From positions 3,596,001-3,660,000 of the forward strand of contig NZ_CP103289.1 of assembly GCF_024757985.1 (NCBI RefSeq): a stretch of 64,000 nucleotides of DNA, written 5' to 3'. Every line of letters begins with the position of its first letter. The first letter of the stretch is position 1. A program made the translations under genes and the position numbers. Shown here piece by piece: positions 1 through 64,000 of the stretch. Source of the stretch: Cellulomonas sp. NS3 (lineage in GTDB: Bacteria; Actinomycetota; Actinomycetes; Actinomycetales; Cellulomonadaceae). The notes below the pieces were generated by a model. The model was not told the origin of the DNA, did no database searches, and saw only the letters and a program-made list of their open reading frames with translations.

Positions 1-1926
1 CTCAGCTGGGAGGCGGCGTACGGCCGCGCGTACCAGATCCAGACGAGCGGCTCGGCGAGCGGCCCGTGGACGACGATCTACTCGACGACGACCGGGGACG
101 GCGGCACCGACACCCTCGCCGTCGACGGCAGCGGGCGCTACGTCCGCATGAACGGCACGGCTCGCGGCACCGGCTACGGCTACTCGCTGTGGGACTTCCA
201 GGTCCTCACCACCACCCCGACCGGCACCACGTGCGCCGCGCAGCCCACGGTCCCGGACTTCGGCCCGAACGTCCGCATCTTCGAGGACAGCACGCCCGAC
301 GCGACCATCCAGGCGTCGCTCAACCAGGTCTTCGAGGCGCAGAAGGACACCCAGGCCCACCAGTTCCACGACCGGCGCGACGCGCTGCTTTTCAAGCCCG
401 GCTCGTACGACGTCTACGCGAACATCGGCTTCAACACCTCGATCCAGGGCCTCGCGCAGAACCCCGACGGCGTCACCATCAACGGTGCCGTCACGGTCGA
501 CGCGTTCAACGCGAGCGATGCCGGCAACGCGACGCAGAACTTCTGGCGCAGCGCCGAGAACCTGACGATCAACACGAACGGCGGCCGCAACCGCTGGGGC
601 GTCTCCCAGGCCGCGCCGTTCCGCCGCATGAACGTCCTCGGCGGCCTCGACCTGTTCCCGGCGTCGTACGGCTGGTCCTCGGGCGGCTACATCTCCGACA
701 CCCGCGTGAGCGGCTCGGTCGAGTCGGCGTCGCAGCAGCAGTGGTTCACCATGAACAGCAACCTCGGCAGCTGGAGCGGCTCCAACTGGAACATGGTGTT
801 CTCCGGCGTCAACGGCGCCCCGGCGACCAACTTCTCCACCTCGCCGAGCGGCGTGCACCACACGAACGTCGGCAGCACGCCGACCTCGCGCGACGTCCCG
901 TACATCTACGTCGCGGGCAACGAGTACCGCCTGTTCCTGCCGGCGCTGCGCACCAACGCGAGCGGCGCGAGCTGGGCCGTCGGCGCTCCCACGCCCGGCT
1001 CGTCCGTGAGCTTCAGCCAGGTGTTCGTGGCCCGGCCGTCGGACAGCGCCGCGACCATCAACGCCCGCATCGCAGGCGGCTGCCACGTCGTCTTCACGCC
1101 GGGCATCTACAACCTCGACGCCCCGATCGTCGTGAACCGGGCCGACACGGTCCTGCTCGGCATGGGCTACGCCACGCTCGTCCCGCAGGGCGGCGTCACG
1201 GCCATCGCGGTCGGCGACGTCGACGGCGTCCGCGTCAAGGGCATGTTCATCGACGCCGGCACCACGAACAGCAACGCGCTCATGACGGTCGGCACCACCG
1301 CCGGGATCGGCACGAGCCGCGCCGCCAACCCCGTGACCGTCCAGGACGTGTTCTTCCGGATCGGCGGCCGCGTGGCCGGCAAGGCGACCAACTCGCTGAT
1401 CGTCAACAGCAGCAACACGATCGTCGACCACACCTGGATGTGGCGCGGGGACCACGGCAACGCGGGCACGATCGGCTGGACGATCAACACCGCCGACACC
1501 GGCCTCGTGGTCAACGGCAACGACGTGCTCGCGACCGGCCTGTTCGTCGAGCACTACCAGAAGTACGAGGTCATCTGGAACGGCCAGCGCGGCCGGGTCA
1601 TCTTCTTCCAGAACGAGAAGCCGTACGACCCGCCGAACCAGGCCGCGTGGATGAACGGCAGCCGCCAGGGCTACGCGTCCCTCAAGGTCGCGGACTCGGT
1701 CACGTCGTTCCGGGCGCAGGGCCTCGGCAGCTACGTGTTCTTCCAGGCCGACCCGTCGGTCAACCTGTTCCACACCTTCGAGGCGCCGGTGAACCCGAAC
1801 GTGCGCTTCGAGAACATGGCGGTCGTGTCGCTCGGCGGCGTGGGGAACATGTCCCATGTCATCAACGGCACGGGACCGGGGGTGAACAGCGGGACGATGA
1901 ACGCGTACCTGCTGAGCTACCCGTGA
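1..1926 (+). CDS. Secreted discoidin (F5/8C) plus beta-helix protein, 5' end outside window
   Basis: The open frame runs in from the left edge, so the start and any signal peptide are missing. The first ~65 visible residues (beginning LSWEAAYGRAYQIQTS, ending YGYSLWDFQV) are the C-terminal half of a coagulation-factor 5/8 type C carbohydrate-binding domain. After a short Thr/Pro linker comes a ~560-residue domain rich in Asn/Gly turns with repeated short strands (LTINTNGG, VTINGAV, VVNRADTVLLGMG, VRVKGMFIDAG), as in a right-handed parallel beta-helix of the pectate-lyase/GH55 type. Similar actinobacterial proteins are usually annotated only as F5/8-type or adenylyl-cyclase-like; I infer an extracellular polysaccharide-binding or -cleaving enzyme. 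I cannot assign catalytic residues or substrate. A strong hairpin terminator follows. Confidence 0.75.
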   Translation, partial: LSWEAAYGRAYQIQTSGSASGPWTTIYSTTTGDGGTDTLAVDGSGRYVRMNGTARGTGYGYSLWDFQVLTTTPTGTTCAAQPTVPDFGPNVRIFEDSTPDATIQASLNQVFEAQKDTQAHQFHDRRDALLFKPGSYDVYANIGFNTSIQGLAQNPDGVTINGAVTVDAFNASDAGNATQNFWRSAENLTINTNGGRNRWGVSQAAPFRRMNVLGGLDLFPASYGWSSGGYISDTRVSGSVESASQQQWFTMNSNLGSWSGSNWNMVFSGVNGAPATNFSTSPSGVHHTNVGSTPTSRDVPYIYVAGNEYRLFLPALRTNASGASWAVGAPTPGSSVSFSQVFVARPSDSAATINARIAGGCHVVFTPGIYNLDAPIVVNRADTVLLGMGYATLVPQGGVTAIAVGDVDGVRVKGMFIDAGTTNSNALMTVGTTAGIGTSRAANPVTVQDVFFRIGGRVAGKATNSLIVNSSNTIVDHTWMWRGDHGNAGTIGWTINTADTGLVVNGNDVLATGLFVEHYQKYEVIWNGQRGRVIFFQNEKPYDPPNQAAWMNGSRQGYASLKVADSVTSFRAQGLGSYVFFQADPSVNLFHTFEAPVNPNVRFENMAVVSLGGVGNMSHVINGTGPGVNSGTMNAYLLSYP

Positions 1927-1972
1927 CGGCTACCGCCCCGGGGACTCCGCCTCTGTAGGTCCGCACACCACG

Positions 1973-2009
1973 CACGCCGGCCGGCCCGTCTGACGGGTCG
2001 GCCGGCGTG
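1973..2009 (+). terminator. Strong hairpin downstream of the discoidin/beta-helix gene
   Basis: Arms 1973-1990 and 1992-2009 are complementary over 18 bp with one mismatch, starting 46 bases after the stop codon. There is no long T-run, as is usual in this GC range. The rest of the 1927-2230 gap shows no convincing gene; it ends in the ribosome binding site of the next CDS. Confidence 0.75.
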
Positions 2010-2230
2010 TCGTGCCGCGGCCCTCGAGGTGATCGCTTCCCGGGCCGCTCGACGACCGGCCTGGCGACCCGGCTCCTCACGACCGGGCCACCTCGCCTCG
2101 CCGGGAGCCGTCGCCGGTGCACGAGGAGGCGGGCCGACGGCGCGACCCTTGACTCCCCGAGGACGCGCGCGGAGCGTCGGACGTGGCCGCGGCCCGTCGG
2201 CCACAGGTCCGACCGGAGCCAGGAGTCCTC

Positions 2231-2755
2231 ATGCGCAAACCGCTCGCAGCCGCCATCACGGCGACCCTCGCCGCCGTCACGCTCACCGGCGCCGCCCTCG
2301 GAGGCGACACTCTCGACCGGGCTCAGGGACGCGACCGCACCCTCGCGTTCGACGTCCAGTTCTCCGGCTTCTTCCTGCTCGACTTCGGCCCCGACGGCGT
2401 CCGCGAGGTCACGTCGATCACCGACCCGGACCTCAGCCCCAGCCGGGGCGACCAGATCGTCTTCGAGGACACCCTGCTGCGCGGCGGCCGGGAGGTCGGC
2501 GCGGGCGGAGGGACCTGCACGGTCACCGCCGTCGTCCCCGCCGACCCGCCGCTCGCCCTGGCGTGCCAGGTCAGCTACCAGCTGCCAGGCGGGCAGATCA
2601 CCGCCCAGGGCCGCGCGTCGAACGCCCCGGTGAAGACGCTCGCGGTCGTCGGCGGCACCGGGAGGTACGTCGGCGCGAGCGGCGAGCTCGTGCTGACCGA
2701 GCTCGGCAACGCGGAGAACACCGGGCGGCTGGTGATCACGCTCGGGCGGCGGTGA
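2231..2755 (+). CDS. Small secreted barrel protein, allene-oxide-cyclase/dirigent-like
   Basis: 174 residues. The ATG at 2231 has AGGAG five bases upstream and gives a signal peptide (MRKPLAAAITATLAAVTLTGAA); an upstream in-frame ATG at 2183 would hide it. The mature part has the pattern of the dirigent/allene oxide cyclase-like barrel: DVQFSGFFLLDFG, a QIVFEDTLLRGGREVG strand with a following GTCTV, and the characteristic VVGGTGRYVGASGELVLTEL near the C-terminus. Two cysteines (in GGTCTV and LACQV) could form a disulfide after export. Bacterial members have no settled activity. It stands alone, between a terminator and a tRNA gene of opposite orientation. Confidence 0.7.
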   Translation: MRKPLAAAITATLAAVTLTGAALGGDTLDRAQGRDRTLAFDVQFSGFFLLDFGPDGVREVTSITDPDLSPSRGDQIVFEDTLLRGGREVGAGGGTCTVTAVVPADPPLALACQVSYQLPGGQITAQGRASNAPVKTLAVVGGTGRYVGASGELVLTELGNAENTGRLVITLGRR

Positions 2756-2820
2756 CGCGAGCCGGCCTGATCCGCGGGCGATGCCTCGAACGGCTCCCGC
2801 GGGGGGCCCGGAACGAGAAC

Positions 2821-2849
2821 GGCCCCCGGCGCTCAGGGCACCGGGGGCC
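2821..2849. terminator. Hairpin between the barrel-protein gene and tRNA-Ala
   Basis: GGCCCCCGG (2821-2829) and CCGGGGGCC (2841-2849) are perfect inverted repeats with an 11-base loop. The hairpin lies between two convergent units, so it can stop the plus-strand gene and act as the 3' hairpin of the minus-strand tRNA transcript. Confidence 0.65.
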
Positions 2850-2857
2850 GATCGTCG

Positions 2858-2932
<75 letters not shown>

Positions 2933-3040
2933 TCGAGCGGGCTCAACCTTAGCCCAGGACGGCCCCGGACGTGAAATCGAGCCCGCGGCGCGCCGCCCCG
3001 CGGCCGAGCACCGGCCGGACCCGACCGGCGAGCCCGACGC

Positions 3041-4237
3041 TCACTCCCCCGCGGCCCGTCGGCGCGCGAGGATCTCGTCAAGGTTCATCGACCCGGTCGT
3101 CGCGGCGGGCGGTTCGAGCGGGGCCCGCTCGTCCGCACGCGCGGCCGGACCGGACTCGGCGGCGGGCACCTCGACGCGCGTCGGAGCGGACTCGGCGGCC
3201 GCGGCCGTCGACCCCTCGACGTCCCCGAGCGGTGCCGGCTCGCGGCGCGGGGCCGCGGCCTTGGTCGTGTACGTCGGGCGCGGCACGGGCACGGGCGACC
3301 ACGGTTCGCCGTCGGCCTGCTCCGCAACAGCGCCAGGCGCCACGGCCGGCTGCGCGCCGGTGTCGGTCTTCTTGACCACCGGGATCGCACCCGTCGCCGG
3401 GCGGCCCGCGGAGGACATCGGCGCCCGTGCCGCCGTCGTGCCCTCGACGCTGTCGACGATGCGCGCGAATACCTCGGTGTGCGCCTCGGACGGGTGCACC
3501 GCACGCCCCTTGACGCCCGACCCCTTGCCCGCGGAGGCAGAGGACGCACCCGCGGCCCCGCGCGCCGGCGCAGCAGCCGGCGGGTTCCGCACGAGCGGCA
3601 CCGAGCCGGTCGCGGGCGGCGCCTCGTGCCGTCGGAGCTCCCACTCGGCGTCGGCGGCACGCCCCGCGAGCACGGCACGCCGGCCGAGCACGAGAACCCC
3701 CCCGAGCAGCACCGACGGCACGATGCCGGCGACGACCGTCACGGCGGTCAGGCCGACGACGGTCCACCCGGCGGCGGTCGCGACGAGCAGCGCGAGGGCG
3801 AGCACGGCGCGGCGGCGCGCGGCGGCACCACGGCGGGCGACGGCGGCGGCGTGCGCGGCACGACGCTGGGCGGCCCGCCGTGCGGCGTCCGCGCTGATCC
3901 TGTCCTGCGTCCCGTGCGGTCGATCCACGGTCGTGCCTCCGCCTCTGCCGGCTGTCAGGAGCGGGACACCCCGGCTGGGGGTGAGGAGCCCGACTCTCTT
4001 CTCCGTCGTCGGGCCGCAGTCGGCGCCCGCTCCCGCCCGGGCCGCCGCCTCCGCGTCCCGCCGCGCCTCCCGGCCTCGTGGGCCGGTGACGGCGAGCACG
4101 CGCAGCGCCCCGGAGAAACGATCGTCCGCCCGCGACTCGAGCAGCTGTTGCCGGTACCGCAGCTTGTGCGGCACCAGGTACGCGATCCACAGGGTGGTCA
4201 TCGCGAGGGCGACCACGCCGGTGGGTTCCAAGTTCAC
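3041..4237 (-). CDS. sepX: Divisome membrane protein SepX/GlpR
   Basis: 398 residues from a GTG at 4237. Residues ~5-22 form one membrane helix, followed by a short basic segment (PHKLRYRQQLLESR) and two closely spaced helices at ~144-186, then a long Ala/Pro/Thr/Glu-rich tail. This layout, and its place three genes along from a gephyrin-like glp with rimJ between, match SepX of Streptomyces and GlpR of Corynebacterium, the membrane receptor that Glp binds at the divisome. The family connection comes from context and topology rather than strong motifs. The gene is separated from rimJ by ~150 bases and may have its own promoter. The tail is likely disordered. Confidence 0.8.
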   Translation of the reverse strand: MNLEPTGVVALAMTTLWIAYLVPHKLRYRQQLLESRADDRFSGALRVLAVTGPRGREARRDAEAAARAGAGADCGPTTEKRVGLLTPSRGVPLLTAGRGGGTTVDRPHGTQDRISADAARRAAQRRAAHAAAVARRGAAARRRAVLALALLVATAAGWTVVGLTAVTVVAGIVPSVLLGGVLVLGRRAVLAGRAADAEWELRRHEAPPATGSVPLVRNPPAAAPARGAAGASSASAGKGSGVKGRAVHPSEAHTEVFARIVDSVEGTTAARAPMSSAGRPATGAIPVVKKTDTGAQPAVAPGAVAEQADGEPWSPVPVPRPTYTTKAAAPRREPAPLGDVEGSTAAAAESAPTRVEVPAAESGPAARADERAPLEPPAATTGSMNLDEILARRRAAGE

Positions 4238-4388
4238 GTCACGACGGTAGGCGCACCGGCGCCCCGCCCTCGGGACGCGCCTGCGGCGTGTCGGCCTTGA
4301 CCTCCACGCAGATGTCCCTTCTGTCCCGTAGTGCGTCGTCGAGGTGCCGCCTCGCGGCCCGCGTGCCGGCGAGGCGCATACCCGCCGG

Positions 4389-4982
4389 TCAGCGGCGCGC
4401 GCGCCACCGGGCGAGCAGACCCTCGGGCACGTCCTCGACCGTGAGCGCGAACGTCCGGTGGTCGCACCAGGCGCTGCCGATGTGCAGGTACTTCTCGCGC
4501 AGCCCCTCGTCGCGGAACCCGAGCTTCTCGACGACGCGCAGCGACGGCGCGTTCTCCGGGCGGATGTTGACCTCGACGCGGTGCAGCCCGACGGGCCCGA
4601 AGCAGTGGTCCGTCGCGAGCGCGACCGCGGTCGGCATGATGCCGCGACCGGCGACGTCGCGGGACACCCAGTACCCGACGGCCGCCGAGCACAGCGAGCC
4701 GTAGGTGATGCTCGAGACGGTGAGCTGGCCGACGAGCCGGTCCTGGTAGTCGATCGCGAACGGCAGCGCCGCGCCCGTGCGCGCCTGCCGGTTGAGCGCG
4801 CGCACGAACTCCCCGAACGTCGGCCGGGGACCCAGCACCGGGACGGGCGACGTCGCGTCCCACGGCTCGAGCCACGTCGCGTTCGCCGCGCGCAGCGCCA
4901 TCCACGCCCCCTGGTCGCGCCTCCGCAGCGGGCGCAACCGCACGTCGCCGTCGGCCAGGACGACGGGCCAGCCTGCTGCCAT
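4389..4982 (-). CDS. rimJ: RimJ/RimL-type GNAT N-acetyltransferase
   Basis: 197 residues. The ATG at 4982 overlaps the glp stop as TGATG, so translation is coupled. The fold is GNAT: N-terminal VRLRPLRRRDQGAW, the central strand GYWVSRDVAGRGIMPTAV (Q/RxxGxG-type acetyl-CoA loop in the form RDVAGRG), HRVEVNIRPENAPSLRVVEKLGFRDEG, and REKYLHIGSAWCDHRTFAL at the end, all typical of ribosomal-protein-alanine acetyltransferases. The same position next to glp and glpR is occupied by Rv0995 in M. tuberculosis. Its substrate may not be a ribosomal protein; the persistent pairing with glp and sepX hints at a role near the divisome, which is inference. Confidence 0.85.
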   Translation of the reverse strand: MAAGWPVVLADGDVRLRPLRRRDQGAWMALRAANATWLEPWDATSPVPVLGPRPTFGEFVRALNRQARTGAALPFAIDYQDRLVGQLTVSSITYGSLCSAAVGYWVSRDVAGRGIMPTAVALATDHCFGPVGLHRVEVNIRPENAPSLRVVEKLGFRDEGLREKYLHIGSAWCDHRTFALTVEDVPEGLLARWRARR

Positions 4983-6220
4983 CAGCCCTCCAGCACCAGG
5001 CAGTGCACGCGCTGGCCAGGGCGGACCGCGAGGTCCTGCTCGCCGACGACCGCGAGCGCGTTCGCCCGGGCGAGCGCCGCGACGGACACCACGGACGGGT
5101 CGCCGACGGGGCTCACCTGGTAGCCCTCGTCGGGCGAGCCGACGACGACCGCGGGCACGAACTGGCGCATCCCGGCGGGCGACGTCCAGCCCGTCGTGGC
5201 GGTCGCGGTGACCGACGGGCGGAACAGCTCGGGGTGCCCGGCCATCGCGCGCAGCGCCGGGCGCACGAACACCTCGAACGACACCTGGGCCGCGACGGGG
5301 TGACCCTGGAGCGCGAAGAGCGGCACGGCGCCGTCGCCCCCGAGCCCGCCGCCGACCGTCCCGAAGCCGTGCCGGTGCCCGGGCGTCATCGCGACGTTGT
5401 CGAAGCGGACCGTGCCGAGGGGCGCGAGCACGTCCTTGACGGTGTCGCGCGCGTACTCGCTGAGCCCGCCGGTCGTGAGCATGAGGTCGGCCCGCACGAG
5501 CTGGTCCTCGAGGGCCTCGCGCAGCGCGACGCGCTCGTCGCCGATGATCCCGACGCGACGCGCCGCAGCCCCCGTGTCGCGCACCGCGGCCTCGAGCCAG
5601 TGCCCGTTCGCCTCGTAGACCGACCCGTCGCGCTGCGGCGAGCCGGGCTCGACGAGCTCGTCCCCGATCGAGACGAGGACGACGCGCGGCGTGGGGTGCA
5701 CGCGCAGCCGTCCCCGGCCGAGCGCCGCGGCGACCGCGAGCTGGCGGGCGCCGAGCCGGGTGCCGGCGGCGATGAGGACGTCGCCCGACCGCACGTCGGA
5801 GCCGACCTCGCGGATGTGCTGACCCGCGCGCGCGATGCGCTGGAACGACACGCGCGCCGTGCCGTGGTCCGTCTCCTCGACGGGGACGACCGCGTCCGCG
5901 CCGGTCGGCAGCGGCGCACCCGAGGCGACCCGGACGGCCTGGCCGGGCGCGAGGCGCAGCGGCGCGGTGGCACCCGCGAGGACGTCGTGCGCGACGGGCA
6001 TGCTCTGCACCGCGCCCCCCGCGTCCAGCGCGAGCACGGTGTCCTGGGCGGCGACGGCGTACCCGTCGCGCTCCGCGAGCCGCAGCGCGGGGACGTCGAC
6101 GGACGCCACGACGTCGGCGGCGAGGATGCACCCGACCGCGTCGGCGAGCACGACGTCGAGCGGGGCGACCGGGCCCACGGCGGCGAGCACCGCCGCCAGG
6201 TGGTCCTGGACGGATCTCAT
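4982..6220 (-). CDS. glp: Gephyrin-like molybdotransferase Glp (MoeA family)
   Basis: 412 residues with the MoeA domain order: N-terminal VQDHLAAVL...DGYAV, a GxxLPTGADAVVPVEET strand, the IREVGSDVRSGDVLIAAG beta-hairpin, the Rossmann-like VSIGDELVEPG and TTGGLSEYARDTVKDVL (molybdopterin-binding domain), then PGHRHGFG and a C-terminal barrel. In molybdenum-inserting MoeA the PG loop reads PGKP with a catalytic lysine; here it reads PGHR, so the lysine is missing. Corynebacterial Glp works in cell division by binding FtsZ and the receptor GlpR, and this locus keeps glp-rimJ-sepX together. I favour the divisome role, with molybdotransferase activity uncertain. Confidence 0.85.
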   Translation of the reverse strand: MRSVQDHLAAVLAAVGPVAPLDVVLADAVGCILAADVVASVDVPALRLAERDGYAVAAQDTVLALDAGGAVQSMPVAHDVLAGATAPLRLAPGQAVRVASGAPLPTGADAVVPVEETDHGTARVSFQRIARAGQHIREVGSDVRSGDVLIAAGTRLGARQLAVAAALGRGRLRVHPTPRVVLVSIGDELVEPGSPQRDGSVYEANGHWLEAAVRDTGAAARRVGIIGDERVALREALEDQLVRADLMLTTGGLSEYARDTVKDVLAPLGTVRFDNVAMTPGHRHGFGTVGGGLGGDGAVPLFALQGHPVAAQVSFEVFVRPALRAMAGHPELFRPSVTATATTGWTSPAGMRQFVPAVVVGSPDEGYQVSPVGDPSVVSVAALARANALAVVGEQDLAVRPGQRVHCLVLEG

Positions 6221-6341
6221 GCCCGCATTGTGCCGTGCCCCACGGTCGCCCGGGTCGCGGCGGTGCCGTGTCCACGCCGTGTCGGACGCGAGTTCAGGGG
6301 CACGTCACAGGATCTCCACCCTCGCGATCCCCCCAGGAAGT

Positions 6342-6353
6342 GCAAACGTTTGC
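6342..6353. promoter_or_regulatory. Perfect palindrome GCAAACGTTTGC, LacI/cre-type operator
   Basis: The 12-bp perfect palindrome sits 13 bases before the ATG of the 5-formyl-THF cyclo-ligase gene. With its flanks it matches the LacI-family/cre pattern TGNAANCGNTTNCA at all but the last base. It also lies in the 146-bp gap shared with the divergent glp. A regulator bound here would block initiation of the folate gene. Confidence 0.55.
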
Positions 6354-6366
6354 CACACTGGTCCCC

Positions 6367-7044
6367 ATGCGCAGCGCTGCTCAGCCTTATCCGCACGCCT
6401 CTGACGGCACGGAGATCGAGGACCTGAAGGACGCCCTGCGCCGTTCGATCCGCCAGGCGCGCACCACCCGCTCCCCCCGACGACGCACCGAGGCGGGCCT
6501 CGCTCTCGCCGACGTCGTCGAGACCATCCCGGAGATCGCCGAGGCCTCCTGCGTGTCGGTCTACGCGTCCCGCCCCGGCGAGCCGGACACGGGCCCGCTG
6601 CTCGATCGCCTCGCCGCGCGCGGCGTCCGTGTGCTGCTGCCGGTGCTCGGCACGGGCCTGCAGCGCGACTGGGCCGAGTACGCCGGGGCCGACGACCTGC
6701 GTCAGCGCGCCCCCGGTCGACCGCCCGAGCCCGGGACCCCGCCGCTCGGGGCCGAGGCGATCGCCGACGCCGAGGTCGTCGTCGCCCCGGCGCTCGCCGT
6801 GGACACGCACGGGACGCGGCTCGGCCAGGGCGGCGGCTGGTACGACCGCGCGCTGCTGCACGCACGCCCCGGGGTCCGCGTCGTCGCGCTCGTGTTCCCC
6901 GAGGAGCTCTACGACGCCGACGTCCGCCCGCTGCCCCGCGAGGCGCACGACCGCACGGTCGACGCCGTCGCGACCCCCGAGCGCTGGCAGTGCCTGCGCA
7001 CCGAGGACGCGGGGCGGCACGCGCCCCTGCGCCCCGTCGACTGA
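6367..7044 (+). CDS. 5-formyltetrahydrofolate cyclo-ligase
   Basis: 225 residues from the ATG at 6367; upstream in-frame starts run through the operator and are unlikely. The enzyme converts 5-formyl-THF to 5,10-methenyl-THF with ATP hydrolysis, recycling folate storage forms. Family motifs: N-terminal basic helix LKDALRRSIRQARTTRSPRRR, SVYASRPGEPDTGPLLDRL, VLLPVLG, VVVAPALAVDTHGTRLGQGGGWYDRALL (the diagnostic ATP/substrate loop) and HDRTVDAVATPER at the end. M. tuberculosis has the orthologue (Rv0992c) beside the same neighbours. Here galU, which usually lies between this gene and glp, is absent. It converges on the acylase gene with only seven bases between stops. Confidence 0.9.
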   Translation: MRSAAQPYPHASDGTEIEDLKDALRRSIRQARTTRSPRRRTEAGLALADVVETIPEIAEASCVSVYASRPGEPDTGPLLDRLAARGVRVLLPVLGTGLQRDWAEYAGADDLRQRAPGRPPEPGTPPLGAEAIADAEVVVAPALAVDTHGTRLGQGGGWYDRALLHARPGVRVVALVFPEELYDADVRPLPREAHDRTVDAVATPERWQCLRTEDAGRHAPLRPVD

Positions 7045-7051
7045 CGCCAGC

Positions 7052-9619
7052 TCAGGCCGGGGGCTCGAGCTCCAGCACGTCGGTCGCGGCGTCGTCGATC
7101 GCGTCCGCGGTGAACGGCCACGGGAACAGCCGGCCCTCGGCCCACGGGGTGAGCTGGTCGGCGTAGTGCACGGACCCGGGGTGCCCGGACGCGCCGGTCA
7201 TCGTGATCCACGCGGACGAGTCCAGGTCGGCGAGGTCGACGACCATGCGCATCGCGGGCGCGGCCGTCACCCGGAAGGACCCGCTCCCGGCGTCCCACGC
7301 AGTCGCGTTGACGAGCGACGCCCCGCCACCGACCTCGCGCGGCGTCGGGTTGACGAGCCGGCGCACCGGCGCGGGCAGCGCGGGCGACCCGAGGACGTCG
7401 TGCTCGGGGGCCGCGGTGTGGACCTTGCCCCAGCGCCAGTCGGACGGGTCCTTGCCGAGGTCGGCCGTGAGCTCGCGGCGCGCGGCCACGAGCGCGCGGG
7501 TCAGGATCTCGTCGCGCCCCTCGACGACGCCCACGGTGCTGCGGTCGTCCCACCAGGACCCGTCGGGCGTCTCGAGCAGCCGGCGGACCACCTCGAGCCA
7601 GCGCGCGCCGCCCGTCGGCTCGTAGCCCTCGGGCAGGTCGTCCCAGAACGTGAGCTCGAGCAGGTTGGACCACACCGACGCGAAGTACGCCGCCGCCGCG
7701 GAGTCGGGGTCGGAGCGCAGGTCCCACTCGCGCAGCAGGTCCTGGCCGTCGTCGTCGAACGAGTCCGGGACGTCGACCGCGAGGAGCGCCGGGAGCAGCA
7801 CGTGCGCGTACGGGTTGTCGACGTCGGCCTGCAGCGAGCGGGTCGTCGCGACGTCGATCTGCTCGCCCGAGCGGATCTGCTCCTCCAGGACCGAGCGGAT
7901 GCGCTGCGCACGGAAGCCGTAGTCCCAGTCGGACGTGAGGTAGGGGCCGACGCCGGCGGGGGTGACCGCCTGGTTCGCCGCCACGACGAAGCCCTCGGCC
8001 GGGTCCTGCACCGCGGGCATCTGCTCGGCCGGGACCCAGCCCTGCCAGTCGTACGCGCTGTCCCAGCCGGGCCGCGGCCACGAGCCGTCGGACGGCACCA
8101 CGGAGCCGACGACGTCCGCGCGGACCGGGATGCGGCCGGGCGCCTGGTAGCCGATGTGCCCGTCCGTCGTCGCGTAGACGATGCTCTGCGACGGCACCTC
8201 GAACAGCGCGGCGGCCGCCGCGACGTCGTCCGCGTCCGCGGCCTGCGCGAGCGCGAAGATCGCGTCCGCCGTGCGGCCCGGGGTCAGGGCGGCCCAGCCG
8301 AGCGCGACCTCGTACCGCCCGTACGGCGACCCCTCGGGGACCGGGACGTCGTCGAGCGCCGCGATCTCGAGGACGTCCGAGACGATCGGCCCGTGCGTCG
8401 TCGACCGCACCTCGAGCTCGACGTCCTCGCCGCCGTTGACCTCGATCACCTCGCGCCGGGTGCTCAGCGGGACGCGCTCGCCGTCGAGCAGCGCCGTCCC
8501 GTCCGACACGCGCTCGAGGAAGAAGTCCGTGACGTCCGCGCCGAGGTTCGTCAGCCCCCACGCGAGCGCGTCGTTGTGCCCGATCACGACGCCCGGCAGC
8601 CCGGCGAACGAGAATCCCGAGACGTCGTACGGGCACTCCGGGGACCGCTCGCGGCAGTGCAGGCCCACCTGGGTCCAGATGCCCGGCGCGGAGATGCCGA
8701 GGTGCGGGTCGTTCGCGAGGACGGGCAGCCCCGAGACGGTGTGCGTCCCCGAGACCACCCAGGAGTTGGAGCCGATGCCGTCCCCCTCGCCGAGCAGGTG
8801 AGGGACCGACGACAGGGCCCGCTCGGCCGACGCGAGGGCCTCCTGGAGGTGCGACGACGAGAGGTCGACGGCCCCGCCCTGCTGCGCGGCGGCGGCCGGG
8901 TGCGCGCCCGACGCCTGCACGATCGGCAGGTTCACGTCCTGCGGGTAGGCCGGGAACAGCTCGTCGACGCGCGCGACGTCGCCGATCGTCTCGAACGCCA
9001 TGCCGCGCGCGAGCTCGTCGGAGTAGTTCGCCTTGAGGTCCCACGCCATCGCCTTGAGCCACGCGAGGGAGTCGACGGGCGTCCACGGCTCCGGGTCCGC
9101 CAGGTCGAGGCGCACGTCGAGGATGCTGTACTCCACGGCGAGCGCCGACCGGTCGCGCTGGTCCAGGTACGCGTTCACCCCGTCGGCGTAGGCCTGCAGG
9201 TTCTCGCGGGTCTCCGGCTGGAGCAGCTCCCACTCCTGCTCGGCGACCCGGCGCCACCCGAGGGTGCGGATCACGGCGTCGGCCTGCAGCGCGGCCTCGT
9301 TCTCGCCGACCAGCTCCGAGAGACGCCCCGCCGTCACGTGGCGGCGGTAGTCCATCTCGAAGAAGCGGTCCTGCGCGTGCACGTACCCCTGCGCGCGGAA
9401 CAGGTCGCCCGAGGTGTCCGCCTCGATGAACGGCACGCCGCGCTCGTCCCGGCTCACCGTCACACCGGCGCCGAGGCCCGGGACCTCGACGCGGCCGGCG
9501 ACCTGCGGGAGCGGCTCGCGCACGACGAGGACGGTCCCGACGGCGGTCGCCGCGAGCACGAGCACGAGGATCGCCGCCGCGGCGGCGAGGGACAGTCGGA
9601 CGGCACGACGACGAGGCAC
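7052..9619 (-). CDS. Penicillin acylase family N-terminal nucleophile hydrolase
   Basis: 855 residues with an N-terminal membrane anchor or signal helix (~9-32). It has the alpha-chain start (VSRDERGVPFIEADTSGDLFRAQGYVHAQDRFFEMD), a spacer, then the beta-chain start GSNSWVVSG with the predicted nucleophile Ser284, exposed by autoproteolysis after Gly283. Further family blocks are DPHLGISAPGIW, GVVIGHNDALAWGLTN and VAANQAV. Members hydrolyse amide bonds of penicillins, acyl-homoserine lactones or other N-acyl compounds outside the membrane; substrate cannot be read from sequence. It interrupts the otherwise conserved cyclo-ligase/FmdB/mscL block, so it probably arrived by local insertion. Confidence 0.9.
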   Translation of the reverse strand: MPRRRAVRLSLAAAAAILVLVLAATAVGTVLVVREPLPQVAGRVEVPGLGAGVTVSRDERGVPFIEADTSGDLFRAQGYVHAQDRFFEMDYRRHVTAGRLSELVGENEAALQADAVIRTLGWRRVAEQEWELLQPETRENLQAYADGVNAYLDQRDRSALAVEYSILDVRLDLADPEPWTPVDSLAWLKAMAWDLKANYSDELARGMAFETIGDVARVDELFPAYPQDVNLPIVQASGAHPAAAAQQGGAVDLSSSHLQEALASAERALSSVPHLLGEGDGIGSNSWVVSGTHTVSGLPVLANDPHLGISAPGIWTQVGLHCRERSPECPYDVSGFSFAGLPGVVIGHNDALAWGLTNLGADVTDFFLERVSDGTALLDGERVPLSTRREVIEVNGGEDVELEVRSTTHGPIVSDVLEIAALDDVPVPEGSPYGRYEVALGWAALTPGRTADAIFALAQAADADDVAAAAALFEVPSQSIVYATTDGHIGYQAPGRIPVRADVVGSVVPSDGSWPRPGWDSAYDWQGWVPAEQMPAVQDPAEGFVVAANQAVTPAGVGPYLTSDWDYGFRAQRIRSVLEEQIRSGEQIDVATTRSLQADVDNPYAHVLLPALLAVDVPDSFDDDGQDLLREWDLRSDPDSAAAAYFASVWSNLLELTFWDDLPEGYEPTGGARWLEVVRRLLETPDGSWWDDRSTVGVVEGRDEILTRALVAARRELTADLGKDPSDWRWGKVHTAAPEHDVLGSPALPAPVRRLVNPTPREVGGGASLVNATAWDAGSGSFRVTAAPAMRMVVDLADLDSSAWITMTGASGHPGSVHYADQLTPWAEGRLFPWPFTADAIDDAATDVLELEPPA

Positions 9620-9722
9620 GCAGCGAGACTAGTGCGTGCGACGGGGCGGCACCGGGTGCGCGACGACCTGCGTGCACGGCGAGGGCGGGGCGGCCGGAGC
9701 GGGCTTGCGCGCCCCGGTAGAC

Positions 9723-9749
9723 TTGGCACTCGAAGTTGGAGAGTGCCAG
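9723..9749. promoter_or_regulatory. CIRCE element (HrcA operator)
   Basis: TTGGCACTC (9723-9731), nine bases, then GAGTGCCAG (9741-9749). This matches the CIRCE consensus TTAGCACTC-N9-GAGTGCTAA at 15 of 18 arm positions and keeps the invariant nine-base spacer. A TAGACT box (9718-9723) abuts the left arm. It lies 88 bases upstream of the FmdB-family GTG start, where HrcA would repress the gene until heat stress. Confidence 0.85.
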
Positions 9750-9837
9750 GAAGTTGGACGGCTCGGCCGACGTCGCGCGCCCGCTCGTGAGCGCGTGGGG
9801 TCGTCGGCCGACGTCCTGCCCGAACCAGGAGACACCA

Positions 9838-10194
9838 GTGCCCACCTACTCGTACGCGTGCACCGCCTGCGGGCACGCCTTCGACATCCAGCAGTCGTTC
9901 AGCGACGAGTCCCTGACGGTGTGCCCCGAGTGCGAGGGACGCCTGCGCAAGGTGTTCTCGGCCGTGGGCGTCGTGTTCAAGGGCTCGGGGTTCTACCGCA
10001 ACGACTCGCGCTCGTCGGGCACGAGCACGTCCTCGTCGGGCTCGTCGTCGAGCACGTCGTCGACGTCGTCGAACGGCGGGTCCTCGTCGGGGTCCTCCGG
10101 CTCGTCCGGCGAGGGGTCCTCGTCCGCGTCGACGCCCGCGAAGCCTGCGACGTCGAGCGGGTCGTCCTCGACCCCGGCTGCTGCCGCGAGCTGA
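9838..10194 (+). CDS. FmdB-family zinc-ribbon protein, Ruc-like redox chaperone
   Basis: 118 residues; the GTG at 9838 follows AGGAG at 9827 by six bases. Residues 1-45 are a CxxC...CxxC zinc ribbon (YACTACGHAF, TVCPECEGRLRKVF) ending VFKGSGFYRND. The remaining ~65 residues are Ser/Gly/Thr-rich and disordered. This matches M. tuberculosis Rv0991c (Ruc), a heat-induced chaperone that becomes active when its zinc cysteines are oxidised, and the CIRCE operator upstream agrees with Rv0991c belonging to the HrcA regulon. The automatic label for this family (putative formamidase regulator) is probably misleading. A perfect 16-base palindrome follows the stop. Confidence 0.85.
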   Translation: MPTYSYACTACGHAFDIQQSFSDESLTVCPECEGRLRKVFSAVGVVFKGSGFYRNDSRSSGTSTSSSGSSSSTSSTSSNGGSSSGSSGSSGEGSSSASTPAKPATSSGSSSTPAAAAS

Positions 10195-10200
10195 CCGGCA

Positions 10201-10216
10201 ACCCGCCCGGGCGGGT
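10201..10216. terminator. Possible terminator palindrome after the FmdB-family gene
   Basis: ACCCGCCCGGGCGGGT is a perfect 16-base palindrome seven bases after the stop. With no loop bases the effective hairpin is about 6 bp, so it is a weak candidate. Confidence 0.35.
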
Positions 10217-10306
10217 CGCACACCCCCAGCCCGAGGCGGGAGCGACGGACCGACGCCCGCAGGTCCGACGCCGACCGTGGGGTCGCCGTCGACCTAGCGT
10301 CGCGGC

Positions 10307-11062
10307 ATGCCCCTCCTCCGCGCCGCCGCACCGTCCCGCGACCGCTCCCCCGGCCGGGTGCCGGAGCGAGGTGCACGCACGCCCGCACGCACGGCGCCCC
10401 GGCCGCTCGTGCGCGTGCGGCTCCTCCTGTGGCGCGCGCGGTTCCCCGTCGCCGCCCTCCTCCTGGGGTGCGCGTGCGCGGTGGTCGTGAGCGCCGTCCG
10501 GCCGGCCCCGCCCCCGACGGCACCCGTCCTCGTGCTCGACCGTGCGCTCGCCGCCGGTGAGCACGTGGCGCCCGACGACGTCCGCACCGTGCGCCTGCCG
10601 GTCGACCTCGTGCCGGACGGGAGCCTGCACGTCGCCGACGAGCTCCCCGACGCGACGCTCGCCGTGCCCGGGATCCCGGGGCTGCCGGTCGTGCCGAGCC
10701 TCTTCACCCAGGCGTCGGTGCACGGCCCACCCGGCACCGTCGTCGCGCCGGTCCGGTTCGCCGACCCCGGCGTCGCCGCGATGCTCACGCCCGGCGTCGT
10801 CGTGGACGTGCTCGGCGGCGCCGACGACCTCGACGGTACGCCGGGCGCCGGACGCGTCCTCGCCCGCGGTGCGCTGGTGCTCGCCGGGCCGGCCGACGCG
10901 GACGCGGGCGGCTCGTCGGGCACGGAGCCCCTCGGCGGAGGACTGCTCGGGGGCGGTGGCGGGGATGCCGAACACTCGCCCCTGGTGCTGCTGGCGGTGA
11001 CCCCCGAGGAGTCGGTGGCGCTGACCGGTTCGTCCGGACTCAGCGCGGTCTTCGTGGAATGA
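10307..11062 (+). CDS. SAF-domain membrane protein, CpaB/RcpC-like
   Basis: 251 residues. A basic N-terminus is followed by one membrane helix at ~45-64 (FPVAALLLGCACAVVVSAV). Next is a SAF domain (VLVLDRALAAGEHVAPDDVRTVRLPVDLVPDG) and a RcpC/CpaB-like segment (VRFADPGVAAMLTPGVVVDVLGG) with a Gly-rich loop. SAF domains occur in Flp-pilus assembly proteins and in isolated actinobacterial membrane proteins of unknown role. No other pilus genes are nearby, so the pilus role is not supported here. A SAF gene also lies by mscL in many relatives. Confidence 0.75.
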   Translation: MPLLRAAAPSRDRSPGRVPERGARTPARTAPRPLVRVRLLLWRARFPVAALLLGCACAVVVSAVRPAPPPTAPVLVLDRALAAGEHVAPDDVRTVRLPVDLVPDGSLHVADELPDATLAVPGIPGLPVVPSLFTQASVHGPPGTVVAPVRFADPGVAAMLTPGVVVDVLGGADDLDGTPGAGRVLARGALVLAGPADADAGGSSGTEPLGGGLLGGGGGDAEHSPLVLLAVTPEESVALTGSSGLSAVFVE

Positions 11063-11117
11063 TCCCGTTCGACCGCGCGCACCCGACCGTGCGCGTGCAC
11101 CACGAACAGGAGCGACC

Positions 11118-11570
11118 GTGAAGAGCCTGATCAACGGCTTCAAGGACTTCATCTCACGCGGCAACGCGATCGACCTCGCGGTCGGTGTCGTCATCGGTGC
11201 TGCCTTCACCGGCGTCGTCAGCGCGCTCCAGAACGGCATCATCAGCCCGCTCATCGGCATCATCTTCGGCAAGCCGAGCCTGGCCGAGCTGTGGCGCATC
11301 ACGACGCCCCGCGGCACCATCGACGTCGGCCTCGTGCTCGACGCGATCCTGCAGTTCCTCATCACCGCGGCGGCGATCTACTTCTTCATCGTCCTGCCGC
11401 TCAACAAGCTCGCCGAGCGCCGCAAGAAGGGCCTCGAGGCGGAGCCCACCGCCCCCGCGGAGGACATCCTCCTGCTCCAGCAGATCCGCGACCTGCTCGC
11501 CGGGCAGCAGTCCGCCGCGCTGCGGAACGACACCGGCCCCTCGCTGCCTCCGACGGCGCAGCGCAGCTGA
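11118..11570 (+). CDS. mscL: Large-conductance mechanosensitive channel MscL
   Basis: 150 residues from a GTG at 11118 with AGGAG nine bases upstream. The N-terminal amphipathic helix and first membrane helix read GFKDFISRGNAIDLAVGVVIGAAFTGVVSAL, the MscL signature. A periplasmic loop and the second helix (LDAILQFLITAAAIYFFIVLPL) follow, then a cytoplasmic helix (EDILLLQQIRDLLA). Five subunits form a pore that opens under membrane tension during osmotic downshock. The extra ~15 residues at the C-terminus (NDTGPSLPPTAQRS) are probably disordered. Confidence 0.97.
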   Translation: MKSLINGFKDFISRGNAIDLAVGVVIGAAFTGVVSALQNGIISPLIGIIFGKPSLAELWRITTPRGTIDVGLVLDAILQFLITAAAIYFFIVLPLNKLAERRKKGLEAEPTAPAEDILLLQQIRDLLAGQQSAALRNDTGPSLPPTAQRS

Positions 11571-11588
11571 CACCACGCACGCCGGCGC

Positions 11589-11634
11589 ACCGCGGCCGCG
11601 GCCGACCTCCGGGTCGCCGCGGCCGTCGCGCGTC
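11589..11634 (+). terminator. Imperfect GC hairpin after mscL
   Basis: The segments around 11590-11608 and 11613-11632 are largely complementary (CGCGGCC..CCGACC against GGTCG..CGCGGCCG), with a mismatch and a bulge. A probable terminator of the mscL transcript. Confidence 0.35.
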
Positions 11635-11638
11635 GGGC

Positions 11639-11699
11639 GCGTCCTGCGTCCGGCGCGTCCTGCGTCAGGCGTCCCGCGCCAGCCGCGTCCTGCGTCAGG
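11639..11699. repeat. Four degenerate 15-bp tandem units
   Basis: The unit GCGTCCTGCGTCAGG occurs at about 11639, 11655 and 11685, with a more diverged copy (CGTCCCGCGCCAGCC) between. It is non-coding and lies between the converging mscL and helicase units. Confidence 0.5.
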
Positions 11700-11729
11700 G
11701 CGCAGCGAGCGTCAGGGCCGGCCGCCGGG

Positions 11730-11912
11730 TCACCAGTGCGGTGGGACGTCCCGGAGCAGGCGGTCGTCGTTGGCGTCGTCGGTGCGCTCGCCCCAGCCGG
11801 AGTCGGAGTCGTCGGCGCTCCGGGTGGGGATCAGCGGCGCGTCCGGGACGGGGCGCGCCGGCGGGCGGGACGCATCGTCGCTCGGGACGTCACGGGGCTT
11901 GTCGGCGTTCAC
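11730..11912 (-). CDS. Small acidic protein of unknown function
   Basis: 60 residues: hydrophilic, Asp/Pro-rich, ending GWGERTDDANDDRLLRDVPPHW. The GWGE...D-RLL..PPHW ending recurs in small actinobacterial proteins, so I think it is real despite its size. It starts 69 bases after the helicase-like gene in the same direction and could be co-transcribed. No membrane segment, metal site or known domain is visible. Confidence 0.6.
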   Translation of the reverse strand: MNADKPRDVPSDDASRPPARPVPDAPLIPTRSADDSDSGWGERTDDANDDRLLRDVPPHW

Positions 11913-11981
11913 CGCTCCATCGTCCCACCGCCGCGCCGACCACCGGTCTGCCGGCTCTCGTCCCGACGGATCCCGCCGGGC

Positions 11982-14900
11982 TCAGGACGTCGCGCGGCGG
12001 ACCGCGCCGGCGACGACCGCGTCGACCCGCGAGCTGCGGCGCGTGATGCCGAGCGCCTCGCGCACCGCGGCCGCGAGCTCCTCACGGCCGCGCTCGACGC
12101 CGTCCGAGACCAGCCACGTGACGACCTCGTCGAGCTGGTCGTCGCTGTAGGCGTTGATCGGCAGGCCGGGCCGGATCGGCGGTCGCGGTCGCGAGGGGAC
12201 GGCGAGCGTCGGCTGCTCGACCCGGGGCGTCGGCCCCGTGCTCGGCCGGTCGCTGAGCGTCGTGCGGCCGGCGTCCGGCGCGGGTGCGGTGTCCGGCCGG
12301 TGCGCCGCGGAAGCTCCGGCAGCGGCGCCGGCGGGTGCGTCACCGGTCGTCGGCACCTGCGGCACGCTGCCCGTGCCCGTGCCCGTGCCCGTGCCCGTGC
12401 CCCTGCCCGTCCCCGGGCCCGTGCCGGCGCTCGTGGCCGCGGGTGCGACGCGGCGCAGGCTCCCCGTGCTGACGCGCTCGACGTGCCGTGAGCCCCCGGG
12501 TGTCTCGCCCACGCGCGGGATCATCCCCGTCGACCGGCGCTCGACCTGCGGGAGCGCGCCTGTCGCGGGGGTCTGCACCCGCCGACCGGTTCGGGCCGGT
12601 GCCACCTCGGAGCGCGTGGCGTCCGAGCGTCGGGAGCCGCCGTCCGCGGCGGTCCCGTCGTGACGGACCGAGCCCCCGTCCTCGTCCACCCCGCCGGGGT
12701 GAGGGGTGCCGTTCGTGTCGTCGCTACCGGGGCGCGGCGTGCCGTCCGGGCGTGCGCTGCCGCCGCGGCGCGCTGCCGGGATCGTGGGCCACGCACCCGT
12801 GCGCACGGGGACCGGGCCGGTGCGCGGAGCACCGGCGACCCCACCGCCGGACGGGGTCGCCGTCGTGGGCGGGCCGGCCGGTGGCGTCGGGGGTGTGATG
12901 GCGTGCCACGGGCTCGTCCGCGCGGCGAGCGTTCCTCGCGGCGGCGTGAGCGGGCTCTGCGGCGCCGCGGGCGGAGGCGTGCGGCGGCGCGCACGGGTCA
13001 CGGGCTCGGCCCAGGCGGCGTCGGCGGTCGTGGATCCGTCGGACCGCTTCTCGGACCCCGGGGAACCGGGGACGGCGTCCGCACGGGCGTCGGAGCCCGC
13101 ACCCGCCGGCTCGGCCGAGGTGGCTGCCGCCGCACCCGCGGGACCGGCCGAGGCGGCCACGGCACCCGCGGTACCGGGCAGGACGGCGGCCGTCGCACCC
13201 GCCGGAGTGGTGGAGGTGGTTCCCGTCGCACCCGGCGTCGCGGCAGCCGCCCACGTCGGTGTCCCGCCCGTGGCGCGTCCCGCGTCCGGACCTGCCGGGG
13301 TCGCCTCCGTCGCGCCCTGCCCACCGGGCGCGGCCGTCCCGCCCGGTGCGACCGCGACGCCGTGCGCCGGGGTCTCCACGTCGGCGTCGTCCTCGGGCTC
13401 GTCGACGCGCGCGGGAGCCCGCGTGCCGGCCGCGGGACGCACCGCCGCGGGCGCCGCCGGGATCGCGGCCTCGACAGCGCTCCGGACCCGGTCGACCTCG
13501 GCCTGGGGGTCGAGGAACGCCGCGGCGGACCACACCTGCACGACCGACCAGCCGAGGCGCTCGAGGCGCTCGGCGACCTGGCGGTCGCGCACGCGGATGC
13601 TCGGCTCGGCGACGTAGGCCTCGTCGTCGGTGAGGACCGCGACGAGCAGGCGGCCGGGGAGGTCCGGGTGGCCGACCGCGAGGGGGATGTGGGTGCCGCC
13701 GGGGAGCCCGTGGTCGAGCTCGACGGTCAGGCCGTGGCGCCACAGCCGCTCCGCGAGGTCGACGACGAGGCGGTCGGGCTCGCGCGCGGCGCCCTCGTCG
13801 GCCTGCTGCGGGAGCGTCATGGTGTCGGGGTCCGCCGCCGACCGGCTCGCCGGTGCCGCACCGGAGGCGCCGGCCGCCGGCGCGACCTGCTCCGTGGAGT
13901 CGACGGGCGTGGTCGAGCCCACGGCGGGCGCCGCCGACGCCGGGATGGACACGAACGGCGCGGCCGACGCAGCGGCGGCGGAGACCGACGGTGCGGTCGT
14001 CGACGGCGTGAACGACACCTCGCCCGAGTCGGCGCTGCGGCGCTCGGCGAACGCGAGCAGGTCCGCGAGGAGCCGCGGGCCGGGTCCGCGCAGGCGCTCG
14101 GGGTCGAGGTCGCCGGCGCGGAAGCACGAGACGACGTCGAGCCGGTGCCGGGTCGCGCCGAGCGCGGCGAGCAGCAGCGCGTCCCCGCCCGGGCCGCCGA
14201 TGGGACCGAAGCGGTGCAGCACCCGCCCGTGCGGGGTCCGGCCGAAGCCGACGGACAGCACGACCGCGTCGCGGCTGAGCCCCGCGACGCCCGCGAGGTC
14301 GGCGACGACGAACGGCTCGGCGACACCGGCGTCGAAGAACGCCGAGAGCCCGGGGTTGTCGCGCACCTCGGTCAGCACGGCCTCGCGCACGTGCTCGGCG
14401 TGCACGGACGACGGCGTGATCACGGCGAGCGACTCGTCGGGCCGGGTCAGCGCGTGCGTGAGGACGAGCTCGACGACGTGCTCGACCTCGGCGCGCGTGC
14501 TGTCGACCGCGCCGCTCGTCGAGTCGGGCATCCCGGTGCCGTCGACGACGTCGAGGCGCACGAGCGGGGCGTTCTGCGGCAGGGGCGTCGGGCTCAGCAC
14601 GTCGCCGTAGCCGTGCGCGGCGAGGAAAGCGGTCAGGTGCGGGTCGCGGCGCGAGGCGTCGGCCCGCAGCGCGACGCCGGGCAGCATCTCGGCGAGCTCG
14701 CGGACCGCGCTGCCGGACGCGCAGCGGGCGTCGCCGAGCACGACGACCTGGCGTCCGCGCGCGATCGCGGCGAGCGCGACCTCGAGCGGCAGGTGCGCGG
14801 CGGCGTCGAGCACGACGAGGTCGACGGTGCGCGTCGCGGGCAGGACCTGCGGGACGAGCATCGGCGACGCGGCGAGCACCGGGCGCAGGCGGCGCACGAG

Positions 14901-17627
14901 GTCGGGGTACCGGGTCACGGTCTCGCGGAGGTTCGTGATGCGGTCCTCGACGAGCTCGGCGAAGAGCGCCTGCGTCTGGCCGGGGTTCGCCCGCAGCGCG
15001 GACGCGACGTGCCCGACGACGGCGCGGCGCACCGGCCCGGACAGGCTCGCGACGTGCGCGCGGTCGAGCGCGGCGTACTGCGCGGCGAGCCGGCCGAGGG
15101 CGGCGCCGTCGTAGTCGGCGAGCGCGGGGTCGTCCCCGATGATCTGCTCGAACACGGTGCTCCACCACGCGAGCTCGAGCTCGGGGCCGGCCAGCTCGGC
15201 CTCGACCCGGCGCGCGGCGAAGTCGTCGAGCAGCGAGCCGAGGCCCGCGGCGGTCAGCGACCGGACGAGGCGGGTGCGCTCGGGCAGGGCGTCGAGGGCG
15301 CGCGCGTCGCCCCACAGCCGGCGCAGGCGCTCGACGAGCGTGGGCAGCGCCAGGGCGGCGAGCCCTCCCCCGCCGGGCGTGGTCCGGAGCACCGCGTCGA
15401 GCGCGTCGAGGTCCGCGCGCACCGAGCGGTACTCGTCCTCGATGGTCGCGAGGCCCTCGGGCAGGCGGGGCCAGCCGCCGGCCGGGCAGTGCGCCTGCCA
15501 GATCTGCCGCTGCTCCTGCACGCCGATGAGCGCCGTGTGCAGGTCGGCGACCGGGCGCCCGGGGCGCACCATGTCCTTCGCCTGCTTGCGCAGCCGCCGG
15601 CGGAGCCAGAAGCCCATGGGCATCCCGTGCTCCTCGCGCCACTGCTTGGTCGCGGTCGCGGCGACGAGGTCCGCGGCGGTGCGCTCGAAGATGAGCGGCT
15701 GGAACACGTCCAGGGCGCCGCGGATCCCGCCGAGCATCACGAGCTGCTCGCCCCACGCGTCGACCGTCGTGGCCTCGTTGAGGCCCGTCGCCGCGGCGAC
15801 CTCCTTGACGCGCGAGGCCAGGATCGGCAGCGCGTGGTCGAGCAGCCGCCCGATCCGGTCGAGCGTCTCCCGCGCGGCGTGGTCCGTCGTCAGGTCCGCG
15901 CCGAACCACGGGGTGTCCGTCGGGCGGAGCGTCGAGGCGCCCAGGGTGACCGCGCGCTCGAGGTCCGCCGCGAGCACCGCACGGCTCTCGGCGTCGAGCA
16001 CCCGCGCGACGTCGGGCGCGAGGCGGACGGTAGTGCGGGGTGCCGGGCGCGTCGCGGTCAGGCTCGCGAGCGCCTGGAGCGCGTCGTAGGCGGACGCCTC
16101 CCACGGGGTGCGACCGGCGTGCAGAGCGTCGACGTAGGCCCGCAGGCGCTCGCGGTGCGCGACGAGGTCCCGGCGCAGCAGCGTCGTGCGGGCGGCGTCG
16201 ACGGGCGTGCTCTCGAGGGTCATCGCGTCGAGCAGGCGGCGCGCGGCGGCGGTGCGCCAGCCGGCCTCGGGTGCGACGTCGAGGAGCAGGTCGTCGAGGC
16301 CGAGCTCCGCGAGGCGGGCCGCGAGGGCTCCCGCGGCGCGGCGGTGGCCGGGCACGTAGAGGACGGTCTTGCCGGAGGCGGCCGCGTCGGCGACGACCGC
16401 CGCGAGCGTCCCGGTCACGTCCGAGCCGGTCGGGGCGTCGACGAAGAGGTGCTCGCCGGTCGCGAGCAGGTCGAGGACGTGCTGCTGCGCGGCGTCGAGG
16501 TCGCCCACGCCGCGCTCGACGTCGGGGTCGCGGTCGCCGCGGCGCATCTCGGGCAGCGGCCGCAGGACGCGCTCGCGCGCCTCGTCGACCCCGGCGAGCG
16601 CCGCGACCACCTCGTGCCGGTCCAGGGTCCCGGAGAGCTGGTCGAGGTCGTCGACGAGCACCTGCCCGGGGTGCACGAACGTCCCGACGACGAGGCTCTC
16701 GGTGAGCCGGAAGCCCTCGAGCACCGCGCCGCCGAGCGACGCGAGCCGGGCGAGGGCCGGACGCGGGTCGAAGCCCGTGCCCGTGAACGTCCCGCGTGCG
16801 ACGGCGCCGGGGTCGAGCAGGGCCCCGCGGCTGCGCAGCGCACGGGCCACGACCGGGTTCACCTCGAGCGTCTGCTCGAGCACGAGCTCGTAGTCGCTCT
16901 CGCCGCTCCCCCGCGCCCGCAGCGACACGGGGCGCAGCAGCACGGGAGCCCGGACGGTGCGGGGCTCGCTCGCCGTCGTCGCACCGACCGGCGCGGTGAC
17001 GCCGCCCAGGGGCGCGAGGGCGTCGTCGGGGTCCGTGCCGTGCGCGCGGCGCGTGACAGCGGCCAGCGCCGCGACGTCGTCCTCGGCCACGTCCGGCGTC
17101 GTGCGCTCCGTCCACGTCGCGACGCCGATCGCCAGGTACGTCGGGGCGATGCCGTAGCGCTGCGCGTACTGCTCGGCGCGCGCGCCGACGGCCCGGGCGC
17201 GGCGCTTGGCGTTCGCGAGGGACCCGCCCTCGCGCACGAGGTTCGACAGGCGAGTCTCGCGTCCCGCGAAGAGCTGCGCGATGCCCGACGGGTGCGCGGC
17301 CGAGAGGTCGAGGGCGGCGTCGCCCAGCAGGTCGACGTCCGCGAGCGTCGAGCCGCCCGCGGTCTCGACGAGGCGTGCGCGCCAGCCCGCGAGCGCACCG
17401 GCGACGAGCTCCTCGGCGGACGGCGGCTCGACGAGCACCGGGGCGGCGGCCCCGGCGGTGTCCGGCGTGACGTCCGCGCCGTCGACCGGGGCACCGCCCG
17501 TGGCCGAGGGGGTCGTGGAGGGCGCGCTCGGGTCGGGTCGCGAGCCCGAGCCTGCACCGGGGCCGAGGTTGCGCGCAGGGACGATCACCCTCGGAACGCT
17601 AACCGTCACCCTCCGGCGGCGCCGCAT
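11982..17627 (-). CDS. Giant DUF4011-type helicase-like protein with nuclease-like domain
   Basis: About 1881 residues from the ATG at 17627 (a GTG at 17609 is the alternative). The longer frame to 17756 would read through the 17701-17735 terminator. Order: N-terminal DUF4011-like region (HPSGIAQLFAGRETRLSNLVREGGSL); an SF1-helicase-like core; a restriction-endonuclease-like domain at ~1290-1380 (IPLAVGHPDLPGRLLVAVL, then RVRDRQVAERLERLGWSVVQVWS); a ~420-residue Thr/Pro/Gly-rich linker; and a C-terminal ~65-residue domain (INAYSDDQLDEVVTWLVSDG). Core motifs are degenerate: the P-loop reads APTGSDVTGT without lysine, the Walker B region reads VVLDAAAH, and ALGATRHRL replaces the usual VTRAR. 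It is probably ATPase-dead. A role in nucleic-acid defence is possible but unproven. Confidence 0.75.
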   Translation of the reverse strand: MRRRRRVTVSVPRVIVPARNLGPGAGSGSRPDPSAPSTTPSATGGAPVDGADVTPDTAGAAAPVLVEPPSAEELVAGALAGWRARLVETAGGSTLADVDLLGDAALDLSAAHPSGIAQLFAGRETRLSNLVREGGSLANAKRRARAVGARAEQYAQRYGIAPTYLAIGVATWTERTTPDVAEDDVAALAAVTRRAHGTDPDDALAPLGGVTAPVGATTASEPRTVRAPVLLRPVSLRARGSGESDYELVLEQTLEVNPVVARALRSRGALLDPGAVARGTFTGTGFDPRPALARLASLGGAVLEGFRLTESLVVGTFVHPGQVLVDDLDQLSGTLDRHEVVAALAGVDEARERVLRPLPEMRRGDRDPDVERGVGDLDAAQQHVLDLLATGEHLFVDAPTGSDVTGTLAAVVADAAASGKTVLYVPGHRRAAGALAARLAELGLDDLLLDVAPEAGWRTAAARRLLDAMTLESTPVDAARTTLLRRDLVAHRERLRAYVDALHAGRTPWEASAYDALQALASLTATRPAPRTTVRLAPDVARVLDAESRAVLAADLERAVTLGASTLRPTDTPWFGADLTTDHAARETLDRIGRLLDHALPILASRVKEVAAATGLNEATTVDAWGEQLVMLGGIRGALDVFQPLIFERTAADLVAATATKQWREEHGMPMGFWLRRRLRKQAKDMVRPGRPVADLHTALIGVQEQRQIWQAHCPAGGWPRLPEGLATIEDEYRSVRADLDALDAVLRTTPGGGGLAALALPTLVERLRRLWGDARALDALPERTRLVRSLTAAGLGSLLDDFAARRVEAELAGPELELAWWSTVFEQIIGDDPALADYDGAALGRLAAQYAALDRAHVASLSGPVRRAVVGHVASALRANPGQTQALFAELVEDRITNLRETVTRYPDLVRRLRPVLAASPMLVPQVLPATRTVDLVVLDAAAHLPLEVALAAIARGRQVVVLGDARCASGSAVRELAEMLPGVALRADASRRDPHLTAFLAAHGYGDVLSPTPLPQNAPLVRLDVVDGTGMPDSTSGAVDSTRAEVEHVVELVLTHALTRPDESLAVITPSSVHAEHVREAVLTEVRDNPGLSAFFDAGVAEPFVVADLAGVAGLSRDAVVLSVGFGRTPHGRVLHRFGPIGGPGGDALLLAALGATRHRLDVVSCFRAGDLDPERLRGPGPRLLADLLAFAERRSADSGEVSFTPSTTAPSVSAAAASAAPFVSIPASAAPAVGSTTPVDSTEQVAPAAGASGAAPASRSAADPDTMTLPQQADEGAAREPDRLVVDLAERLWRHGLTVELDHGLPGGTHIPLAVGHPDLPGRLLVAVLTDDEAYVAEPSIRVRDRQVAERLERLGWSVVQVWSAAAFLDPQAEVDRVRSAVEAAIPAAPAAVRPAAGTRAPARVDEPEDDADVETPAHGVAVAPGGTAAPGGQGATEATPAGPDAGRATGGTPTWAAAATPGATGTTSTTPAGATAAVLPGTAGAVAASAGPAGAAAATSAEPAGAGSDARADAVPGSPGSEKRSDGSTTADAAWAEPVTRARRRTPPPAAPQSPLTPPRGTLAARTSPWHAITPPTPPAGPPTTATPSGGGVAGAPRTGPVPVRTGAWPTIPAARRGGSARPDGTPRPGSDDTNGTPHPGGVDEDGGSVRHDGTAADGGSRRSDATRSEVAPARTGRRVQTPATGALPQVERRSTGMIPRVGETPGGSRHVERVSTGSLRRVAPAATSAGTGPGTGRGTGTGTGTGTGSVPQVPTTGDAPAGAAAGASAAHRPDTAPAPDAGRTTLSDRPSTGPTPRVEQPTLAVPSRPRPPIRPGLPINAYSDDQLDEVVTWLVSDGVERGREELAAAVREALGITRRSSRVDAVVAGAVRRATS
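12369..12405. repeat. GCCCGT hexamer microsatellite inside the helicase-like gene
   Basis: About five to six near-perfect tandem GCCCGT units encode an alternating Thr-Gly tract in the linker before the C-terminal domain. Such a tract is prone to slipping in 6-base steps, which would change linker length without a frameshift. Confidence 0.65.
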
Positions 17628-17700
17628 GGCACGCCGGGAGCCGCGTGATCCCGCGGAAGTCATCCGCCGGGGCTGCGCTCGCGGGACGCGCCCGGAACGA

Positions 17701-17735
17701 CGATCGGGCGGGCCCTCGGAGGGCCCGCCCGATCG
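17701..17735 (-). terminator. Near-perfect 17-bp hairpin ending the PAAR/membrane-protein unit
   Basis: Arms 17701-17717 (CGATCGGGCGGGCCCTC) and 17719-17735 are fully complementary. It lies downstream of the minus-strand PAAR gene and upstream of the helicase-like start, so it should end the eCIS minus-strand transcript and insulate the helicase-like gene. Confidence 0.8.
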
Positions 17736-17746
17736 TGACGTGTGAA

Positions 17747-17783
17747 CAGTGCGCACCGCGCAGGGGGCAGGCGATGCGCACTG
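17747..17783. repeat. Inverted repeat CAGTGCGCA / TGCGCACTG
   Basis: Nine-base arms at 17747-17755 and 17775-17783 with a 19-base spacer, immediately beyond the strong terminator. It could be an operator or a second hairpin. The rest of 17736-17910 shows no gene. Confidence 0.5.
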
Positions 17784-17910
17784 TCAGGTTCAAGTTTGCG
17801 GCTTCGCGAGGTGTTGGTCAACTGTCCAGGCTGGGCCGCCCGGGTGATTGTGCGCGTCGTCCTGCGGGCCGGTGCGGACGTCCGCGCGCGCGGTCGACCG
17901 TGCGCGGGGA

Positions 17911-18228
17911 TCATCCGCCGACGATCACCGTCGGGCAGCCCGGTCCCGGGGCGATCGGGGTGCCGTGCAGCGACTGGTCGCCGAGCCGGGCCGCCGGGAA
18001 CCCGCCGATCAGCACGGTCGTGCTGCCCATCGCGATCCCGTTCGGCGCCGGGGAGACGCACACGATCCCGCCGGGCACCGCGTTCGCGACCGCCGCCGGC
18101 ATCGAGCCGATGAGGACGGTCGTCACGGCCGCCGCGGGGGTGATCGGGCCGCCGACGTGCGGCTTCGGCCCGTCCATCATCGGGCACAGCGCGCTGTCGC
18201 CCGCGCGCAGGGCGGGTCCGGTGGGCAT
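17911..18228 (-). CDS. PAAR-type spike tip protein of the eCIS
   Basis: 105 residues, almost all short Gly/Pro turns between hydrophobic strands. PHVGGPITPAAAVTTVLIGSMPAAVANAV is followed by a second, similar block (GIAMGSTTVLIGGFPAARLGDQS) and a final CPTVIVGG. This is the PAAR fold that forms the sharp metal-binding tip on VgrG-type spikes; the candidate ligands are the histidines and cysteines in LCPMMD, PHVGG, GIVCV, SLHG and GPGCP. It starts 16 bases after the stop of the membrane-protein gene and ends before a strong terminator. It is on the strand opposite the rest of the baseplate genes, though its product should sit on the spike encoded at 32025-33815. Confidence 0.85.
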   Translation of the reverse strand: MPTGPALRAGDSALCPMMDGPKPHVGGPITPAAAVTTVLIGSMPAAVANAVPGGIVCVSPAPNGIAMGSTTVLIGGFPAARLGDQSLHGTPIAPGPGCPTVIVGG

Positions 18229-18244
18229 CGCGCGGGTCGCCGGG

Positions 18245-19543
18245 TCAGGGCGCCGGGGCGGCCGGGGTGATCACGGAGCCGCCGAAGTAGATGGCTGCGG
18301 CGCACTCGTCGGGCAGCGTGGTCTCCCCGGGCGGCTTGCCGACCTCGTTGCACTCGAGCGTCATGACGAGCTCGTCCCCGGCGGCGCCGACGATCGGCGA
18401 GATGAAGTGGTAGTCGAGGTCGCGGAAGTTCTCGAGCGCGGAGTCGAGGATCACCTGCTCGCCCATCTCGAGGCGGACGCGGCCGAAGTCGCCCTGCGGG
18501 TTGCTCAGCACCAGGTCGGTGAGCTCGACGGTCTGCCCCTCGGGGACCACGAAGCTGTCCGCGCGCGTCGAGTTGGCGACGGTCTCGACCTCGAGCCGCC
18601 CCGACGTCGGGATCTCGGTGGGCGGCAGGAGCGTCCCGCCGACGATCTCGTCGGCCTTGACCGCGGCGTCGCCCGCGACCTGCGCGGACTGCTCGGCTCC
18701 CCCGGCGGCCTCCCCGGCCTCCTCGGCGGCCTGCTCGGCGACCGCGGCCTGTTCCTCCGCCGCGGCGACCTCGTCCCGCACCGCCTCCTGCGCCGCCGAC
18801 TGCACCGCGCCGCGCAGCACGAGGAACCACAGCGCGACGAGGGCCGCGACGAGCGCCAGCAGCGCGAGCAGCAGCTTGGGCAGCCACGACGGGATGAGCG
18901 GCTCCTGGACGAACGTGCCGTCGAGCGTCACCGGCGTCCCGTCGCGCGGCTCGACGGTCGCCGTGTACGGGAGGGTCCGCGGCTGACCGCGCCACATGGA
19001 CCGCACCGGCTCGACGCGCAGGTCGGTGAACGCCGCGTTGCCCGCGCCGACCGTCGAGACCGCGGGCCTCACCCCGAACTGCAGGGCGTCGGCCTGGTCG
19101 GCCCCGCGCAGCGCCACCGTCACCGGCTGGTTGCCCCGGTTGTCGACCGCGACCCGCACCTTGGCCCCGCGCCGGCCGTGCGACGTCCGCGGCACGAGCT
19201 CGGCCGTCGTCTCCATGAACGGGAGCACCTCGACCGACCCCTCGGGGACGACGGTCTCCTCGGGGTGCTCCGTCGGGACGACGCGCACCCCGAAGCGGAG
19301 CTCGCCCGCGGGCACGGCGGCCGAGCGGGGCGGGAAGAACATCACCGTGGCGGTCGTCGACGCGCCCGGGTAGAGCGAGACGTCCTCGGGCTCGATCGAG
19401 GCCCAGCCCTTCGCGGGACCGACCACCTCGAGGTGGTAGCCCTCGACGAGCTCGCCGTTGTTGTAGATCTGCAGCGGGACGGCCGCAGCCCCGCCCGGGT
19501 CGAGCATGACCGGGGTCGGGTCGAGGGTGGCTGTCGTGGTCAT
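18245..19543 (-). CDS. eCIS-associated COG1470-like single-span membrane protein
   Basis: 432 residues from the ATG at 19543; the longer frame upstream is antisense to the LuxR gene. Residues 1-215 are two Ig-like beta-domains of COG1470 character (PVMLDPGGAAAVPLQIYNNGELVEGYHLEV; VAVDNRGNQPVTVALRG). A single helix lies at ~221-243, then an Ala/Glu/Gln-rich coiled-coil-like segment (247-300), then a beta-rich C-terminal domain (SGRLEVETVANSTRADSFVVPEGQTVELTDL). There is no N-terminal signal peptide. COG1470 membrane proteins are recurrent eCIS companions, and in Streptomyces the membrane protein CisA links the CIS to the membrane and to cell death. I infer a similar anchoring role, with the N-terminal half cytoplasmic. 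Confidence 0.65.
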   Translation of the reverse strand: MTTTATLDPTPVMLDPGGAAAVPLQIYNNGELVEGYHLEVVGPAKGWASIEPEDVSLYPGASTTATVMFFPPRSAAVPAGELRFGVRVVPTEHPEETVVPEGSVEVLPFMETTAELVPRTSHGRRGAKVRVAVDNRGNQPVTVALRGADQADALQFGVRPAVSTVGAGNAAFTDLRVEPVRSMWRGQPRTLPYTATVEPRDGTPVTLDGTFVQEPLIPSWLPKLLLALLALVAALVALWFLVLRGAVQSAAQEAVRDEVAAAEEQAAVAEQAAEEAGEAAGGAEQSAQVAGDAAVKADEIVGGTLLPPTEIPTSGRLEVETVANSTRADSFVVPEGQTVELTDLVLSNPQGDFGRVRLEMGEQVILDSALENFRDLDYHFISPIVGAAGDELVMTLECNEVGKPPGETTLPDECAAAIYFGGSVITPAAPAP

Positions 19544-19721
19544 GGACCGACGGTAGGGCGGCGCCCGGAGCCGCCCCTGGTGCGGCCGGGCCGGACTTCG
19601 GGGCAGCCCGGGATGCCCGTTGTGTCCCTGTTGACTGCACGAAGATCGGCCGACGGCAGACTCCCGGGCATGCGGTCCCCGAGGGGGTGGGCCGGCACGT
19701 AGGGCACGGGGAGGAACGGAC

Positions 19722-20345
19722 ATGGAGCGCATCGGGGTGCACGTCCTGGCGAGGGACCCGATCTCGGAGGCCGGTGTGGCGAGCCAGCTGCGGCCGCGCC
19801 CGGAGGTGCGGGTCGTCGGCCGGTCGGAGCTGCACGAGGCGAAGGTCGCCGTGATCGTGGTGGACCAGGTGGACGACGAGACCACCACGATCCTGCGCGT
19901 CAGCCAGCGGGCGGGCATCGCCCGGACCGTGCTCGTCGCCGGGCGCCTCGACGACGAGGACCTCGTCTCGGCGGTCGAGGCCGGCGTGCTCGGGCTCGTG
20001 CGGCGCAGCGAGGCGACGCCCGAGCGGCTCGTCAAGGTCATCCTCGCGGCGGCCGCGGGCGAGGGCAGCGTCCCGCCGGACCTGCTCGGGCGGCTGCTCG
20101 ACCAGGTGGGCCGCCTGCAGCGGCACGTGCTCGGCCCGCGCGGGCTGACGTTCACGGGGCTCGCGACGCGCGAGGTCGAGGTGCTGCGGCTCGTCGCCGA
20201 CGGGCTGGACACGAGCGAGATCGCCCGGCAGCTGTCGTACTCGGAGCGGACCGTCAAGAACGTGCTGCACGACGTCACGACCCGCCTCCAGCTGCGCAAC
20301 CGCTCGCACGCGGTCGCGTACGCGGTGCGCGAGGGGCTCATCTAG
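19722..20345 (+). CDS. LuxR/NarL-type response-regulator-like transcription factor
   Basis: 207 residues; the ATG at 19722 has GGGAGG nine bases upstream. Residues ~140-207 are a LuxR-type HTH (LATREVEVLRLVADGLDTSEIARQLSYSERTVKNVLHDVTTRLQLRNRSHAVAYAVREGLI). The N-terminal ~120 residues look like a receiver domain (VHVLARDPISEAGVASQL; VLVAGRLDDEDLVSAVEAGVLGLVRRSEA), but the usual phospho-acceptor strand reads VAVIVVDQVDDE without a clear acidic pocket, so it is probably phosphorylation-independent. It is divergent from the membrane-protein gene across a 178-bp gap and upstream of the long eCIS array, the expected place for the cluster regulator. It has its own terminator. Confidence 0.85.
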   Translation: MERIGVHVLARDPISEAGVASQLRPRPEVRVVGRSELHEAKVAVIVVDQVDDETTTILRVSQRAGIARTVLVAGRLDDEDLVSAVEAGVLGLVRRSEATPERLVKVILAAAAGEGSVPPDLLGRLLDQVGRLQRHVLGPRGLTFTGLATREVEVLRLVADGLDTSEIARQLSYSERTVKNVLHDVTTRLQLRNRSHAVAYAVREGLI

Positions 20346-20353
20346 TCGGGGCT

Positions 20354-20383
20354 CCCCGTGCGGGCGACGGCGCCCGCACGGGG
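20354..20383 (+). terminator. 13-bp perfect hairpin after the LuxR-type regulator
   Basis: CCCCGTGCGGGCG (20354-20366), loop ACGG, CGCCCGCACGGGG (20371-20383). It begins nine bases after the stop codon. It separates the regulator from the eCIS operon, which therefore needs its own promoter in 20384-20510. Confidence 0.85.
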
Positions 20384-20510
20384 CGGGCACCCGGTGCCCG
20401 GACGGCCGCACGCGTTGCCCGATCGGCTGCCCGGTGCCGGGTGCCGCGCGGCGCGGGCGGTCGGCACCGTGGAGCTGTCAGCGGCACGAGCGCACGAGGG
20501 GGGTGGACGG

Positions 20511-21227
20511 GTGATCGCCCAGGTCGACGCGGCCCTGCGCAGCATCGTGCGGACCGATGCCGTCGCGGGGACGGACCTCGAGGTCGTGTTCGACGCGCCG
20601 ACCAAGGACTGGGCGTCGCGCCGCAACACGCCCACGGTCAACCTGTACCTCTACGACCTGCGCGAGGACCTCAAGCGCCGCGAGCGCGGCTGGACCGAGC
20701 GGCGCGGGTCCGACGGCGTGGTCGTCTCGCGCAGCCCGGCGCCGCGGTTCTTCAAGCTCTCGTACCTCGTGACCGCGTGGACGCAGCGCCCCGAGGACGA
20801 GCACATGCTGCTCGACTCGCTGCTCGCGTGCTTCCTGCGCTACGAGGCGCTGCCGCGCGGTCTCGTCGTCGGCCACCTCGCCGAGACCGGGCTCGACGTC
20901 CCGGTGACGGTCGGGCTGCCACCGCCCGAGGACCGCGCGTTCGCCGACGTGTGGTCCGCGCTGGGCGGCGAGCTCAAGCCGTCCCTCGACGTCGTCGTGA
21001 GCGCGCCCGTCGACACCGGCATCGTGTACCCGGCCGGCCCGCCGGTGCTCGACGGCCCGTACGTCGGGCTGCAGGACCTCGGCGGCGGCTCGAACACCGG
21101 CCCGCGGCGGCGGCACGCACCGCCGCCCCGGGTCGCGGCGGCCCCGGCACCCGCGGTCACGACCGCCGCCGTCCCCGCGACGGCCCGCCCGGCCACCCGG
21201 TCCCGCAAGCGCGGCGCGCAGCCGTGA
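20511..21227 (+). CDS. DUF4255 / Pvc16-type tail terminator of the eCIS
   Basis: 238 residues from the GTG at 20511, which follows a GAGGGGGG ribosome site; the longer frame upstream lacks family similarity. The first ~180 residues are the Pvc16/Afp16 N-terminal domain (DUF4255): IAQVDAALRSIVRTDAV, DWASRRNTPTVNLYLYDLREDLKRR, FFKLSYLVTAWTQRPEDEHMLLDSLLACFLRYEALP. In Afp and PVC particles the homologue caps the tube and sheath and stops elongation. A Pro/Ala-rich basic tail (~200-238) is extra. The stop overlaps the next start as GTGA. Confidence 0.9.
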   Translation: MIAQVDAALRSIVRTDAVAGTDLEVVFDAPTKDWASRRNTPTVNLYLYDLREDLKRRERGWTERRGSDGVVVSRSPAPRFFKLSYLVTAWTQRPEDEHMLLDSLLACFLRYEALPRGLVVGHLAETGLDVPVTVGLPPPEDRAFADVWSALGGELKPSLDVVVSAPVDTGIVYPAGPPVLDGPYVGLQDLGGGSNTGPRRRHAPPPRVAAAPAPAVTTAAVPATARPATRSRKRGAQP

Positions 21228-23446
21228 GCGGGGACCCGGGCGTGGACGAGGGCACGGGGACGGACGAGGGCACGGGCGGGGGCAGGACCCCGGGCGAGGT
21301 CCCGGAGCCGGACGTGCGCGTCCGCGCGGACGGGACCAGGGACGGGGTCGGGCCCGGGCAGGCGAGCCTCGCGCACCTGCTCGGACGCGCCGCGACGGTC
21401 GAGGAACGGGTCCGCGCCCTCGTCGCCCGCCGCCGCGCGGTCGACCCGCAGCCCGACGACCCGTTCCGCGGGCTGTACCTGAGCGACGAGGCCGTCGACC
21501 GCCTGCTCGCGGGTCCCCGGCCCGCGCACGCGCCCGACCCGGCGGTCGACGAGCGGACCGACGCGGTCGAGCGCGCCGCCGACGACGCCGAGCGCGCCGG
21601 GCACCGGCTGCGGCTGCGCGAGCTCGTGCGCCGCTGCGCGCTGACGCCGCTCGACGTCGACCTCCTGCTCGTGGCGCTCGTGTGCGACCTCGACTCGCGG
21701 TTCGAGCAGCTCTTCGGGTACCTCAACGACGACGTCACGCGGCGCCGGCCCGCGACGGCGGTCGCGCTCGAGCTGTGCGGCGTCGACCTCGCCTCCGCGC
21801 ACGGCCGGGCCCGGCTCACGCACGGACCGCTCGTCACCGGGGGCCTGCTCGTGGTCGAGGACCCCGACCGGCCGTTCCCGGGCCGGGCGCTGCGGGTCCC
21901 CGACCGCGTCGTCGAGCACCTGCTCGGCGACGACGCACCCGACGCGGCGCTCGCGCCGGTGCTCGTCACCGCCCCGGACGTCCGGTGGGGGGACGCCGGC
22001 CCCCTCGCGCGCGCCCTCGGCCGCGGGACGACCCTGACCTACCTGCGCGAGGGCTCGACCGGCTCGGCGCGCGTCCTCGCCGTCCAGGCGCTGCGCTCGA
22101 CCGGCCGGGACGCCGTCGTCGTCGACCTGCACGCCCTCGCCGCCGAGCCGGACGCGCACGCGCTCGCCCGGTCCGCCGCGCGCGAGGCCCGGCTGCGCGG
22201 TGCCGGGCTCGTCGCCGGGCCGGTCGAGGCGGTGGCGGCCCGCCCGCGCCTGCTGCCGGCGTTGGCGTGCGACCCCGAGCCGCTGCTGCTCGTGGGCCGC
22301 GGCGCGTGGGACCCCGCGTGGACCCCGCAGCCGCCGCTCCTGCTGACGGTGCCGGCCAGCACCACGGGCGAGCGCTCGACGATGTGGCTGCGCGCGCTGG
22401 GCTCCGGCGCGGACGACGGGCGCCACGAGGCCGCCGCCGGCATGGACGACGCGACCGTCGAGGCGGCGACGCTGCAGTTCCGGCTGCGGCCCGAGCAGGT
22501 GGCGCGGGCCGCGGCGTCGGCGCTCGCACAGGCGCGCGTCGAGCCCGACGGGCAGGTCACCGCCGAGCACCTGCGGGCCGGGGCCCGCGCCGAGAACGGC
22601 TCCGCGCTCGACGGGCTGGCCCGGCGCATCGAGCCCGCGGTCGGCTGGTCGAACCTCGTGCTCCCGCGCGCGCCGATGGTCGCGCTGCGCGAGGTGGCCC
22701 TGCGCGCCCGGCACCGCGAGCGCGTGCTCGGCGACTGGTCGATGCGGCCCGGCGGCGGGCGCGGGCACGGTGTCGCGGCGCTGTTCGCGGGCGACTCGGG
22801 GACCGGCAAGACGATGTCCGCCGAGGTCGTCGCGCACGAGCTCGGGCTCGACCTGTACGTCGTCGACCTCGCGACGGTCGTCGACAAGTACATCGGGGAG
22901 ACCGAGAAGAACCTCGAGCGCATCTTCACCGCCGCCGCCGAGGTCAACGGGGTCCTCCTGTTCGACGAGGCCGACGCGATCTTCGGCCGGCGCTCGGAGG
23001 TCCGCGACTCGCACGACCGCTACGCCAACATCGAGAGCGCCTACCTGCTGCAGCGCATGGAGTCGTTCGACGGGCTCGCGATCCTCGCGACGAACCTGCG
23101 CGCCAACATCGACGAGGCGTTCACGCGCCGGCTCGACGTGCTCGTCGACTTCCCGCTGCCCGACCCCGAGCACCGCCGCGCGCTGTGGGACCGCAGCCTC
23201 GGGGCGCTCGTCCCGCGCGACCCGGACGTCGACCTCGAGTTCGTGGCGGGCGCGTTCGAGCTCGCGGGCGGCGCGATCCGCTCGTCGGCGGTCACCGCGG
23301 CGTACCTCGCGGCCGACGACGGCGGCACGGTGCGCATGACGCACGTGATCAGCGCCGTCGAGCACGAGTACCGCAAGCTCGGCCGGCTGTGCCTGCCCGG
23401 CGAGTTCGGGCGGTACTGGTCGATGCTCCAGCCGACCGGAGCCTGA
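21224..23446 (+). CDS. AAA+ ATPase of the eCIS (Pvc15/Afp15 type)
   Basis: 740 residues from the GTG at 21224, which overlaps the preceding stop (GTGA). The N-terminal ~400 residues contain an acidic Gly/Thr-rich leader and an alpha-helical domain, VRRCALTPLDVDLLLVALVCDLDSRFEQLFGYLNDD, typical of eCIS ATPases. The C-terminal AAA+ module carries Walker A GDSGTGKT at ~523-530, Walker B LLFDEADAIF at ~576-585 followed by GRRSEVRDSHDRYANIESAYLLQRME, and a sensor/arginine-finger segment ILATNLRANIDEAFTRRLD. Family members are thought to act in assembly or loading of the particle rather than contraction. Nothing suggests a membrane association. Confidence 0.92.
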   Translation: MSGDPGVDEGTGTDEGTGGGRTPGEVPEPDVRVRADGTRDGVGPGQASLAHLLGRAATVEERVRALVARRRAVDPQPDDPFRGLYLSDEAVDRLLAGPRPAHAPDPAVDERTDAVERAADDAERAGHRLRLRELVRRCALTPLDVDLLLVALVCDLDSRFEQLFGYLNDDVTRRRPATAVALELCGVDLASAHGRARLTHGPLVTGGLLVVEDPDRPFPGRALRVPDRVVEHLLGDDAPDAALAPVLVTAPDVRWGDAGPLARALGRGTTLTYLREGSTGSARVLAVQALRSTGRDAVVVDLHALAAEPDAHALARSAAREARLRGAGLVAGPVEAVAARPRLLPALACDPEPLLLVGRGAWDPAWTPQPPLLLTVPASTTGERSTMWLRALGSGADDGRHEAAAGMDDATVEAATLQFRLRPEQVARAAASALAQARVEPDGQVTAEHLRAGARAENGSALDGLARRIEPAVGWSNLVLPRAPMVALREVALRARHRERVLGDWSMRPGGGRGHGVAALFAGDSGTGKTMSAEVVAHELGLDLYVVDLATVVDKYIGETEKNLERIFTAAAEVNGVLLFDEADAIFGRRSEVRDSHDRYANIESAYLLQRMESFDGLAILATNLRANIDEAFTRRLDVLVDFPLPDPEHRRALWDRSLGALVPRDPDVDLEFVAGAFELAGGAIRSSAVTAAYLAADDGGTVRMTHVISAVEHEYRKLGRLCLPGEFGRYWSMLQPTGA

Positions 23447-23589
23447 GCCCGGCGCGTGCGCGATCGGGCAGCGGCCCTGCCCCGGACGACGGCTGGCCGA
23501 TCCTTGGCGCGGCGCGACGCCGGGGGAAGCCTCGGAGGAGACGCCGCACCGGGGTCCGGCCCGGCGGCGAGCCCGGTGAGGGAGCGACC

Positions 23590-24336
23590 ATGCGCGAGCA
23601 CGAGCACGAGCACCTGGACGACGACGCGCAGCGCCCGCGCACGGAGCGCACCGAGGAGCGGCCCGACAGCGTGCTGTGGCGGGCCGCCGCGGCGGGGCGC
23701 ACCGACGTCGTCGGGCCGCAGGGGCTCGCCCGGCTGCAGCGCGCCGTCGGCAACCAGGGGGTGAGCGGGCTCGCGCAGGAGGAGCGCTCGCCGGTGCTGG
23801 ACGTGGTCGGCTCGGGCGGCAGCCCGCTCGACGCGCACGTGCGCACCGACATGGAGTCCCGCCTCGGGCACGACTTCGGGGACGTGCGCGTGCACACCGA
23901 CGACGCGGCGCACCGCTCGGCCGCCTCGGTCCAGGCGCACGCGTACACGGTCGGCTCCGACGTCGTGTTCCAGCGCGGGCAGTACGACCCCGGCTCCACG
24001 GCGGGGCGCACGATGCTCGCGCACGAGCTCACGCACGTCGTGCAGCAGCGCAGCGGCCCGGTGGACGGGACCGCGACCGGCGACGGCGTGCGCGTCAGCG
24101 ACCCGTCCGACCGGTTCGAGCGCGAGGCCGCGGCGAACGCGGAGCGCGTCATGTCCGCGCCGCCCGTGCAGACCGCGCCGGTCGCCGGGGGCGGCGGTGC
24201 GTCGGGCGGGGCGGCCGTGCAGCGGCAGGAGGCCGAGGAGGAGGCCCCCGAGGAGGCGCCGGTGCAGGGCGCGTTCGAGCCCGGCGCCTCGGTGCAGCGC
24301 GAGGAGGCCGAGGAGGACGAGGCCGCCGCCGGCTGA
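23590..24336 (+). CDS. DUF4157 (eCIS core domain) protein with HELTH zinc-protease motif
   Basis: 248 residues; the ATG at 23590 has GGAG six bases upstream. A charged N-terminus precedes the DUF4157 domain (~78-155): LDAHVRTDMESRLGHDFGDVRVHTD, AASVQAHAYTVGSDVVFQRGQYDP, TMLAHELTHVVQQ. The HELTH at ~145-149 fits the HExxH zinc-metallopeptidase motif, as in most family members. DUF4157 is the commonest eCIS-associated domain and is seen fused to toxins; here no toxin domain follows. The tail is acidic and contains two VQRxEAEE motifs also seen in the disordered protein at 27523-30684. It may be a cargo, a loading adaptor or a processing protease. Confidence 0.85.
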   Translation: MREHEHEHLDDDAQRPRTERTEERPDSVLWRAAAAGRTDVVGPQGLARLQRAVGNQGVSGLAQEERSPVLDVVGSGGSPLDAHVRTDMESRLGHDFGDVRVHTDDAAHRSAASVQAHAYTVGSDVVFQRGQYDPGSTAGRTMLAHELTHVVQQRSGPVDGTATGDGVRVSDPSDRFEREAAANAERVMSAPPVQTAPVAGGGGASGGAAVQRQEAEEEAPEEAPVQGAFEPGASVQREEAEEDEAAAG

Positions 24337-24793
24337 CGCGTCGGGGCGGGCACCGGTCCTGCCCGGGGCGCGCGCCCAGGGCTCGAGCCGTTCACGGGGT
24401 GCCTGGGGACACGGTCGGCCTCAGCGCGGGCTCGCTCCTCGCGGCCGTCGTCGGCGCCGGCAGGTGGGCCGCACGGTCCACGTCGGACGTGCTGGCGCCG
24501 CTCGTCGAGGACCTCGGTGCACCCACCGGGGGCGGCCGGGCGGCCGTGCTCGTGGCTCGCGCTCGCTGTCGCCGCCTTCGCGGTGCTGTCGGTCGCGGGA
24601 CGCCGCGCCGGCTGACCTCACGCACGGCGGCACCGCCAGGCCGTGACCGCCCTGACCAGGCCGGACCCGGTGCTCGATCGGGCAGCGACGTCTTCCCTCC
24701 ACGACGGCCCGACGCACGTGCCGCTGCCCCCGCCGCGCGGTGACGCTGGTCTCGACGTCGCAGTGGCGCTCACCGGGCTCTGGAGGGACCAGC
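24337..24793 (+). other. 457-bp gap with a possible broken small membrane-protein gene
   Basis: No intact gene was found between the DUF4157 and sheath genes. A frame from the GTG at 24399 reads VPGDTVGLSAGSLLAAVVGAG and RWAARSTSDVLAPLVEDLGAP, then loses character near 24546. The frame one base over continues as a hydrophobic helix, WLALAVAAFAVLSVAGRRAG, ending in TGA at 24613-24615. Joined by a one-base shift, the two make a plausible ~70-residue tail-anchored protein. It could be a decayed gene, a sequencing error or chance. Confidence 0.35.
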
Positions 24794-26383
24794 ATGCCGA
24801 CCTACCTTTCCCCAGGTGTCTACGTCCAGGAGGTCGAGGCGGGATCCCGCCCGATCGAAGGAGTGGGCACCGCCGTCGCCGCGTTCGTCGGCCTCGCCGC
24901 GCAGGGTCCGCTCAACGAGCCGACCCTCGTGTCGAACTGGACCCAGTTCACCGAGAAGTTCGGCGACTTCCTGCCCGGCTCCTACCTCGCGCACTCCGTG
25001 TACGGGTACTTCCTCAACGGCGGCGGCAACTGCTACGTCGTGCGGATCGGCGGCGGCGCGTCGTCGAACGGCCACGCCGGGAACGGCGCGGCGGCGGTCG
25101 GGGCCGGGGGTTCCGCGAAGGCGCGCAAGGCCGTGACCGGGCCGGCCGTGGCGATGGTCGGCGGCTACCGCGTGACCGCGCAGCCGTCCGCGGCGAACAA
25201 GTCCGTGAGCGTCGAGATCCAGGACGCCGGCGGCGCCGAACCGCCCGAGGACCACTTCAAGCTCGTGGTCCACGCCGACGGCAAGGTGACCGAGACGTTC
25301 GACCACGTGACGACGAAGCGCGGTCCCGAGAACGTCGCCACCAAGGTCAACGCCGAGTCGAAGGTCGTGACGCTCGAGGAGGTCTTCTCGGGCAGCGCGC
25401 TCATGAAGCCCGACAAGGGCACGTTCGGCCTGCTCGCCCCCGAGCCCGAGCCGGAGGCGCCCACGGTGACCGCGCTCGGCGCCGACGACTACGTGGGCGA
25501 CGCCGCCGCGCGCACCGGGTTCAGCGGCCTCGAGGCGATCGACGAGGTCACGATGGTCGCCGTCCCGGACCTCATGGCCGCGTACGAGCAGGAGGCCATC
25601 GACCTCGAGACGGTCGTGGCGGTCCAGCGCGCGGTGATCGACCACTGCGAGCTCATGGGCGACCGCATGGCGATCCTCGACTCCCCCGCCAACCTCAGCC
25701 CGCAGCAGATCAAGAAGTGGCGCATGGAGGACACGAACTTCGACTCGCGCTTCGCGACGCTCTACTGGCCGTGGGTCAAGACGTTCGACCCCGCGTCGGG
25801 CAGCAACCGGTTCGTGCCGCCGTCGGGACACATGGCCGGGGTGTGGGCGCGCAACGACGACGAGCGGGGCGTGCACAAGGCGCCCGCGAACGAGGTCGTG
25901 CGCGGCGTGGTGAGCCTGCAGACGCAGATCACCAAGGCCGAGCAGGACCTGCTCAACCCGAACGGCATCAACTGCATCCGGACGTTCCCCGGGCGCGGGG
26001 TGCGGGTCTGGGGTGCGCGGACGCTGTCGAGCGACCCGTCGTGGCGCTACCTCAACGTGCGCCGGCTGTTCAACTACCTCGAGGAGTCGATCCTCATCGG
26101 CACGCAGTGGTGCGTGTTCGAGCCGAACGACCCGGCGCTGTGGGCACGCATCCGCCGCACCATCAGCGCCTTCCTGGTCAACGAGTGGCGCAAGGGCGCG
26201 CTGTTCGGGACGACGCCCGACGAGGCGTTCTTCGTCAAGTGCGACGGCGAGACCAACCCCGCCGAGGGCATCGACGCCGGCCAGGTCGTGTGCCAGATCG
26301 GCGTCGCCCCCGTGAAGCCCGCCGAGTTCGTCATCTTCCAGCTCGCCCAGTTCTCGGGCGGCACGAGCCTCGTCAACGAGTGA
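24794..26383 (+). CDS. Contractile tail sheath protein of the eCIS
   Basis: 529 residues; the ATG at 24794 has GGAGGG six bases upstream. The N-terminus MPTYLSPGVYVQEVEAGSRPIEGVGTAVAAFVGLA is the hallmark of phage and eCIS sheath proteins, whose N-terminal strand extends into neighbouring subunits. The C-terminal sheath domain follows (NGINCIRTFPGRGVRVWGARTLSSDPSWRYLNVRRLFNYLEESIL, ending in a short strand-forming tail FVIFQLAQFSGG). A surface domain sits between (~90-230). PVC and Afp clusters carry three sheath genes; only one is present here, as in simpler eCIS. Confidence 0.97.
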   Translation: MPTYLSPGVYVQEVEAGSRPIEGVGTAVAAFVGLAAQGPLNEPTLVSNWTQFTEKFGDFLPGSYLAHSVYGYFLNGGGNCYVVRIGGGASSNGHAGNGAAAVGAGGSAKARKAVTGPAVAMVGGYRVTAQPSAANKSVSVEIQDAGGAEPPEDHFKLVVHADGKVTETFDHVTTKRGPENVATKVNAESKVVTLEEVFSGSALMKPDKGTFGLLAPEPEPEAPTVTALGADDYVGDAAARTGFSGLEAIDEVTMVAVPDLMAAYEQEAIDLETVVAVQRAVIDHCELMGDRMAILDSPANLSPQQIKKWRMEDTNFDSRFATLYWPWVKTFDPASGSNRFVPPSGHMAGVWARNDDERGVHKAPANEVVRGVVSLQTQITKAEQDLLNPNGINCIRTFPGRGVRVWGARTLSSDPSWRYLNVRRLFNYLEESILIGTQWCVFEPNDPALWARIRRTISAFLVNEWRKGALFGTTPDEAFFVKCDGETNPAEGIDAGQVVCQIGVAPVKPAEFVIFQLAQFSGGTSLVNE

Positions 26384-26427
26384 CGCCGGACCCGACCCGC
26401 TCGACAGCAGAAGGAGAGTGACCAGCG

Positions 26428-26871
26428 ATGCCCCTCGACACATTCGACTCGTCGGCGGCGAACGGCTTCATCGTGACCATCGACGGGATCCAGATCCCCA
26501 AGGTCACCGAGGTCAGCGGCCTGAAGAACGAGGTCGACAAGATCGAGCTCAAGCAGCAGACGTCCGACGGCAAGTACGTCGTCCGCCAGCTCATCGGCCG
26601 CCCCAAGCCCGGGGAGTTCACCGTGACGCGCGGGCTCACCGAGTCCAAGACGGTGACGGACTGGCTCAAGAAGGTCATGGAGGGCGACGTCGCGGGGTCC
26701 CGCAAGACGGCGTCGGTCGCGCTGCTCGACTACCAGGGCGCGACCATCAAGACCTACAACTTCGTGAACTGCTGGGTGCGGTCGGTCGAGATCAACTCGC
26801 TCAAGGCCGGTGCCGCCGAGCAGGCCACCGAGAAGTTCACGGTCTGCTACGACGAGTCCACGATCTCCTGA
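26428..26871 (+). CDS. Inner tube protein 1 (gp19/Hcp-like)
   Basis: 147 residues; the ATG at 26428 is preceded by AGGAG. It is a T4 gp19-type tube protein: FDSSAANGFIVTIDGIQIPKVTEVSGLKNEVDKIELKQQTSDGKYVVRQLIGRPKPGEFTVTRG and, at the end, KAGAAEQATEKFTVCYDESTI. Hexameric rings stack to form the rigid tube inside the sheath. It lies 44 bases after the sheath gene, the usual order, and should be the bulk tube subunit; a second tube gene is at 30700. Confidence 0.95.
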   Translation: MPLDTFDSSAANGFIVTIDGIQIPKVTEVSGLKNEVDKIELKQQTSDGKYVVRQLIGRPKPGEFTVTRGLTESKTVTDWLKKVMEGDVAGSRKTASVALLDYQGATIKTYNFVNCWVRSVEINSLKAGAAEQATEKFTVCYDESTIS

Positions 26872-26890
26872 GACGGGGCCGAGCGACGTG

Positions 26891-27352
26891 ATGCAGCGCA
26901 TGCGCAACGGTGTCCTGGACGAGCAGGAGCAGCGGCTCGACGTCCACGAGGGGCACGCCCCGGACGCCGCCGCCCACGGCGTCCTGCGCACCGAGTTCGC
27001 GTTCGAGCTCCCGCGCGGGTACGTGGACGGCGACGGCGTGGTGCACCGCTCGGGCGTCATGCGGCTCGCGACCGCCCGCGACGAGCTCCTGCCGCTGTAC
27101 GACGCGCGGGTCCAGGAGAACGCCGCGTACACGACGGTCGTGCTGCTTGCACGGGTCATCACGTCGCTCGGGACCGTCCCGGCGATCACCGCGAACGTCG
27201 TCGAGAACATGTTCGCCTCGGACGTCGCGTTCCTGCAGGACCTCTACCGCCGCGTCAACGCGGAGGGGCACACCCGGATCGCGGTCACGTGCTCCGCGTG
27301 CCAGCACCGGATGACCGTCGACCTCGCGGGTGGCCGCCTGGGGGAATCGTGA
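26891..27352 (+). CDS. eCIS tail-assembly-like protein
   Basis: 153 residues from the ATG at 26891 (a GTG three bases earlier and an ATG nine bases later are alternatives). The core TEFAFELPRGYVDGDGVVHRSGVMRLATARDELLPLYDARVQENAAYTTVVLLARVITSLG resembles T4-like tail-assembly and tail-chaperone proteins that sit after the tube gene in phage and eCIS operons. The C-terminus has CSACQH. I expect a cytoplasmic assembly factor rather than a particle component, but this is by position. The stop overlaps the next start as GTGA. Confidence 0.7.
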   Translation: MQRMRNGVLDEQEQRLDVHEGHAPDAAAHGVLRTEFAFELPRGYVDGDGVVHRSGVMRLATARDELLPLYDARVQENAAYTTVVLLARVITSLGTVPAITANVVENMFASDVAFLQDLYRRVNAEGHTRIAVTCSACQHRMTVDLAGGRLGES

Positions 27353-27519
27353 CGTACGCGCCCGACCGGATCCACGAGGAGGTCGCGTACGTCGCCTACC
27401 ACTTCCACTGGCCGCTCGACGCGATCCTCGACCTCGAGCACGGTCAGCGGCTGCGGTACGTCGCCGAGATCGCGAGCATCAACACGCGGCTCAGCACGCG
27501 TCCCCACGCGGAGCGCTGA
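27349..27519 (+). CDS. Small DUF6760-like eCIS protein
   Basis: 56 residues from the GTG at 27349. The sequence YAPDRIHEEVAYVAYHFHWPLDAILDLEHGQRLRYVAEIASIN is typical of the short DUF6760-like proteins that follow the tail-assembly gene in Actinobacterial eCIS operons and of phage GpE-like proteins. It is helical and cytoplasmic. In phages the equivalent pair of small ORFs is a chaperone for the tape-measure protein; the next gene here is a very large one, which agrees. Confidence 0.7.
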   Translation: MTYAPDRIHEEVAYVAYHFHWPLDAILDLEHGQRLRYVAEIASINTRLSTRPHAER

Positions 27520-27522
27520 GCC

Positions 27523-30500
27523 GTGCGGTGGCCGTGGCAGCGGGACGCACCCCGGGGGGACGACGACGTCCGCGGGCGCGGGGCCGACGCCGGCCTCGGC
27601 GGGCGGGCGGGCGCCGGGGCGCGCGGGGCGGCCGGCGCGCACGCCGGTGTGCAGCGCGCTGCGGAGCCGGTGCCGTCCGTCGCGGGCTGGGCGTTCGTGC
27701 CGCCGCTCCAGCGCAGCACCGCCCCGATGCCGCTCGTGTCGGGTCTCGACACCGCGCGGCACGGGCTGGCCGCGTGGGGGGACCCCACGTCGCTGCGCCC
27801 GATGTCGCACCTCGTGAGCGCCGGCGTCGCCGCCGGGGTGGTCGACGGTGACGGCGGCGGGCTCGGCGCGCCGGCGGCACCGTCGGGCGCCCCGTCCACC
27901 CGCGCGGGCACCGACGAGCTCGTGCTCCACCGGCCCGACGTGACCGACCCCCCGTCGTCCGGCGGGACCGCGGCACCCCCCGTGCAACGCTCCGCGGTCC
28001 CGTCGGCGCCCGGACCGGGACGTGCGCCCGCACCGGCGCTCGTGAGCGCACGCTCGCTCGACCTGCCGGTGCTGCAGCTCGCGGCCCTGCCCGACGCACC
28101 CGCCGCGCCTCCTGGGGCTCGCGCCGAGGTCCCCGGGCCCGGACCCGTGGGCCGGTCGGACGTCGACGTGCAGGCGTCTCGCGACCTCGACTCCGGTCCG
28201 GCGCCCGCGGAGGCGAGCGGACACGCGGGCACCGGCGTGCCGGTCGGACCGGCCGAGGTCGCCGACGGCGCCGCGCTCGTCCTCGGCGCGCCCGTGCTCG
28301 GCGCGCCCGTGCTGGGCGTGCCCGTGCTCGGCGCGCCCGGGCCGGGGGTGGACCGCGGCGCTGACGACCCCGGCGGCCCGAGCGCGGCGGACGTCGCGCG
28401 CGCCGCGGCCGCCGCCGGGTCCACGTCCGTCCCGCTCACGCTCGTGGGCTCCGTCGGCGGTCTCGCCTCACCGGGCGCGGGAGCCCCCGTGCAGCGCGAC
28501 GTAGGCCCGGACGCGCCGGGCCCTGGCCCCGTACCGCGGGACGGCGGCTCGCCCGTACCCCTCGCCGAGGCGCCGACAGTCCCGCCCCGCACGTCCGTGC
28601 CCCGCCGGCTCGGGCTCGGCGCCCCGCTGACCGGCCCCGTCCCGAGCCTCGGCGCGCCGAGCGTGCACCCGGAGGGGACGACGCCGCTCCAGCGCGCGCA
28701 CGTGCACGACGGGGCGTCCGCCACCGCGGGTCCCGGCGTCACCTCGACGGCGCCGGCAGCGACGGGGACGTCCGGGGTACGGGCGGGGTCGCCCGGCGCA
28801 GCACTCCCGCTGGTCAGCGCGGAGCCCGGCGTGGGACACCTCGCAGCCGACGACGCGCGCCCCGACGGCGGTTCTTCCGACGGCGGGCGGCCCGACGGCG
28901 GTCCTCCCGACGGTGGGCGCCTCGACGCCGGTCCGGCCCTCAGCCCTCCGGCGCCGGAAGCACTGCACGGCGTCGGCCCGCGGGAGGACACCGCCGACGG
29001 CGACACGGTCGTCGCCGAGGTGCCCGTGGTCGCCCGTGCCGTGGACCTGCCCCTCGCGCCGGGCCCCTCGCACGACGCCGGGGCGGGCGACGCGCCGCCC
29101 GCACCCGCGACCGGCGGAGGCGGCGCCGACCCGACCCCGGGTGCCGTCCCACCCGCCGGCCTCAGCGCGGCCCCCTCGCCTGCGGCAGAGCACCTCGGCG
29201 GCGCCGGCACGGTCGGCGCGGTCGAGGTCGCGGCAGGCACCTCCGGCGAGTCGGGGATCGGGACAGGAACTGCCGGCGACCCAGGGTTCGGAGCGAGCAT
29301 GACCGGAGCAGGCTCGACCGGAGCGGGCACGCTCGCAGCGGGCACGCTGGGGTCCGGGACGGGCGGCGCGGTCGGAGCGGGCACGCTGGGGGCCGGTACG
29401 GGCGGAGCGGTCCCGGTCGCGCGCGCCGCGGTTGAGCCGCTCTTCCCGCTCCCGACGCTCGGGCGCGCGGCACGGGCGGACGTCGGCGCGACCTCCCCGG
29501 CGCGGACCGGCTCCGCCGACGACCTCGTCCCCGGTGGTGCCGCCGGGTCGTCGCACGGTGGGTCGGCACTCCCCCACGCGCTGCCGGTCGTGAGCCGCTC
29601 CGCGGTCGCCGGCACCGCCTCCCCGCACGCAGCCGACCCGGGCGCTGCCGCGTCACCCGCGGACAGCGCGCCCCTGCTGGTCCCCGTCCTGCGCGGGCAG
29701 CGCGACGACGGACCCAGCCCGGTCGTGAGCCGCGCGACCGGCATCACGGCCGCACCGGCACCGGGAACGGCGCTGCCGCTCGACGACGACGCGTCCGTGC
29801 ACCGGTCCACCTCGCCGAGCCCGGCCGACGGCCCGGCGGCGTCGACGCTCGGCACCACGCCGCCCGCTCTCGCGCCGAGCACCACCCCGGCCGGCCCGAC
29901 CACCGCCCCGACCCCGACCGCCGCCCTGGCGCTCGGCCCGACCGCCGTGCAGCGGACCCCCGACCGCCCCGGACCCGCCCGGGCCGACGCACCCCTCGTC
30001 GGTGCGCCGTCCGCCTCAGCGGCGACCGCCACGCTGCGTGCCCCGGCGCTCCAGCGCAGCACCGACGCGCCGGGCGCGACCGTCGTCGACGCGCAGCGCT
30101 CCGCGTCGTCGAGCACCGCCGCCTGGGCCGCGCCCTCCACCACCGCGTCGAGCACCCCGACGAGCACCCCGTTGGGCACCGCCGCCCCGACCGGCACACC
30201 GGCGTGGCCGGGGTCGTCGGCCACGACCGGCCCCGCGGGGACCGGGGCCGCCTGGACCGGGGCCGCGTGGACCGGGACCGCGTCGTCGGCCCCGGCGCTC
30301 CCCCTGCCGAGCCGCCCGGCCGACCCCGCCCCGCACACGAGCTCCGCGCACGGGACCGCCGCAGGCGCACCCGCGCTCCCCCTCGACGTCCAGCGCACCA
30401 CCGACGTCCCGCGCGCCTCCGACGTCCCGCACACCACCGACGCCCCGCTCCTCGCCGACGTCCCGCACCCCGTGGACGTCCAGCGCGCCGAGGCCGGCCC

Positions 30501-30684
30501 CGCGGCGCCCGCCGCCGCAGCCGCGCCCGGCGAACCCGCCGCCGCGCCCACCGACCCCGAGGCGACGTCCCCCGAGCAGCTCGACGCCCTCGTGCGCCGG
30601 CTCGTCGGGCCCCTGACCCGGCAGCTCAAGGCCGACCTGCTGCTGGACCGCGAGCGCCGCGGCCGGCGCACCGACGCACGGTGA
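27523..30684 (+). CDS. 1053-residue disordered eCIS protein with VQR/LQR motifs
   Basis: It begins with GTG at 27523, three bases after the previous stop. After MRWPWQRDAP almost the whole protein is Pro/Ala/Gly/Thr/Ser-rich and low-complexity, with a dozen or so short VQR or LQR motifs (GVQRAA, PLQRST, PVQRSA, PVQRDV, PLQRAH, AVQRTP, ALQRST, DVQRTT, DVQRAE). There are tandem pentapeptides of the VLGAP type and runs of DGG(R/P)P. The last ~45 residues are an ordered helix: SPEQLDALVRRLVGPLTRQLKADLLLDRERRGRRTD. Its position after the chaperone-like genes and before tube 2 is that of a tape measure, but a disordered, proline-rich chain is unlike a classical coiled-coil tape. It could be the lumen or tape protein, or a scaffold. 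No known catalytic domain is seen. Confidence 0.75.
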   Translation: MRWPWQRDAPRGDDDVRGRGADAGLGGRAGAGARGAAGAHAGVQRAAEPVPSVAGWAFVPPLQRSTAPMPLVSGLDTARHGLAAWGDPTSLRPMSHLVSAGVAAGVVDGDGGGLGAPAAPSGAPSTRAGTDELVLHRPDVTDPPSSGGTAAPPVQRSAVPSAPGPGRAPAPALVSARSLDLPVLQLAALPDAPAAPPGARAEVPGPGPVGRSDVDVQASRDLDSGPAPAEASGHAGTGVPVGPAEVADGAALVLGAPVLGAPVLGVPVLGAPGPGVDRGADDPGGPSAADVARAAAAAGSTSVPLTLVGSVGGLASPGAGAPVQRDVGPDAPGPGPVPRDGGSPVPLAEAPTVPPRTSVPRRLGLGAPLTGPVPSLGAPSVHPEGTTPLQRAHVHDGASATAGPGVTSTAPAATGTSGVRAGSPGAALPLVSAEPGVGHLAADDARPDGGSSDGGRPDGGPPDGGRLDAGPALSPPAPEALHGVGPREDTADGDTVVAEVPVVARAVDLPLAPGPSHDAGAGDAPPAPATGGGGADPTPGAVPPAGLSAAPSPAAEHLGGAGTVGAVEVAAGTSGESGIGTGTAGDPGFGASMTGAGSTGAGTLAAGTLGSGTGGAVGAGTLGAGTGGAVPVARAAVEPLFPLPTLGRAARADVGATSPARTGSADDLVPGGAAGSSHGGSALPHALPVVSRSAVAGTASPHAADPGAAASPADSAPLLVPVLRGQRDDGPSPVVSRATGITAAPAPGTALPLDDDASVHRSTSPSPADGPAASTLGTTPPALAPSTTPAGPTTAPTPTAALALGPTAVQRTPDRPGPARADAPLVGAPSASAATATLRAPALQRSTDAPGATVVDAQRSASSSTAAWAAPSTTASSTPTSTPLGTAAPTGTPAWPGSSATTGPAGTGAAWTGAAWTGTASSAPALPLPSRPADPAPHTSSAHGTAAGAPALPLDVQRTTDVPRASDVPHTTDAPLLADVPHPVDVQRAEAGPAAPAAAAAPGEPAAAPTDPEATSPEQLDALVRRLVGPLTRQLKADLLLDRERRGRRTDAR
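28281..28340 (+). repeat. 15-bp tandem repeat encoding VLGAP-type pentapeptides
   Basis: Four near-identical copies of a 15-base unit (CTCGGCGCGCCCGTG) in the disordered eCIS protein. A second repetitive block (DGG-type, about 28863-28930) and a third (GAGTLGAGT-type, about 29306-29410) lie downstream, suggesting slippage-driven growth of this gene. Confidence 0.7.
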
Positions 30685-30699
30685 GAGAGGAGCACCCCG

Positions 30700-31155
30700 A
30701 TGCCCCAGGTCCAGCTCGTCCTGCCGGAGGAGCAGACGGCGGTCAGCGTGCACTTCGTCGTCACGATCGACGGTGCGCCGCTCGGCTCGTTCACGAGCTG
30801 CGAGGGCCTCGGCTGCGAGGTCGTCATGGAGACGCGTGAGGAGGGCGGCAACAACGGCCTCGTCTGGCAGCTCCCGACCCGGCTGAAGTACCCGAACATC
30901 AAGTTCTCCCGCCCGCTCGGCAAGCAGAGCGAGAAGGTCTCCGCGCTGTTCTCGCGCATGGCGTCGGGCTACACGCTCGCGACCGGCCACATCCAGGCGA
31001 TGACCGCGAAGGGGACGGTCGTCGCGGAGTGGGAGCTGCAGGGCGTCGTCCCGGTGCGCTGGACCGGCCCCTCGCTCAACGCCGACCAGCCGAAGGTCCT
31101 CACCGAGACCGTCGAGATCGCGCACCACGGCTTCCGACCCGGGAAGAAGGGCTGA
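30700..31155 (+). CDS. Inner tube initiator protein 2 (gp19-like)
   Basis: 151 residues from the ATG at 30700 with GAGAGGAG upstream. It is a gp19-family tube protein (VSVHFVVTIDGAPLGSFTSCEGLGCEVVMETREEGGNNGLVWQLPTRLKYPNIKFSRPLG). It differs from tube 1 and corresponds to the Pvc5/Afp5-type subunit that sits between baseplate and tube, next to the LysM protein gene that follows by five bases. It ends TETVEIAHHGFRPGKKG. Confidence 0.92.
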   Translation: MPQVQLVLPEEQTAVSVHFVVTIDGAPLGSFTSCEGLGCEVVMETREEGGNNGLVWQLPTRLKYPNIKFSRPLGKQSEKVSALFSRMASGYTLATGHIQAMTAKGTVVAEWELQGVVPVRWTGPSLNADQPKVLTETVEIAHHGFRPGKKG

Positions 31156-31159
31156 CCCG

Positions 31160-32038
31160 ATGGCCACCGCGACCTCCACCGGCGCACCCGGCGCCGTCGG
31201 CGCGCCGACCGCCCCGAAGCCCGGCAAGCTCGAGCACGCGTACCTGTCGATCTGCGAGCCCTCGACCGACGGCTCGCTGACGAAGGCCGGCCCGGAGCTG
31301 CACCGGCTCGACTTCCAGTTCAACCCCAAGGAGCTCGCGCTCACCAAGACGGCGTCGTGGGGGCGCGGGACGAGCCGCAACAGCAAGAAGAGCGGCCCGC
31401 CGCAGTACAACGGGCCGCAGCCGGGCAAGCTCACGCTCGAGATGTTCTTCGACGCGTCGGACACGCAGTCGAGCAGCGTCGTGAGCCGGGTCGAGCTGCT
31501 CTTCGAGTGCTGCGTCCCGACGAAGGCGTCGCACCAGCAGAAGAAGGGCTCCCCGCCGTTCGTGCTGTTCCGCTGGGGTCCGCTCACGAGCTTCCTCGCG
31601 TACCTGTCGAGCGTCGCGGCGAAGTACACGCTCTTCACCGCCGAGGGCATGCCGATCCGCGCGGTGTGCACCGTGACGCTCGAGGAGCTCGCGGGCGAGC
31701 CGCCGGGGCAGAACCCCACCTCGGGCGGCCTCGTACCGCGGCGCATGCACGTCGTGGTCGACGGGGACACGCTCGCGGGCGTCGCGTACCGGGAGTACGG
31801 GGACGCGGCGCTGTGGCGGGCGGTCGCGCAGGTCAACGAGATCGACGACCCGATGCGGCTACGCCCCGGGCGGCACCTGCTGCTGCCGTCGCTCGACGAG
31901 CTGCACGGCCCGCGTGGCGGGCTGCCGCCGGGTGCGTCGGTGGCGCGCACCGCCGGGGCGACCCGGCCCGCGGCCGCCGCCAGCGCGACGGGCATGTCCG
32001 GGACCGCAGGGAAGGAGCTCTCCGGTGCCGCACGGTGA
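31160..32038 (+). CDS. Baseplate tube-like/LysM protein (Pvc7/Afp7 type)
   Basis: 292 residues from the ATG at 31160. After a Pro/Ala leader, residues ~28-180 form a CIS-tube-type domain (LDFQFNPKELALTKTASWGRG; GKLTLEMFFDASDTQSS; FVLFRWGPLTSFLAYLSSVAAKYTLFTAEGMPIRAVCTVTLEEL). A LysM domain follows at ~193-240 (MHVVVDGDTLAGVAYREYGDAALWRAVAQVNEIDDPMRLRPGRHLLLP). This architecture joins the spike to the tube in PVC and Afp; the LysM part packs in the baseplate rather than binding peptidoglycan. The 3' end overlaps the VgrG-like start by 14 bases. Confidence 0.92.
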   Translation: MATATSTGAPGAVGAPTAPKPGKLEHAYLSICEPSTDGSLTKAGPELHRLDFQFNPKELALTKTASWGRGTSRNSKKSGPPQYNGPQPGKLTLEMFFDASDTQSSSVVSRVELLFECCVPTKASHQQKKGSPPFVLFRWGPLTSFLAYLSSVAAKYTLFTAEGMPIRAVCTVTLEELAGEPPGQNPTSGGLVPRRMHVVVDGDTLAGVAYREYGDAALWRAVAQVNEIDDPMRLRPGRHLLLPSLDELHGPRGGLPPGASVARTAGATRPAAAASATGMSGTAGKELSGAAR

Positions 32039-33815
32039 GGAGCACGCGACCACCCCGCTCGTCGAGGTCGAGGGCCGTCCGCTGCCCGACGACGTCGCGG
32101 CGCTGCTGGTGTCGGCGTTCGTCGACGACTCGACGATCGTGCCGGACCTTTTCGTGCTGCGGTTCAGCGACCCGGGCTCGGCCGTGCTGGCCAAGGCCGG
32201 CATCACGATCGGCGCGAAGGTGCGCGTCCTGATGCAGGCGAGCACGCCCGGCGGGCCGGTCCCGCTCGTGACCGGCGAGGTCACCGCGCTCGACCTCGAC
32301 GTGTCGCCGTCGGGCCAGCACACCGTGGTGCGCGGGCTCGACCTGTCGCACCGCCTGTTCCGGGGCCGCCGCGTCGAGGCCTACGTCAACGTCACGGCCT
32401 CGGACGTCGCCCGGACCGTCGCCCAGCGCGCGGGCATCGCCGTCGGCACGATCGACGGGCCCGGTGGCGTGCTCGAGCACGTCGCGCAGGACGGCATCGA
32501 CGACTGGACGTTCCTGCGCGGGCTCGCCGACCAGGTCGGCGCCGTCGTCGCGGTCGTGGACGGCAAGCTCAGCTTCACGCGCGCGACCCCCGCGTCGCGG
32601 GCCCCCGGGGGCTCGGCCGGCGCACGCCAGGACCCGCTCGTGCTCGAGCAGGGCGTCAACCTGGTGCACCTGCGCGCGACCGTCACGTCGGCCGGGCAGG
32701 TGCCCGACGTCGAGGTGCGCGGGTGGGACGTGGGCGCGAAGCGCGAGCTCGTCGCGGTCGCCCCGGCGAGGACCGCGAGCGCCGAGCTCGGGGACGTGAC
32801 GCCCGCGGCGCTGGCCTCGACGTTCGACAGCCCCCGGTTCGTCGTCGCCGCATCGACGTACGGCGAGCAGAAGCAGTGCGACCTCGCCGCGGCGGCGCTG
32901 TCCGACCACCTCGCGGGCGGCTTCGCCGAGCTCGACGGCGTCGCGCGGGGCAACCCCGCGCTGCGGGCGGGCACCGCGGTGCGGCTGGTCAACGTCGGTG
33001 CGCCGTTCGAGGGGCGGTACACGCTGAGCGCGACCCGGCACGAGTTCGCGCAGGACTCCGGGTACCTGACGTCGTTCACCGTCGGGAACACCTCGGAGCG
33101 CTCGCTGTACGGCGTCACGACCGGCGGGCTCGGCAGCGGCGGCGCGGGCGGTGCGCCGTTCCCCGGGGTCGTCACCGCGCAGGTCACCGACCTCAAGGAC
33201 CCCGAGGAGCGCGGGCGGGTCAAGGTCCGCTTCCCGGTGCTCTCGGACGCCTACGAGAGCTGGTGGGCGCGCACGGTCCAGCTCGGCGCCGGCGACGGCC
33301 GCGGCGCGGTGCTGCTGCCCGAGGTCGGCGACGAGGTGCTCGTCGCGTTCGGCCAGGGCAGCTTCCAGCAGCCCTACGTGCTCGGCGGGCTCTACAACGG
33401 CAAGGACAAGCCCGACAAGCCGTGGTCGGACCACGTCGGCGCGACCGACGGCGCCGTCCGCCGCCGGGCCCTCGTGAGCCGCACCGGGATGCTCGTCGAG
33501 CTCCTCGAGTCGCCCGACGGCGAGGAGCTCACGCTCAGCACCGACGGCGGCGCGCAGAAGATCACGCTCACCCAGAAGCCGCAGGCCGGTATCACGATCG
33601 TCTCGACCGGGTCGGTCTCGGTGGCGGCCGACAAGGACGTCGAGGTGAGCACCGGGGCGGGGAACGTCACCGTCAAGGGCGTCAAGGTCTCGCTCACCGC
33701 GACGGGGGCGCTCGAGCTGAAGGGCGCCACGGTCAAGGTCACGGCGGACGGGACCGCGGAGCTCTCGTCGAGCGGCGTCACGACCGTCAAGGGCTCGCTG
33801 GTCAAGATCAACTGA
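32025..33815 (+). CDS. VgrG/gpD-like central spike protein
   Basis: 596 residues from the GTG at 32025, which has AGGAG seven bases upstream inside the preceding gene. It contains the gpD-like part (VRGLDLSHRLFRGRRVEAYVNVTASDVARTVAQRAGI; WTFLRGLADQVGAVVAVVDGKLSF), the gp5-type OB domain near residue 385 (FPGVVTAQVTDLKDPEERGRVKVRFPVLSDAYESWWARTVQLGAGDGRGAVLLPEVGDEVLVAFGQG), and a repetitive C-terminal beta-prism (VSVAADKDVEVSTGAGNVTVKG). The trimer is the needle under the tube and should carry the PAAR tip from 17911-18228. No fused effector domain is present after the prism. Confidence 0.95.
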   Translation: MPHGEEHATTPLVEVEGRPLPDDVAALLVSAFVDDSTIVPDLFVLRFSDPGSAVLAKAGITIGAKVRVLMQASTPGGPVPLVTGEVTALDLDVSPSGQHTVVRGLDLSHRLFRGRRVEAYVNVTASDVARTVAQRAGIAVGTIDGPGGVLEHVAQDGIDDWTFLRGLADQVGAVVAVVDGKLSFTRATPASRAPGGSAGARQDPLVLEQGVNLVHLRATVTSAGQVPDVEVRGWDVGAKRELVAVAPARTASAELGDVTPAALASTFDSPRFVVAASTYGEQKQCDLAAAALSDHLAGGFAELDGVARGNPALRAGTAVRLVNVGAPFEGRYTLSATRHEFAQDSGYLTSFTVGNTSERSLYGVTTGGLGSGGAGGAPFPGVVTAQVTDLKDPEERGRVKVRFPVLSDAYESWWARTVQLGAGDGRGAVLLPEVGDEVLVAFGQGSFQQPYVLGGLYNGKDKPDKPWSDHVGATDGAVRRRALVSRTGMLVELLESPDGEELTLSTDGGAQKITLTQKPQAGITIVSTGSVSVAADKDVEVSTGAGNVTVKGVKVSLTATGALELKGATVKVTADGTAELSSSGVTTVKGSLVKIN

Positions 33816-33866
33816 CGGCGCCGCCGCCGGTCACCCGGCAGCGCGCCCGTGGAGGGGGACGAGGAC

Positions 33867-34274
33867 GTGGGGCAGGAGTTCGTCGGCGCCGGCTGGGCGT
33901 TCCCCGTGCGCACCGACCCGACCGGGCGCATCGCGCTCGTGACGCGCGAGCGCGAGATCGAGGAGAGCATCCGGCTGATCCTCGCGACGTCGCCGGGCGA
34001 GCGGCCGATGCGCCCCGAGTTCGGCTGCGCGGTGCACGAGTACGTCTTCGCCCCCGCGGACGCCGCGACCGCCGGGGACATCGCGTACGCGGTGCGGGTC
34101 GCGCTCGAGCACTGGGAGCCGCGCATCGACCTCAAGGACGTCGTCGTGCACTTCGACGGCGTCGACGACGGCGTGCTGTTCATCGAGGTCCTCTACGCGC
34201 TGCGCGGCACCAACGACCCGCGCAACCTCGTCTTCCCGTTCTATGTGATCCCCGAGCACGAAGGTGGTGCGTGA
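33867..34274 (+). CDS. Baseplate wedge protein gp25-like (Pvc9 type)
   Basis: 135 residues; the GTG at 33867 is preferred because GGAGGGGG lies eight bases upstream (an in-frame GTG at 33849 is possible). The gp25 family core is complete: TREREIEESIRLILATSPGERPMRPEFGCAVHEYVF and FIEVLYALRGTNDPRNLVFPFYVI. It joins sheath to baseplate and starts sheath assembly. The stop overlaps the next start (GTGA). Confidence 0.95.
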   Translation: MGQEFVGAGWAFPVRTDPTGRIALVTREREIEESIRLILATSPGERPMRPEFGCAVHEYVFAPADAATAGDIAYAVRVALEHWEPRIDLKDVVVHFDGVDDGVLFIEVLYALRGTNDPRNLVFPFYVIPEHEGGA

Positions 34275-36226
34275 GAGTGCTCCCCGCTCCCGACCTCGAC
34301 GACCGGCGCTTCCAGGACCTGGTCGACGACGCGAAGCGCCTGGTCCAGCAGCGCTGCCCCGAGTGGACCGACCACAACGTCTCCGACCCGGGCGTGACGC
34401 TCATCGAGGCGTTCGCGTTCATGGTCGACCAGCTCGTGTACCGGCTCAACCGCGTCCCGGACCGGCTCTACGTGACGTTCCTGGACCTGCTCGGCGTGCA
34501 GCTGCACCCGCCGACGGCCGCGACCGTGGACGTGACGTTCTGGCTGTCCGCACCGCAGCCCGAGCCGGTCGTCGTCCAGGCGGGGACGGCCGTCTCGACC
34601 CGGCGCACCGAGGACGACGAGGCGGTCGTGTTCTCGACCCGCACGCGCCTGACGGTCCCGCCGCGCCGGCTCGTGCACGTGCTCACGCAGGCGTCCGGCG
34701 CCGAGCCCGTGCGTCACGACGACGACCTCGCCTCGCACGTCGACTTCGCGGCGTTCGCCCCGACGCCGCAGGTCGACGACGTCGTGCTGCTCGGGCTCGA
34801 CGACGCGGCGCCCGGCTGCGCGGTCGTCGTGCGGCTCGACTGCGACGTGCGCGGCGTCGGCGTCGACCCGCGGCACCCGCCGCTCGTCTGGGAGGCGTGG
34901 GACGGCGCGGCGTGGCGGCGCTGCGAGGTCGACAGCGACGCGACCGGCGGCCTGAACCGGCGCGGCGACGTCGTGCTGCACGTGCCCGCGAGCCACACCG
35001 CGTCGGTCGTGCGCCAGCTGCGCGCGGGCTGGCTGCGCTGCCGGGTCGTGCCGCCCGTCGAGGGCTACCCGGCCTACGGGGCCTCGCCGACGATCGGAGC
35101 CGCGAGCGCGTTCACGATCGGCGGGACGGTCCCCGCGGTGCACGCCTCGACCGTGCTCGACGAGGTCCTCGGCCTCTCCGAGGGCGTGCCCGGGCAGGTG
35201 TTCACGCTCGAGCACCACCCCGTCGTCCCCGACGGGCGCCGGTTCGTCGTCGAGGTCGCGGACGGGTCCGGCTGGGCCGAGTGGACCGAGGTCGACTCGT
35301 TCGCCGGCTCCGGTCCCGAGGACCGCGTGGTGCGCGTGGACCGCGCGACGGGCGAGGTGCAGCTGCCCCCCGCGGTCCGCGAGGCCGACGGCACCCTGCA
35401 CGCGTACGGCGCCGTCCCGCCCAAGGGCGCCCCGCTGCGCGTGCCCGCGTACCGCACCGGCGGGGGGCCCGACGGCAACGTCGCCGCCCGCGTCATCGCG
35501 GTCCTGCGCACGCCCGTGCCGTTCGTCGACCGCGTCGAGAACCGCCGGGCCGCGCTCGGCGGGGTCGCCGGGGAGACCGTCGAGCAGGCCAAGGAGCGCG
35601 GTCCGCTGGCCCTGCGCACCCGCGACCGCGCGGTCACCGCGGAGGACTACGAGCAGCTCGCCCGCCGCGCCGCCCCCGGCATCGCCCGCGTGCGCTGCAT
35701 CCCCGCGACAGCCGGGCCCGACGCGCACGGGCTGCGCGTCCTCGTGGTGCCGTCCGCCGTGCCCGACGAGGCCGGGGTCCTGCGGTTCGAGGACCTCGTG
35801 CCGTCCGACGAGGGGCTCGCGGTCGTCGCCCAGCACCTCGACGAGCGGCGGCCGGTCGGCGCGCGCGTGCTCGTCGAGCCCCCGTACTACCAGGGCGTCA
35901 CGGTCGTGGCCCGGCTCACCGCCCGGCCGCGTGTCGCGACCGACGGCCTGCGCGCCGCTGCGCTCACGGCGCTGCACCGCTACCTCGACCCGCTGACCGG
36001 CGGGCCCGACGGCGTCGGCTGGCCGTTCGGGCGGCCCGTCCAGGCCGGCGAGGTCTACGCGGTGCTCCAGCGCCTGCCCGGCACCGAGATCGTCGACGAC
36101 GTCCAGCTCTTCGCCGCCGACCCGCTCACCGGCGAGCGCGGCGCGCCCGTGCAGCGCCTCGAGCTCGACCCGCACGCGCTCGTGTTCTCGTTCGAGCACC
36201 GCGTGCGCGTCGCGGCGGGGGTGTGA
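34271..36226 (+). CDS. Baseplate wedge protein J-like / gp6-like (Pvc11 type)
   Basis: 651 residues from the GTG at 34271 overlapping the gp25 stop. The N-terminus DDRRFQDLVDDAKRLVQQRCPEWTDHNVSDPGVTLIEAFAFMVDQLVYRLNRVPDRLYVTFLDLLGVQ is the signature of the eCIS gpJ/gp6-like wedge protein. The C-terminal baseplate-J core follows (LRTRDRAVTAEDYEQLARRAAPGIARVRCIP; GVTVVARLTARPRVATDGLRAAALTALHRYLDPLTGG). With the gpI-like protein it forms the wedge that opens on contraction. The frame extends far upstream through other genes, but only from 34271 does it match the family. Confidence 0.93.
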   Translation: MRVLPAPDLDDRRFQDLVDDAKRLVQQRCPEWTDHNVSDPGVTLIEAFAFMVDQLVYRLNRVPDRLYVTFLDLLGVQLHPPTAATVDVTFWLSAPQPEPVVVQAGTAVSTRRTEDDEAVVFSTRTRLTVPPRRLVHVLTQASGAEPVRHDDDLASHVDFAAFAPTPQVDDVVLLGLDDAAPGCAVVVRLDCDVRGVGVDPRHPPLVWEAWDGAAWRRCEVDSDATGGLNRRGDVVLHVPASHTASVVRQLRAGWLRCRVVPPVEGYPAYGASPTIGAASAFTIGGTVPAVHASTVLDEVLGLSEGVPGQVFTLEHHPVVPDGRRFVVEVADGSGWAEWTEVDSFAGSGPEDRVVRVDRATGEVQLPPAVREADGTLHAYGAVPPKGAPLRVPAYRTGGGPDGNVAARVIAVLRTPVPFVDRVENRRAALGGVAGETVEQAKERGPLALRTRDRAVTAEDYEQLARRAAPGIARVRCIPATAGPDAHGLRVLVVPSAVPDEAGVLRFEDLVPSDEGLAVVAQHLDERRPVGARVLVEPPYYQGVTVVARLTARPRVATDGLRAAALTALHRYLDPLTGGPDGVGWPFGRPVQAGEVYAVLQRLPGTEIVDDVQLFAADPLTGERGAPVQRLELDPHALVFSFEHRVRVAAGV

Positions 36227-36227
36227 C

Positions 36228-36815
36228 GTGCGCGGCACGGTGCCGGGGCTGACCAACCCGGTCGCGCTGGTCGACCGGCTCCCGGCGGTCTACCAGGACG
36301 AGGAGTTCGTGCGGCGCTTCGTCGGCGCGTTCGACGAGGTGCTCGCCCCGGTGCTGCTCACGATCGACCGCCTCGAGTGCTACGTCGACCCGCGCCTCGC
36401 GCCGCCCGACTTCCTGTCGTGGGTCGGCGAGTGGGTCGGCATCGAGCTCGACGACGCGTGGGGCCTCGCGCAGAGCCGCGAGATCGTCGCGGGCGCGGCC
36501 TCGCTGCACCGGCGCCGCGGCACGCGCCCCGGGATCGAGGACGCCGTGCGGCTCGCGCTGGGTCTCGGCCTGTCGGACGGCGCGGGTGCGCGCGGCGACG
36601 TCGAGGTCGTCGACTCGGGCGGCACGCGGTGGTCCGCGAGCCCCGGGACCGCGCTGCCGGGCACGCCCGAGCTCGCGCTGACCGTCCGCGTGCGGGTCCC
36701 GGACCCCGCCGCCGTCGACATCCGTCGCCTCGACCGGGTCGTCAGCGCGGTCAAGCCCGCGCACGTCCCCCACACCGTGGTCGTCGAGGCCTGCACCGAG
36801 GAGGAGCCGTGCTGA
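36228..36815 (+). CDS. Baseplate gpI-like protein (Pvc12 type)
   Basis: 195 residues from a GTG at 36228, one base after the J-like stop. The family core LVDRLPAVYQDEEFVRRFVGAFDEVLAPVLLTIDRLECYVDPRLAPPDFLSWVGEWVGIELDDAWGLAQSREIVAGAASLHRRRGTRPGIEDAVRLALG matches P2 gpI-like tail proteins of eCIS. In Afp and PVC the homologue completes the wedge and bears the fibre; no fibre gene follows. The stop is overlapped by the next gene by seven bases. Confidence 0.9.
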   Translation: MRGTVPGLTNPVALVDRLPAVYQDEEFVRRFVGAFDEVLAPVLLTIDRLECYVDPRLAPPDFLSWVGEWVGIELDDAWGLAQSREIVAGAASLHRRRGTRPGIEDAVRLALGLGLSDGAGARGDVEVVDSGGTRWSASPGTALPGTPELALTVRVRVPDPAAVDIRRLDRVVSAVKPAHVPHTVVVEACTEEEPC

Positions 36816-38083
36816 TCTGCACCACGTGCGGGACGCGCAACCAGGACGACGAGCACTTCTGCGCGGAGTGCGGCGCCTACCTGGCGTGGGAGGGCGAGCG
36901 CGTCGAGGAGACGCCCGCCGCCGACCCGGTCGTCGCACCCGTCACACCGGCGCCCGCCGCGACCGTCAGGGCGCCGTCGACCGGCCGGCCCGAGCCCGCC
37001 CGGGGCGCGACCTCCGCGACGGCCGTGCCGTCGTCGTCCGCGCCCCGGACGCCCGCAGCCGTGCCCGCGACCGGCGCGGCGCCCACGACCGCCGCGCCCA
37101 CGAGCGTGACCACCCCGCCGGTCACCACCCCGCCGGTCACCACCCCGCCGGTCACCACCCCGCCGGAGGCCGCACCCCCGGCGTCGACGACCCGGTCACG
37201 CGCCGAGGCGCTCCTCGCGCGCCCGGCCGACCCGCCGCCGGACCCGCGCCCCCGCAACGACGGCCCCGCACCCGTGCTGCCCGGCGCCCGCGCGCCCAAG
37301 CCCCGCGCCGCCCGCCCCGCACCGGCCGACGAGCCGCCGCCGGCGCCCGGCGACCAGGTCTGCGGGCAGTGCGGCGCGGGCAACGTCGCGTCGCGCAAGT
37401 TCTGCCGACGCTGCGGCGAGAGCCTCGTCGACGCGCCCGTCGTGCCGCGCCCGTCCTGGTGGACGCGCGTGACGACGCGCCGCCCGCGCGAGCTCGCCGC
37501 CGGCGCCCGGCCCCGGGTGCCCCGCCGGCCGTTCCGCGCCCGCTGGGTCGTGGTCCCCGCGGTCCTCGTGCTGCTCGTGGGCGGGCTGTGGTCGCAGCGC
37601 GAGCGGATCTCGGACGTCTACGACACCGTCGTCGACCGCGTCGTCGGCAACGGGCCCGTGAACCCCGCGGAGGTCGTCGCGTCGAGCGCGGCCGACGGGC
37701 GGGGCGCCGAGGCCGCGATGGACGGGGCGACGAACCAGTCGTGGACGCCCGCCCAGCCCGGCGAGGGCACCGGCGAGTTCCTCGAGATGCGGTTCGACGA
37801 GCCGTTCCGCCTCGCGTACGTCCGGATCTTCTCCGGGGCCTCGACGCAGCAGCCCGAGTTCCTCGCCGAGGGCCGCCCGCAGGAGGTCGCCCTCACGCTG
37901 CTCACGGCCGACGGCGCCCAGACCACCGAGCAGCTGCAGCTCGCGGACGCCGCGGGCGGCCAGGAGTTCCCGGTCGGCGTCGACGACGTGGTCGCCGCGC
38001 GGCTCACGGTGGTCTCGGCGTACCCGGTACCCGAGGGCGCGTCGGTGTCGCTGGGCGAGGTCGAGTTCCTGGGGAGGACCTGA
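36809..38083 (+). CDS. Zinc-ribbon, single-span membrane, discoidin-like eCIS protein
   Basis: 424 residues from a GTG at 36809 preceded by GAGGAGG inside the gpI-like gene. A first zinc ribbon (CTTCG...FCAECG, residues ~4-21) is followed by a Pro/Thr-rich linker with four VTTPP repeats. Next come a second zinc ribbon (CGQCG...FCRRCG, ~185-203), a basic stretch, one membrane helix (~245-262, VVVPAVLVLLVGGLW) and a C-terminal discoidin/NADase-type glycan-binding-like domain (AADGRGAEAAMDGATNQSWTP; LAYVRIFSGASTQQPEF). Zinc ribbons in the cytoplasm and a sugar-binding-like domain outside would make a trans-membrane bridge. It occupies the slot where tail fibres lie in other eCIS. The last 80 bases overlap the convergent SARP gene. 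Confidence 0.85.
   Translation: MLICTTCGTRNQDDEHFCAECGAYLAWEGERVEETPAADPVVAPVTPAPAATVRAPSTGRPEPARGATSATAVPSSSAPRTPAAVPATGAAPTTAAPTSVTTPPVTTPPVTTPPVTTPPEAAPPASTTRSRAEALLARPADPPPDPRPRNDGPAPVLPGARAPKPRAARPAPADEPPPAPGDQVCGQCGAGNVASRKFCRRCGESLVDAPVVPRPSWWTRVTTRRPRELAAGARPRVPRRPFRARWVVVPAVLVLLVGGLWSQRERISDVYDTVVDRVVGNGPVNPAEVVASSAADGRGAEAAMDGATNQSWTPAQPGEGTGEFLEMRFDEPFRLAYVRIFSGASTQQPEFLAEGRPQEVALTLLTADGAQTTEQLQLADAAGGQEFPVGVDDVVAARLTVVSAYPVPEGASVSLGEVEFLGRT
37106..37165 (+). repeat. Four 15-bp tandem repeats (GTCACCACCCCGCCG)
   Basis: Units at 37106, 37121, 37136 and 37151 are identical except one base in the first. They encode VTTPP four times in the linker between the zinc ribbons. Confidence 0.9.
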
Positions 38084-41000
38084 CGTGCGCGCGGTCGGGC
38101 GCGGCAGGCTCGCGCGGGCCGCCGGGGACGGCCGGCACGGGCACGTCGGCTGTCGGCGGCAGCCCGAGCCCCGCGAGCACCTCGTCGTACCGGCGCTGCG
38201 CGCGCCCGGCCGTCGCGTGGTCCCCCGCGAGCCGGCTCGCCTCGATGAGCGCGCGCCACGCGTCGTCCCGGTACGGGTCGATCTCGACGCCGCGCGTCGC
38301 CGCCGAAGCAGCGGCGGTGGCGTCCCCGCGCGCGAGCTCGAGCGCGGCCAGCGTCGCCGCGGCCTCCGCGGCGCGGACCCGGTACTGCTCGCGCGCGCTC
38401 ACGACCCACTCCGCGGGTCCCTCCTCGGGCATCAGCTCGCCGGTGTACACGTCGAGCGCCGCGCGCAGCTCACGCCGCGCCCGGTCGCCGTCGCCCGGTC
38501 CGGACCGGGCTCGTGCGGCCGCCGCGAGCGCCCCGTCGAACACGTGCAGGTCGCACGACGAGCCCTCGGGCAGCACGAGCCCGTACGCGTCGCCGTCACG
38601 CACGACGATCGCCGTCGTGACACCTGCCGAGCCGAGCAGCGTGCGCAGGCTCGACAGCGCGACCTGCAGCCCGTGCAGCGCGGCGGACGGGTCGAGCTCG
38701 CCCCACAGCGTGTCCGCGAGCTGCTCGCGGTGCGTGAGCCGGCCGGTGTGCAGCGCGAGGAGCCGCAGCAGCGAGCGCGCCCGCGGCCGGATCCGCGACA
38801 GCCCGACGGGCACCCCGGACACGAGCAGCCGGAACTCCTCGAAGCAGCGCACCTCGAACGGCCCGGTCACGGCGGGCTCGGGCCCGGGCCGCACGACCGC
38901 GAGCCCGGCGGCCGGGAGCCCCGCGGGCTCGGGCGCCGTGACCGTGCCGGGCAGCGGGTCCAGGACGACCCGCAGCGCCGGCTCCCAGCCCGCGGGCCGC
39001 GGCCCGAACCCGCTCGCCGACGCGGACGCGGACGCGAGCTCCAGGAGCTCGTCGCGCTCGGCGGGCCGGCTGAGCGCGAGCGCGCCGTAGGCGACCCACA
39101 GCGCCCCGGGGACGCCGGCCGCGCGGGCGAAGGCCTCGGCCGACTCGGCGGCCGGCTCGGCGTTCGGGAGGTCCCCCGTGGCGGCGACCACCGCGTGCAG
39201 CGACCGCGCCCAGGCCTCGAGCACGCCCGCGTCGAGAGCACGCCACCGCGTGCACAGCTCGTCGAGCCCCCGGTCGAGCTGCGCGGGCGGCAGCCGCGCG
39301 GCGCGCAGCTGCGCGGCGACCGCGGCCGAGGCGACCACCGCCGCGCCCCAGGGGTCCCCGCGCCGGTCGGCCTCCTCGACGAGCGCGTCCACGGCCTTCT
39401 CCGCCTCGACCCCCGGCGTCGGGACGAGCGCGACCGCGACCCCGTGCGCGACGCGCACCCACCAGCCCAGCCCGTGCCGGTCCGCGAGGGACACCACCCG
39501 GTCGAGCGCGGCGCCCGCCAGCGGGCCCGGGCCGCCGAGCGCGTCGAGCGTCGCGAGCGCGAGGCGGGCCGTGAGCCCCGTGCGCACGTCGGCGTGGGGC
39601 CGCTGCACGCACTCCTCGAGCAGCGGTCGCGCCTCCACCAGGTTCCCGGCGAGCACCAGGGCGAGCCCGCGCACGAGGTCGCGGTGCTCGTCGTCGAGCG
39701 GCCCGGCGCGTCCGGCGGCCTCCTGCGGCGCACGCCGCGTGGCCTCCCGCAGCAGACCGACCCAGTCCTCCGGGGCGGGCTCGCGGCCGGCGCCCGGGAG
39801 CCACGTGCGGGCGGCAGCGGCGACCCGGACCGCCCACGCGGAGCCGACGGGGTCCTCGACGAGCCGGGTCCGCGCCCGGTCGGCGACCGCCGCGGCCGTC
39901 GTGAGGCTCCCGTCCTCGAGGAGCCGGCTCGCGAACACGAGCGACGCCCACGGGTCGTCCTCCTGGAGCCACACCGGCAGCAGGTCACCCAGGCCGTGCG
40001 CGGCGGACCGCACGAGCGGCATGCCCCCGACGTGCAGGAGGCGTCGCACGGCGTCCCAGTCGCGGGCGAGCGCGTGCAGCCGCAGCGCCTCGGCGGGCGC
40101 ACCGTCCTGCTCGCACACCCGCGCGGCCTGCTGCCACCAGCGGGTCGCCTGGGTCGAGCCGAGCTGCTCCTGGAGCTGGGTCTCGAGGTGGCGGCGCACG
40201 GCCTCGTGGCAGCGGAATCGGACCCCGTCACCGTCGCGCGTCACGGTGGAGGTCAGGCGCTCGAGCTCGGTGAGCAGGCGCCGGCTGGTCCCGGGCGTGC
40301 CGAGCAGCGCGTCGCAGCGCTCCGCCGTCAGGGTCTCCAGGACCGAGGTCCTCGTGAGGAAGCGGCGCAGCTGCCCGGGCAGCGTCTGCAGCACCTCGTG
40401 CGCGAGGTAGTCCTCGGCGTACCGGGACCGCTGGGCGAGCGCGGCGACGGCCGTCCGGCGCTCGGTCGCCCCGAGGGTGGCGGTCGCGAGGTGGAACAGG
40501 TGCAGCCCCGCCGGCCAGCCCGCGGTGCGCCGCGCGAGGGCCGCGGCGTCGTCCGCCCCGAGCGGTACGGCGTAGACGTCGCGGAAGAGCTGCTGGACCT
40601 CGGGCGCCCGCATCGCGAGGTCCTCGCCCGTCACGTGGACGGCGGTCGGGAGCTCGGAGCGCACGAGGTTGATCCCGGGCCTCCGACGCGATCCCATGAG
40701 GACGTGCAGGTGCACCGGAGCCAGCAGCAGGAGCCGCTCGACCACCGCCTCGGCGGGCGAGCCGGCGATCGTGTGCAGGTCGTCGAGGACGAGCACGAGC
40801 GGCGCGGTGCGACGCTCGATCGCGACGGCGAGCTCCTCGGACGAGGACGCGCCCGACGGCAGGTCGAGGACCTCGCCGAGCGCCTGGGAGAGCCGGTCGA
40901 CGAGCCGGCCGGGCGCCACGTCCTCGCGCTCGACGCGCAGCCACGCGACGTCCGCCGCGACGGTGTGCGCCCAGTGCGCCATGAGGGTCGTCTTGCCCGC

Positions 41001-41147
41001 ACCGGGCGGGGCGACGACGAGGCCGAGCCGGGTCACGAGCACGCGGTCGAGCGCGGCGAGCAGGCGGGCGCGCCGCACCCCGGCCACCCGCGGCACCGAC
41101 CGTCGTGCCCGCGGGAGCGTCGTGCCCCCTGTGCCCACGTCCCCCAT
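38004..41147 (-). CDS. STAND (MalT-like) ATPase with C-terminal SARP/BTAD DNA-binding module
   Basis: 1047 residues from the ATG at 41147 (a GTG directly before it is possible). The N-terminal NTPase has Walker A APPGAGKTT (~46-54) and Walker B LVLVLDDLHT (~117-126), as in MalT-type regulators. A long helical, TPR-like middle of ~500 residues follows. The C-terminal ~270 residues hold an OmpR-type winged helix (RCFEEFRLLVSGVPVGLSRIRPRARSLLRLLALHTGRLTHREQLADTLWGELDPSAALHGLQVALSSLRTLLG) and a BTAD domain (AALDVYTGELMPEEGPAEWVVSAREQYR...YRDDAWRALIEASRLAGD). In AfsR the SARP part is N-terminal; here it is at the C-terminus. Its gene overlaps the last eCIS gene tail to tail, so it may regulate that cluster or the adjacent peptidase. 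Confidence 0.85.
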   Translation of the reverse strand: MGDVGTGGTTLPRARRSVPRVAGVRRARLLAALDRVLVTRLGLVVAPPGAGKTTLMAHWAHTVAADVAWLRVEREDVAPGRLVDRLSQALGEVLDLPSGASSSEELAVAIERRTAPLVLVLDDLHTIAGSPAEAVVERLLLLAPVHLHVLMGSRRRPGINLVRSELPTAVHVTGEDLAMRAPEVQQLFRDVYAVPLGADDAAALARRTAGWPAGLHLFHLATATLGATERRTAVAALAQRSRYAEDYLAHEVLQTLPGQLRRFLTRTSVLETLTAERCDALLGTPGTSRRLLTELERLTSTVTRDGDGVRFRCHEAVRRHLETQLQEQLGSTQATRWWQQAARVCEQDGAPAEALRLHALARDWDAVRRLLHVGGMPLVRSAAHGLGDLLPVWLQEDDPWASLVFASRLLEDGSLTTAAAVADRARTRLVEDPVGSAWAVRVAAAARTWLPGAGREPAPEDWVGLLREATRRAPQEAAGRAGPLDDEHRDLVRGLALVLAGNLVEARPLLEECVQRPHADVRTGLTARLALATLDALGGPGPLAGAALDRVVSLADRHGLGWWVRVAHGVAVALVPTPGVEAEKAVDALVEEADRRGDPWGAAVVASAAVAAQLRAARLPPAQLDRGLDELCTRWRALDAGVLEAWARSLHAVVAATGDLPNAEPAAESAEAFARAAGVPGALWVAYGALALSRPAERDELLELASASASASGFGPRPAGWEPALRVVLDPLPGTVTAPEPAGLPAAGLAVVRPGPEPAVTGPFEVRCFEEFRLLVSGVPVGLSRIRPRARSLLRLLALHTGRLTHREQLADTLWGELDPSAALHGLQVALSSLRTLLGSAGVTTAIVVRDGDAYGLVLPEGSSCDLHVFDGALAAAARARSGPGDGDRARRELRAALDVYTGELMPEEGPAEWVVSAREQYRVRAAEAAATLAALELARGDATAAASAATRGVEIDPYRDDAWRALIEASRLAGDHATAGRAQRRYDEVLAGLGLPPTADVPVPAVPGGPREPAAPDRAHVRSSPGTRPRPATPTRPRVPGTPRPP

Positions 41148-41188
41148 CACGCCCCCGGAAGGAGCGGGCCGACCGCGCCCGATCCTTC

Positions 41189-41217
41189 ATCGTCTGGTCG
41201 GCGCTCCGGGGTGTCAA
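41189..41217 (-). promoter_or_regulatory. Candidate promoter of the SARP-type regulator
   Basis: On the minus strand TTGACA (41217-41212), a 17-base spacer, then GACGAT (41194-41189). The start codon at 41147 is about 40 bases downstream. The -35 is perfect and the -10 is half-matched. It lies in the 122-bp gap shared with the divergent carboxypeptidase gene. Confidence 0.45.
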
Positions 41218-41269
41218 GGAAGTTCACGCGGCACCGACCCGCCGCACCCGTCCGCCCAGGGGGCACACC

Positions 41270-43009
41270 ATGACCGACGTCCCGCGCCGCCGACCCGCAC
41301 GCCCACCGCTCGCGCCGCGCCCGGGCCGGCCCCTGTCGCCCGCGCCGGCCCGGGTGGTCCCCGGCTCCGCCGTCCTCGCGGACCGGGCGGGGCTGCCCCA
41401 CGCCGGCACGCGGGTCCGCGCGGCGGTGCTCGCCGTGCTGGTCGTGCTGGTCCTCGGCGGCGGTGGCTGGCCGTGGCTCACGAGCCCCGCGGAGGCCGGT
41501 CCCGGGTCCTCGGTCTCGACCACCGCGGCCGACTCCCGCCCGGCCGGCGCCCCGGCGGACGTGCGGTCCACGCACGCGCAGGCTGCCCGGCTCTCCGCGC
41601 AGGGCGCCGCGTACGCCCGGGCGGAGCACGCACGGGCCCGCGCGACGGCGCTGGCGACGCTCGAGTCCGTCGAGAGCGCGTCCGTGCACGCCTACCCGGG
41701 GGTCGACCCGCAGCTCGTCGCCCAGCTGCACGGCGCCGTCGCGCACCTCGCCCGCACGCTCCAGGCGACGGCCGACGCCCCCGAGCCGGCGCTGCTGGGC
41801 ACGCGTGCCGGACGTGCCGCGCTCCGGGGGCCCGGCGGCGGTGCGGTCGCGGTCTCGTCGGACGCGGCCACCCCGGCACCGGGCGGGACGTTCGGCGGGG
41901 TCGCCCCGGGCGGCGCCGGGATCGGCGGCGCGGGGCTCGGCGGCGCGGACGTCGACGGTGCAGACCTCGGCGGTGCGGGCCGCGGGGGTGCACCCCTGAC
42001 CCGTGCGGGAACGCCGGACACGCTCGAGCTCCGGGCGCAGTACCCCACGCTCACGCGCCGGGTCGAGGCGGCCGCCGAGCGGGTCGCGCTGCTGCGGTCG
42101 GTCGTCGAGGCGGCCGCGCGCGACGCCGCCGCACGGCTCGACGCTCTCGACGCCCTGCTCGCGACGGCCCAGCCGCCTGCCGGGCTGCGTGCCCCCGGGC
42201 CGGCGACGGCGTCGTCGGGCACGTACCTGCCGGGCGGTGTCGACCCGTCGGGCGACCCGTACCCCAACGGCGCGATCCCGCTGCACACGCTGTGCCCGCT
42301 CGCCTCGAACCCCCGCGCGCTGCTGCGCTGCGACGCCGCCGCGGCGTTCGACCGCCTCGCCGCCGCGTACGAGCGGGACCTCGGGGAGCCGCTGCGCGTG
42401 ACCGACAGCTACCGCACGTTCGCCGCGCAGGTCGCGGTCAAGGCCGCGAAGCCGGGCCTCGCCGCGACGCCCGGGCGGTCGAACCACGGACGCGGCGTCG
42501 CCGTGGACCTCGCGGGCTTCGGCGGGGTCGGGCAGTTCGACCGGCCCGGGTACCTGTGGATGAAGGCGCACGCCGCCGAGCACGGCTGGTACCACCCGCG
42601 GTGGGCCGGCCCGGGTGGCGTCGGGCCCGCGGAGCCGTGGCACTGGGAGTACGGCGGCGCACCCGGCGGGGTGTTCGGTGCGCTCCGGCCGGCGCGCCCG
42701 CAGGACCCGCCCGTCGCTCCCCCGGCACCCGTGGCACCGGCGCCGGCCCCGGGTCCCGTCGCGCCGCCCGGACCGGTGCCGGGGCCCGTGGGACCCGCCG
42801 CGCCCGCGCCCGGACCCACGACGCCCGAGCCGACGCCGACGTCCGGACCTCCGGCGGACCCCGCGCCGCCGGCCCCGGAGCCCTCCGACCCGCCGGCCGA
42901 CGCACCCGCCGACGTGCCCGCGCCGGCCGACGCCCCGACCGGCGACCAGCAGGACGCCGGCGCGCTCACCGCTCCCGCGGACGGCGTCGTGGCGGGCGCG
43001 GGCGGGTAG
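41270..43009 (+). CDS. VanY-like D-alanyl-D-alanine carboxypeptidase (M15 family)
   Basis: 579 residues from the ATG at 41270. A ~50-residue Pro/Arg-rich cytoplasmic leader precedes a membrane helix (~51-64). Helical and Gly/Ala-repeat regions follow, then an M15B peptidase domain with SYRTFAAQ (~378-385), SNHGRGVAVDL (zinc ligands His and Asp, ~404-414) and PWHWEYG (His ligand, ~455-461). The tail of ~110 residues is Pro/Ala-rich. These enzymes trim the terminal D-Ala of peptidoglycan stems outside the membrane. It is divergent from the SARP-type regulator next to the eCIS genes, so a link to lysis or envelope remodelling is conceivable but not shown. Confidence 0.85.
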   Translation: MTDVPRRRPARPPLAPRPGRPLSPAPARVVPGSAVLADRAGLPHAGTRVRAAVLAVLVVLVLGGGGWPWLTSPAEAGPGSSVSTTAADSRPAGAPADVRSTHAQAARLSAQGAAYARAEHARARATALATLESVESASVHAYPGVDPQLVAQLHGAVAHLARTLQATADAPEPALLGTRAGRAALRGPGGGAVAVSSDAATPAPGGTFGGVAPGGAGIGGAGLGGADVDGADLGGAGRGGAPLTRAGTPDTLELRAQYPTLTRRVEAAAERVALLRSVVEAAARDAAARLDALDALLATAQPPAGLRAPGPATASSGTYLPGGVDPSGDPYPNGAIPLHTLCPLASNPRALLRCDAAAAFDRLAAAYERDLGEPLRVTDSYRTFAAQVAVKAAKPGLAATPGRSNHGRGVAVDLAGFGGVGQFDRPGYLWMKAHAAEHGWYHPRWAGPGGVGPAEPWHWEYGGAPGGVFGALRPARPQDPPVAPPAPVAPAPAPGPVAPPGPVPGPVGPAAPAPGPTTPEPTPTSGPPADPAPPAPEPSDPPADAPADVPAPADAPTGDQQDAGALTAPADGVVAGAGG

Positions 43010-43103
43010 CCGGGTCGGGGTCCACCGAGGCGTCGCCCCGAGAGGCGCCTCGCCGTCCCGTCCGGGCGGGTGCGGGTAGCCGGGCGGCGCGCCGCGACGA
43101 CGC

Positions 43104-43685
43104 TCAGCCCGGCGCGGCGCCCGTGAGCTCCCGACGCACGAGCCAGCGCTCGCGGTGCCCGCTGTGCGCGGTCGTCCGCGAGGCGCGGTGGAAGCCCGCG
43201 GCCTCGAACAGCTCGACCGTCCCCACGTACCCCGAGACGACGTCGACGCGCGTGCCGCCGGTCTCGACGGGGTACCCCTCGACGACCTCGGCGCCGTGCG
43301 CGGCCGCGTGCTCGACGGCACCGGCGAGCAGCACGTGCATGAGCCCCCGGCGTCGGAACCCGGCGCGCACCACGAAGCACACGACGCTCCACGGGTCCCG
43401 GGTGTCGTCGAGCAGCGGGATGGTCCGCGAGCGCATCAGCCGCCGGTAGGAGCTGCGGGGAGCGACCGAGCACCAGCCCGCGACCTCGTCGTCCACGTAG
43501 ACCAGCACGCCGGGCCCGGGCTCGTCCGCGCACTGGCGGCGCAGCGCCTCGGGCCGCTCCGTGTTGGAGAGCCGCGCGTCGCGGTAGCTCTGGCACCAGC
43601 ATGCGCCGGCGCCGGGCTTCTGCGTCCCGACGACGAGCGCGGCGTCCTCGTAGCGGCCCAGCGCAGGAACGACCTCGATCCCCAT
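43104..43685 (-). CDS. GNAT-family N-acetyltransferase
   Basis: 193 residues from the ATG at 43685 (GTG three bases earlier is possible). The GNAT fold shows VVCFVVRAGFRRRGLMHVLLAGAVEHAAAHGAEVVEGYPV, with RxxGLM in the acetyl-CoA loop, and a preceding SVAPRSSYRRLMRSRTIPLLDD. The N-terminal CWCQSYRDAR is typical of a large uncharacterised actinobacterial GNAT group. Substrate unknown. It starts just after the EamA stop (43690), so the two are likely one unit. Confidence 0.85.
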   Translation of the reverse strand: MGIEVVPALGRYEDAALVVGTQKPGAGACWCQSYRDARLSNTERPEALRRQCADEPGPGVLVYVDDEVAGWCSVAPRSSYRRLMRSRTIPLLDDTRDPWSVVCFVVRAGFRRRGLMHVLLAGAVEHAAAHGAEVVEGYPVETGGTRVDVVSGYVGTVELFEAAGFHRASRTTAHSGHRERWLVRRELTGAAPG

Positions 43686-43689
43686 CACG

Positions 43690-44691
43690 TCACCGTAGCG
43701 ACGGCCTCCGACGACCGGTCCCGGCGCGCCCCCGGCCCAGCCGGCCCTGCGCGATCGCGACGCCGAGCAGCACGACGACCGCGCCGACCGGCTGGTTCCA
43801 CGTCACGTGGTCGCCCAGGAAGAGCACGCCGACCGCCGCCGCCACGACCGGCGTCAGGTAGGTCACCGAGCTCGCGGTCGTCGTCCCGGCCCGGGCGATC
43901 ACGCGGAAGTTGAGGATGAACGCCACGCCCGAGCTGAGCACGCCGAGCGCGAGCACCGCCACGACGACGGCCGTCGTGACCTCCCCCACGGGGGCGACGC
44001 CGCTGACGAGGACCACGGGGGTCATGACGACGGCGGCGATCCCGATCTGCCCCGCCGCGAGCGCGACCGGCGGGTACGGGGTGCCGGAGAGGAACTTCCG
44101 GGTGTACGGGAACCCGAGGCCGTAGCAGGTGATCGCGCCGACGCACGCGAGCACACCGCTGAGCTGGCCGGTCCCGAGCCCGTGCCACACGCCCATGACG
44201 ACGAGCAGCCCGAGGAACCCGAGCACGAGACCCGACGCCCGCGCCGGCCCCGGCCGCTCCGCGCGGAAGAACAGGGCCACCCACAGCAGCGTCGTGAGCG
44301 GCGTCGCGGCGTTGATGATGCCCGCGAGCACCGAGGACACCGACTGCTGCCCGAGTGCGAACAGCGTGAACGGCACGGCGTTGACCAGCAGCGCCAGCAC
44401 CGTCAGGTGCCCGAGCGTCCGCGCGTCGCGCGGGAGCGGCGTCCGGGTGACCGCCGCGATGACGAGCAGCGTCACGGCCCCGACGGCGATGCGCCAGAAC
44501 GCGACCTGGATCGGGGTCAGCGCGTCGAGCGCGAGCGCGATGAACGCGAACGAGCAGCCCCACATGACCGCGAGCAGCGCGTAGCTGCCGAGCCACCCGC
44601 CGGACGCCGCCGGTGCGGAGGTCGCGGCCGGGACGGGGCCCGGGGCGGCCCGATCGTCGTCGGGGGTCGTCGTCTGGCGTGCGTCGGTCAC
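43690..44691 (-). CDS. EamA/DMT-family transporter
   Basis: 333 residues from a GTG at 44691. After an Ala/Pro-rich leader (~1-33) it has ten hydrophobic helices in two EamA repeats: LLAVMWGCSFAFIALALDALTPIQVAFWRIAVGAVTLL and, in the second half, ALGVLSSGVAFILNFRVIARAGTTTASSVTYLTPVVAAAVGVLFLGDHVTWNQPVGAVVVLLGVAIAQ. Members export metabolites such as amino acids or nucleotides; the substrate cannot be read. It is the first gene of a two-gene unit with the GNAT. Confidence 0.9.
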   Translation of the reverse strand: MTDARQTTTPDDDRAAPGPVPAATSAPAASGGWLGSYALLAVMWGCSFAFIALALDALTPIQVAFWRIAVGAVTLLVIAAVTRTPLPRDARTLGHLTVLALLVNAVPFTLFALGQQSVSSVLAGIINAATPLTTLLWVALFFRAERPGPARASGLVLGFLGLLVVMGVWHGLGTGQLSGVLACVGAITCYGLGFPYTRKFLSGTPYPPVALAAGQIGIAAVVMTPVVLVSGVAPVGEVTTAVVVAVLALGVLSSGVAFILNFRVIARAGTTTASSVTYLTPVVAAAVGVLFLGDHVTWNQPVGAVVVLLGVAIAQGRLGRGRAGTGRRRPSLR

Positions 44692-44744
44692 GCCGCGACC
44701 CTAGGTCGTCGCGGGCCGGACGGCTGGCGGGGATCGGACGGCGA

Positions 44745-44785
44745 GCCGGCGCCGCAGCCGCGTGGTTCGCGTCTGCGGCGCCGGC
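44745..44785 (-). terminator. 13-bp perfect hairpin after the sigma factor/propeller operon
   Basis: GCCGGCGCCGCAG (44745-44757), a 15-base loop, CTGCGGCGCCGGC (44773-44785). It lies 28 bases beyond the stop of the propeller protein gene. Confidence 0.75.
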
Positions 44786-44812
44786 CGGCGGTGCGGGTCG
44801 GAGCGGCTCCGG

Positions 44813-45985
44813 TCACCCGCCGACCGCGACGATGCCCTCGGCGAGCAGGACCAGCCCCTCGGCGCCGTCCCACCGGTAGAGCCCGTCGTACGTGAGCTCC
44901 GGGGTCGGTGCGCTCCAGGTGCCCACGAGGACCACGAGCCCGCCGTCGCTCGTCGCGACGAGGTCCCGCGCCCACCGCCCGCGCGCCCCGTCGATCTCGT
45001 CGACCGGTGCGCCCGAGGCGCGGTCGACCAGGCGCAGCCCGAACTCGTCGGTCGCGGGCTCCCACCCCTCGCCGCGCACGGCGACCGCGAGCAGGTCGGG
45101 ACCGAGCGGGACGGTGGTCTCCCACTGCTCCCCCGCGCTCGGCGAGATCCCGCCCGCCTCGTCGAGCGACGTCGCGTCGACCGGGAGGGTGCGCAGGCCC
45201 GAGGACTCCTCGGCGCCGATGCTCAGGTACAGCGTGGCGCCGTCGGGTGACCAGGAGTACGGCCTCAACCAGCGTCCGGCGTAGTCGTCGACCTGCGGCA
45301 GGTAGCGCACGTCCCCGCTCTCGACGTCCACGATCGCGAGCGACGACGCGTTCGTCGTGGGGTCCACCGCGTGCGCGACGAGGAAGGTCCCGTCCGGGCT
45401 GAGCAACGGCGACCAGGCCCGCGCGAGGAGGAGCTCCGCCGCCCCACCGCCGACCGGGATGCGCAGGATCTCGCCCTTCGACTGCCCGTCCGCCGGTCGC
45501 TGGGCGACGTAGACGACGCCGCGCGCGTGGTCCATCGTGACGTCGACCATGGCGTCGCCGACGTCGATGCCGGTGTGCAGCGTGGCCAGCCGCTCCCCGG
45601 TCGCGGGGTCCAGCGTCACGACCTCGCCCTGCGCGGTCACGGCCACGAGCGGCAGGACGGCCGCCGGCGCGGGCACCTCGGCCGTCGGGCTCGGCGTCAC
45701 GGACGGCGTCGGCGACGGCTGCGCGGTGGCGGTCGGCGTGGGGCTCGGTGCCGGTTCGCTCGTGGCGGCCGGCCCGGGGCTCGGGTCGTCGTCGGTGAGC
45801 GGGAGGGCCTGCACCACGAGCGTCAGGCCCAGGACCGCGGCGGCGCTCGTCACGCCGACCGCGGCGGCACGGGCGGCCCGGGCACGCCGGACGCGTCCGA
45901 GCACGCGCCCGGGGTCGAGCGGGGTCCCGCCCTGCGGGGGCTGGTCGCCGAGGTCGTGCAGGCCGCGGCGGAGGTCGTAGCCCAT
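44813..45985 (-). CDS. Membrane-anchored beta-propeller protein paired with ECF sigma factor
   Basis: 390 residues from the ATG at 45985, one base after the sigma-factor stop, so translation is coupled. A ~40-residue cytoplasmic N-terminus (MGYDLRRGLHDLGDQ...LGRVRRARAARAA) precedes a single helix (~45-62) and a Pro/Thr/Ser linker. A ~270-residue WD40/TolB-like propeller follows (AQGEVVTLDPATGERLATLHTG; SPLLSPDGTFLVAH; PYSWSPDGATLYLSIG). SigE-group ECF genes in Actinobacteria are commonly followed by such membrane proteins; the short N-terminus may bind the sigma factor while the propeller senses an envelope signal. No anti-sigma zinc motif is present. Confidence 0.75.
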   Translation of the reverse strand: MGYDLRRGLHDLGDQPPQGGTPLDPGRVLGRVRRARAARAAAVGVTSAAAVLGLTLVVQALPLTDDDPSPGPAATSEPAPSPTPTATAQPSPTPSVTPSPTAEVPAPAAVLPLVAVTAQGEVVTLDPATGERLATLHTGIDVGDAMVDVTMDHARGVVYVAQRPADGQSKGEILRIPVGGGAAELLLARAWSPLLSPDGTFLVAHAVDPTTNASSLAIVDVESGDVRYLPQVDDYAGRWLRPYSWSPDGATLYLSIGAEESSGLRTLPVDATSLDEAGGISPSAGEQWETTVPLGPDLLAVAVRGEGWEPATDEFGLRLVDRASGAPVDEIDGARGRWARDLVATSDGGLVVLVGTWSAPTPELTYDGLYRWDGAEGLVLLAEGIVAVGG

Positions 45986-45986
45986 G

Positions 45987-46613
45987 TCAGCTCCTCGAGG
46001 TGCGTCGCGGGTCGTGGACGGGTGCGGCGGTGCGTCGCGGTTCGCGGGCGACGAGCAGCGAGCGCTCGTCACCGTCGAGCGGGTCGAGCGTGCCGAGGCG
46101 GGCCTCGAGACGGTGCAGCGCGTTGCTGAGGTACCGCTTGACGGTGCCCTCGGCGACCTGCATGACCTCCGCGACCTGCAGCACGGTGAGGTCGTCGTAG
46201 AACCGCAGGACGACGGCCGTCCGCTCCTGCCGTCCGAGCGCCGCGAGCGCCGCCCGCAGGTCGAGGCGGTCGGACGCCGTGACCGTCGGGTCGACGGCCT
46301 GGTCGTCGTCCCGGCGGGCGAGCAGGTGCCGCAGGCCGTCCCAGGTGCGCCGGCGCCGGTACCCGTCGATGTAGGTCGTCGCGATCACGCGCCGGACGTA
46401 CGCCTCGAGCGCCTCCGGCTCGGACCGCGTCCGGCTGCGGACGAACACCTTGACCAGTGCGTCCTGCACGAGGTCCTGGGCCGCGGCCATGTCGCCCGTG
46501 TACACGTAGGCGTAGCGCGTGAGGGCCTCGCCGCGGGCGCGCACCAGGTTCACCAGCACCTGGTCACGAGCTCCTCCGGCCACCGTCGTCTCCGTTGCTC
46601 CCGGTCGCCGCAT
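45987..46613 (-). CDS. SigE-family ECF RNA polymerase sigma factor
   Basis: 208 residues from the ATG at 46613. Sigma region 2 is at ~15-90 (LVNLVRARGEALTRYAYVYTGDMAAAQDLVQDALVKVFVRSRT; YVRRVIATTYIDGYRRRR). Region 4 is at ~120-170 (AALGRQERTAVVLRFYDDLTVLQVAEVMQVAEGTVKRYLSNALHRLEARLG). The ~35-residue basic tail is extra. It is first in an operon with the propeller protein. Confidence 0.93.
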   Translation of the reverse strand: MRRPGATETTVAGGARDQVLVNLVRARGEALTRYAYVYTGDMAAAQDLVQDALVKVFVRSRTRSEPEALEAYVRRVIATTYIDGYRRRRTWDGLRHLLARRDDDQAVDPTVTASDRLDLRAALAALGRQERTAVVLRFYDDLTVLQVAEVMQVAEGTVKRYLSNALHRLEARLGTLDPLDGDERSLLVAREPRRTAAPVHDPRRTSRS

Positions 46614-46696
46614 CGTCGCCTGTCCGGCGGTGCGTACACCCTGTCAACGGGTGGCGCGGGCGGACCGTTGCATCGGGTGGCCCGATCCGTGGGGCC

Positions 46697-47542
46697 CTAG
46701 GGCCGCCGCCAGTCGTCGGACTGCAGGTGCGAGCCCGCCATGGGCCCCATCGTGAGCATGCCGCCGTCGACCGCCCAGGAGGCGCCGTTGACGTAGGCCG
46801 CGTCGGGCGAGCACAGGAACGCCACGACGGCCGCGATCTCCCGCGCGTCGCCGGGCCGCGCGACGGGGATGCCGGGCCGGTGCTTGCCCTCGACGACCGC
46901 CTCGTCCTCCTGGCCGGTCATCGGCGTCGCGATCTCGCCGGGCGCGACGGCGTTGACCGTGATGCCGTGCTCCGCCAGCTCGAGCGCCGCGACCTTGACC
47001 AGCAGCCCGAGCCCGCCCTTCGCCGCGCAGTAGGGCGCGGCGCCGACGCGCGGCGCGTGCTCGTGCACGCTCGTGACGGCGACGACCCTGCCTCCGCGGC
47101 CGGCCCGGACCATGTGGCGGGCGGCCGCCTGGAGGCAGCAGAACGCGCCGTCGAGGTCGACGGACACGACCTCGCGCCAGTCCTCGTACGTCAGGTCGAG
47201 CAGCAGCGTCGACGTGCCGGTGCCGGCGTTGAGGACGAGCGTGTCGACGCCGCCCATCGCGTCCGCGAGCTCGTCGACGACGCGGGCGCCCGACGGCGCG
47301 TCGGTCAGGTCGAGCCGGCGGACGTGCGCCGTCGCGCCGCGCGAGCGGACCTCCTCGGCCGTCGCCTCGGCGCCGGCCTCGTCGGCGTGCCAGGTGATCC
47401 CGACGTGCCGCCCCGGTCCCGCGAGCGCGACGGCCGTGGCGCGCCCGATCCCGGAGTCGGCGCCGGTCACGATCGCGCGCTGCGGGAACGGCGCGGAGTC
47501 CTCGGCGGGGCTGGGGGTCGGGCTTCCGGCGGTCTCGGTCAT
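46697..47542 (-). CDS. Short-chain dehydrogenase/reductase, glucose-dehydrogenase-like
   Basis: 281 residues from the ATG at 47542. Classical SDR motifs are present: cofactor loop VTGADSGIGRATAV, NAGTG, catalytic Ser in VVAVTSVHEHAPRVGAA, Tyr and Lys in YCAAKGG, then VNAVAPGEIATPMT and GASWAVDGGM. The N-terminal ~20 residues are Ser/Pro-rich. It resembles glucose-1-dehydrogenase-type members; cofactor and substrate are uncertain. It is single and separated from the sigma factor by 83 bases. Confidence 0.9.
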   Translation of the reverse strand: MTETAGSPTPSPAEDSAPFPQRAIVTGADSGIGRATAVALAGPGRHVGITWHADEAGAEATAEEVRSRGATAHVRRLDLTDAPSGARVVDELADAMGGVDTLVLNAGTGTSTLLLDLTYEDWREVVSVDLDGAFCCLQAAARHMVRAGRGGRVVAVTSVHEHAPRVGAAPYCAAKGGLGLLVKVAALELAEHGITVNAVAPGEIATPMTGQEDEAVVEGKHRPGIPVARPGDAREIAAVVAFLCSPDAAYVNGASWAVDGGMLTMGPMAGSHLQSDDWRRP

Positions 47543-47672
47543 GGTTCCTCCCGGGTCGGTGCGACGGCGTCGTCCCGTCCCTGGGTAGCCCGGCTGCGCG
47601 CTCGCGGCAACCGGGGGCGGGCGTCCGGCGACGGCGTCGGGCGGGGTCCGCGCGGCGGCGTCGACCCGTCGC

Positions 47673-48395
47673 TCAGGCCGGTACCTCGCCGAGCGACGAC
47701 CAGCCCCGCCGGTGGAGCCGCTCGATCCCGCCGAGCAGCAGGTCCAGGCCGAACTCGAACTCGAACCGGTCGTCGCACCCCGAGCCGACGACGCTGCTCG
47801 GGTCGTGCGGCCGGCTCGTCGCCACCGTGGCGACGTTCGGGAACATCGCCGCCAGCTGCTGCATCGCGGCCTGCGCCTGGGGGCCGAGCGCGGCGAGGTC
47901 CTCGGGGGTGGGTCCGGGGCCGGTGTCGTAGAGCTCCTGGGTGAACCCGAAGATCCGGCTGCCGAGCGCGTGCATCGCGTGGTGCACGAGGTCGACGGAG
48001 AGCCCGCCCGCGAGGAACGTCCCGATGGTCGAGTCCATGTACGCGAGCACGACCGGCGTGGGTGCGGCCCGCGACTCCATGACCCGGCGCGCCCAGGGGT
48101 GGCGGAGCACGACCTCGCGGGCGGACAGGATGCGCGCGCGGACGGCCTCGGCCCAGCCGACGGTCGGGTCGGGTGCGTCGATCTCGCCGAGCACCGCGTC
48201 GACCATGCCGTCGAGCAGCGCGTCCTTGTGGGCCACGTGCTTGTACAGGGCCATCGGCACGACCCCGAGCACCTGCGCGAGCCGCCGCATGCTCACGGCG
48301 TCGATGCCGTCCTCGTCCGCGAGCACGACGGCCGCCCGCAGGACCCGGTCCCGGTCGAGGCGCTCGCGCCGCACCGCGTCCGTCCGCTCCGCCAC
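47673..48395 (-). CDS. TetR-family regulator (TetR_C-type)
   Basis: 240 residues from the GTG at 48395; the longer upstream frame is antisense to the DUF4386 gene. HTH at ~15-60: RDRVLRAAVVLADEDGIDAVSMRRLAQVLGVVPMALYKHVAHKDALLDGMVDAVLGEI. The C-terminal domain is of the tetracycline-repressor type (AVRARILSAREVVLRHPWARRVMES...VHHAMHALGSRIFGF). It is divergent from the membrane-protein gene across a 111-bp gap carrying twin palindromes, so it probably represses that gene. Confidence 0.92.
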   Translation of the reverse strand: MAERTDAVRRERLDRDRVLRAAVVLADEDGIDAVSMRRLAQVLGVVPMALYKHVAHKDALLDGMVDAVLGEIDAPDPTVGWAEAVRARILSAREVVLRHPWARRVMESRAAPTPVVLAYMDSTIGTFLAGGLSVDLVHHAMHALGSRIFGFTQELYDTGPGPTPEDLAALGPQAQAAMQQLAAMFPNVATVATSRPHDPSSVVGSGCDDRFEFEFGLDLLLGGIERLHRRGWSSLGEVPA

Positions 48396-48428
48396 GACGC
48401 CCCCTCTCGGCCGGACGAGTGCTCGCCC

Positions 48429-48457
48429 TTGACGGGTGTACAGCGTACGCCTAGCCT
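48429..48457 (+). promoter_or_regulatory. Promoter of the DUF4386 gene
   Basis: TTGACG (48429-48434), a 17-base spacer, TAGCCT (48452-48457). The spacer contains the first TetR half-palindrome, so repressor binding would occlude RNA polymerase. Confidence 0.65.
48434..48452. promoter_or_regulatory. Upstream TetR-type operator (imperfect)
   Basis: GGGTGTAC-AGC-GTACGCCT: it shares the core GTGTAC-N3-GTAC with the downstream palindrome, 35 bp centre to centre. Confidence 0.6.
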
Positions 48458-48467
48458 CCTCGACATC

Positions 48468-48488
48468 AAGGTGTACGCCGTACACCTT
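48468..48488. promoter_or_regulatory. Downstream TetR-type operator (perfect palindrome)
   Basis: AAGGTGTAC-GCC-GTACACCTT has perfect 9-bp arms with a 3-bp spacer and sits between the -10 box and the GTG start of the DUF4386 gene. Confidence 0.75.
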
Positions 48489-48506
48489 CCGAATCGAGGA
48501 GACACC

Positions 48507-49223
48507 GTGCCCGGGACCAGAAGAACCGCCGTGATCGCCGGAGCGCTGTACCTGCTCACCCACGTCACCTCCATCACGGCGGTGCTGCTCTACCGCGACA
48601 TCGGTGAGCCCGAGCGGTTCCTCGCGGGCACCGGGGCCGACGGTCCGGTGCTGCTCGGCTCGCTGCTCGAGGTCGTCCTGGCCCTCGCCGTGATCGGCAC
48701 CGCGGTGACGCTCTTCCCGGTGGTCAGGCGGCAGCACGAGGGAGCGGCGCTCGGCTACGCGGCGCTGCGGACGCTCGAGGCCGCGGTCATCACGGTCGGC
48801 GTCGTGCCGCTGCTCGCGCTCGTCACGGTCCGGCAGTCGCTCGCGGGCGCGCCGGGCCCGGAGACGGTCGCGCTCGCCGAGGGCCTCGTCGCGCTGCACG
48901 ACTGGACATTCCTCGTCGGGCCTGGCTTCGTGTGCGGGACCAACACGGTGGTCCTCGCGGCGCTGCTGCTCCGGTCCGGGCTCGTGCCGCGACCCATCGC
49001 GGTGCTCGGGCTCGTCGGCGGCCCGCTCGTCTTCGCCACGAATGCGGGCGTGATGTTCGGCCTGTACGACCAGGTGTCGGTGATCACCGGGCTCGGCGCG
49101 GTCCCGATCTTCTCGTGGGAGATCTGCCTCGCCGTCTACCTGATCACGCGCGGCTTCCGCCGCTCCCCCGTGCTCGACGGCGACGCGGCTCCGCGGGTGC
49201 CCGAGCCTCAGCCCGTCGCCTGA
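48507..49223 (+). CDS. DUF4386-family membrane protein
   Basis: 238 residues; the GTG at 48507 has GAGGAG six bases upstream. About six membrane helices are visible (VIAGALYLLTHVTSITAVLLY; LLGSLLEVVLALAVIGTAVTLFPVV; LEAAVITVGVVPLLALVTV; WTFLVGPGFVCGTNTVVLAALLLRSGL; PIAVLGLVGGPLVFATNAGVMFGLY; IFSWEICLAVYLITRGF). DUF4386 proteins have no known function. Divergence from a TetR repressor with twin operators suggests induction by a small ligand, as for an efflux or resistance factor. Confidence 0.85.
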   Translation: MPGTRRTAVIAGALYLLTHVTSITAVLLYRDIGEPERFLAGTGADGPVLLGSLLEVVLALAVIGTAVTLFPVVRRQHEGAALGYAALRTLEAAVITVGVVPLLALVTVRQSLAGAPGPETVALAEGLVALHDWTFLVGPGFVCGTNTVVLAALLLRSGLVPRPIAVLGLVGGPLVFATNAGVMFGLYDQVSVITGLGAVPIFSWEICLAVYLITRGFRRSPVLDGDAAPRVPEPQPVA

Positions 49224-49608
49224 CCGCCGCCTGACCGCCGCCTGACCGCCCTACAGCGTGGCGCGGCGGCGGTCAGGACCCGCCGTGCTCCGCCGGGCCT
49301 CACGCGCGGTCCCCTCGACCCGGAACACGTCGAGGCCCGCGCGGCCGCCCGGTGCGTGACGGTGAGCGCCGCCGCGCTCCGCCTCGCGCAGCACGTCGGC
49401 GCCCGGACGGTCGGCCTCCGCCCCGCTGCGGCGCACGTCCGCACGCGCCGCTCGCCGACCCGCGCCCCGTAGACTCGACGTCGGCCACAGCGTCGCACGC
49501 CGCCCGCGCCGCTTCCCCCCGCCCCCAGCGAGATCCGCGCGCACGCCGCGCCGCCCGGCTCACCACGTCCCGGGCCGGACCTCCGGGCCCCGAACGACGA
49601 AGGACCCC
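49224..49608. other. 385-bp gap without a supported gene
   Basis: It opens with three tandem 11-bp units (CCTGACCGCCG) at about 49219-49251. Nothing else coding or structured stands out. The promoter of the SulP gene should lie near its right end. Confidence 0.5.
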
Positions 49609-51135
49609 GTGACCTCCCCTGCGCCCACCGCCCCCGCCCGGCCCCACGTCCCGGAGGCCGGCGAGTCCGACTCCGTGCTGCGCGCCCTCCGCTCGCCGCG
49701 CCGGCTCAGGACCGAGGTCCTGGGCGGGCTCGTAGTGGCGCTCGCGCTGATCCCCGAGGCGATCTCGTTCTCGATCATCGCCGGGGTCGACCCACGCCTC
49801 GGGCTGTTCGCGTCGTTCACGATGGCCGTGACCATCGCCGTCGTCGGCGGGCGCCCGGCGATGATCTCCGCCGCCACGGCCGCCGTCGCGCTCGTCGTCG
49901 CACCCGTCGCCCGGGAGCACGGGCAGGACTACCTGATCGCGACCGTGATCCTCGGCGGGCTCGTGCAGGTCGTGCTCGGGGCGCTGGGCGTCGCGCGGCT
50001 CATGCGCTTCGTCCCGCGCTCCGTCATGGTCGGTTTCGTCAACGCGCTCGCGATCCTCGTCTTCCTCTCCCAGCTCCCGTACCTCGTGGACGTGCCGTGG
50101 ACCGTCTACGCGCTCGTCGCCGCCGGGCTCGTGATCGTCTTCGGGCTGCCGCGCCTGACGACCGTGGTCCCCGCGCCGCTCGTCGCGATCCTCGTGCTGA
50201 CGGTCGTCACGGTCGCCGCGGCCATCACCGTGCCGACGGTCGGCGACGAGGGCGAGCTCCCGGAGAGCCTGCCGACGCTGCTGCTCCCCGACGTGCCGCT
50301 GACCCTCGAGACGCTGCGGATCATCGCCCCGTACGCGGTGACGATGGCGATCGTCGGGCTGCTGGAGTCGCTCCTGACCGCCAAGCTCGTCGACGACATC
50401 ACCGACACCCACTCGGACAAGACGCGGGAGGCGTGGGGCCAGGGGGTCGCGAACGTCGTCACCGGGTTCTTCGGCGGCATGGGCGGCTGCGCGGTGATCG
50501 GGCAGACGATGATGAACGTGAAGGCGTCGGGTGCCCGCACGCGCCTCTCGACGTTCCTCGCCGGGGTGTTCCTGCTGGTCCTGGTGGTCGGGCTGGGTGA
50601 CCTCGTGGGTGTCATCCCGATGGCCGCGCTCGTCGCGGTGATGATCTTCGTGGCCTGGGCGGCGTTCGACTGGCACTCGATCCGGCCGTCGACCCTGCGC
50701 CGGATGCCGGGCAGCGAGCTGGTCGTCATGCTCTCGACCGTCGCGGTGACCGTCGCGACGCACAACCTCGCGTACGGCGTCGTCTGCGGCGTGCTCGTCG
50801 CCATGGTGGCGTTCGCCCGGCGGGTCGCGCACCTCACCGAGGTCACGGTCGTCGACACCGGCGACGACGGCACCCGCACCTACGCGGTCTCGGGCGAGCT
50901 GTTCTTCGCATCCTCGAACGACCTCGTCTACCAGTTCGACTACGCGGGCGACCCGGGCCACGTCGTCATCGACCTCGTCGACGCGCACATCTGGGACGCC
51001 TCGACGGTCGCCGCGCTCGACGCGATCACCACCAAGTACGCCGCGCGCGGGACGACGGTCACGATCGTGAACCTCGACGCGGACAGCGCCCGCCGGCACG
51101 AGCGGCTCGCGGGGCAGCTCGGCGCGGGGCACTAG
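49609..51135 (+). CDS. SulP-family anion transporter with STAS domain
   Basis: 508 residues from a GTG at 49609. The membrane domain has the SulP features LVVALALIPEAISFSIIAGVDPRLGLFASFTMAVTIAVVGGRPAMISAATAAVALVV and the inverted repeat half VGLLESLLTAKLVDDITDTHSDKTREAWGQGVANVVTGFFGGMGGCAVIGQTMMNVKASGARTRLSTFLAG. The C-terminal ~85 residues are a STAS domain (YAVSGELFFASSNDLVYQFDY; VIDLVDAHIWDASTVAALDAIT). Substrates in the family include sulfate, bicarbonate and dicarboxylates; not decidable here. Stand-alone. Confidence 0.93.
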   Translation: MTSPAPTAPARPHVPEAGESDSVLRALRSPRRLRTEVLGGLVVALALIPEAISFSIIAGVDPRLGLFASFTMAVTIAVVGGRPAMISAATAAVALVVAPVAREHGQDYLIATVILGGLVQVVLGALGVARLMRFVPRSVMVGFVNALAILVFLSQLPYLVDVPWTVYALVAAGLVIVFGLPRLTTVVPAPLVAILVLTVVTVAAAITVPTVGDEGELPESLPTLLLPDVPLTLETLRIIAPYAVTMAIVGLLESLLTAKLVDDITDTHSDKTREAWGQGVANVVTGFFGGMGGCAVIGQTMMNVKASGARTRLSTFLAGVFLLVLVVGLGDLVGVIPMAALVAVMIFVAWAAFDWHSIRPSTLRRMPGSELVVMLSTVAVTVATHNLAYGVVCGVLVAMVAFARRVAHLTEVTVVDTGDDGTRTYAVSGELFFASSNDLVYQFDYAGDPGHVVIDLVDAHIWDASTVAALDAITTKYAARGTTVTIVNLDADSARRHERLAGQLGAGH

Positions 51136-51167
51136 CCCGCACGCGCCTGCCGCGGGACGATCCGCGC

Positions 51168-51497
51168 ATGCCCCGGACGCGTCCCGCCGCCGCTCTCGTC
51201 GCCGTCCTCGCCCTGGTGGCCGTCGCCTCGGGGTGCAGCGGCGACCGCCTGCCCGGGCGCGAGCCCGAGGTGACGGGAGTCGTCCAGGACCTCGAGCTGA
51301 CCAAGCCGTCCGACCGGTACTTCGAGCGCCTCGGGCTCGTGGGCGACGAGGACACCGTGGTCGTGGACGCCGACGGGGAGCCGATCACCACGGCGGACCT
51401 GCAGGACGGCGACGAGGTCGACGTGTGGGTGTCCTCCGCGTGCGCGGAGTCGTACCCCGTCCAGTGCGGCATCGAGGCGGTCCGCGTCCGCGGCTGA
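51168..51497 (+). CDS. Small lipoprotein of unknown function
   Basis: 109 residues from the ATG at 51168, 32 bases after the SulP gene. The N-terminal signal ends in a lipobox (LVAVASGCSG, modified Cys23). The mature part is acidic, with VTGVVQDLELTKPSDRYFERLGLVGDEDTVVVDADGEPITTADLQDGDEVDVWVSSACAESYPVQCGIEAVRV, suggesting one small OB-like beta domain held by a Cys pair. It may be co-transcribed with the transporter. Confidence 0.75.
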   Translation: MPRTRPAAALVAVLALVAVASGCSGDRLPGREPEVTGVVQDLELTKPSDRYFERLGLVGDEDTVVVDADGEPITTADLQDGDEVDVWVSSACAESYPVQCGIEAVRVRG

Positions 51498-51562
51498 ACG
51501 CCGGTCCGGGCACCGAGGGACGGTCGCGTTCGACCACCGCCCGAGCGGGCGGTCCGCACCCG

Positions 51563-51592
51563 TTGACACGCCGTCGACCGCCGCCGAAGCAT
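51563..51592 (+). promoter_or_regulatory. Possible promoter of the GH3 gene
   Basis: A perfect TTGACA (51563-51568) followed after 18 bases by AAGCAT (51587-51592). The -10 matches weakly; the GH3 start is ~68 bases downstream. Confidence 0.35.
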
Positions 51593-51659
51593 GAGCGGGT
51601 GCGGTCGCCGCACCGCGTGCCCGACGACGTGCACGCGAGGGTCGAGGGCTGGGGGGCTC

Positions 51660-54347
51660 ATGCTCGTGCTCACAACCGTCCGGCGACGCGTCGCCGCACT
51701 CTGCACGGGGGCCCTCGCGGTGCCGCTCGTGCTCGTCGGGGCTCCTGCGGCCCACGCCGCAGGCCCCGTGACCGTCACGCCGTCGGCGCTCGTCACGGCC
51801 GCCGAGGGCGGCACCGCGACCGTCACGCTCACCGCGACGACCGCGGACGGCACCGCGCTCGGGTCGGACGTGACCGTGTTCTTCTCGACCGGGACGGGCA
51901 CCGCGACCGGGGGCGCCGACTACGCCGAGACCGGCGGCGCCGTGACGTTCGCGGCGGGTGCCGCGTCCGGCGCGACGCAGGAGGTCACCGTCACGCTGAC
52001 GGCCGACGACGACGCGGAGACGACCGAGACCGTCCCGCTGACCTTCAGCACGACGACGCCCGACGTCACGGTGAGCGGCGGCGCGACCGTCGCGATCCAG
52101 GCGAACGGCTTCCCGTACCTCGACGCCGACCTGCCGGTCGCGGAGCGCGTCGCGGACCTGCTCGGGCGCATGTCGCTCGCCGAGAAGGTCGGCCAGATGA
52201 CCCAGGCCGAGCGGGCCAACGTCGCCGCGACGCCGGGCCGCGTCGCGTCGCTGGCCCTCGGCTCCCTGCTCTCGGGCGGCGGCTCGACCCCGACCCCGAA
52301 CACCCCGGAGGCGTGGGCCGACATGGTCGACGGCTTCCAGACCCAGTCGCTGTCGACCCGGCTGTCGATCCCGCTGCTCTACGGCGTGGACTCGGTGCAC
52401 GGCCACGGCAACCTCGTGGGCGCGACGGTGTTCCCGCACAACATCGGGCTCGGCGCGATGCGCGACCCGGCGCTCGTCGAGGAGGCTGCGCACGTCACCG
52501 CGGCCGAGACCCGCGCGACCGGGCCGCAGTGGTCGTTCGCGCCGTGCATCTGCGTCGCGCGGGACCTCCGCTGGGGCCGCACGTACGAGTCGTTCGGCGA
52601 GGACCCGGCGCTCGTCGTGCTCAACGAGACCGCGATCGACGGGCTCCAGGGGCCGCAGCGCAGCGAGCTCGACCAGCCCGACCGCGTGCTCGCGTCCGTC
52701 AAGCACTTCGCGGGCGACGGCGGCACCGAGTTCGGCAGCAGCACCACGGGCGAGTACACGATCGACCAGGGGGTCGCGGTCACGAGCCGGCGGGACTTCG
52801 AGCGCCTGCACCTCGCGCCCTACGTCCCCGCGGTGCGGGAGTACCGCGCCGGGACCGTCATGCCGTCGTACTCGAGCGTCGACTGGACCGAGAACGGCGT
52901 CGGTGACCCGCTCAAGATGCACGCGCACACCGAGCTGATCACGGGGTGGCTCAAGGGGCAGCAGGACTTCGACGGGTTCGTGATCAGCGACTACAACGCG
53001 ATCGAGCAGATCCCCGGCGACTACCCGACGCAGGTCCGCACGAGCGTCAACGCGGGAGTCGACATGTTCATGGAGCCCAACACCCCGGACCCGTTCATCG
53101 CGACCCTCATGGGCGAGGTCGGCGCGGGCCGGGTCCCGATGGCGCGCATCGACGACGCGGTGCGCCGCATCCTGCAGCAGAAGCTCGAGCTCGGGCTGTT
53201 CGAGCACCCGTACACCGACCGCGCCGGTCAGGCGGACATCGGCTCGGCGGAGCACCGGGCGGTCGCCCGCGAGGCGGTCGCGAAGTCGCAGGTGCTGCTG
53301 CGGAACACCGGCGACGTGCTGCCGCTCGCGAAGGACGCGAACGTCTACCTCGCGGGCCGCGCGGCGGACAACATCGGCATCCAGGCCGGCGGCTGGACCG
53401 TCACCTGGCAGGGGCAGCCGGTCAAGGACCTCATCCCCGGCACGACGATCCGGGGGGGCATCGAGGAGGTCGCACCGGACGCGCAGGTCACGTTCAGCGA
53501 GGACGCCTCGGCGCCGACCGACGGCGCGGACGTCGGGGTCGTCGTGGTCGGCGAGACCCCGTACTCGGAGGGCTACGGCGACGTCGGCGGACCCGGCTGG
53601 CCGTGGGACCCCTCGGACGGCGGCGTGCCGCGCGAGCCGAACAAGCAGCTCACGCTCACGCCGGGCGACCAGGCGGTCGTCGACACGGTGTGCTCCGCGA
53701 TCGAGACGTGCGTCGTGCTCGTCGTCTCCGGCCGCCCGAACGTCGTCGCCGACCCGTACGGCCACGTCGACGCGCTCGTCGCGTCCTGGCTGCCCGGCTC
53801 GGAGGGGGCGGGCGTCGCGGACGTGCTGTTCGGGGACGCGGCGTTCACCGGCCGCCTGGGGCAGACCTGGCCCCGCACGCAGGACCAGGAGCCGATCAAC
53901 GTCGGCGACGCCGAGTACGACCCCGAGCTGCCGTTCGGCTGGGGCCTGCGCACCGACTCCGCGCTCGACCGGCTCGAGGCGCTGCGGGCCGAGCTCGAGT
54001 CGTCGCGCGACCGGACGGTCCGCCGGGCCGTGGGCGACATCGACCAGGCCCTCGCGCGCGGCGACTGGACCGAGACCGGCGAGGTCGGCAACGAGCGGGC
54101 CGTGCTCCGGACGCTCGCCCGGGCCGCGAACCGGCTCGACGGGAGCGACGCCGTGACGTGGCAGCAGATGAACACGCTCACGTCGGTGCTCCGGGACCTC
54201 GCGCAGCAGCGGGTCGTCGACGCGGGGACGGACGCGCCCGAGGGCTGGGCCGCCGACCTCGCGGACGCCGAGCACGCGCTGCTCGTCGGGGAGTACGGGC
54301 TCGCCGCGGACCTGCTGGTCCGGGTCGCGTCCGCGCGCGCGAGCTGA
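51660..54347 (+). CDS. Secreted GH3 beta-glucosidase/exo-glucanase with Calx-beta-like domain
   Basis: 895 residues; the ATG at 51660 follows GGGGGG and gives a signal peptide ending AAHAAG (~33). Residues ~35-140 resemble a Calx-beta domain (TATGGADYAETGGAVTFAAGAASGATQEVTVTLTADDDAETTETVPLTF). The GH3 N-domain follows (RVADLLGRMSLAEKVGQMTQAE; PLLYGVDSVHGHGNLVGATVFPHNIGLGA; LASVKHFAGDGGT), with the nucleophile Asp in FVISDYNAIEQ (~443). The C-terminal GH3 domain starts at AVAKSQVLLRNTGDVLPL and ends FGWGLRTDSALDRLEAL; ~130 helical residues follow. It releases glucose from beta-glucans or cello-oligosaccharides outside the cell. A perfect terminator follows. Confidence 0.93.
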   Translation: MLVLTTVRRRVAALCTGALAVPLVLVGAPAAHAAGPVTVTPSALVTAAEGGTATVTLTATTADGTALGSDVTVFFSTGTGTATGGADYAETGGAVTFAAGAASGATQEVTVTLTADDDAETTETVPLTFSTTTPDVTVSGGATVAIQANGFPYLDADLPVAERVADLLGRMSLAEKVGQMTQAERANVAATPGRVASLALGSLLSGGGSTPTPNTPEAWADMVDGFQTQSLSTRLSIPLLYGVDSVHGHGNLVGATVFPHNIGLGAMRDPALVEEAAHVTAAETRATGPQWSFAPCICVARDLRWGRTYESFGEDPALVVLNETAIDGLQGPQRSELDQPDRVLASVKHFAGDGGTEFGSSTTGEYTIDQGVAVTSRRDFERLHLAPYVPAVREYRAGTVMPSYSSVDWTENGVGDPLKMHAHTELITGWLKGQQDFDGFVISDYNAIEQIPGDYPTQVRTSVNAGVDMFMEPNTPDPFIATLMGEVGAGRVPMARIDDAVRRILQQKLELGLFEHPYTDRAGQADIGSAEHRAVAREAVAKSQVLLRNTGDVLPLAKDANVYLAGRAADNIGIQAGGWTVTWQGQPVKDLIPGTTIRGGIEEVAPDAQVTFSEDASAPTDGADVGVVVVGETPYSEGYGDVGGPGWPWDPSDGGVPREPNKQLTLTPGDQAVVDTVCSAIETCVVLVVSGRPNVVADPYGHVDALVASWLPGSEGAGVADVLFGDAAFTGRLGQTWPRTQDQEPINVGDAEYDPELPFGWGLRTDSALDRLEALRAELESSRDRTVRRAVGDIDQALARGDWTETGEVGNERAVLRTLARAANRLDGSDAVTWQQMNTLTSVLRDLAQQRVVDAGTDAPEGWAADLADAEHALLVGEYGLAADLLVRVASARAS

Positions 54348-54353
54348 TCCGAC

Positions 54354-54401
54354 GCACGCCGCCCGGTGCCCGGCCCGAGGGTCGTGCACCGGGCGGCGTG
54401 C
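54354..54401. terminator. 16-bp perfect hairpin between convergent GH3 and lipoprotein genes
   Basis: GCACGCCGCCCGGTGC (54354-54369) and GCACCGGGCGGCGTGC (54386-54401) with a 16-base loop. It begins six bases after the GH3 stop and should work on both strands. Confidence 0.85.
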
Positions 54402-54428
54402 TGCGCGGGCCGGGTCGGCGCCGCGCGG

Positions 54429-55154
54429 TCAGCCCTCGAGCACCCACACCACGGGGACCGACGTCACCGCGGCGTGCGCGTCGCGCGTGACCTGCGGGTT
54501 GCCCTCGACGCCGACGTAGCCGATCGGCTGACCCGCGGGCAGCACCGCGATGGTGCACGCGGCGACCTCGGCGTCGACCGCGGGCTCGTCGAGCGGGTCC
54601 GTCTGGCACGGCGCGAACAGGCCCATCGGCAGCAGGTCGCCCGCGCCCGTGCCGTCCGCGCCCCAGCCCAGGACGTGCGGCGGCGCGAGCGACGACGCGT
54701 CGCTGTTGCCGCGCGCCCAGACGAGCCGGTGGCTCGTGCGGACGTAGTACGCCTGCGACGTCGCGGGGTCGAACGCCTCGGGGCCGGCGACGGTGGCGAT
54801 CTCCGCGGGGTCCGCGGCCGCGACGTCGACGACCGTCGACGCCCACTGCGACTCGGTGTAGCGCTCGCCCGCCGGGTCGAACCCGGCGTTCTTCTGCAGC
54901 ACCGCCTCGTCGGTGCGCGCGAGCCGCGTGCTCTCGGGCGTCAGCGCGGCGGGCGTCCCGATCTCGAACGGCACGGCCGGCGTGGGCGTGGGCGTCGGGG
55001 TGGGCGTGGGGCTCGGCGTCGGGGTGGCCGTGACGCTGGGCGACGGCGCGGCGTCCGGGTCGCCGCCCGTGCAGCCGGCGAGCGCCACGAGCAGCGTCAG
55101 GGCGGCGGCGAGGGGCACGGCCGTCCGGCGCACGAAGTGGGGCACAGCCGACAT
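54429..55154 (-). CDS. Lipoprotein of unknown function
   Basis: 241 residues from the ATG at 55154; the longer frame upstream is antisense to the MMPL gene. The signal peptide ends in a lipobox (LLVALAGCTGG). A Ser/Pro/Thr repeat linker (SPTPTPTPTPTP) spaces a ~170-residue globular domain with several cysteines (FAPCQTD, VAACTIAV) and a final PVVWVLEG. I do not recognise the family. It starts 48 bases after the MMPL gene and may be in its operon. Confidence 0.8.
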   Translation of the reverse strand: MSAVPHFVRRTAVPLAAALTLLVALAGCTGGDPDAAPSPSVTATPTPSPTPTPTPTPTPAVPFEIGTPAALTPESTRLARTDEAVLQKNAGFDPAGERYTESQWASTVVDVAAADPAEIATVAGPEAFDPATSQAYYVRTSHRLVWARGNSDASSLAPPHVLGWGADGTGAGDLLPMGLFAPCQTDPLDEPAVDAEVAACTIAVLPAGQPIGYVGVEGNPQVTRDAHAAVTSVPVVWVLEG

Positions 55155-55201
55155 TCTGCCCCGGCCCGGGGCGTCGCGTCCCGGACCGGGGCGCGCGCCG
55201 C

Positions 55202-57841
55202 CTACCGCGCGTCGACGGGGGCCGGCTCCGGCGCGTGCGCGACGTGCGGGTGCCGACGCTCGAGCGCCGAGCCCTCGACGTCGACGTCGGGCAGCAGCCG
55301 GTCGAGCCAGCGCGGCAGCCACCACGCCTTGTCGCCCGCGAGGTGCATCAGCGCGGGCACGAGCGTCATGCGCACGACGAACGCGTCGACGAGCACACCG
55401 AACGCGAGCGAGAACCCGATGGGCCGGATCATCGCGCTGTGCGAGAAGACGAACCCGCCGAAGACGGAGACCATGATGATCGCCGCGGCGGTCACGACGG
55501 CCCGCCCGGCCCGCACGCCCTCGACGACCGCGACGCGCGCGGGCGCACCGTGCGCGTACGCCTCCCGCATGCCCGAGCCCAGGAACAGCATGTAGTCCAT
55601 CGCGAGGCCGAACAGGATGCCGACGAGGATCGTGGGCAGGAAGTTCAGCACCGGGCCGGGCGTCTCGACGCCGAACACCGCGCCGAGCCAGCCCCACTGG
55701 TAGATCGCCACGACGCCGCCGAGGGCCGCGAAGAACGACAGGATGAAGCCGAGCGTCGCGATGACGGGGACGAACACCGACCGGAACACGAGCACGAGGA
55801 TCAGCATCGAGAGGCCGACGACGACCGCGAGGTACGTCGGCAGCGCGCCCGCGAGCTTGTCGGAGATGTCGATGTTGCCGCTGGCCTGGCCCGCGACGGC
55901 GATCGGGATGTCCCCGTCGAGCGGCGAGAGCGTCCGCAGCGTGTGCACGAGCTCCTCGGTCGACTCGGTCGTCGGCCCCTCGGCCGGGACGACCTGGAAC
56001 GCGGCGACGGTCCGGTCCTCCGACGTGCCCACCGGGGCGACGGCGACGACGTCGTCCTGCGCGAAGAGCTGCTCGCCGACCTGCACCTGGTAGGCGAGGA
56101 CCTCCTCCTCGGTCGGTGAGCCGGGCAGGTCCGCGACCACGACGAGCGTGCCGGCCTGGCCCGCCCCGAACTTCTCGGCCGTGGTCGCGTACGCGCGGTA
56201 CTGGGTCGAGTCGTGCGGCTCGGACGACCCGTCGGGCAGGCCCAGGCGCAGCTCGAGCCCGGGGAGCGCGACGACGACGAGCGCGGCCACGGCCAGCACG
56301 GCGCGCAGCAGCGCACCGGGGGTCGACATCGGCCGTGCCGGCGACGCGGCGACCGCCGGCGTCGGGTCGGACGCCGGGCTCGACGCGGAGGGCGTGGCGA
56401 CCGGCGACCCGGTCGCGGCGTCCGAGCCGCCGCCGGCGAGGCGCGCGCGCTCCCGACGGCTCAGCACCCGCATGCCCAGCAGCGACAGCAGCGCGGGCGT
56501 GAAGGTCACCGCGATGAGCACCGCGATCGCGACGCACATCGCGCCGACCGTGCCCATGAGCCCGAGGAACGGGATGCCCGTGATGTTGAGCGCGAGCAGG
56601 GCGATGAGCACCGTCATCCCCGCGAAGACCACGGCGTTGCCGGACGTGCCGTTCGCGAGCCCGATGGACTCCGCGACGTCGTACCCGCCCTTGAGCTGGC
56701 GGCGGTGCCGGTTGACGATGAACAGCGAGTAGTCGATCCCGACCGCGAGGCCGAGCATGACGCCGAGCATCGGGGTCACCGAGCTCATCTCGACGACGCC
56801 CGAGAGGGACAGGGCACCGAGGGCACCGATCCCGACGCCGACGAGCGCGGCGAGGATCGGCAGCCCGGCGCCGACGAGCGTGCCGAGCATGACGACCAGC
56901 ACGACGCCCGCGACGACGACGCCGACGACCTCGCCGACGCCCAGCAGCTCCGGGACGCCGCTCGTGAGCTCGGCCGAGTAGTCGACCACGACGCCGTCGA
57001 CGGCCGCGGACTCGACGGCCTCGACCACGGCCTCCCGCGTCTCGTTCTCGATCTCGAACTGCGACGCCGTGAACACGACCGTGAGCACCGCCGCCGTGCC
57101 GTCCTGCGACACGGTGCGGATCTCCGCGGCCATGTCGAGCAGTGCCTCGCCGAGCTCGAGCTGCTCGCTCTGCGACTCGAGCTCGGTCTCCCCGGCCTCG
57201 ATCTCCTCGGCGCCGGCCTCGACCGCCGCCACGCCCGCGTCGATCGCCGACTGCTGCGCGTCGAGCGCGGCGAGCTGGGCCTCGAGCGCGGCCTGCTGCG
57301 CGTCACCCGCGGCCCCGCCCTGCGCGGCGCCGCCCGCCGCGTCGAGCTGCGCCCGCGCCGCGTCGAGCTGCGCCTGCCCCTGCTCGAGCTCCGTGCGGCC
57401 CTGCTCCAGCTCCGCACGTCCCTGCTCGAGCTCGGCGCGGCCCTGCTCGATCTGCGCCCGGCCGCTCTCGGCCTGCGCGGCCTGCTCGGCGCGCTGCGCC
57501 TCGGTCGCGAACGGGTCGACGACGGTCTCGACGCCCTCGACGTCCGCGACCTCCGCGGCCAGCGCCGAGATGCCCTCGCGCTGCTCGGCGGTGAACTCCT
57601 CGCCGGACTCCGTCGTCAGCACCACGCCCGCGGTCCCGCCCGCGGCGGCGGGCAGCTCGCGCGCGAGGCGGTCGGTGACCTCGGCCGTCGGGGTGCCGGG
57701 GATCGAGACGCTGCTCGCGAGGGTCCCGCCGAGGAGGGCGTACGCACCCCCGGCGACCGCCAGGATCACGAGCCAGGCGGCGACCACGGTGCGGGCGCGC
57801 CGGGCGGACCAGCTCCCGAGGCGCAGGAGGAGTTCGGCCAT
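55202..57841 (-). CDS. MMPL-family (RND-type) transporter
   Basis: 879 residues from the ATG at 57841, with about twelve membrane helices in two MMPL halves. The first periplasmic loop contains a coiled coil of tandem heptads (QGRAELE-type, ~125-170) and Ala/Gln-rich helices. The helix-4 motif VGIDYSLFIVNRHR (GxxxDY) and its partner GLAMDYMLFLGSGMREAYAHGA in the second half carry the proton-relay Asp-Tyr pairs. MMPL proteins export lipids, glycolipids or drugs. It lies 100 bases downstream of a TetR gene in the same direction, so it is probably regulated by it. Confidence 0.93.
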   Translation of the reverse strand: MAELLLRLGSWSARRARTVVAAWLVILAVAGGAYALLGGTLASSVSIPGTPTAEVTDRLARELPAAAGGTAGVVLTTESGEEFTAEQREGISALAAEVADVEGVETVVDPFATEAQRAEQAAQAESGRAQIEQGRAELEQGRAELEQGRTELEQGQAQLDAARAQLDAAGGAAQGGAAGDAQQAALEAQLAALDAQQSAIDAGVAAVEAGAEEIEAGETELESQSEQLELGEALLDMAAEIRTVSQDGTAAVLTVVFTASQFEIENETREAVVEAVESAAVDGVVVDYSAELTSGVPELLGVGEVVGVVVAGVVLVVMLGTLVGAGLPILAALVGVGIGALGALSLSGVVEMSSVTPMLGVMLGLAVGIDYSLFIVNRHRRQLKGGYDVAESIGLANGTSGNAVVFAGMTVLIALLALNITGIPFLGLMGTVGAMCVAIAVLIAVTFTPALLSLLGMRVLSRRERARLAGGGSDAATGSPVATPSASSPASDPTPAVAASPARPMSTPGALLRAVLAVAALVVVALPGLELRLGLPDGSSEPHDSTQYRAYATTAEKFGAGQAGTLVVVADLPGSPTEEEVLAYQVQVGEQLFAQDDVVAVAPVGTSEDRTVAAFQVVPAEGPTTESTEELVHTLRTLSPLDGDIPIAVAGQASGNIDISDKLAGALPTYLAVVVGLSMLILVLVFRSVFVPVIATLGFILSFFAALGGVVAIYQWGWLGAVFGVETPGPVLNFLPTILVGILFGLAMDYMLFLGSGMREAYAHGAPARVAVVEGVRAGRAVVTAAAIIMVSVFGGFVFSHSAMIRPIGFSLAFGVLVDAFVVRMTLVPALMHLAGDKAWWLPRWLDRLLPDVDVEGSALERRHPHVAHAPEPAPVDAR
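57365..57475 (-). repeat. 21-bp tandem repeats encoding coiled-coil heptads
   Basis: About five degenerate copies of a 21-base unit (encoding EQGRAEL or EQGRTEL) in the first periplasmic loop of the MMPL protein. Confidence 0.75.
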
Positions 57842-57941
57842 GAGGGTGTGTGCCTTTCGGACGGTCGTGCGGGAGGTCGGCCGGGTCACGGTGGTGGCGT
57901 GGTCCCGGCCTGCGGGGCGGGGTGGTGAGGGGGCGGGTGGG

Positions 57942-58667
57942 TCAGGAGGTGGCGGGGTCGTCGGTCGCGAAGCCGTGCCCGGTCCGGTCGAGGAGACGGT
58001 CGACGAGCGCGGCCCAGACGGCGCGCGACGGCTCGTCGTCGACCGCTCCGGTCGCCGCGTCCCAGTGCCGGTGCAGGACGAGGACGCCGGAGACGACCGC
58101 GTTGACCAGCAGGTGCACGTCGAGCACGTCCGCGCCGGGGTGCCGCACGAGGACCGCGGCGGCGAGGCGGCCGCGCGCCGCGTCGAGGACGCGGAGGAGC
58201 ACCGTCGCGATCGCCGGGGAGTGCTCGTCGTGCGAGCGCAGCGACTGGGTGAGGAACGCCATCGGCGCGACCAGGTCGGTCGACCGGACGGCGCGGGCGA
58301 GCTCGTCGAACACCACGGCGCGGCCGTCGGCGCTCCGCTCGCGGTCGCCGTGGCCGAGCGGTCCGCGCGCGTCGTCGCCGCGGCCGACCGGTCCGCGCGC
58401 GTGCGCGGAGGGCGACGTCCCGCTCTCCCGCTCGTAGCTCGCGACGAGCGTGCCGATGACGTCACCGAACACCTCGGCCACGATGTCGTCGACCGACGCG
58501 AAGTGGTTGAAGACCGTGCGGCGCGAGACGTCGGCGCGGCGGGCGAGGTCGTCGATCGTGAAACGCAGCCCGCCGGTCTCCGCGATGAGCGCGGCCGCGG
58601 CGTCGACGATGGCCTGCCGGTGCCGCGCCTTGAGCGCGACGCGGCGGTCGGTCGGGGCCTCGGTCAC
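57942..58667 (-). CDS. TetR-family regulator adjacent to MMPL transporter
   Basis: 241 residues from the GTG at 58667. HTH at ~15-60 (HRQAIVDAAAALIAETGGLRFTIDDLARRADVSRRTVFNHFASVDDIVAEVFGDVIGTL). The ligand domain is variable, with a repetitive RGP-GRGDDARGP-GHGD stretch at ~85-105 that looks like a small internal duplication. It heads the operon with the MMPL gene. A 6-4-6 palindrome lies 13 bases before the start codon. Confidence 0.9.
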   Translation of the reverse strand: MTEAPTDRRVALKARHRQAIVDAAAALIAETGGLRFTIDDLARRADVSRRTVFNHFASVDDIVAEVFGDVIGTLVASYERESGTSPSAHARGPVGRGDDARGPLGHGDRERSADGRAVVFDELARAVRSTDLVAPMAFLTQSLRSHDEHSPAIATVLLRVLDAARGRLAAAVLVRHPGADVLDVHLLVNAVVSGVLVLHRHWDAATGAVDDEPSRAVWAALVDRLLDRTGHGFATDDPATS

Positions 58668-58680
58668 GGTTCCTACACTA

Positions 58681-58696
58681 GGTGCAACGCTGCACC
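58681..58696. promoter_or_regulatory. Palindrome GGTGCA-ACGC-TGCACC, candidate TetR autoregulatory operator
   Basis: Perfect 6-bp arms with a 4-bp spacer 13 bases upstream of the TetR start; a third half-site (GTGCACC) follows at 58700-58706. Confidence 0.5.
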
Positions 58697-58807
58697 GAGT
58701 GCACCGGCCGAGGGATGAACGTCCGGTGGACACGACCGGACGCGGCGACGGACCGGCACGCGGACTCCGCGGCCGCACGACCGGATCACCCGGTCGGACC
58801 CTCGTGT

Positions 58808-58823
58808 TCGAACACGTGTTCGA
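58808..58823. promoter_or_regulatory. LexA (SOS) box
   Basis: TCGAACACGTGTTCGA is a perfect 16-base palindrome matching the actinobacterial LexA consensus TCGAAC-N4-GTTCGA. It ends 13 bases before the dinB ATG, so LexA would repress dinB until DNA damage. Confidence 0.92.
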
Positions 58824-58836
58824 CTACCTTGGGAGC

Positions 58837-60096
58837 ATGCCCGTGGGCGGCGCGACGATCCTGCACGCTGATCTCGACGCGTTCTACGCGTCGGTCGAAC
58901 AGCTGCTCGACCCCGCCCTGCGCGGCCGCCCGATCGCCGTCGGGGGCGGGCCGAACGGCGGCGTCGTCCTCGCGGCGTCCTACGAGGCCAAGGCGTTCGG
59001 GGTGCAGGGCGGCATGCCCGGCTGGCGCGCGGCGAAGCTCTGCCCGGCGCTGACGTTCGTGCGTGGGCACTTCGGGGAGTACCAACGGCTCGGCGACGCC
59101 GTGATGGAGGTGCTGCGCGACATCACGCCGCTCGTCGAGCGCATCTCGATCGACGAGGCGTTCCTCGACGTGTCGGGTGCGACGCACCTGTTCGGACCGC
59201 CCGAGACGATCGCCGCCCTCGTCCGCGAGCGTGTGCGCGGCACCATCGGCCTGCCCATCTCGGTGGGCGCCGCGCGCACCAAGCACCTCGCGAAGATCGC
59301 GTCGCAGGTCGCGAAGCCCGACGGGCTCGTCGTCGTGCAGCCCGGCACCGAGCGCGAGTTCCTCGACCCGCTGCCCGTCGGGCTCATCTGGGGCGTCGGG
59401 CCGGTGCACCAGCAGCGCCTCGCCGAGCGCGGGATCCGCACGATCGGCCAGCTCGCCGAGACGCCGTCGTCCGCGGTCGAGCACCTCCTCGGGCACGCCG
59501 TCGGCCAGAAGCTCACCGCGATGGCGCACGACGAGGACCCGCGCCGGGTCGTGACCGACCGCCGCGCACGCTCGGTCGGCGCGCAGTCGGCCCTGGGCCG
59601 GCGCACGCCCGAGGTCGAGGACGTCCGGGCCGTGCTCGCGCACCTCGCGGACCGGGTCTCGCGCCGGCTGCGCGCCAAGGACCGTGCGGGCCGCACGATC
59701 ACGGTGCGCGTGCGGTTCGCCGGCATGACGTCCGTGACCCGTTCCCGGACGCTGTCGCAGCCTGTCGCGAGCACGCTCACGCTCACCGAGGTCGCCGAGC
59801 ACCTCGCCTGGTCCGCGATCCACGACGCGCCGCCCGGCACGGAGATCACGCTGCTCGGCATCTCGGTGTCGAACGTCGTCGACCAGCTGGTCGTCCAGCC
59901 CGAGCTCGACCTGCGCCCCGAGGACCCGTGGCGGCCGGGGTCCCCGACGGGCTCGGCGCGGCGGGCCGTCGACGGGTCGATGGACCGGATCCGGACGCGG
60001 TTCGGCGGCGACGCGGTCGGCTACCTGCCCGCCGTCCTCCGTCGCGGGGCCGCGGTGCCCGACGAGTTCCGCGAGCTCGCGGAGCACGACCTCTGA
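58837..60096 (+). CDS. dinB: DNA polymerase IV (Y-family, DinB)
   Basis: 419 residues; the ATG at 58837 is preceded by GGGAG. The catalytic palm has ILHADLDAFYASVEQLLDP and ERISIDEAFLDVSGATHLFG, supplying the acidic metal ligands. The HhH region VGLIWGVGPVHQQRLAERGIRTIGQLAE follows, then the little finger. The C-terminus (RPEDPWRPGSPTGSARRAVDGSMDRIRTRFGGDAVGYLPAVL) is a common actinobacterial extension; a short hydrophobic clamp-binding peptide (QLVVQPELDL) precedes it. Translesion synthesis, induced by SOS through the LexA box. Confidence 0.95.
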   Translation: MPVGGATILHADLDAFYASVEQLLDPALRGRPIAVGGGPNGGVVLAASYEAKAFGVQGGMPGWRAAKLCPALTFVRGHFGEYQRLGDAVMEVLRDITPLVERISIDEAFLDVSGATHLFGPPETIAALVRERVRGTIGLPISVGAARTKHLAKIASQVAKPDGLVVVQPGTEREFLDPLPVGLIWGVGPVHQQRLAERGIRTIGQLAETPSSAVEHLLGHAVGQKLTAMAHDEDPRRVVTDRRARSVGAQSALGRRTPEVEDVRAVLAHLADRVSRRLRAKDRAGRTITVRVRFAGMTSVTRSRTLSQPVASTLTLTEVAEHLAWSAIHDAPPGTEITLLGISVSNVVDQLVVQPELDLRPEDPWRPGSPTGSARRAVDGSMDRIRTRFGGDAVGYLPAVLRRGAAVPDEFRELAEHDL

Positions 60097-60160
60097 GCGA
60101 CCGCTCCCCGCATGTGGGCGACGGTGGCCCGTCCGCCGGCCCCACGTCCCGGCTCCGCGG

Positions 60161-60922
60161 TCAGCCCGCGAGCGCCGCCCGCAGGAACGCGATGTCCTCC
60201 GCCTGCCGCTCGGCCGGCGTCTCCACGACCGCGTCGCACCCGGCCTCCCGCACGACGTGCGCGATGAGCTCGGGCGGGATCGTCCCCGTCGCGAAGTTCG
60301 CGTGCCGGTCGCGGCTCGACCCGGCGGGGTCGCGCGAGCTGTTCGCGTGCACGAGGTCGATGCGGCCGGTGATCGCCAGCACGCGCTCGACGACCGTCTC
60401 GAGGTCCTCCCCCGCGGCCCACGCGTGGCACGTGTCGAGGCAGAAGCCGACCTCGTACTCCCCGATCGCGTCCCACAGCATCGCGAGGCGGTCGAGGGTC
60501 CGCGCGCACGCGTTCTCGCCGCCGGCGGTGTTCTCGACGAGGACCGGGACGGGGAACGTCGCGCGCTCGAAGGTCTTGCGCCAGTTGTCGACGCCGACCG
60601 CGATGTCGTCCCCGTCGGCGACGTGCCCGCCGTGCACGATCAGCCCGCTGACCCCGAGGACCGACGCGGCCGCGGCGTGGTCGGCGATCATCTTGCGGCT
60701 CGGGATGCGGATCTTGTTGTTGGTCGACGCGACGTTGACCAGGTAGGGCGCGTGCGCGTAGAGCCGCAGGTCGGAGCCGGTGAGCGCCTCGGCGTCGTCG
60801 CGCGGCACCGGCTTCTTCCAGCCCTGGGGGTTGGCGAGGAAGAACTGCACGGCCTCCGCCTCGACCTCCCCGGCTGCGGCGACGGGGTCGTCGTCCCGGA
60901 CGTGTGCTCCGATCAGCGCCAT
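60161..60922 (-). CDS. nfo: Deoxyribonuclease IV (AP endonuclease family 2)
   Basis: 253 residues from the ATG at 60922, slightly shorter than the usual ~280. The TIM-barrel metal-site motifs are recognisable but varied: LIVHGGHV, VLVENTAGGENACARTLDRL, VGFCLDTCHAWAAGEDL, and VHANSSRDPAGSSRDRHANFATGTI. The third block (FCLDTCHAWAAG) and the DRHAN block carry zinc ligands. It cuts 5' to abasic sites. It converges on dinB with 64 bases between, so the two repair genes are neighbours but not an operon. Confidence 0.88.
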   Translation of the reverse strand: MALIGAHVRDDDPVAAAGEVEAEAVQFFLANPQGWKKPVPRDDAEALTGSDLRLYAHAPYLVNVASTNNKIRIPSRKMIADHAAAASVLGVSGLIVHGGHVADGDDIAVGVDNWRKTFERATFPVPVLVENTAGGENACARTLDRLAMLWDAIGEYEVGFCLDTCHAWAAGEDLETVVERVLAITGRIDLVHANSSRDPAGSSRDRHANFATGTIPPELIAHVVREAGCDAVVETPAERQAEDIAFLRAALAG

Positions 60923-61043
60923 GCGCGGTCCTTCCGTCGGCGGGGTCTCGCGCCAGGCTAGACGCTGCCACCGACTCCGCGCCGTGCGCGGCGCTGCCTC
61001 GCGCCCGCTCGGCAGGCGTGCTGCGCTCAGCGACCCGGTGCGC

Positions 61044-61604
61044 TCAGCAGACCCGGTGTCCCTCGGCGCACCACCGGTGCCCGACGTCGACCACGAGCCG
61101 CGAGCCCTCGCCCGGCCCGGGCAGCACGAACGCCCGGAACGGCAGCCGGGCGCGGACCCCGAGCCCGATCGTGGTCACGCCCTCGTAGCTCCCGACCCAC
61201 GCGACGTGCCGGAAGGTCCGGTACGACGCGGTGTCGACGAGCGTGCCGGGCCCGACGAACCAGGCGTCGGTCGCGATCGCGGGCACCCGGGCCACGACCT
61301 CGAGCCGCGCGTTCCCCCGCACGGGCACCACGGCACCGCTGCCGTCCTGCACGAGCTGGTCGACGTACCGCACCGACCAGCCGGTGAGCGGCGCGTCGAC
61401 GTCGAGCACGAGCCGGTCGAAGCACGCGTGCCGGCCGGCCCGCACGTCCACGAGGGTCCCGGCCGACATGTCGCCGGCCGACCGGGCCTCGGAACCCCAC
61501 ACCTGACCGCAGTACGGGTGGGCGGCGGCGCCGGGGGCGACGAGCAGCTGGCCGCCCGCCAGGAGCAGGAGCGTGGCGAGGATCGCAGAGAGTCGACGGC
61601 GCAT
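61044..61604 (-). CDS. Secreted AMIN-like domain protein
   Basis: 186 residues; signal peptide ~1-28 (LSAILATLLLLAGGQLLVAPGAAA). The mature part has the actinobacterial AMIN-like pattern: LVDVRAGRHACFDRLVLDVDAPLTGWSVRYVDQLVQDGSGAVVPVRGNARLEVVARV, FRHVAWVGSYEGVTTIGLGVRARLPFRAFVL, RLVVDVGHRWC. Four cysteines could form two disulfides. Likely cell-wall associated; the true role is unknown. Confidence 0.85.
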   Translation of the reverse strand: MRRRLSAILATLLLLAGGQLLVAPGAAAHPYCGQVWGSEARSAGDMSAGTLVDVRAGRHACFDRLVLDVDAPLTGWSVRYVDQLVQDGSGAVVPVRGNARLEVVARVPAIATDAWFVGPGTLVDTASYRTFRHVAWVGSYEGVTTIGLGVRARLPFRAFVLPGPGEGSRLVVDVGHRWCAEGHRVC

Positions 61605-61688
61605 CGGTGCACCCCCTTCGTCCTCCCACGGTCCGCCTGCCCGGGCACGGTGTCAACGGCCCGTCGGCGCACGCGAGCGCGGGACCGC

Positions 61689-62540
61689 TCAGAGCAGCGG
61701 CGCGCCCCGGTCGACCGTGACCGTCTCACCCACCGGGGCCGTCCGGCCCGGCACCGGGGAGTACCGCTGCGCGAGCACCACGCTCGACCGTCCGGCCTCG
61801 GACGCCTCGACGAACAGCGCGTCCTCGCGGGTGCCGTCCGCCGTGAGGTACCCGTCCCACGCCACGGCGGCCCGCACCGCGCCCGACGCCCGGACGTGCT
61901 CGCGCGCACGCTCGACGGACTCGCCGAGCTCCCCCACGAACCGGTGGAGCGCCCGGGCACCGTCCGCGTCCTCGACGAGGCAGAACGGGATGAGCGGACC
62001 GCCCTCCGGGACGATCGAGCGCACCGCGTGCGCGAGCGCGAAGGACGCGAGCGCCTCGACCTCGGGCGACGGCTCGGTCGACAGGTCGGTCAGGCGGCCC
62101 ACGAGCCAGTCCGCGAACTCGGCGACCCACCCGCGCTCACCCGCGTACCAGCGCTTCGCGACGGCGTCGCGGGGGAAGATCGTGGCGCTCAGCGGCGGCG
62201 GCAGCACGACCGCCGGCTCGCGACCGTGCTCGTCGACGGCGACCGCCCAGCGCGCACCCGGCACGCGGGCGCAGACGGCGTCCCCGAGCGCGACGCCGAC
62301 GGCGTCGATCGCCCCCGTCGGGTCACCCGACCCACCTCCGGTCGACCAGGCGTCGAGCGCGTCGTCGTACCGGCGGCCGATCGCCTGCGGGTCCGTCGCC
62401 GACGCACCGGCCGGGAGGGATCCCCGCACGCGATCGAGCCACGCCAGGTCCGCCGGCCCCAGGTCGAGGACCTGGGGCTCGCCCGCGGCCGCCGGCGGCG
62501 GTGCGGGGGTGCGGTCACGGTTGCGTCGGAAGAAGCCCAT
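61689..62540 (-). CDS. DUF3806-like cytoplasmic protein
   Basis: 283 residues from the ATG at 62540. After MGFFRRNRDR and a Pro/Ala linker the first half resembles DUF3806 (QAIGRRYDDALDAWST; DPTGAIDAVGVALGDAVCARVPGARWAVAVDEHGREPAVVLPPPLSATIFPRDAVAKRWYAGERGWVAEF). The second half has no clear family. No signal peptide or helix. Function unknown; it is on the same strand as the AMIN-like gene but separated by 84 bases. Confidence 0.65.
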   Translation of the reverse strand: MGFFRRNRDRTPAPPPAAAGEPQVLDLGPADLAWLDRVRGSLPAGASATDPQAIGRRYDDALDAWSTGGGSGDPTGAIDAVGVALGDAVCARVPGARWAVAVDEHGREPAVVLPPPLSATIFPRDAVAKRWYAGERGWVAEFADWLVGRLTDLSTEPSPEVEALASFALAHAVRSIVPEGGPLIPFCLVEDADGARALHRFVGELGESVERAREHVRASGAVRAAVAWDGYLTADGTREDALFVEASEAGRSSVVLAQRYSPVPGRTAPVGETVTVDRGAPLL

Positions 62541-62666
62541 GCGAGCATGTCGACGCGTCGGGCCGGGGACTTGAGCGGCGCTCGGGCGCCCGTGCGAGCG
62601 ACCGGGCGGACGGTCTGCGCCCGGCGGGCCGCCGCCCCGGCTGCGACGTCAGTGCCTTCGGTGCCG

Positions 62667-63614
62667 TCAGTGCGCGGCGCCCGCGTGCTTCTTGCGCGGG
62701 ATCACGTGCATGATCGCGACGACGACGGCCCCGACGACGAGCCCGATGAGCGCGGACGCGAGCGTGTTGACCAGCCAGGCGAGGAAGCCACCGATGCCGC
62801 CGACGTGGTGGACGGCCTCCTCGGCGTGGTGCACGAGGTCGTACAGCCCGTGCCAGCCGAGCTCGTCGACCCCGACCAGCAGGATGTGCCCGCCGACCCA
62901 GAGCATCGCGACGATCCCGACGGTCGAGAGCACCGCGAGCACCTTCGGCATGGCCTGCACCAGGAAGCGCCCGAACGACGCGACGCCGCCGCTCTTGTTC
63001 TGGGCGAGCTTGAGCCCGATGTCGTCCATCTTCACGATGAGCGCGACGACGCCGTAGACCATCACGGTGATCGCGAGCGCGACGACGATCAGGATGAGCG
63101 CGCGCGACACGAGCGGCTCGTCGGCGACCTCGTTGAGCGCGATGACCATGATCTCGGCCGACAGGATGAAGTCGGTGCGGATCGCGCCGGCGGTCATCTT
63201 CTTCTCGGTGTCCGGGCCCTGCACGACGGCGGGGGCCTCGTCCTGGTGCTTGCCGTGCCCGCTGACGAGCTCCCAGATCTTCTCCGCACCCTCGAACGCC
63301 AGGTACGTGCCGCCGACCATGAGGATCGGCGTCAGCAACCACGGCAGGAACTGACTGAGCAGCAGCGCCGCGGGCAGGATGAACAGGAGCTTGTTGCGCA
63401 GCGAGCCGATCGCGATGCGCCGGATCATGGGGAGCTCGCGGTCCGGCGTGAAGCCGCTCACGTAGCGCGGCGTGACCGCGGTGTCGTCGATCACGACGCC
63501 CGCCGCCTTCGCGCTGGCCCGGCCCGCCGCCGCTGTGACGTCGTCCACCGACGCCGCCGCGAGCTTCGCGAGCGCCGCGATGTCGTCGAGCAGTGCAGCC
63601 AAACCGCCGGGCAT
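62667..63614 (-). CDS. DUF808-family membrane protein (YedI-like)
   Basis: 315 residues from the ATG at 63614 (GGGAG upstream), chosen over the longer upstream frame because the family begins MPGGLAALLDDIAALAKLAAASVDDVTAAAGRASAKAAGVVIDDTAV. Five to six membrane helices (LLFILPAALLLSQFLPWLLTPILMVGGTYLAFEGAEKI; ILSAEIMVIALNEV; ALILIVVALAITVMVYGVVALIVKMDDIG; VLAVLSTVGIVAMLWVGGHILLVGVDELG; LAWLVNTLASALIGLVVGAVVVAIMHVIP). It carries a His-rich stretch before the last helix (YDLVHHAEEAVHHVGG). Function unknown. Confidence 0.9.
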   Translation of the reverse strand: MPGGLAALLDDIAALAKLAAASVDDVTAAAGRASAKAAGVVIDDTAVTPRYVSGFTPDRELPMIRRIAIGSLRNKLLFILPAALLLSQFLPWLLTPILMVGGTYLAFEGAEKIWELVSGHGKHQDEAPAVVQGPDTEKKMTAGAIRTDFILSAEIMVIALNEVADEPLVSRALILIVVALAITVMVYGVVALIVKMDDIGLKLAQNKSGGVASFGRFLVQAMPKVLAVLSTVGIVAMLWVGGHILLVGVDELGWHGLYDLVHHAEEAVHHVGGIGGFLAWLVNTLASALIGLVVGAVVVAIMHVIPRKKHAGAAH

Positions 63615-63726
63615 GGGGTCTCCCTCGTTCGTGGTGCCGTGGGGGCCTAGCGTGCCACCCGCCGGGCGTGGCGGCGCGTTCGTCCGGCGACGAGCGGCGC
63701 CGGTGGCGGCGACCGGCGCCACCGGC

Positions 63727-64000
63727 TCAGTCGGCGCCCTTCGGTGCGGCCTCGGGCTCCTGCGCCTCGGGGTCCGGGACCAGCACCTCGGGGTCGTGCG
63801 CGCGCGCGGCCTTCCGGTGCAGCAGCACCTCGGGGTCGTGCCCCCGCGCGGCGTCCCGGTGCAGCAGCACCTCGGCGGCGTGGTCCGCGAGCGCGGTGCC
63901 CGCCGAGCCGTACAGGTGGAACACGGCGTCCGCCCCGTGCCGGCGCAGCTCGTCGACGTCGTCGTCGTAGCGCGCGACTGCCGCGACCTTGCCCGTGAAG
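63727..64000 (-). CDS. C-terminus of a Kef-type cation:proton antiporter/TrkA-N protein (partial)
   Basis: The frame enters from the right edge, so the N-terminal bulk lies outside. The visible 90 residues begin FTGKVAAVARYDDDVDELRRHGADAVFHLYGSAGTALADHAAEVLL, which matches the end of the TrkA-N/RCK-like domain in actinobacterial Kef proteins (a GADxVFNLY-like motif). A tail follows built from two 14-residue repeats (EVLLHRDAARGHDP, EVLLHRKAARAHDP) and an acidic end. The tail repeats are unusual for the family. Confidence 0.6.
   Translation of the reverse strand, partial: FTGKVAAVARYDDDVDELRRHGADAVFHLYGSAGTALADHAAEVLLHRDAARGHDPEVLLHRKAARAHDPEVLVPDPEAQEPEAAPKGAD
63781..63883 (-). repeat. 42-bp tandem repeat in the antiporter tail
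   Basis: Two full copies (63781-63822 and 63823-63864), nearly identical, with a partial third from 63865. They encode the 14-residue EVLLHR(D/K)AAR(G/A)HDP unit, so copy-number changes stay in frame. Confidence 0.9.

What the first reader, a model, noticed from the sequence alone, without database searches (positions are those of the whole stretch)
36809..38083. Two-zinc-ribbon trans-membrane protein with glycan-binding-like domain replaces the tail fibre
The gene after the gpI-like protein is normally a fibre that gives target specificity. Here it encodes two cytoplasmic zinc ribbons, a flexible linker, one membrane helix and an extracellular discoidin-like domain. Targeting could be built into the producer's own membrane instead of a fibre.
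Basis: inference. Interest (0 to 1): 0.6.

Follow-up and report, generated by a model that had tools for sequence, protein, structure and literature searches.

The report
Cellulomonas version of the CisA adaptor
The gene encodes the Cellulomonas counterpart of CisA, a known membrane protein that Streptomyces needs to fire its internal phage-tail-like injection machine; comparing relatives suggests that its two small zinc-binding knobs, not its outer sugar-binding-like part, are what dock the machine.

Summary
In detail: window 36809-38083 (+) encodes 424 aa with two zinc ribbons, a Pro/Ala-rich linker, one predicted membrane helix and a discoidin-type C-terminal domain, directly after the gpI-like gene of a contractile injection system (CIS). 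It is not new. It is an orthologue of CisA (SCO4242) of Streptomyces coelicolor, published in the same slot and layout as a producer-membrane adaptor needed for firing (PMC12237407); a carbohydrate-like C-terminal domain and one possible Zn-binding stretch are also in print (PMC10020575, PMC10066040).

New here, from relatives. (1) Both ribbons are conserved in 45 of 47 distinct CisA genes, the S. coelicolor-type gene included; ribbon 1 ends C-x3-L-x-W in all 45. (2) In a second CIS lineage the same slot holds a ~150-aa protein with two ribbons, the same motif and a C-terminal membrane anchor but no outer domain (16 of 20 loci fetched in the window's family; strong matches in 10 of 345 genomes class-wide, all CIS_tube-positive). 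(3) Eight relatives read outside CIS clusters have one ribbon without that motif. So the ribbons are the likely CIS-docking part and the outer domain an optional sensor. No binding was tested.

The parts
36809..38083 (+). cisA orthologue, 424 aa
   Evidence: next gene after gpI as in the S. coelicolor-type locus L069
36818..36889 (+). zinc ribbon 1 (Cys 4, 7, 18, 21) ending in C-x3-L-x-W (Leu25, Trp27)
   Evidence: Pfam Zn_Ribbon_1/DZR; 4 Cys, Phe, Leu and Trp invariant in 45 aligned CisA; motif control
36890..37360 (+). low-complexity Pro/Ala/Thr-rich linker with an in-frame TTPPV repeat
   Evidence: inter-ribbon length differs widely between relatives (89-494 residues)
37361..37426 (+). zinc ribbon 2 (Cys 185, 188, 199, 202)
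37427..37531 (+). basic juxtamembrane stretch with conserved WW and AG-x-RPR
37532..37588 (+). predicted single transmembrane helix (residues 242-260)
   Evidence: hydropathy mean 1.82; only segment at or above 1.5 in the protein
37661..38080 (+). predicted extracytoplasmic discoidin/F5-8C-type domain (NADase_transloc, NF047619)
   Evidence: weak, low-confidence model match to CBM32/F5-8C folds
36228..36815 (+). gpI-like Tail_P2_I baseplate protein (Cis12 orthologue)
   Evidence: Pfam 1.7e-12; PDB 9gtp_E 6.8e-43
34274..36226 (+). baseplate J-like protein (Cis11 orthologue)
   Evidence: Pfam; PDB 9gtp_1K 1.2e-239
33849..34274 (+). gp25-like baseplate protein
   Evidence: Pfam 4.5e-25
31914..33815 (+). 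VgrG-like spike (Phage_base_V)
31160..32038 (+). CIS_tube / LysM protein
30700..31155 (+). tube protein (gp19)
26428..26871 (+). tube protein (gp19)
24740..26383 (+). sheath
20441..23446 (+). AAA ATPase with winged-helix domain (open frame; start not settled)
20358..21227 (+). Pvc16-like cap protein

Best explanation
This is the Cellulomonas orthologue of CisA: a single-pass membrane protein of the producing cell that lets an intracellular contractile injection system dock on, and fire at, the producer's own membrane. Most likely mechanism: the two zinc ribbons, spread along a flexible cytoplasmic tether, capture the baseplate (J/Cis11 and/or gpI/Cis12); the helix holds that contact at the membrane; the outer discoidin-type domain senses or binds an envelope glycan or clusters the protein, and gates docking. 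Shown here: gene, domains, position, conservation, orthology, and a short form without the outer domain in another lineage. Shown by others for S. coelicolor: membrane location, topology (reporter in E. coli), requirement for contraction and cell death. Inferred: that the ribbons are the docking part, that the outer domain is a sensor, and that the Cellulomonas system works inside its producer.
For: Position and layout: directly after gp25-J-gpI. J and gpI match the S. coelicolor CIS structure 9GTP at 1.2e-239 and 6.8e-43. Locus L069, whose gpI is 100% identical to 9GTP chain E over the 178 residues compared, carries next a 468-aa protein, the length published for CisA, with two ribbons, a helix and the same NF047619 domain (79.8 bits). 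In the baseplate-J tree of 95 rows the window lies inside the main CisA group. Two ribbons by pattern in 45 of 47 distinct CisA genes; the 25 of these loci that were picked by gpI alone all encode CisA. The short form shows that ribbons + anchor persist without the outer domain. C-x3-L-x-W after ribbon 1: 45 of 45 CisA and 16 of 16 short forms, against 0 of 30 Cys-knuckle pairs in 41 non-CIS loci. Co-occurrence: 10 of 10 genomes with a strong short-form match, and 9 of 9 genomes outside the CisA model with a strong CisA match, are CIS_tube-positive, in a sample with 50 of 345 positive. CisA requirement for firing: PMC12237407, sections 5, 7 and 9.
Against: No binding or localisation data exist for this organism in what I saw. 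The published in-silico screen named Cis11 as partner of the 'largely unstructured' cytosolic part, not the ribbons in particular. Zinc ribbons are common, so the link between CisA and the short form rests on the slot, the L-x-W motif and the anchor. A CisA C-terminal profile sees short forms only weakly, in 3 of 20 loci (E 7e-5 to 9e-4). The short form has no positive charge bias before its helix (1.3 K+R). In 11 of 16 short-form loci a converging long gene (about 2,000 aa, smaller at a contig edge) could encode a fibre (domains read only for L152). Eleven of 50 CIS_tube-positive genomes show neither form and 9 more only weaker or partial CisA matches. The label CisA is not one clean group on the J tree: it needs 4 changes.
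Confidence: 0.8

Rival explanations
1. It is a conventional receptor-binding fibre subunit that stays on the released particle and uses the discoidin domain to bind glycans on other cells; the hydrophobic stretch is buried in the particle.
For: It sits in the fibre slot. SCO4242 was found in purified particles and called a putative fibre in 2023 (PMC10020575, passages); CisA peptides were also seen in crude preparations from nisin-stressed cells (PMC12237407, section 9). The C-terminal domain matches glycan-binding families.
Against: CisA has no density in the particle, fractionates with membranes and is bitopic (PMC12237407, section 7 and a passage of section 6). The short form has no such domain. 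Pfam finds no fibre domain in the window protein.
Confidence: 0.07
2. It is a general envelope protein of actinobacteria (ribbon + helix + discoidin domain) that merely neighbours the CIS and does another job.
For: Eight of 14 loci read with the same domain and no CIS genes in the fetched stretch encode one ribbon + helix + domain; 44 of 394 sampled genomes have a match above the PF25302 cut-off.
Against: The two-ribbon form was met only next to CIS genes in the loci read. CisA deletion abolishes CIS contraction in S. coelicolor. The 21 strong CisA matches are in 20 CIS_tube-positive genomes and one (G348) that has J and gpI; 12 of the 21 had rows in the model.
Confidence: 0.06
3. The outer discoidin domain, not the ribbons, carries the essential CIS function (for example oligomerisation that gates firing); the ribbons are structural or redox elements.
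For: The paper predicts a pentamer through the C-terminal domain (section 7); the domain is well conserved.
Against: A whole CIS lineage keeps ribbons and anchor without it.
Confidence: 0.2

Closest known systems
CisA (SCO4242), S. coelicolor CIS, PMC12237407
   Same: Gene slot, flexible N-terminus, one helix, conserved C-terminal domain; J and gpI partners orthologous; two ribbons and NF047619 also in the S. coelicolor-type gene L069.
   Different: About 32% identical to L069 over ribbon 2 to the C-terminus; from a Cellulomonas-like, non-Streptomyces host. The word zinc does not occur in the main text of that paper; PMC10020575 reported one possible Zn-binding stretch before the helix (passage).
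Short two-ribbon tail-anchored protein in a second actinobacterial CIS lineage (described here)
   Same: Slot after gpI, two ribbons, C-x3-L-x-W, predicted membrane anchor.
   Different: About 145-151 aa counted from 8 residues before ribbon 1, ribbons 39-40 residues apart, no outer domain; its J sequences form their own supported group.
NADase_transloc / NF047619 domain, PDB 7ji1
   Same: The window's outer domain scores above both curated cut-offs; a CisA profile finds 7ji1 at 5.3e-13.
   Different: 7ji1 is listed as an ADP-ribosyl cyclase / cyclic ADP-ribose hydrolase chain of 159 residues, not a membrane adaptor.
Thylakoid-anchored CIS of cyanobacteria
   Same: Docks on the producer's own membrane (PMC12237407 discussion).
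   Different: Anchored by a baseplate extension; in the one cyanobacterial plasmid locus read here (L168) gpI and the next gene have no ribbon pattern.

Membership tests
CisA membrane adaptors | Encoded directly downstream of the baseplate genes of a type IId-like CIS | tested here: met
   J groups with the S. coelicolor-type J; the label IId itself was not tested
CisA membrane adaptors | Flexible N-terminus, single helix, conserved C-terminal domain | tested here: met
   (flexibility judged from composition only)
CisA membrane adaptors | Cytoplasmic N-terminus and extracytoplasmic C-terminus | tested here: inconclusive
   only charge bias and homology
CisA membrane adaptors | Orthologous Cis11 and Cis12 partners present | tested here: met
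CisA membrane adaptors | Required for CIS contraction and stress-induced death | not testable with these tools
   shown for S. coelicolor only
CisA membrane adaptors | C-terminal domain can form a pentamer (published prediction) | not tested
NADase-type glycan-binding (discoidin) domain proteins | Score above the curated NF047619 / PF25302 cut-offs | tested here: met
   73.6 vs 38 and 30.2 vs 27 bits
NADase-type glycan-binding (discoidin) domain proteins | Binds a glycan | not testable with these tools
   no ligand data
Conventional CIS tail fibres | Fibre or receptor-binding domain, no membrane helix | tested here: not met
   no fibre domain in Pfam, one predicted membrane helix

The most novel reading that the evidence does not exclude
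A two-zinc-ribbon docking module marked by C-x3-L-x-W is the general 'fibre replacement' of actinobacterial self-targeting CIS: it is tied to the producer's own membrane and comes in a long form with an outer sensor (CisA) and a minimal tail-anchored form without one. Deinococcus reached the same end by another route: its gpI carries an FHA domain and the next gene is an FHA-bearing Ser/Thr kinase with a predicted membrane helix, so docking there could be switched by phosphorylation.
Probability: 0.42. Interest if true: 0.7.

Novelty: new member of a known kind. Interest (0 to 1): 0.42.

Why it matters
How a free-floating injection machine finds its producer's membrane is an open question in the CisA papers: the Cis11 contact is a prediction, and part of the type IId systems has no recognised cisA (75 of 120 genomes had a reciprocal hit). 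The comparison names small, testable parts (two ribbons and one Leu/Trp motif) and gives a natural minimal version of about 150 aa without the outer domain, which may be easier to handle than CisA, whose expression is reported to be toxic in E. coli. It could also help explain why some CIS-positive genomes look cisA-negative.

Tried and rejected
Conventional fibre: rejected as the main reading (no fibre domain, membrane helix, published topology). Chance or mis-called frame: rejected (conserved across many loci). 'Ribbon + discoidin is unique to CIS': not so, because one-ribbon relatives occur away from CIS genes.

A scan of a public genome collection with the whole protein gave one true relative, C. 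cellasea (L008), and one low-complexity linker match (L009, set aside). A structure model of the outer domain from two sequences was poor (mean pLDDT 55.6); many of its top Foldseek hits are CBM32/F5-8C-type folds, others are not, and none reaches E 0.001, so it is only weak support. The Deinococcus loci and the one cyanobacterial locus checked have no ribbon pattern after gpI (gpI and next gene of L164, L165, L168), so the module is not universal. Of 60 plasmid records matched by J I read ten. A genome-wide count of the L-x-W motif was not possible; the control was limited to fetched non-CIS loci.

Rows set aside: L113 (same contig as L008) in the CisA counts. L082 (second ribbon lacks its last Cys by pattern, and ribbon 1 is followed by V-x-W) and L087 (ribbon 1 lies in another frame than the rest) count as misses of the two-ribbon pattern. 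At the search cut-off of 1e-5 the CisA profile matched 49 of 345 genomes: 21 strong (E <= 1e-30), 9 weaker or partial (8e-10 to 1.7e-19, all CIS_tube-positive) and 19 weak or fragmentary (3.5e-9 to 9e-6, none CIS_tube-positive); the 1e-30 line was chosen after seeing the list. Twelve of the 21 had a sequence in the model, so only 9 are independent. Two weak partial short-form matches (G220, G391) were set aside. In the family, 26 of 101 genomes are CIS_tube-positive; the 20 further loci come from 18 of the 19 that lack a PF25302 match; G026 (fragmented, two places) and a second weak place in G078 were not fetched. The J tree used the quick method, several rows have long branches, and I set the labels by hand (L148, L160 and L196-L198 counted as CisA; L199-L201 as none). 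The counts for E <= 1e-9 were replaced by those.

Full report
WHAT IS THERE. Window 36809-38083 (+) encodes a 424-aa protein that starts inside the stop region of the gpI-like gene. It has zinc ribbon 1 (Cys 4/7/18/21), a linker rich in Pro, Ala, Ser and Thr, zinc ribbon 2 (Cys 185/188/199/202), a basic stretch, one hydrophobic helix (242-260) and a C-terminal domain of about 140 aa. The domain is above the curated cut-offs of Pfam PF25302 (30.2 vs 27 bits) and NCBIfam NF047619, 'NADase-type glycan-binding domain' (73.6 vs 38). A profile of 47 relatives finds PDB 7ji1 at 5.3e-13 and, more weakly, F5/8C-type and carbohydrate-enzyme modules. So 'discoidin-like, glycan-binding-like' is a fair description; binding itself is not shown.

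SURROUNDINGS. The gene closes a CIS cluster: LuxR-type regulator, Pvc16-like cap, AAA ATPase, eCIS_core protein, sheath, two gp19-type tube proteins, CIS_tube/LysM, VgrG, gp25, J and gpI. A BTAD-type regulator converges on it from the other strand. J and gpI match the solved S. coelicolor CIS (9GTP) at 1.2e-239 and 6.8e-43; 9GTP is a structure of the CisA paper. The closest named relative found is Cellulomonas cellasea, best segment 73% identical; the window's own genome (4.78 Mb, unnamed) has one PF25302 match, this gene.

IT IS CISA. I looked for the S. coelicolor gene through its neighbour. The next gene there (L069) is 468 aa, the length used for CisA in PMC12237407 (section 7), with the same layout, two ribbons and the same NF047619 domain. 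Identity to the window from ribbon 2 onwards is about 32%. That paper (outline and abstract, sections 5, 7, 9 and 27, and passages) shows CisA in the fibre slot, with a cytoplasmic N-terminus and an extracytoplasmic C-terminus, needed for contraction and cell death, without density in the particle, and predicted to touch Cis11; 75 of 120 genomes had a reciprocal hit. PMC10066040 (passages) called it a helix plus sugar-binding domain. PMC10020575 (passages) added a Cys-rich, possibly Zn-binding stretch before the helix that might attach to the baseplate.

CONSERVATION. Among 47 distinct CisA genes from CIS loci (48 rows, L113 being the same contig as L008), 45 have two ribbons by pattern. The two misses are L082, whose second ribbon lacks its last Cys, and L087, whose first ribbon lies in another frame. 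In 46 of the 47 the gene is on the same strand downstream of gpI; in L094 it is on the other strand about 2 kb away. Twenty-five of these loci (L069-L093) were chosen by gpI alone, across 40-100% identity, and 25 of 25 encode CisA; I picked them by hand, mostly from long contigs, out of 151 positive genomes. The others were chosen through a PF25302 match or, for L008, a protein match. Over 45 aligned rows, the four Cys, a Phe, a Leu and a Trp of ribbon 1 are invariant. One hydrophobic segment is found in 46 of 47, two in L101.

A SHORT FORM. In the window's own family 26 of 101 genomes are CIS_tube-positive but only 7 of 101 match PF25302. I fetched 20 further loci from 18 of the other 19. In 16 of 20 the protein after gpI, same strand, has two ribbons 39-40 residues apart, a Pro-rich stretch and a C-terminal helix with 0-3 residues after it, and no outer domain. 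Counted from 8 residues before ribbon 1 it is 145-151 aa; start sites were not settled, and in L153-L155 ribbon 1 begins about 300 bases after gpI. The other four: L160 begins a normal CisA at a contig end; L148 has a one-ribbon relative, with the L-x-W motif, about 4 kb on; L144 and L151 have neither. Ribbon 1 is followed by C-x3-L-x-W (Met for Leu in some short forms) in 16 of 16 short forms and in 45 of 45 CisA, ribbon 2 in 0 of 61; in 41 loci without CIS genes 0 of 30 Cys-knuckle pairs have it. Each of the 30 gpI loci that one search returned (of 151 positive genomes) shows such a ribbon on one strand; five lie in genomes already used. The J tree puts all 20 short-form loci tested (16 here, 4 from other families) on one side of a fully supported branch, and the window in the main CisA group; the root is at the midpoint, so 'clade' is not proven.

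HOW OFTEN. In 345 genomes sampled across the class, CIS_tube was found in 50. Strong short-form matches (E <= 1e-30): 10 genomes, all outside the family used for the model and all CIS_tube-positive (Fisher 1.8e-9). Strong CisA matches: 21 genomes; 20 CIS_tube-positive, the other (G348) with J and gpI. Twelve of the 21 had rows in the model, so the independent figure is 9 of 9 (1.7e-9). No genome has strong matches to both. Eleven of 50 CIS_tube-positive genomes have neither and 9 more only weaker or partial CisA matches; of the three f25 loci read among these (L199-L201), my own profile found a distant match in one, about 4 kb past gpI, and none in two, so I do not count them as CisA.

OUTSIDE CIS. 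Of 14 loci with the C-terminal domain and no CIS genes in the 6-9 kb fetched, 8 encode one ribbon + helix + domain, without the motif (domain placed by the coordinates). Four of the 8 are in genomes with a CIS_tube match elsewhere (G159, G256, G274, G276), three of these with the short form, so a role in trans cannot be ruled out. The layout 'ribbon, helix, discoidin domain' is thus wider than CIS clusters, and the second ribbon plus L-x-W is what marks the CIS form.

MECHANISM. The part that stays when the outer domain is lost is ribbons + membrane anchor. I therefore think the ribbons hold the baseplate and the outer domain gates or senses (inference). A point against 'fibre replaced' in the short-form lineage: 11 of 16 loci carry a converging long gene, in L152 a 2,148-aa protein with repeated carboxypeptidase-regulatory-like and Ig-like domains, and a 2026 catalogue reports fibre candidates in Actinobacteriota, with a Cellulomonas among its examples (PMC12923769, passages).

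ANOTHER ROUTE. Five of six Deinococcus plasmid records matched by J were read. In three, gpI carries an N-terminal FHA domain and the next gene is an FHA-bearing Ser/Thr kinase. D. grandis also has the kinase; its gpI as annotated is short and was not searched for FHA. D. psychrotolerans has a kinase by annotation, in another gene order. A single helix near residue 695 was found in the two kinases checked. A phospho-switched docking is a guess. [quoted passage not shown]

NOVELTY. The window gene is a new member of a known kind. For the short form and the FHA/kinase pair I found nothing in print in the open library searched (one search listed one T6SS review, seen as a listing only); most subscription papers and preprints were not covered.

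Noticed in passing
L164:9082-14957, L216:9061-14897, L217:9124-14897; also L165:10197-15005: Deinococcus plasmid CIS: gpI with an N-terminal FHA domain followed by an FHA-bearing Ser/Thr kinase of about 1,600 aa (FHA-gpI in 3 of 5 records read; kinase by Pfam in 4 of 5 and by annotation in the fifth; one helix in the two kinases checked).
   Followed up: partly
L152:6436-12879 (-), and long converging genes in 11 of 16 short-form loci (within L145-L163): A gene of about 2,000 aa converges on the short two-ribbon gene; in L152 it has 10 carboxypeptidase-regulatory-like and 3 Ig-like stretches; possible fibre or surface protein.
   Followed up: partly
L198:3998-4876 (-): A compact CisA of 290 aa with short ribbon spacing, helix and outer domain, in a divergent CIS (family f18), intermediate between the long and short forms.
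   Followed up: no
L148:10091-11650 (+): A 519-aa one-ribbon relative with the L-x-W motif and a helix, about 4 kb past gpI in a genome that also has a short-form CIS (L147, same genome G020).
   Followed up: no
L094:5065-6258 (+): cisA on the opposite strand, about 2 kb from gpI: the gene can leave the operon and be kept.
   Followed up: no
window 27352-30700: Stretch of very high GC (82% at 28001-30000) between the two tube genes with long frames on both strands; none of the frames tested matches Pfam.
   Followed up: no
window 19722-20345 (+) and 38004-41150 (-): LuxR-type regulator ahead of the CIS cluster and a BTAD-type regulator converging on cisA; GerE and BTAD regulators near eCIS are reported in PMC8213781 (passages).
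   Followed up: no
window 37106-37168: In-frame tandem repeat coding TTPPV in the CisA linker, a low-complexity stretch.
   Followed up: no
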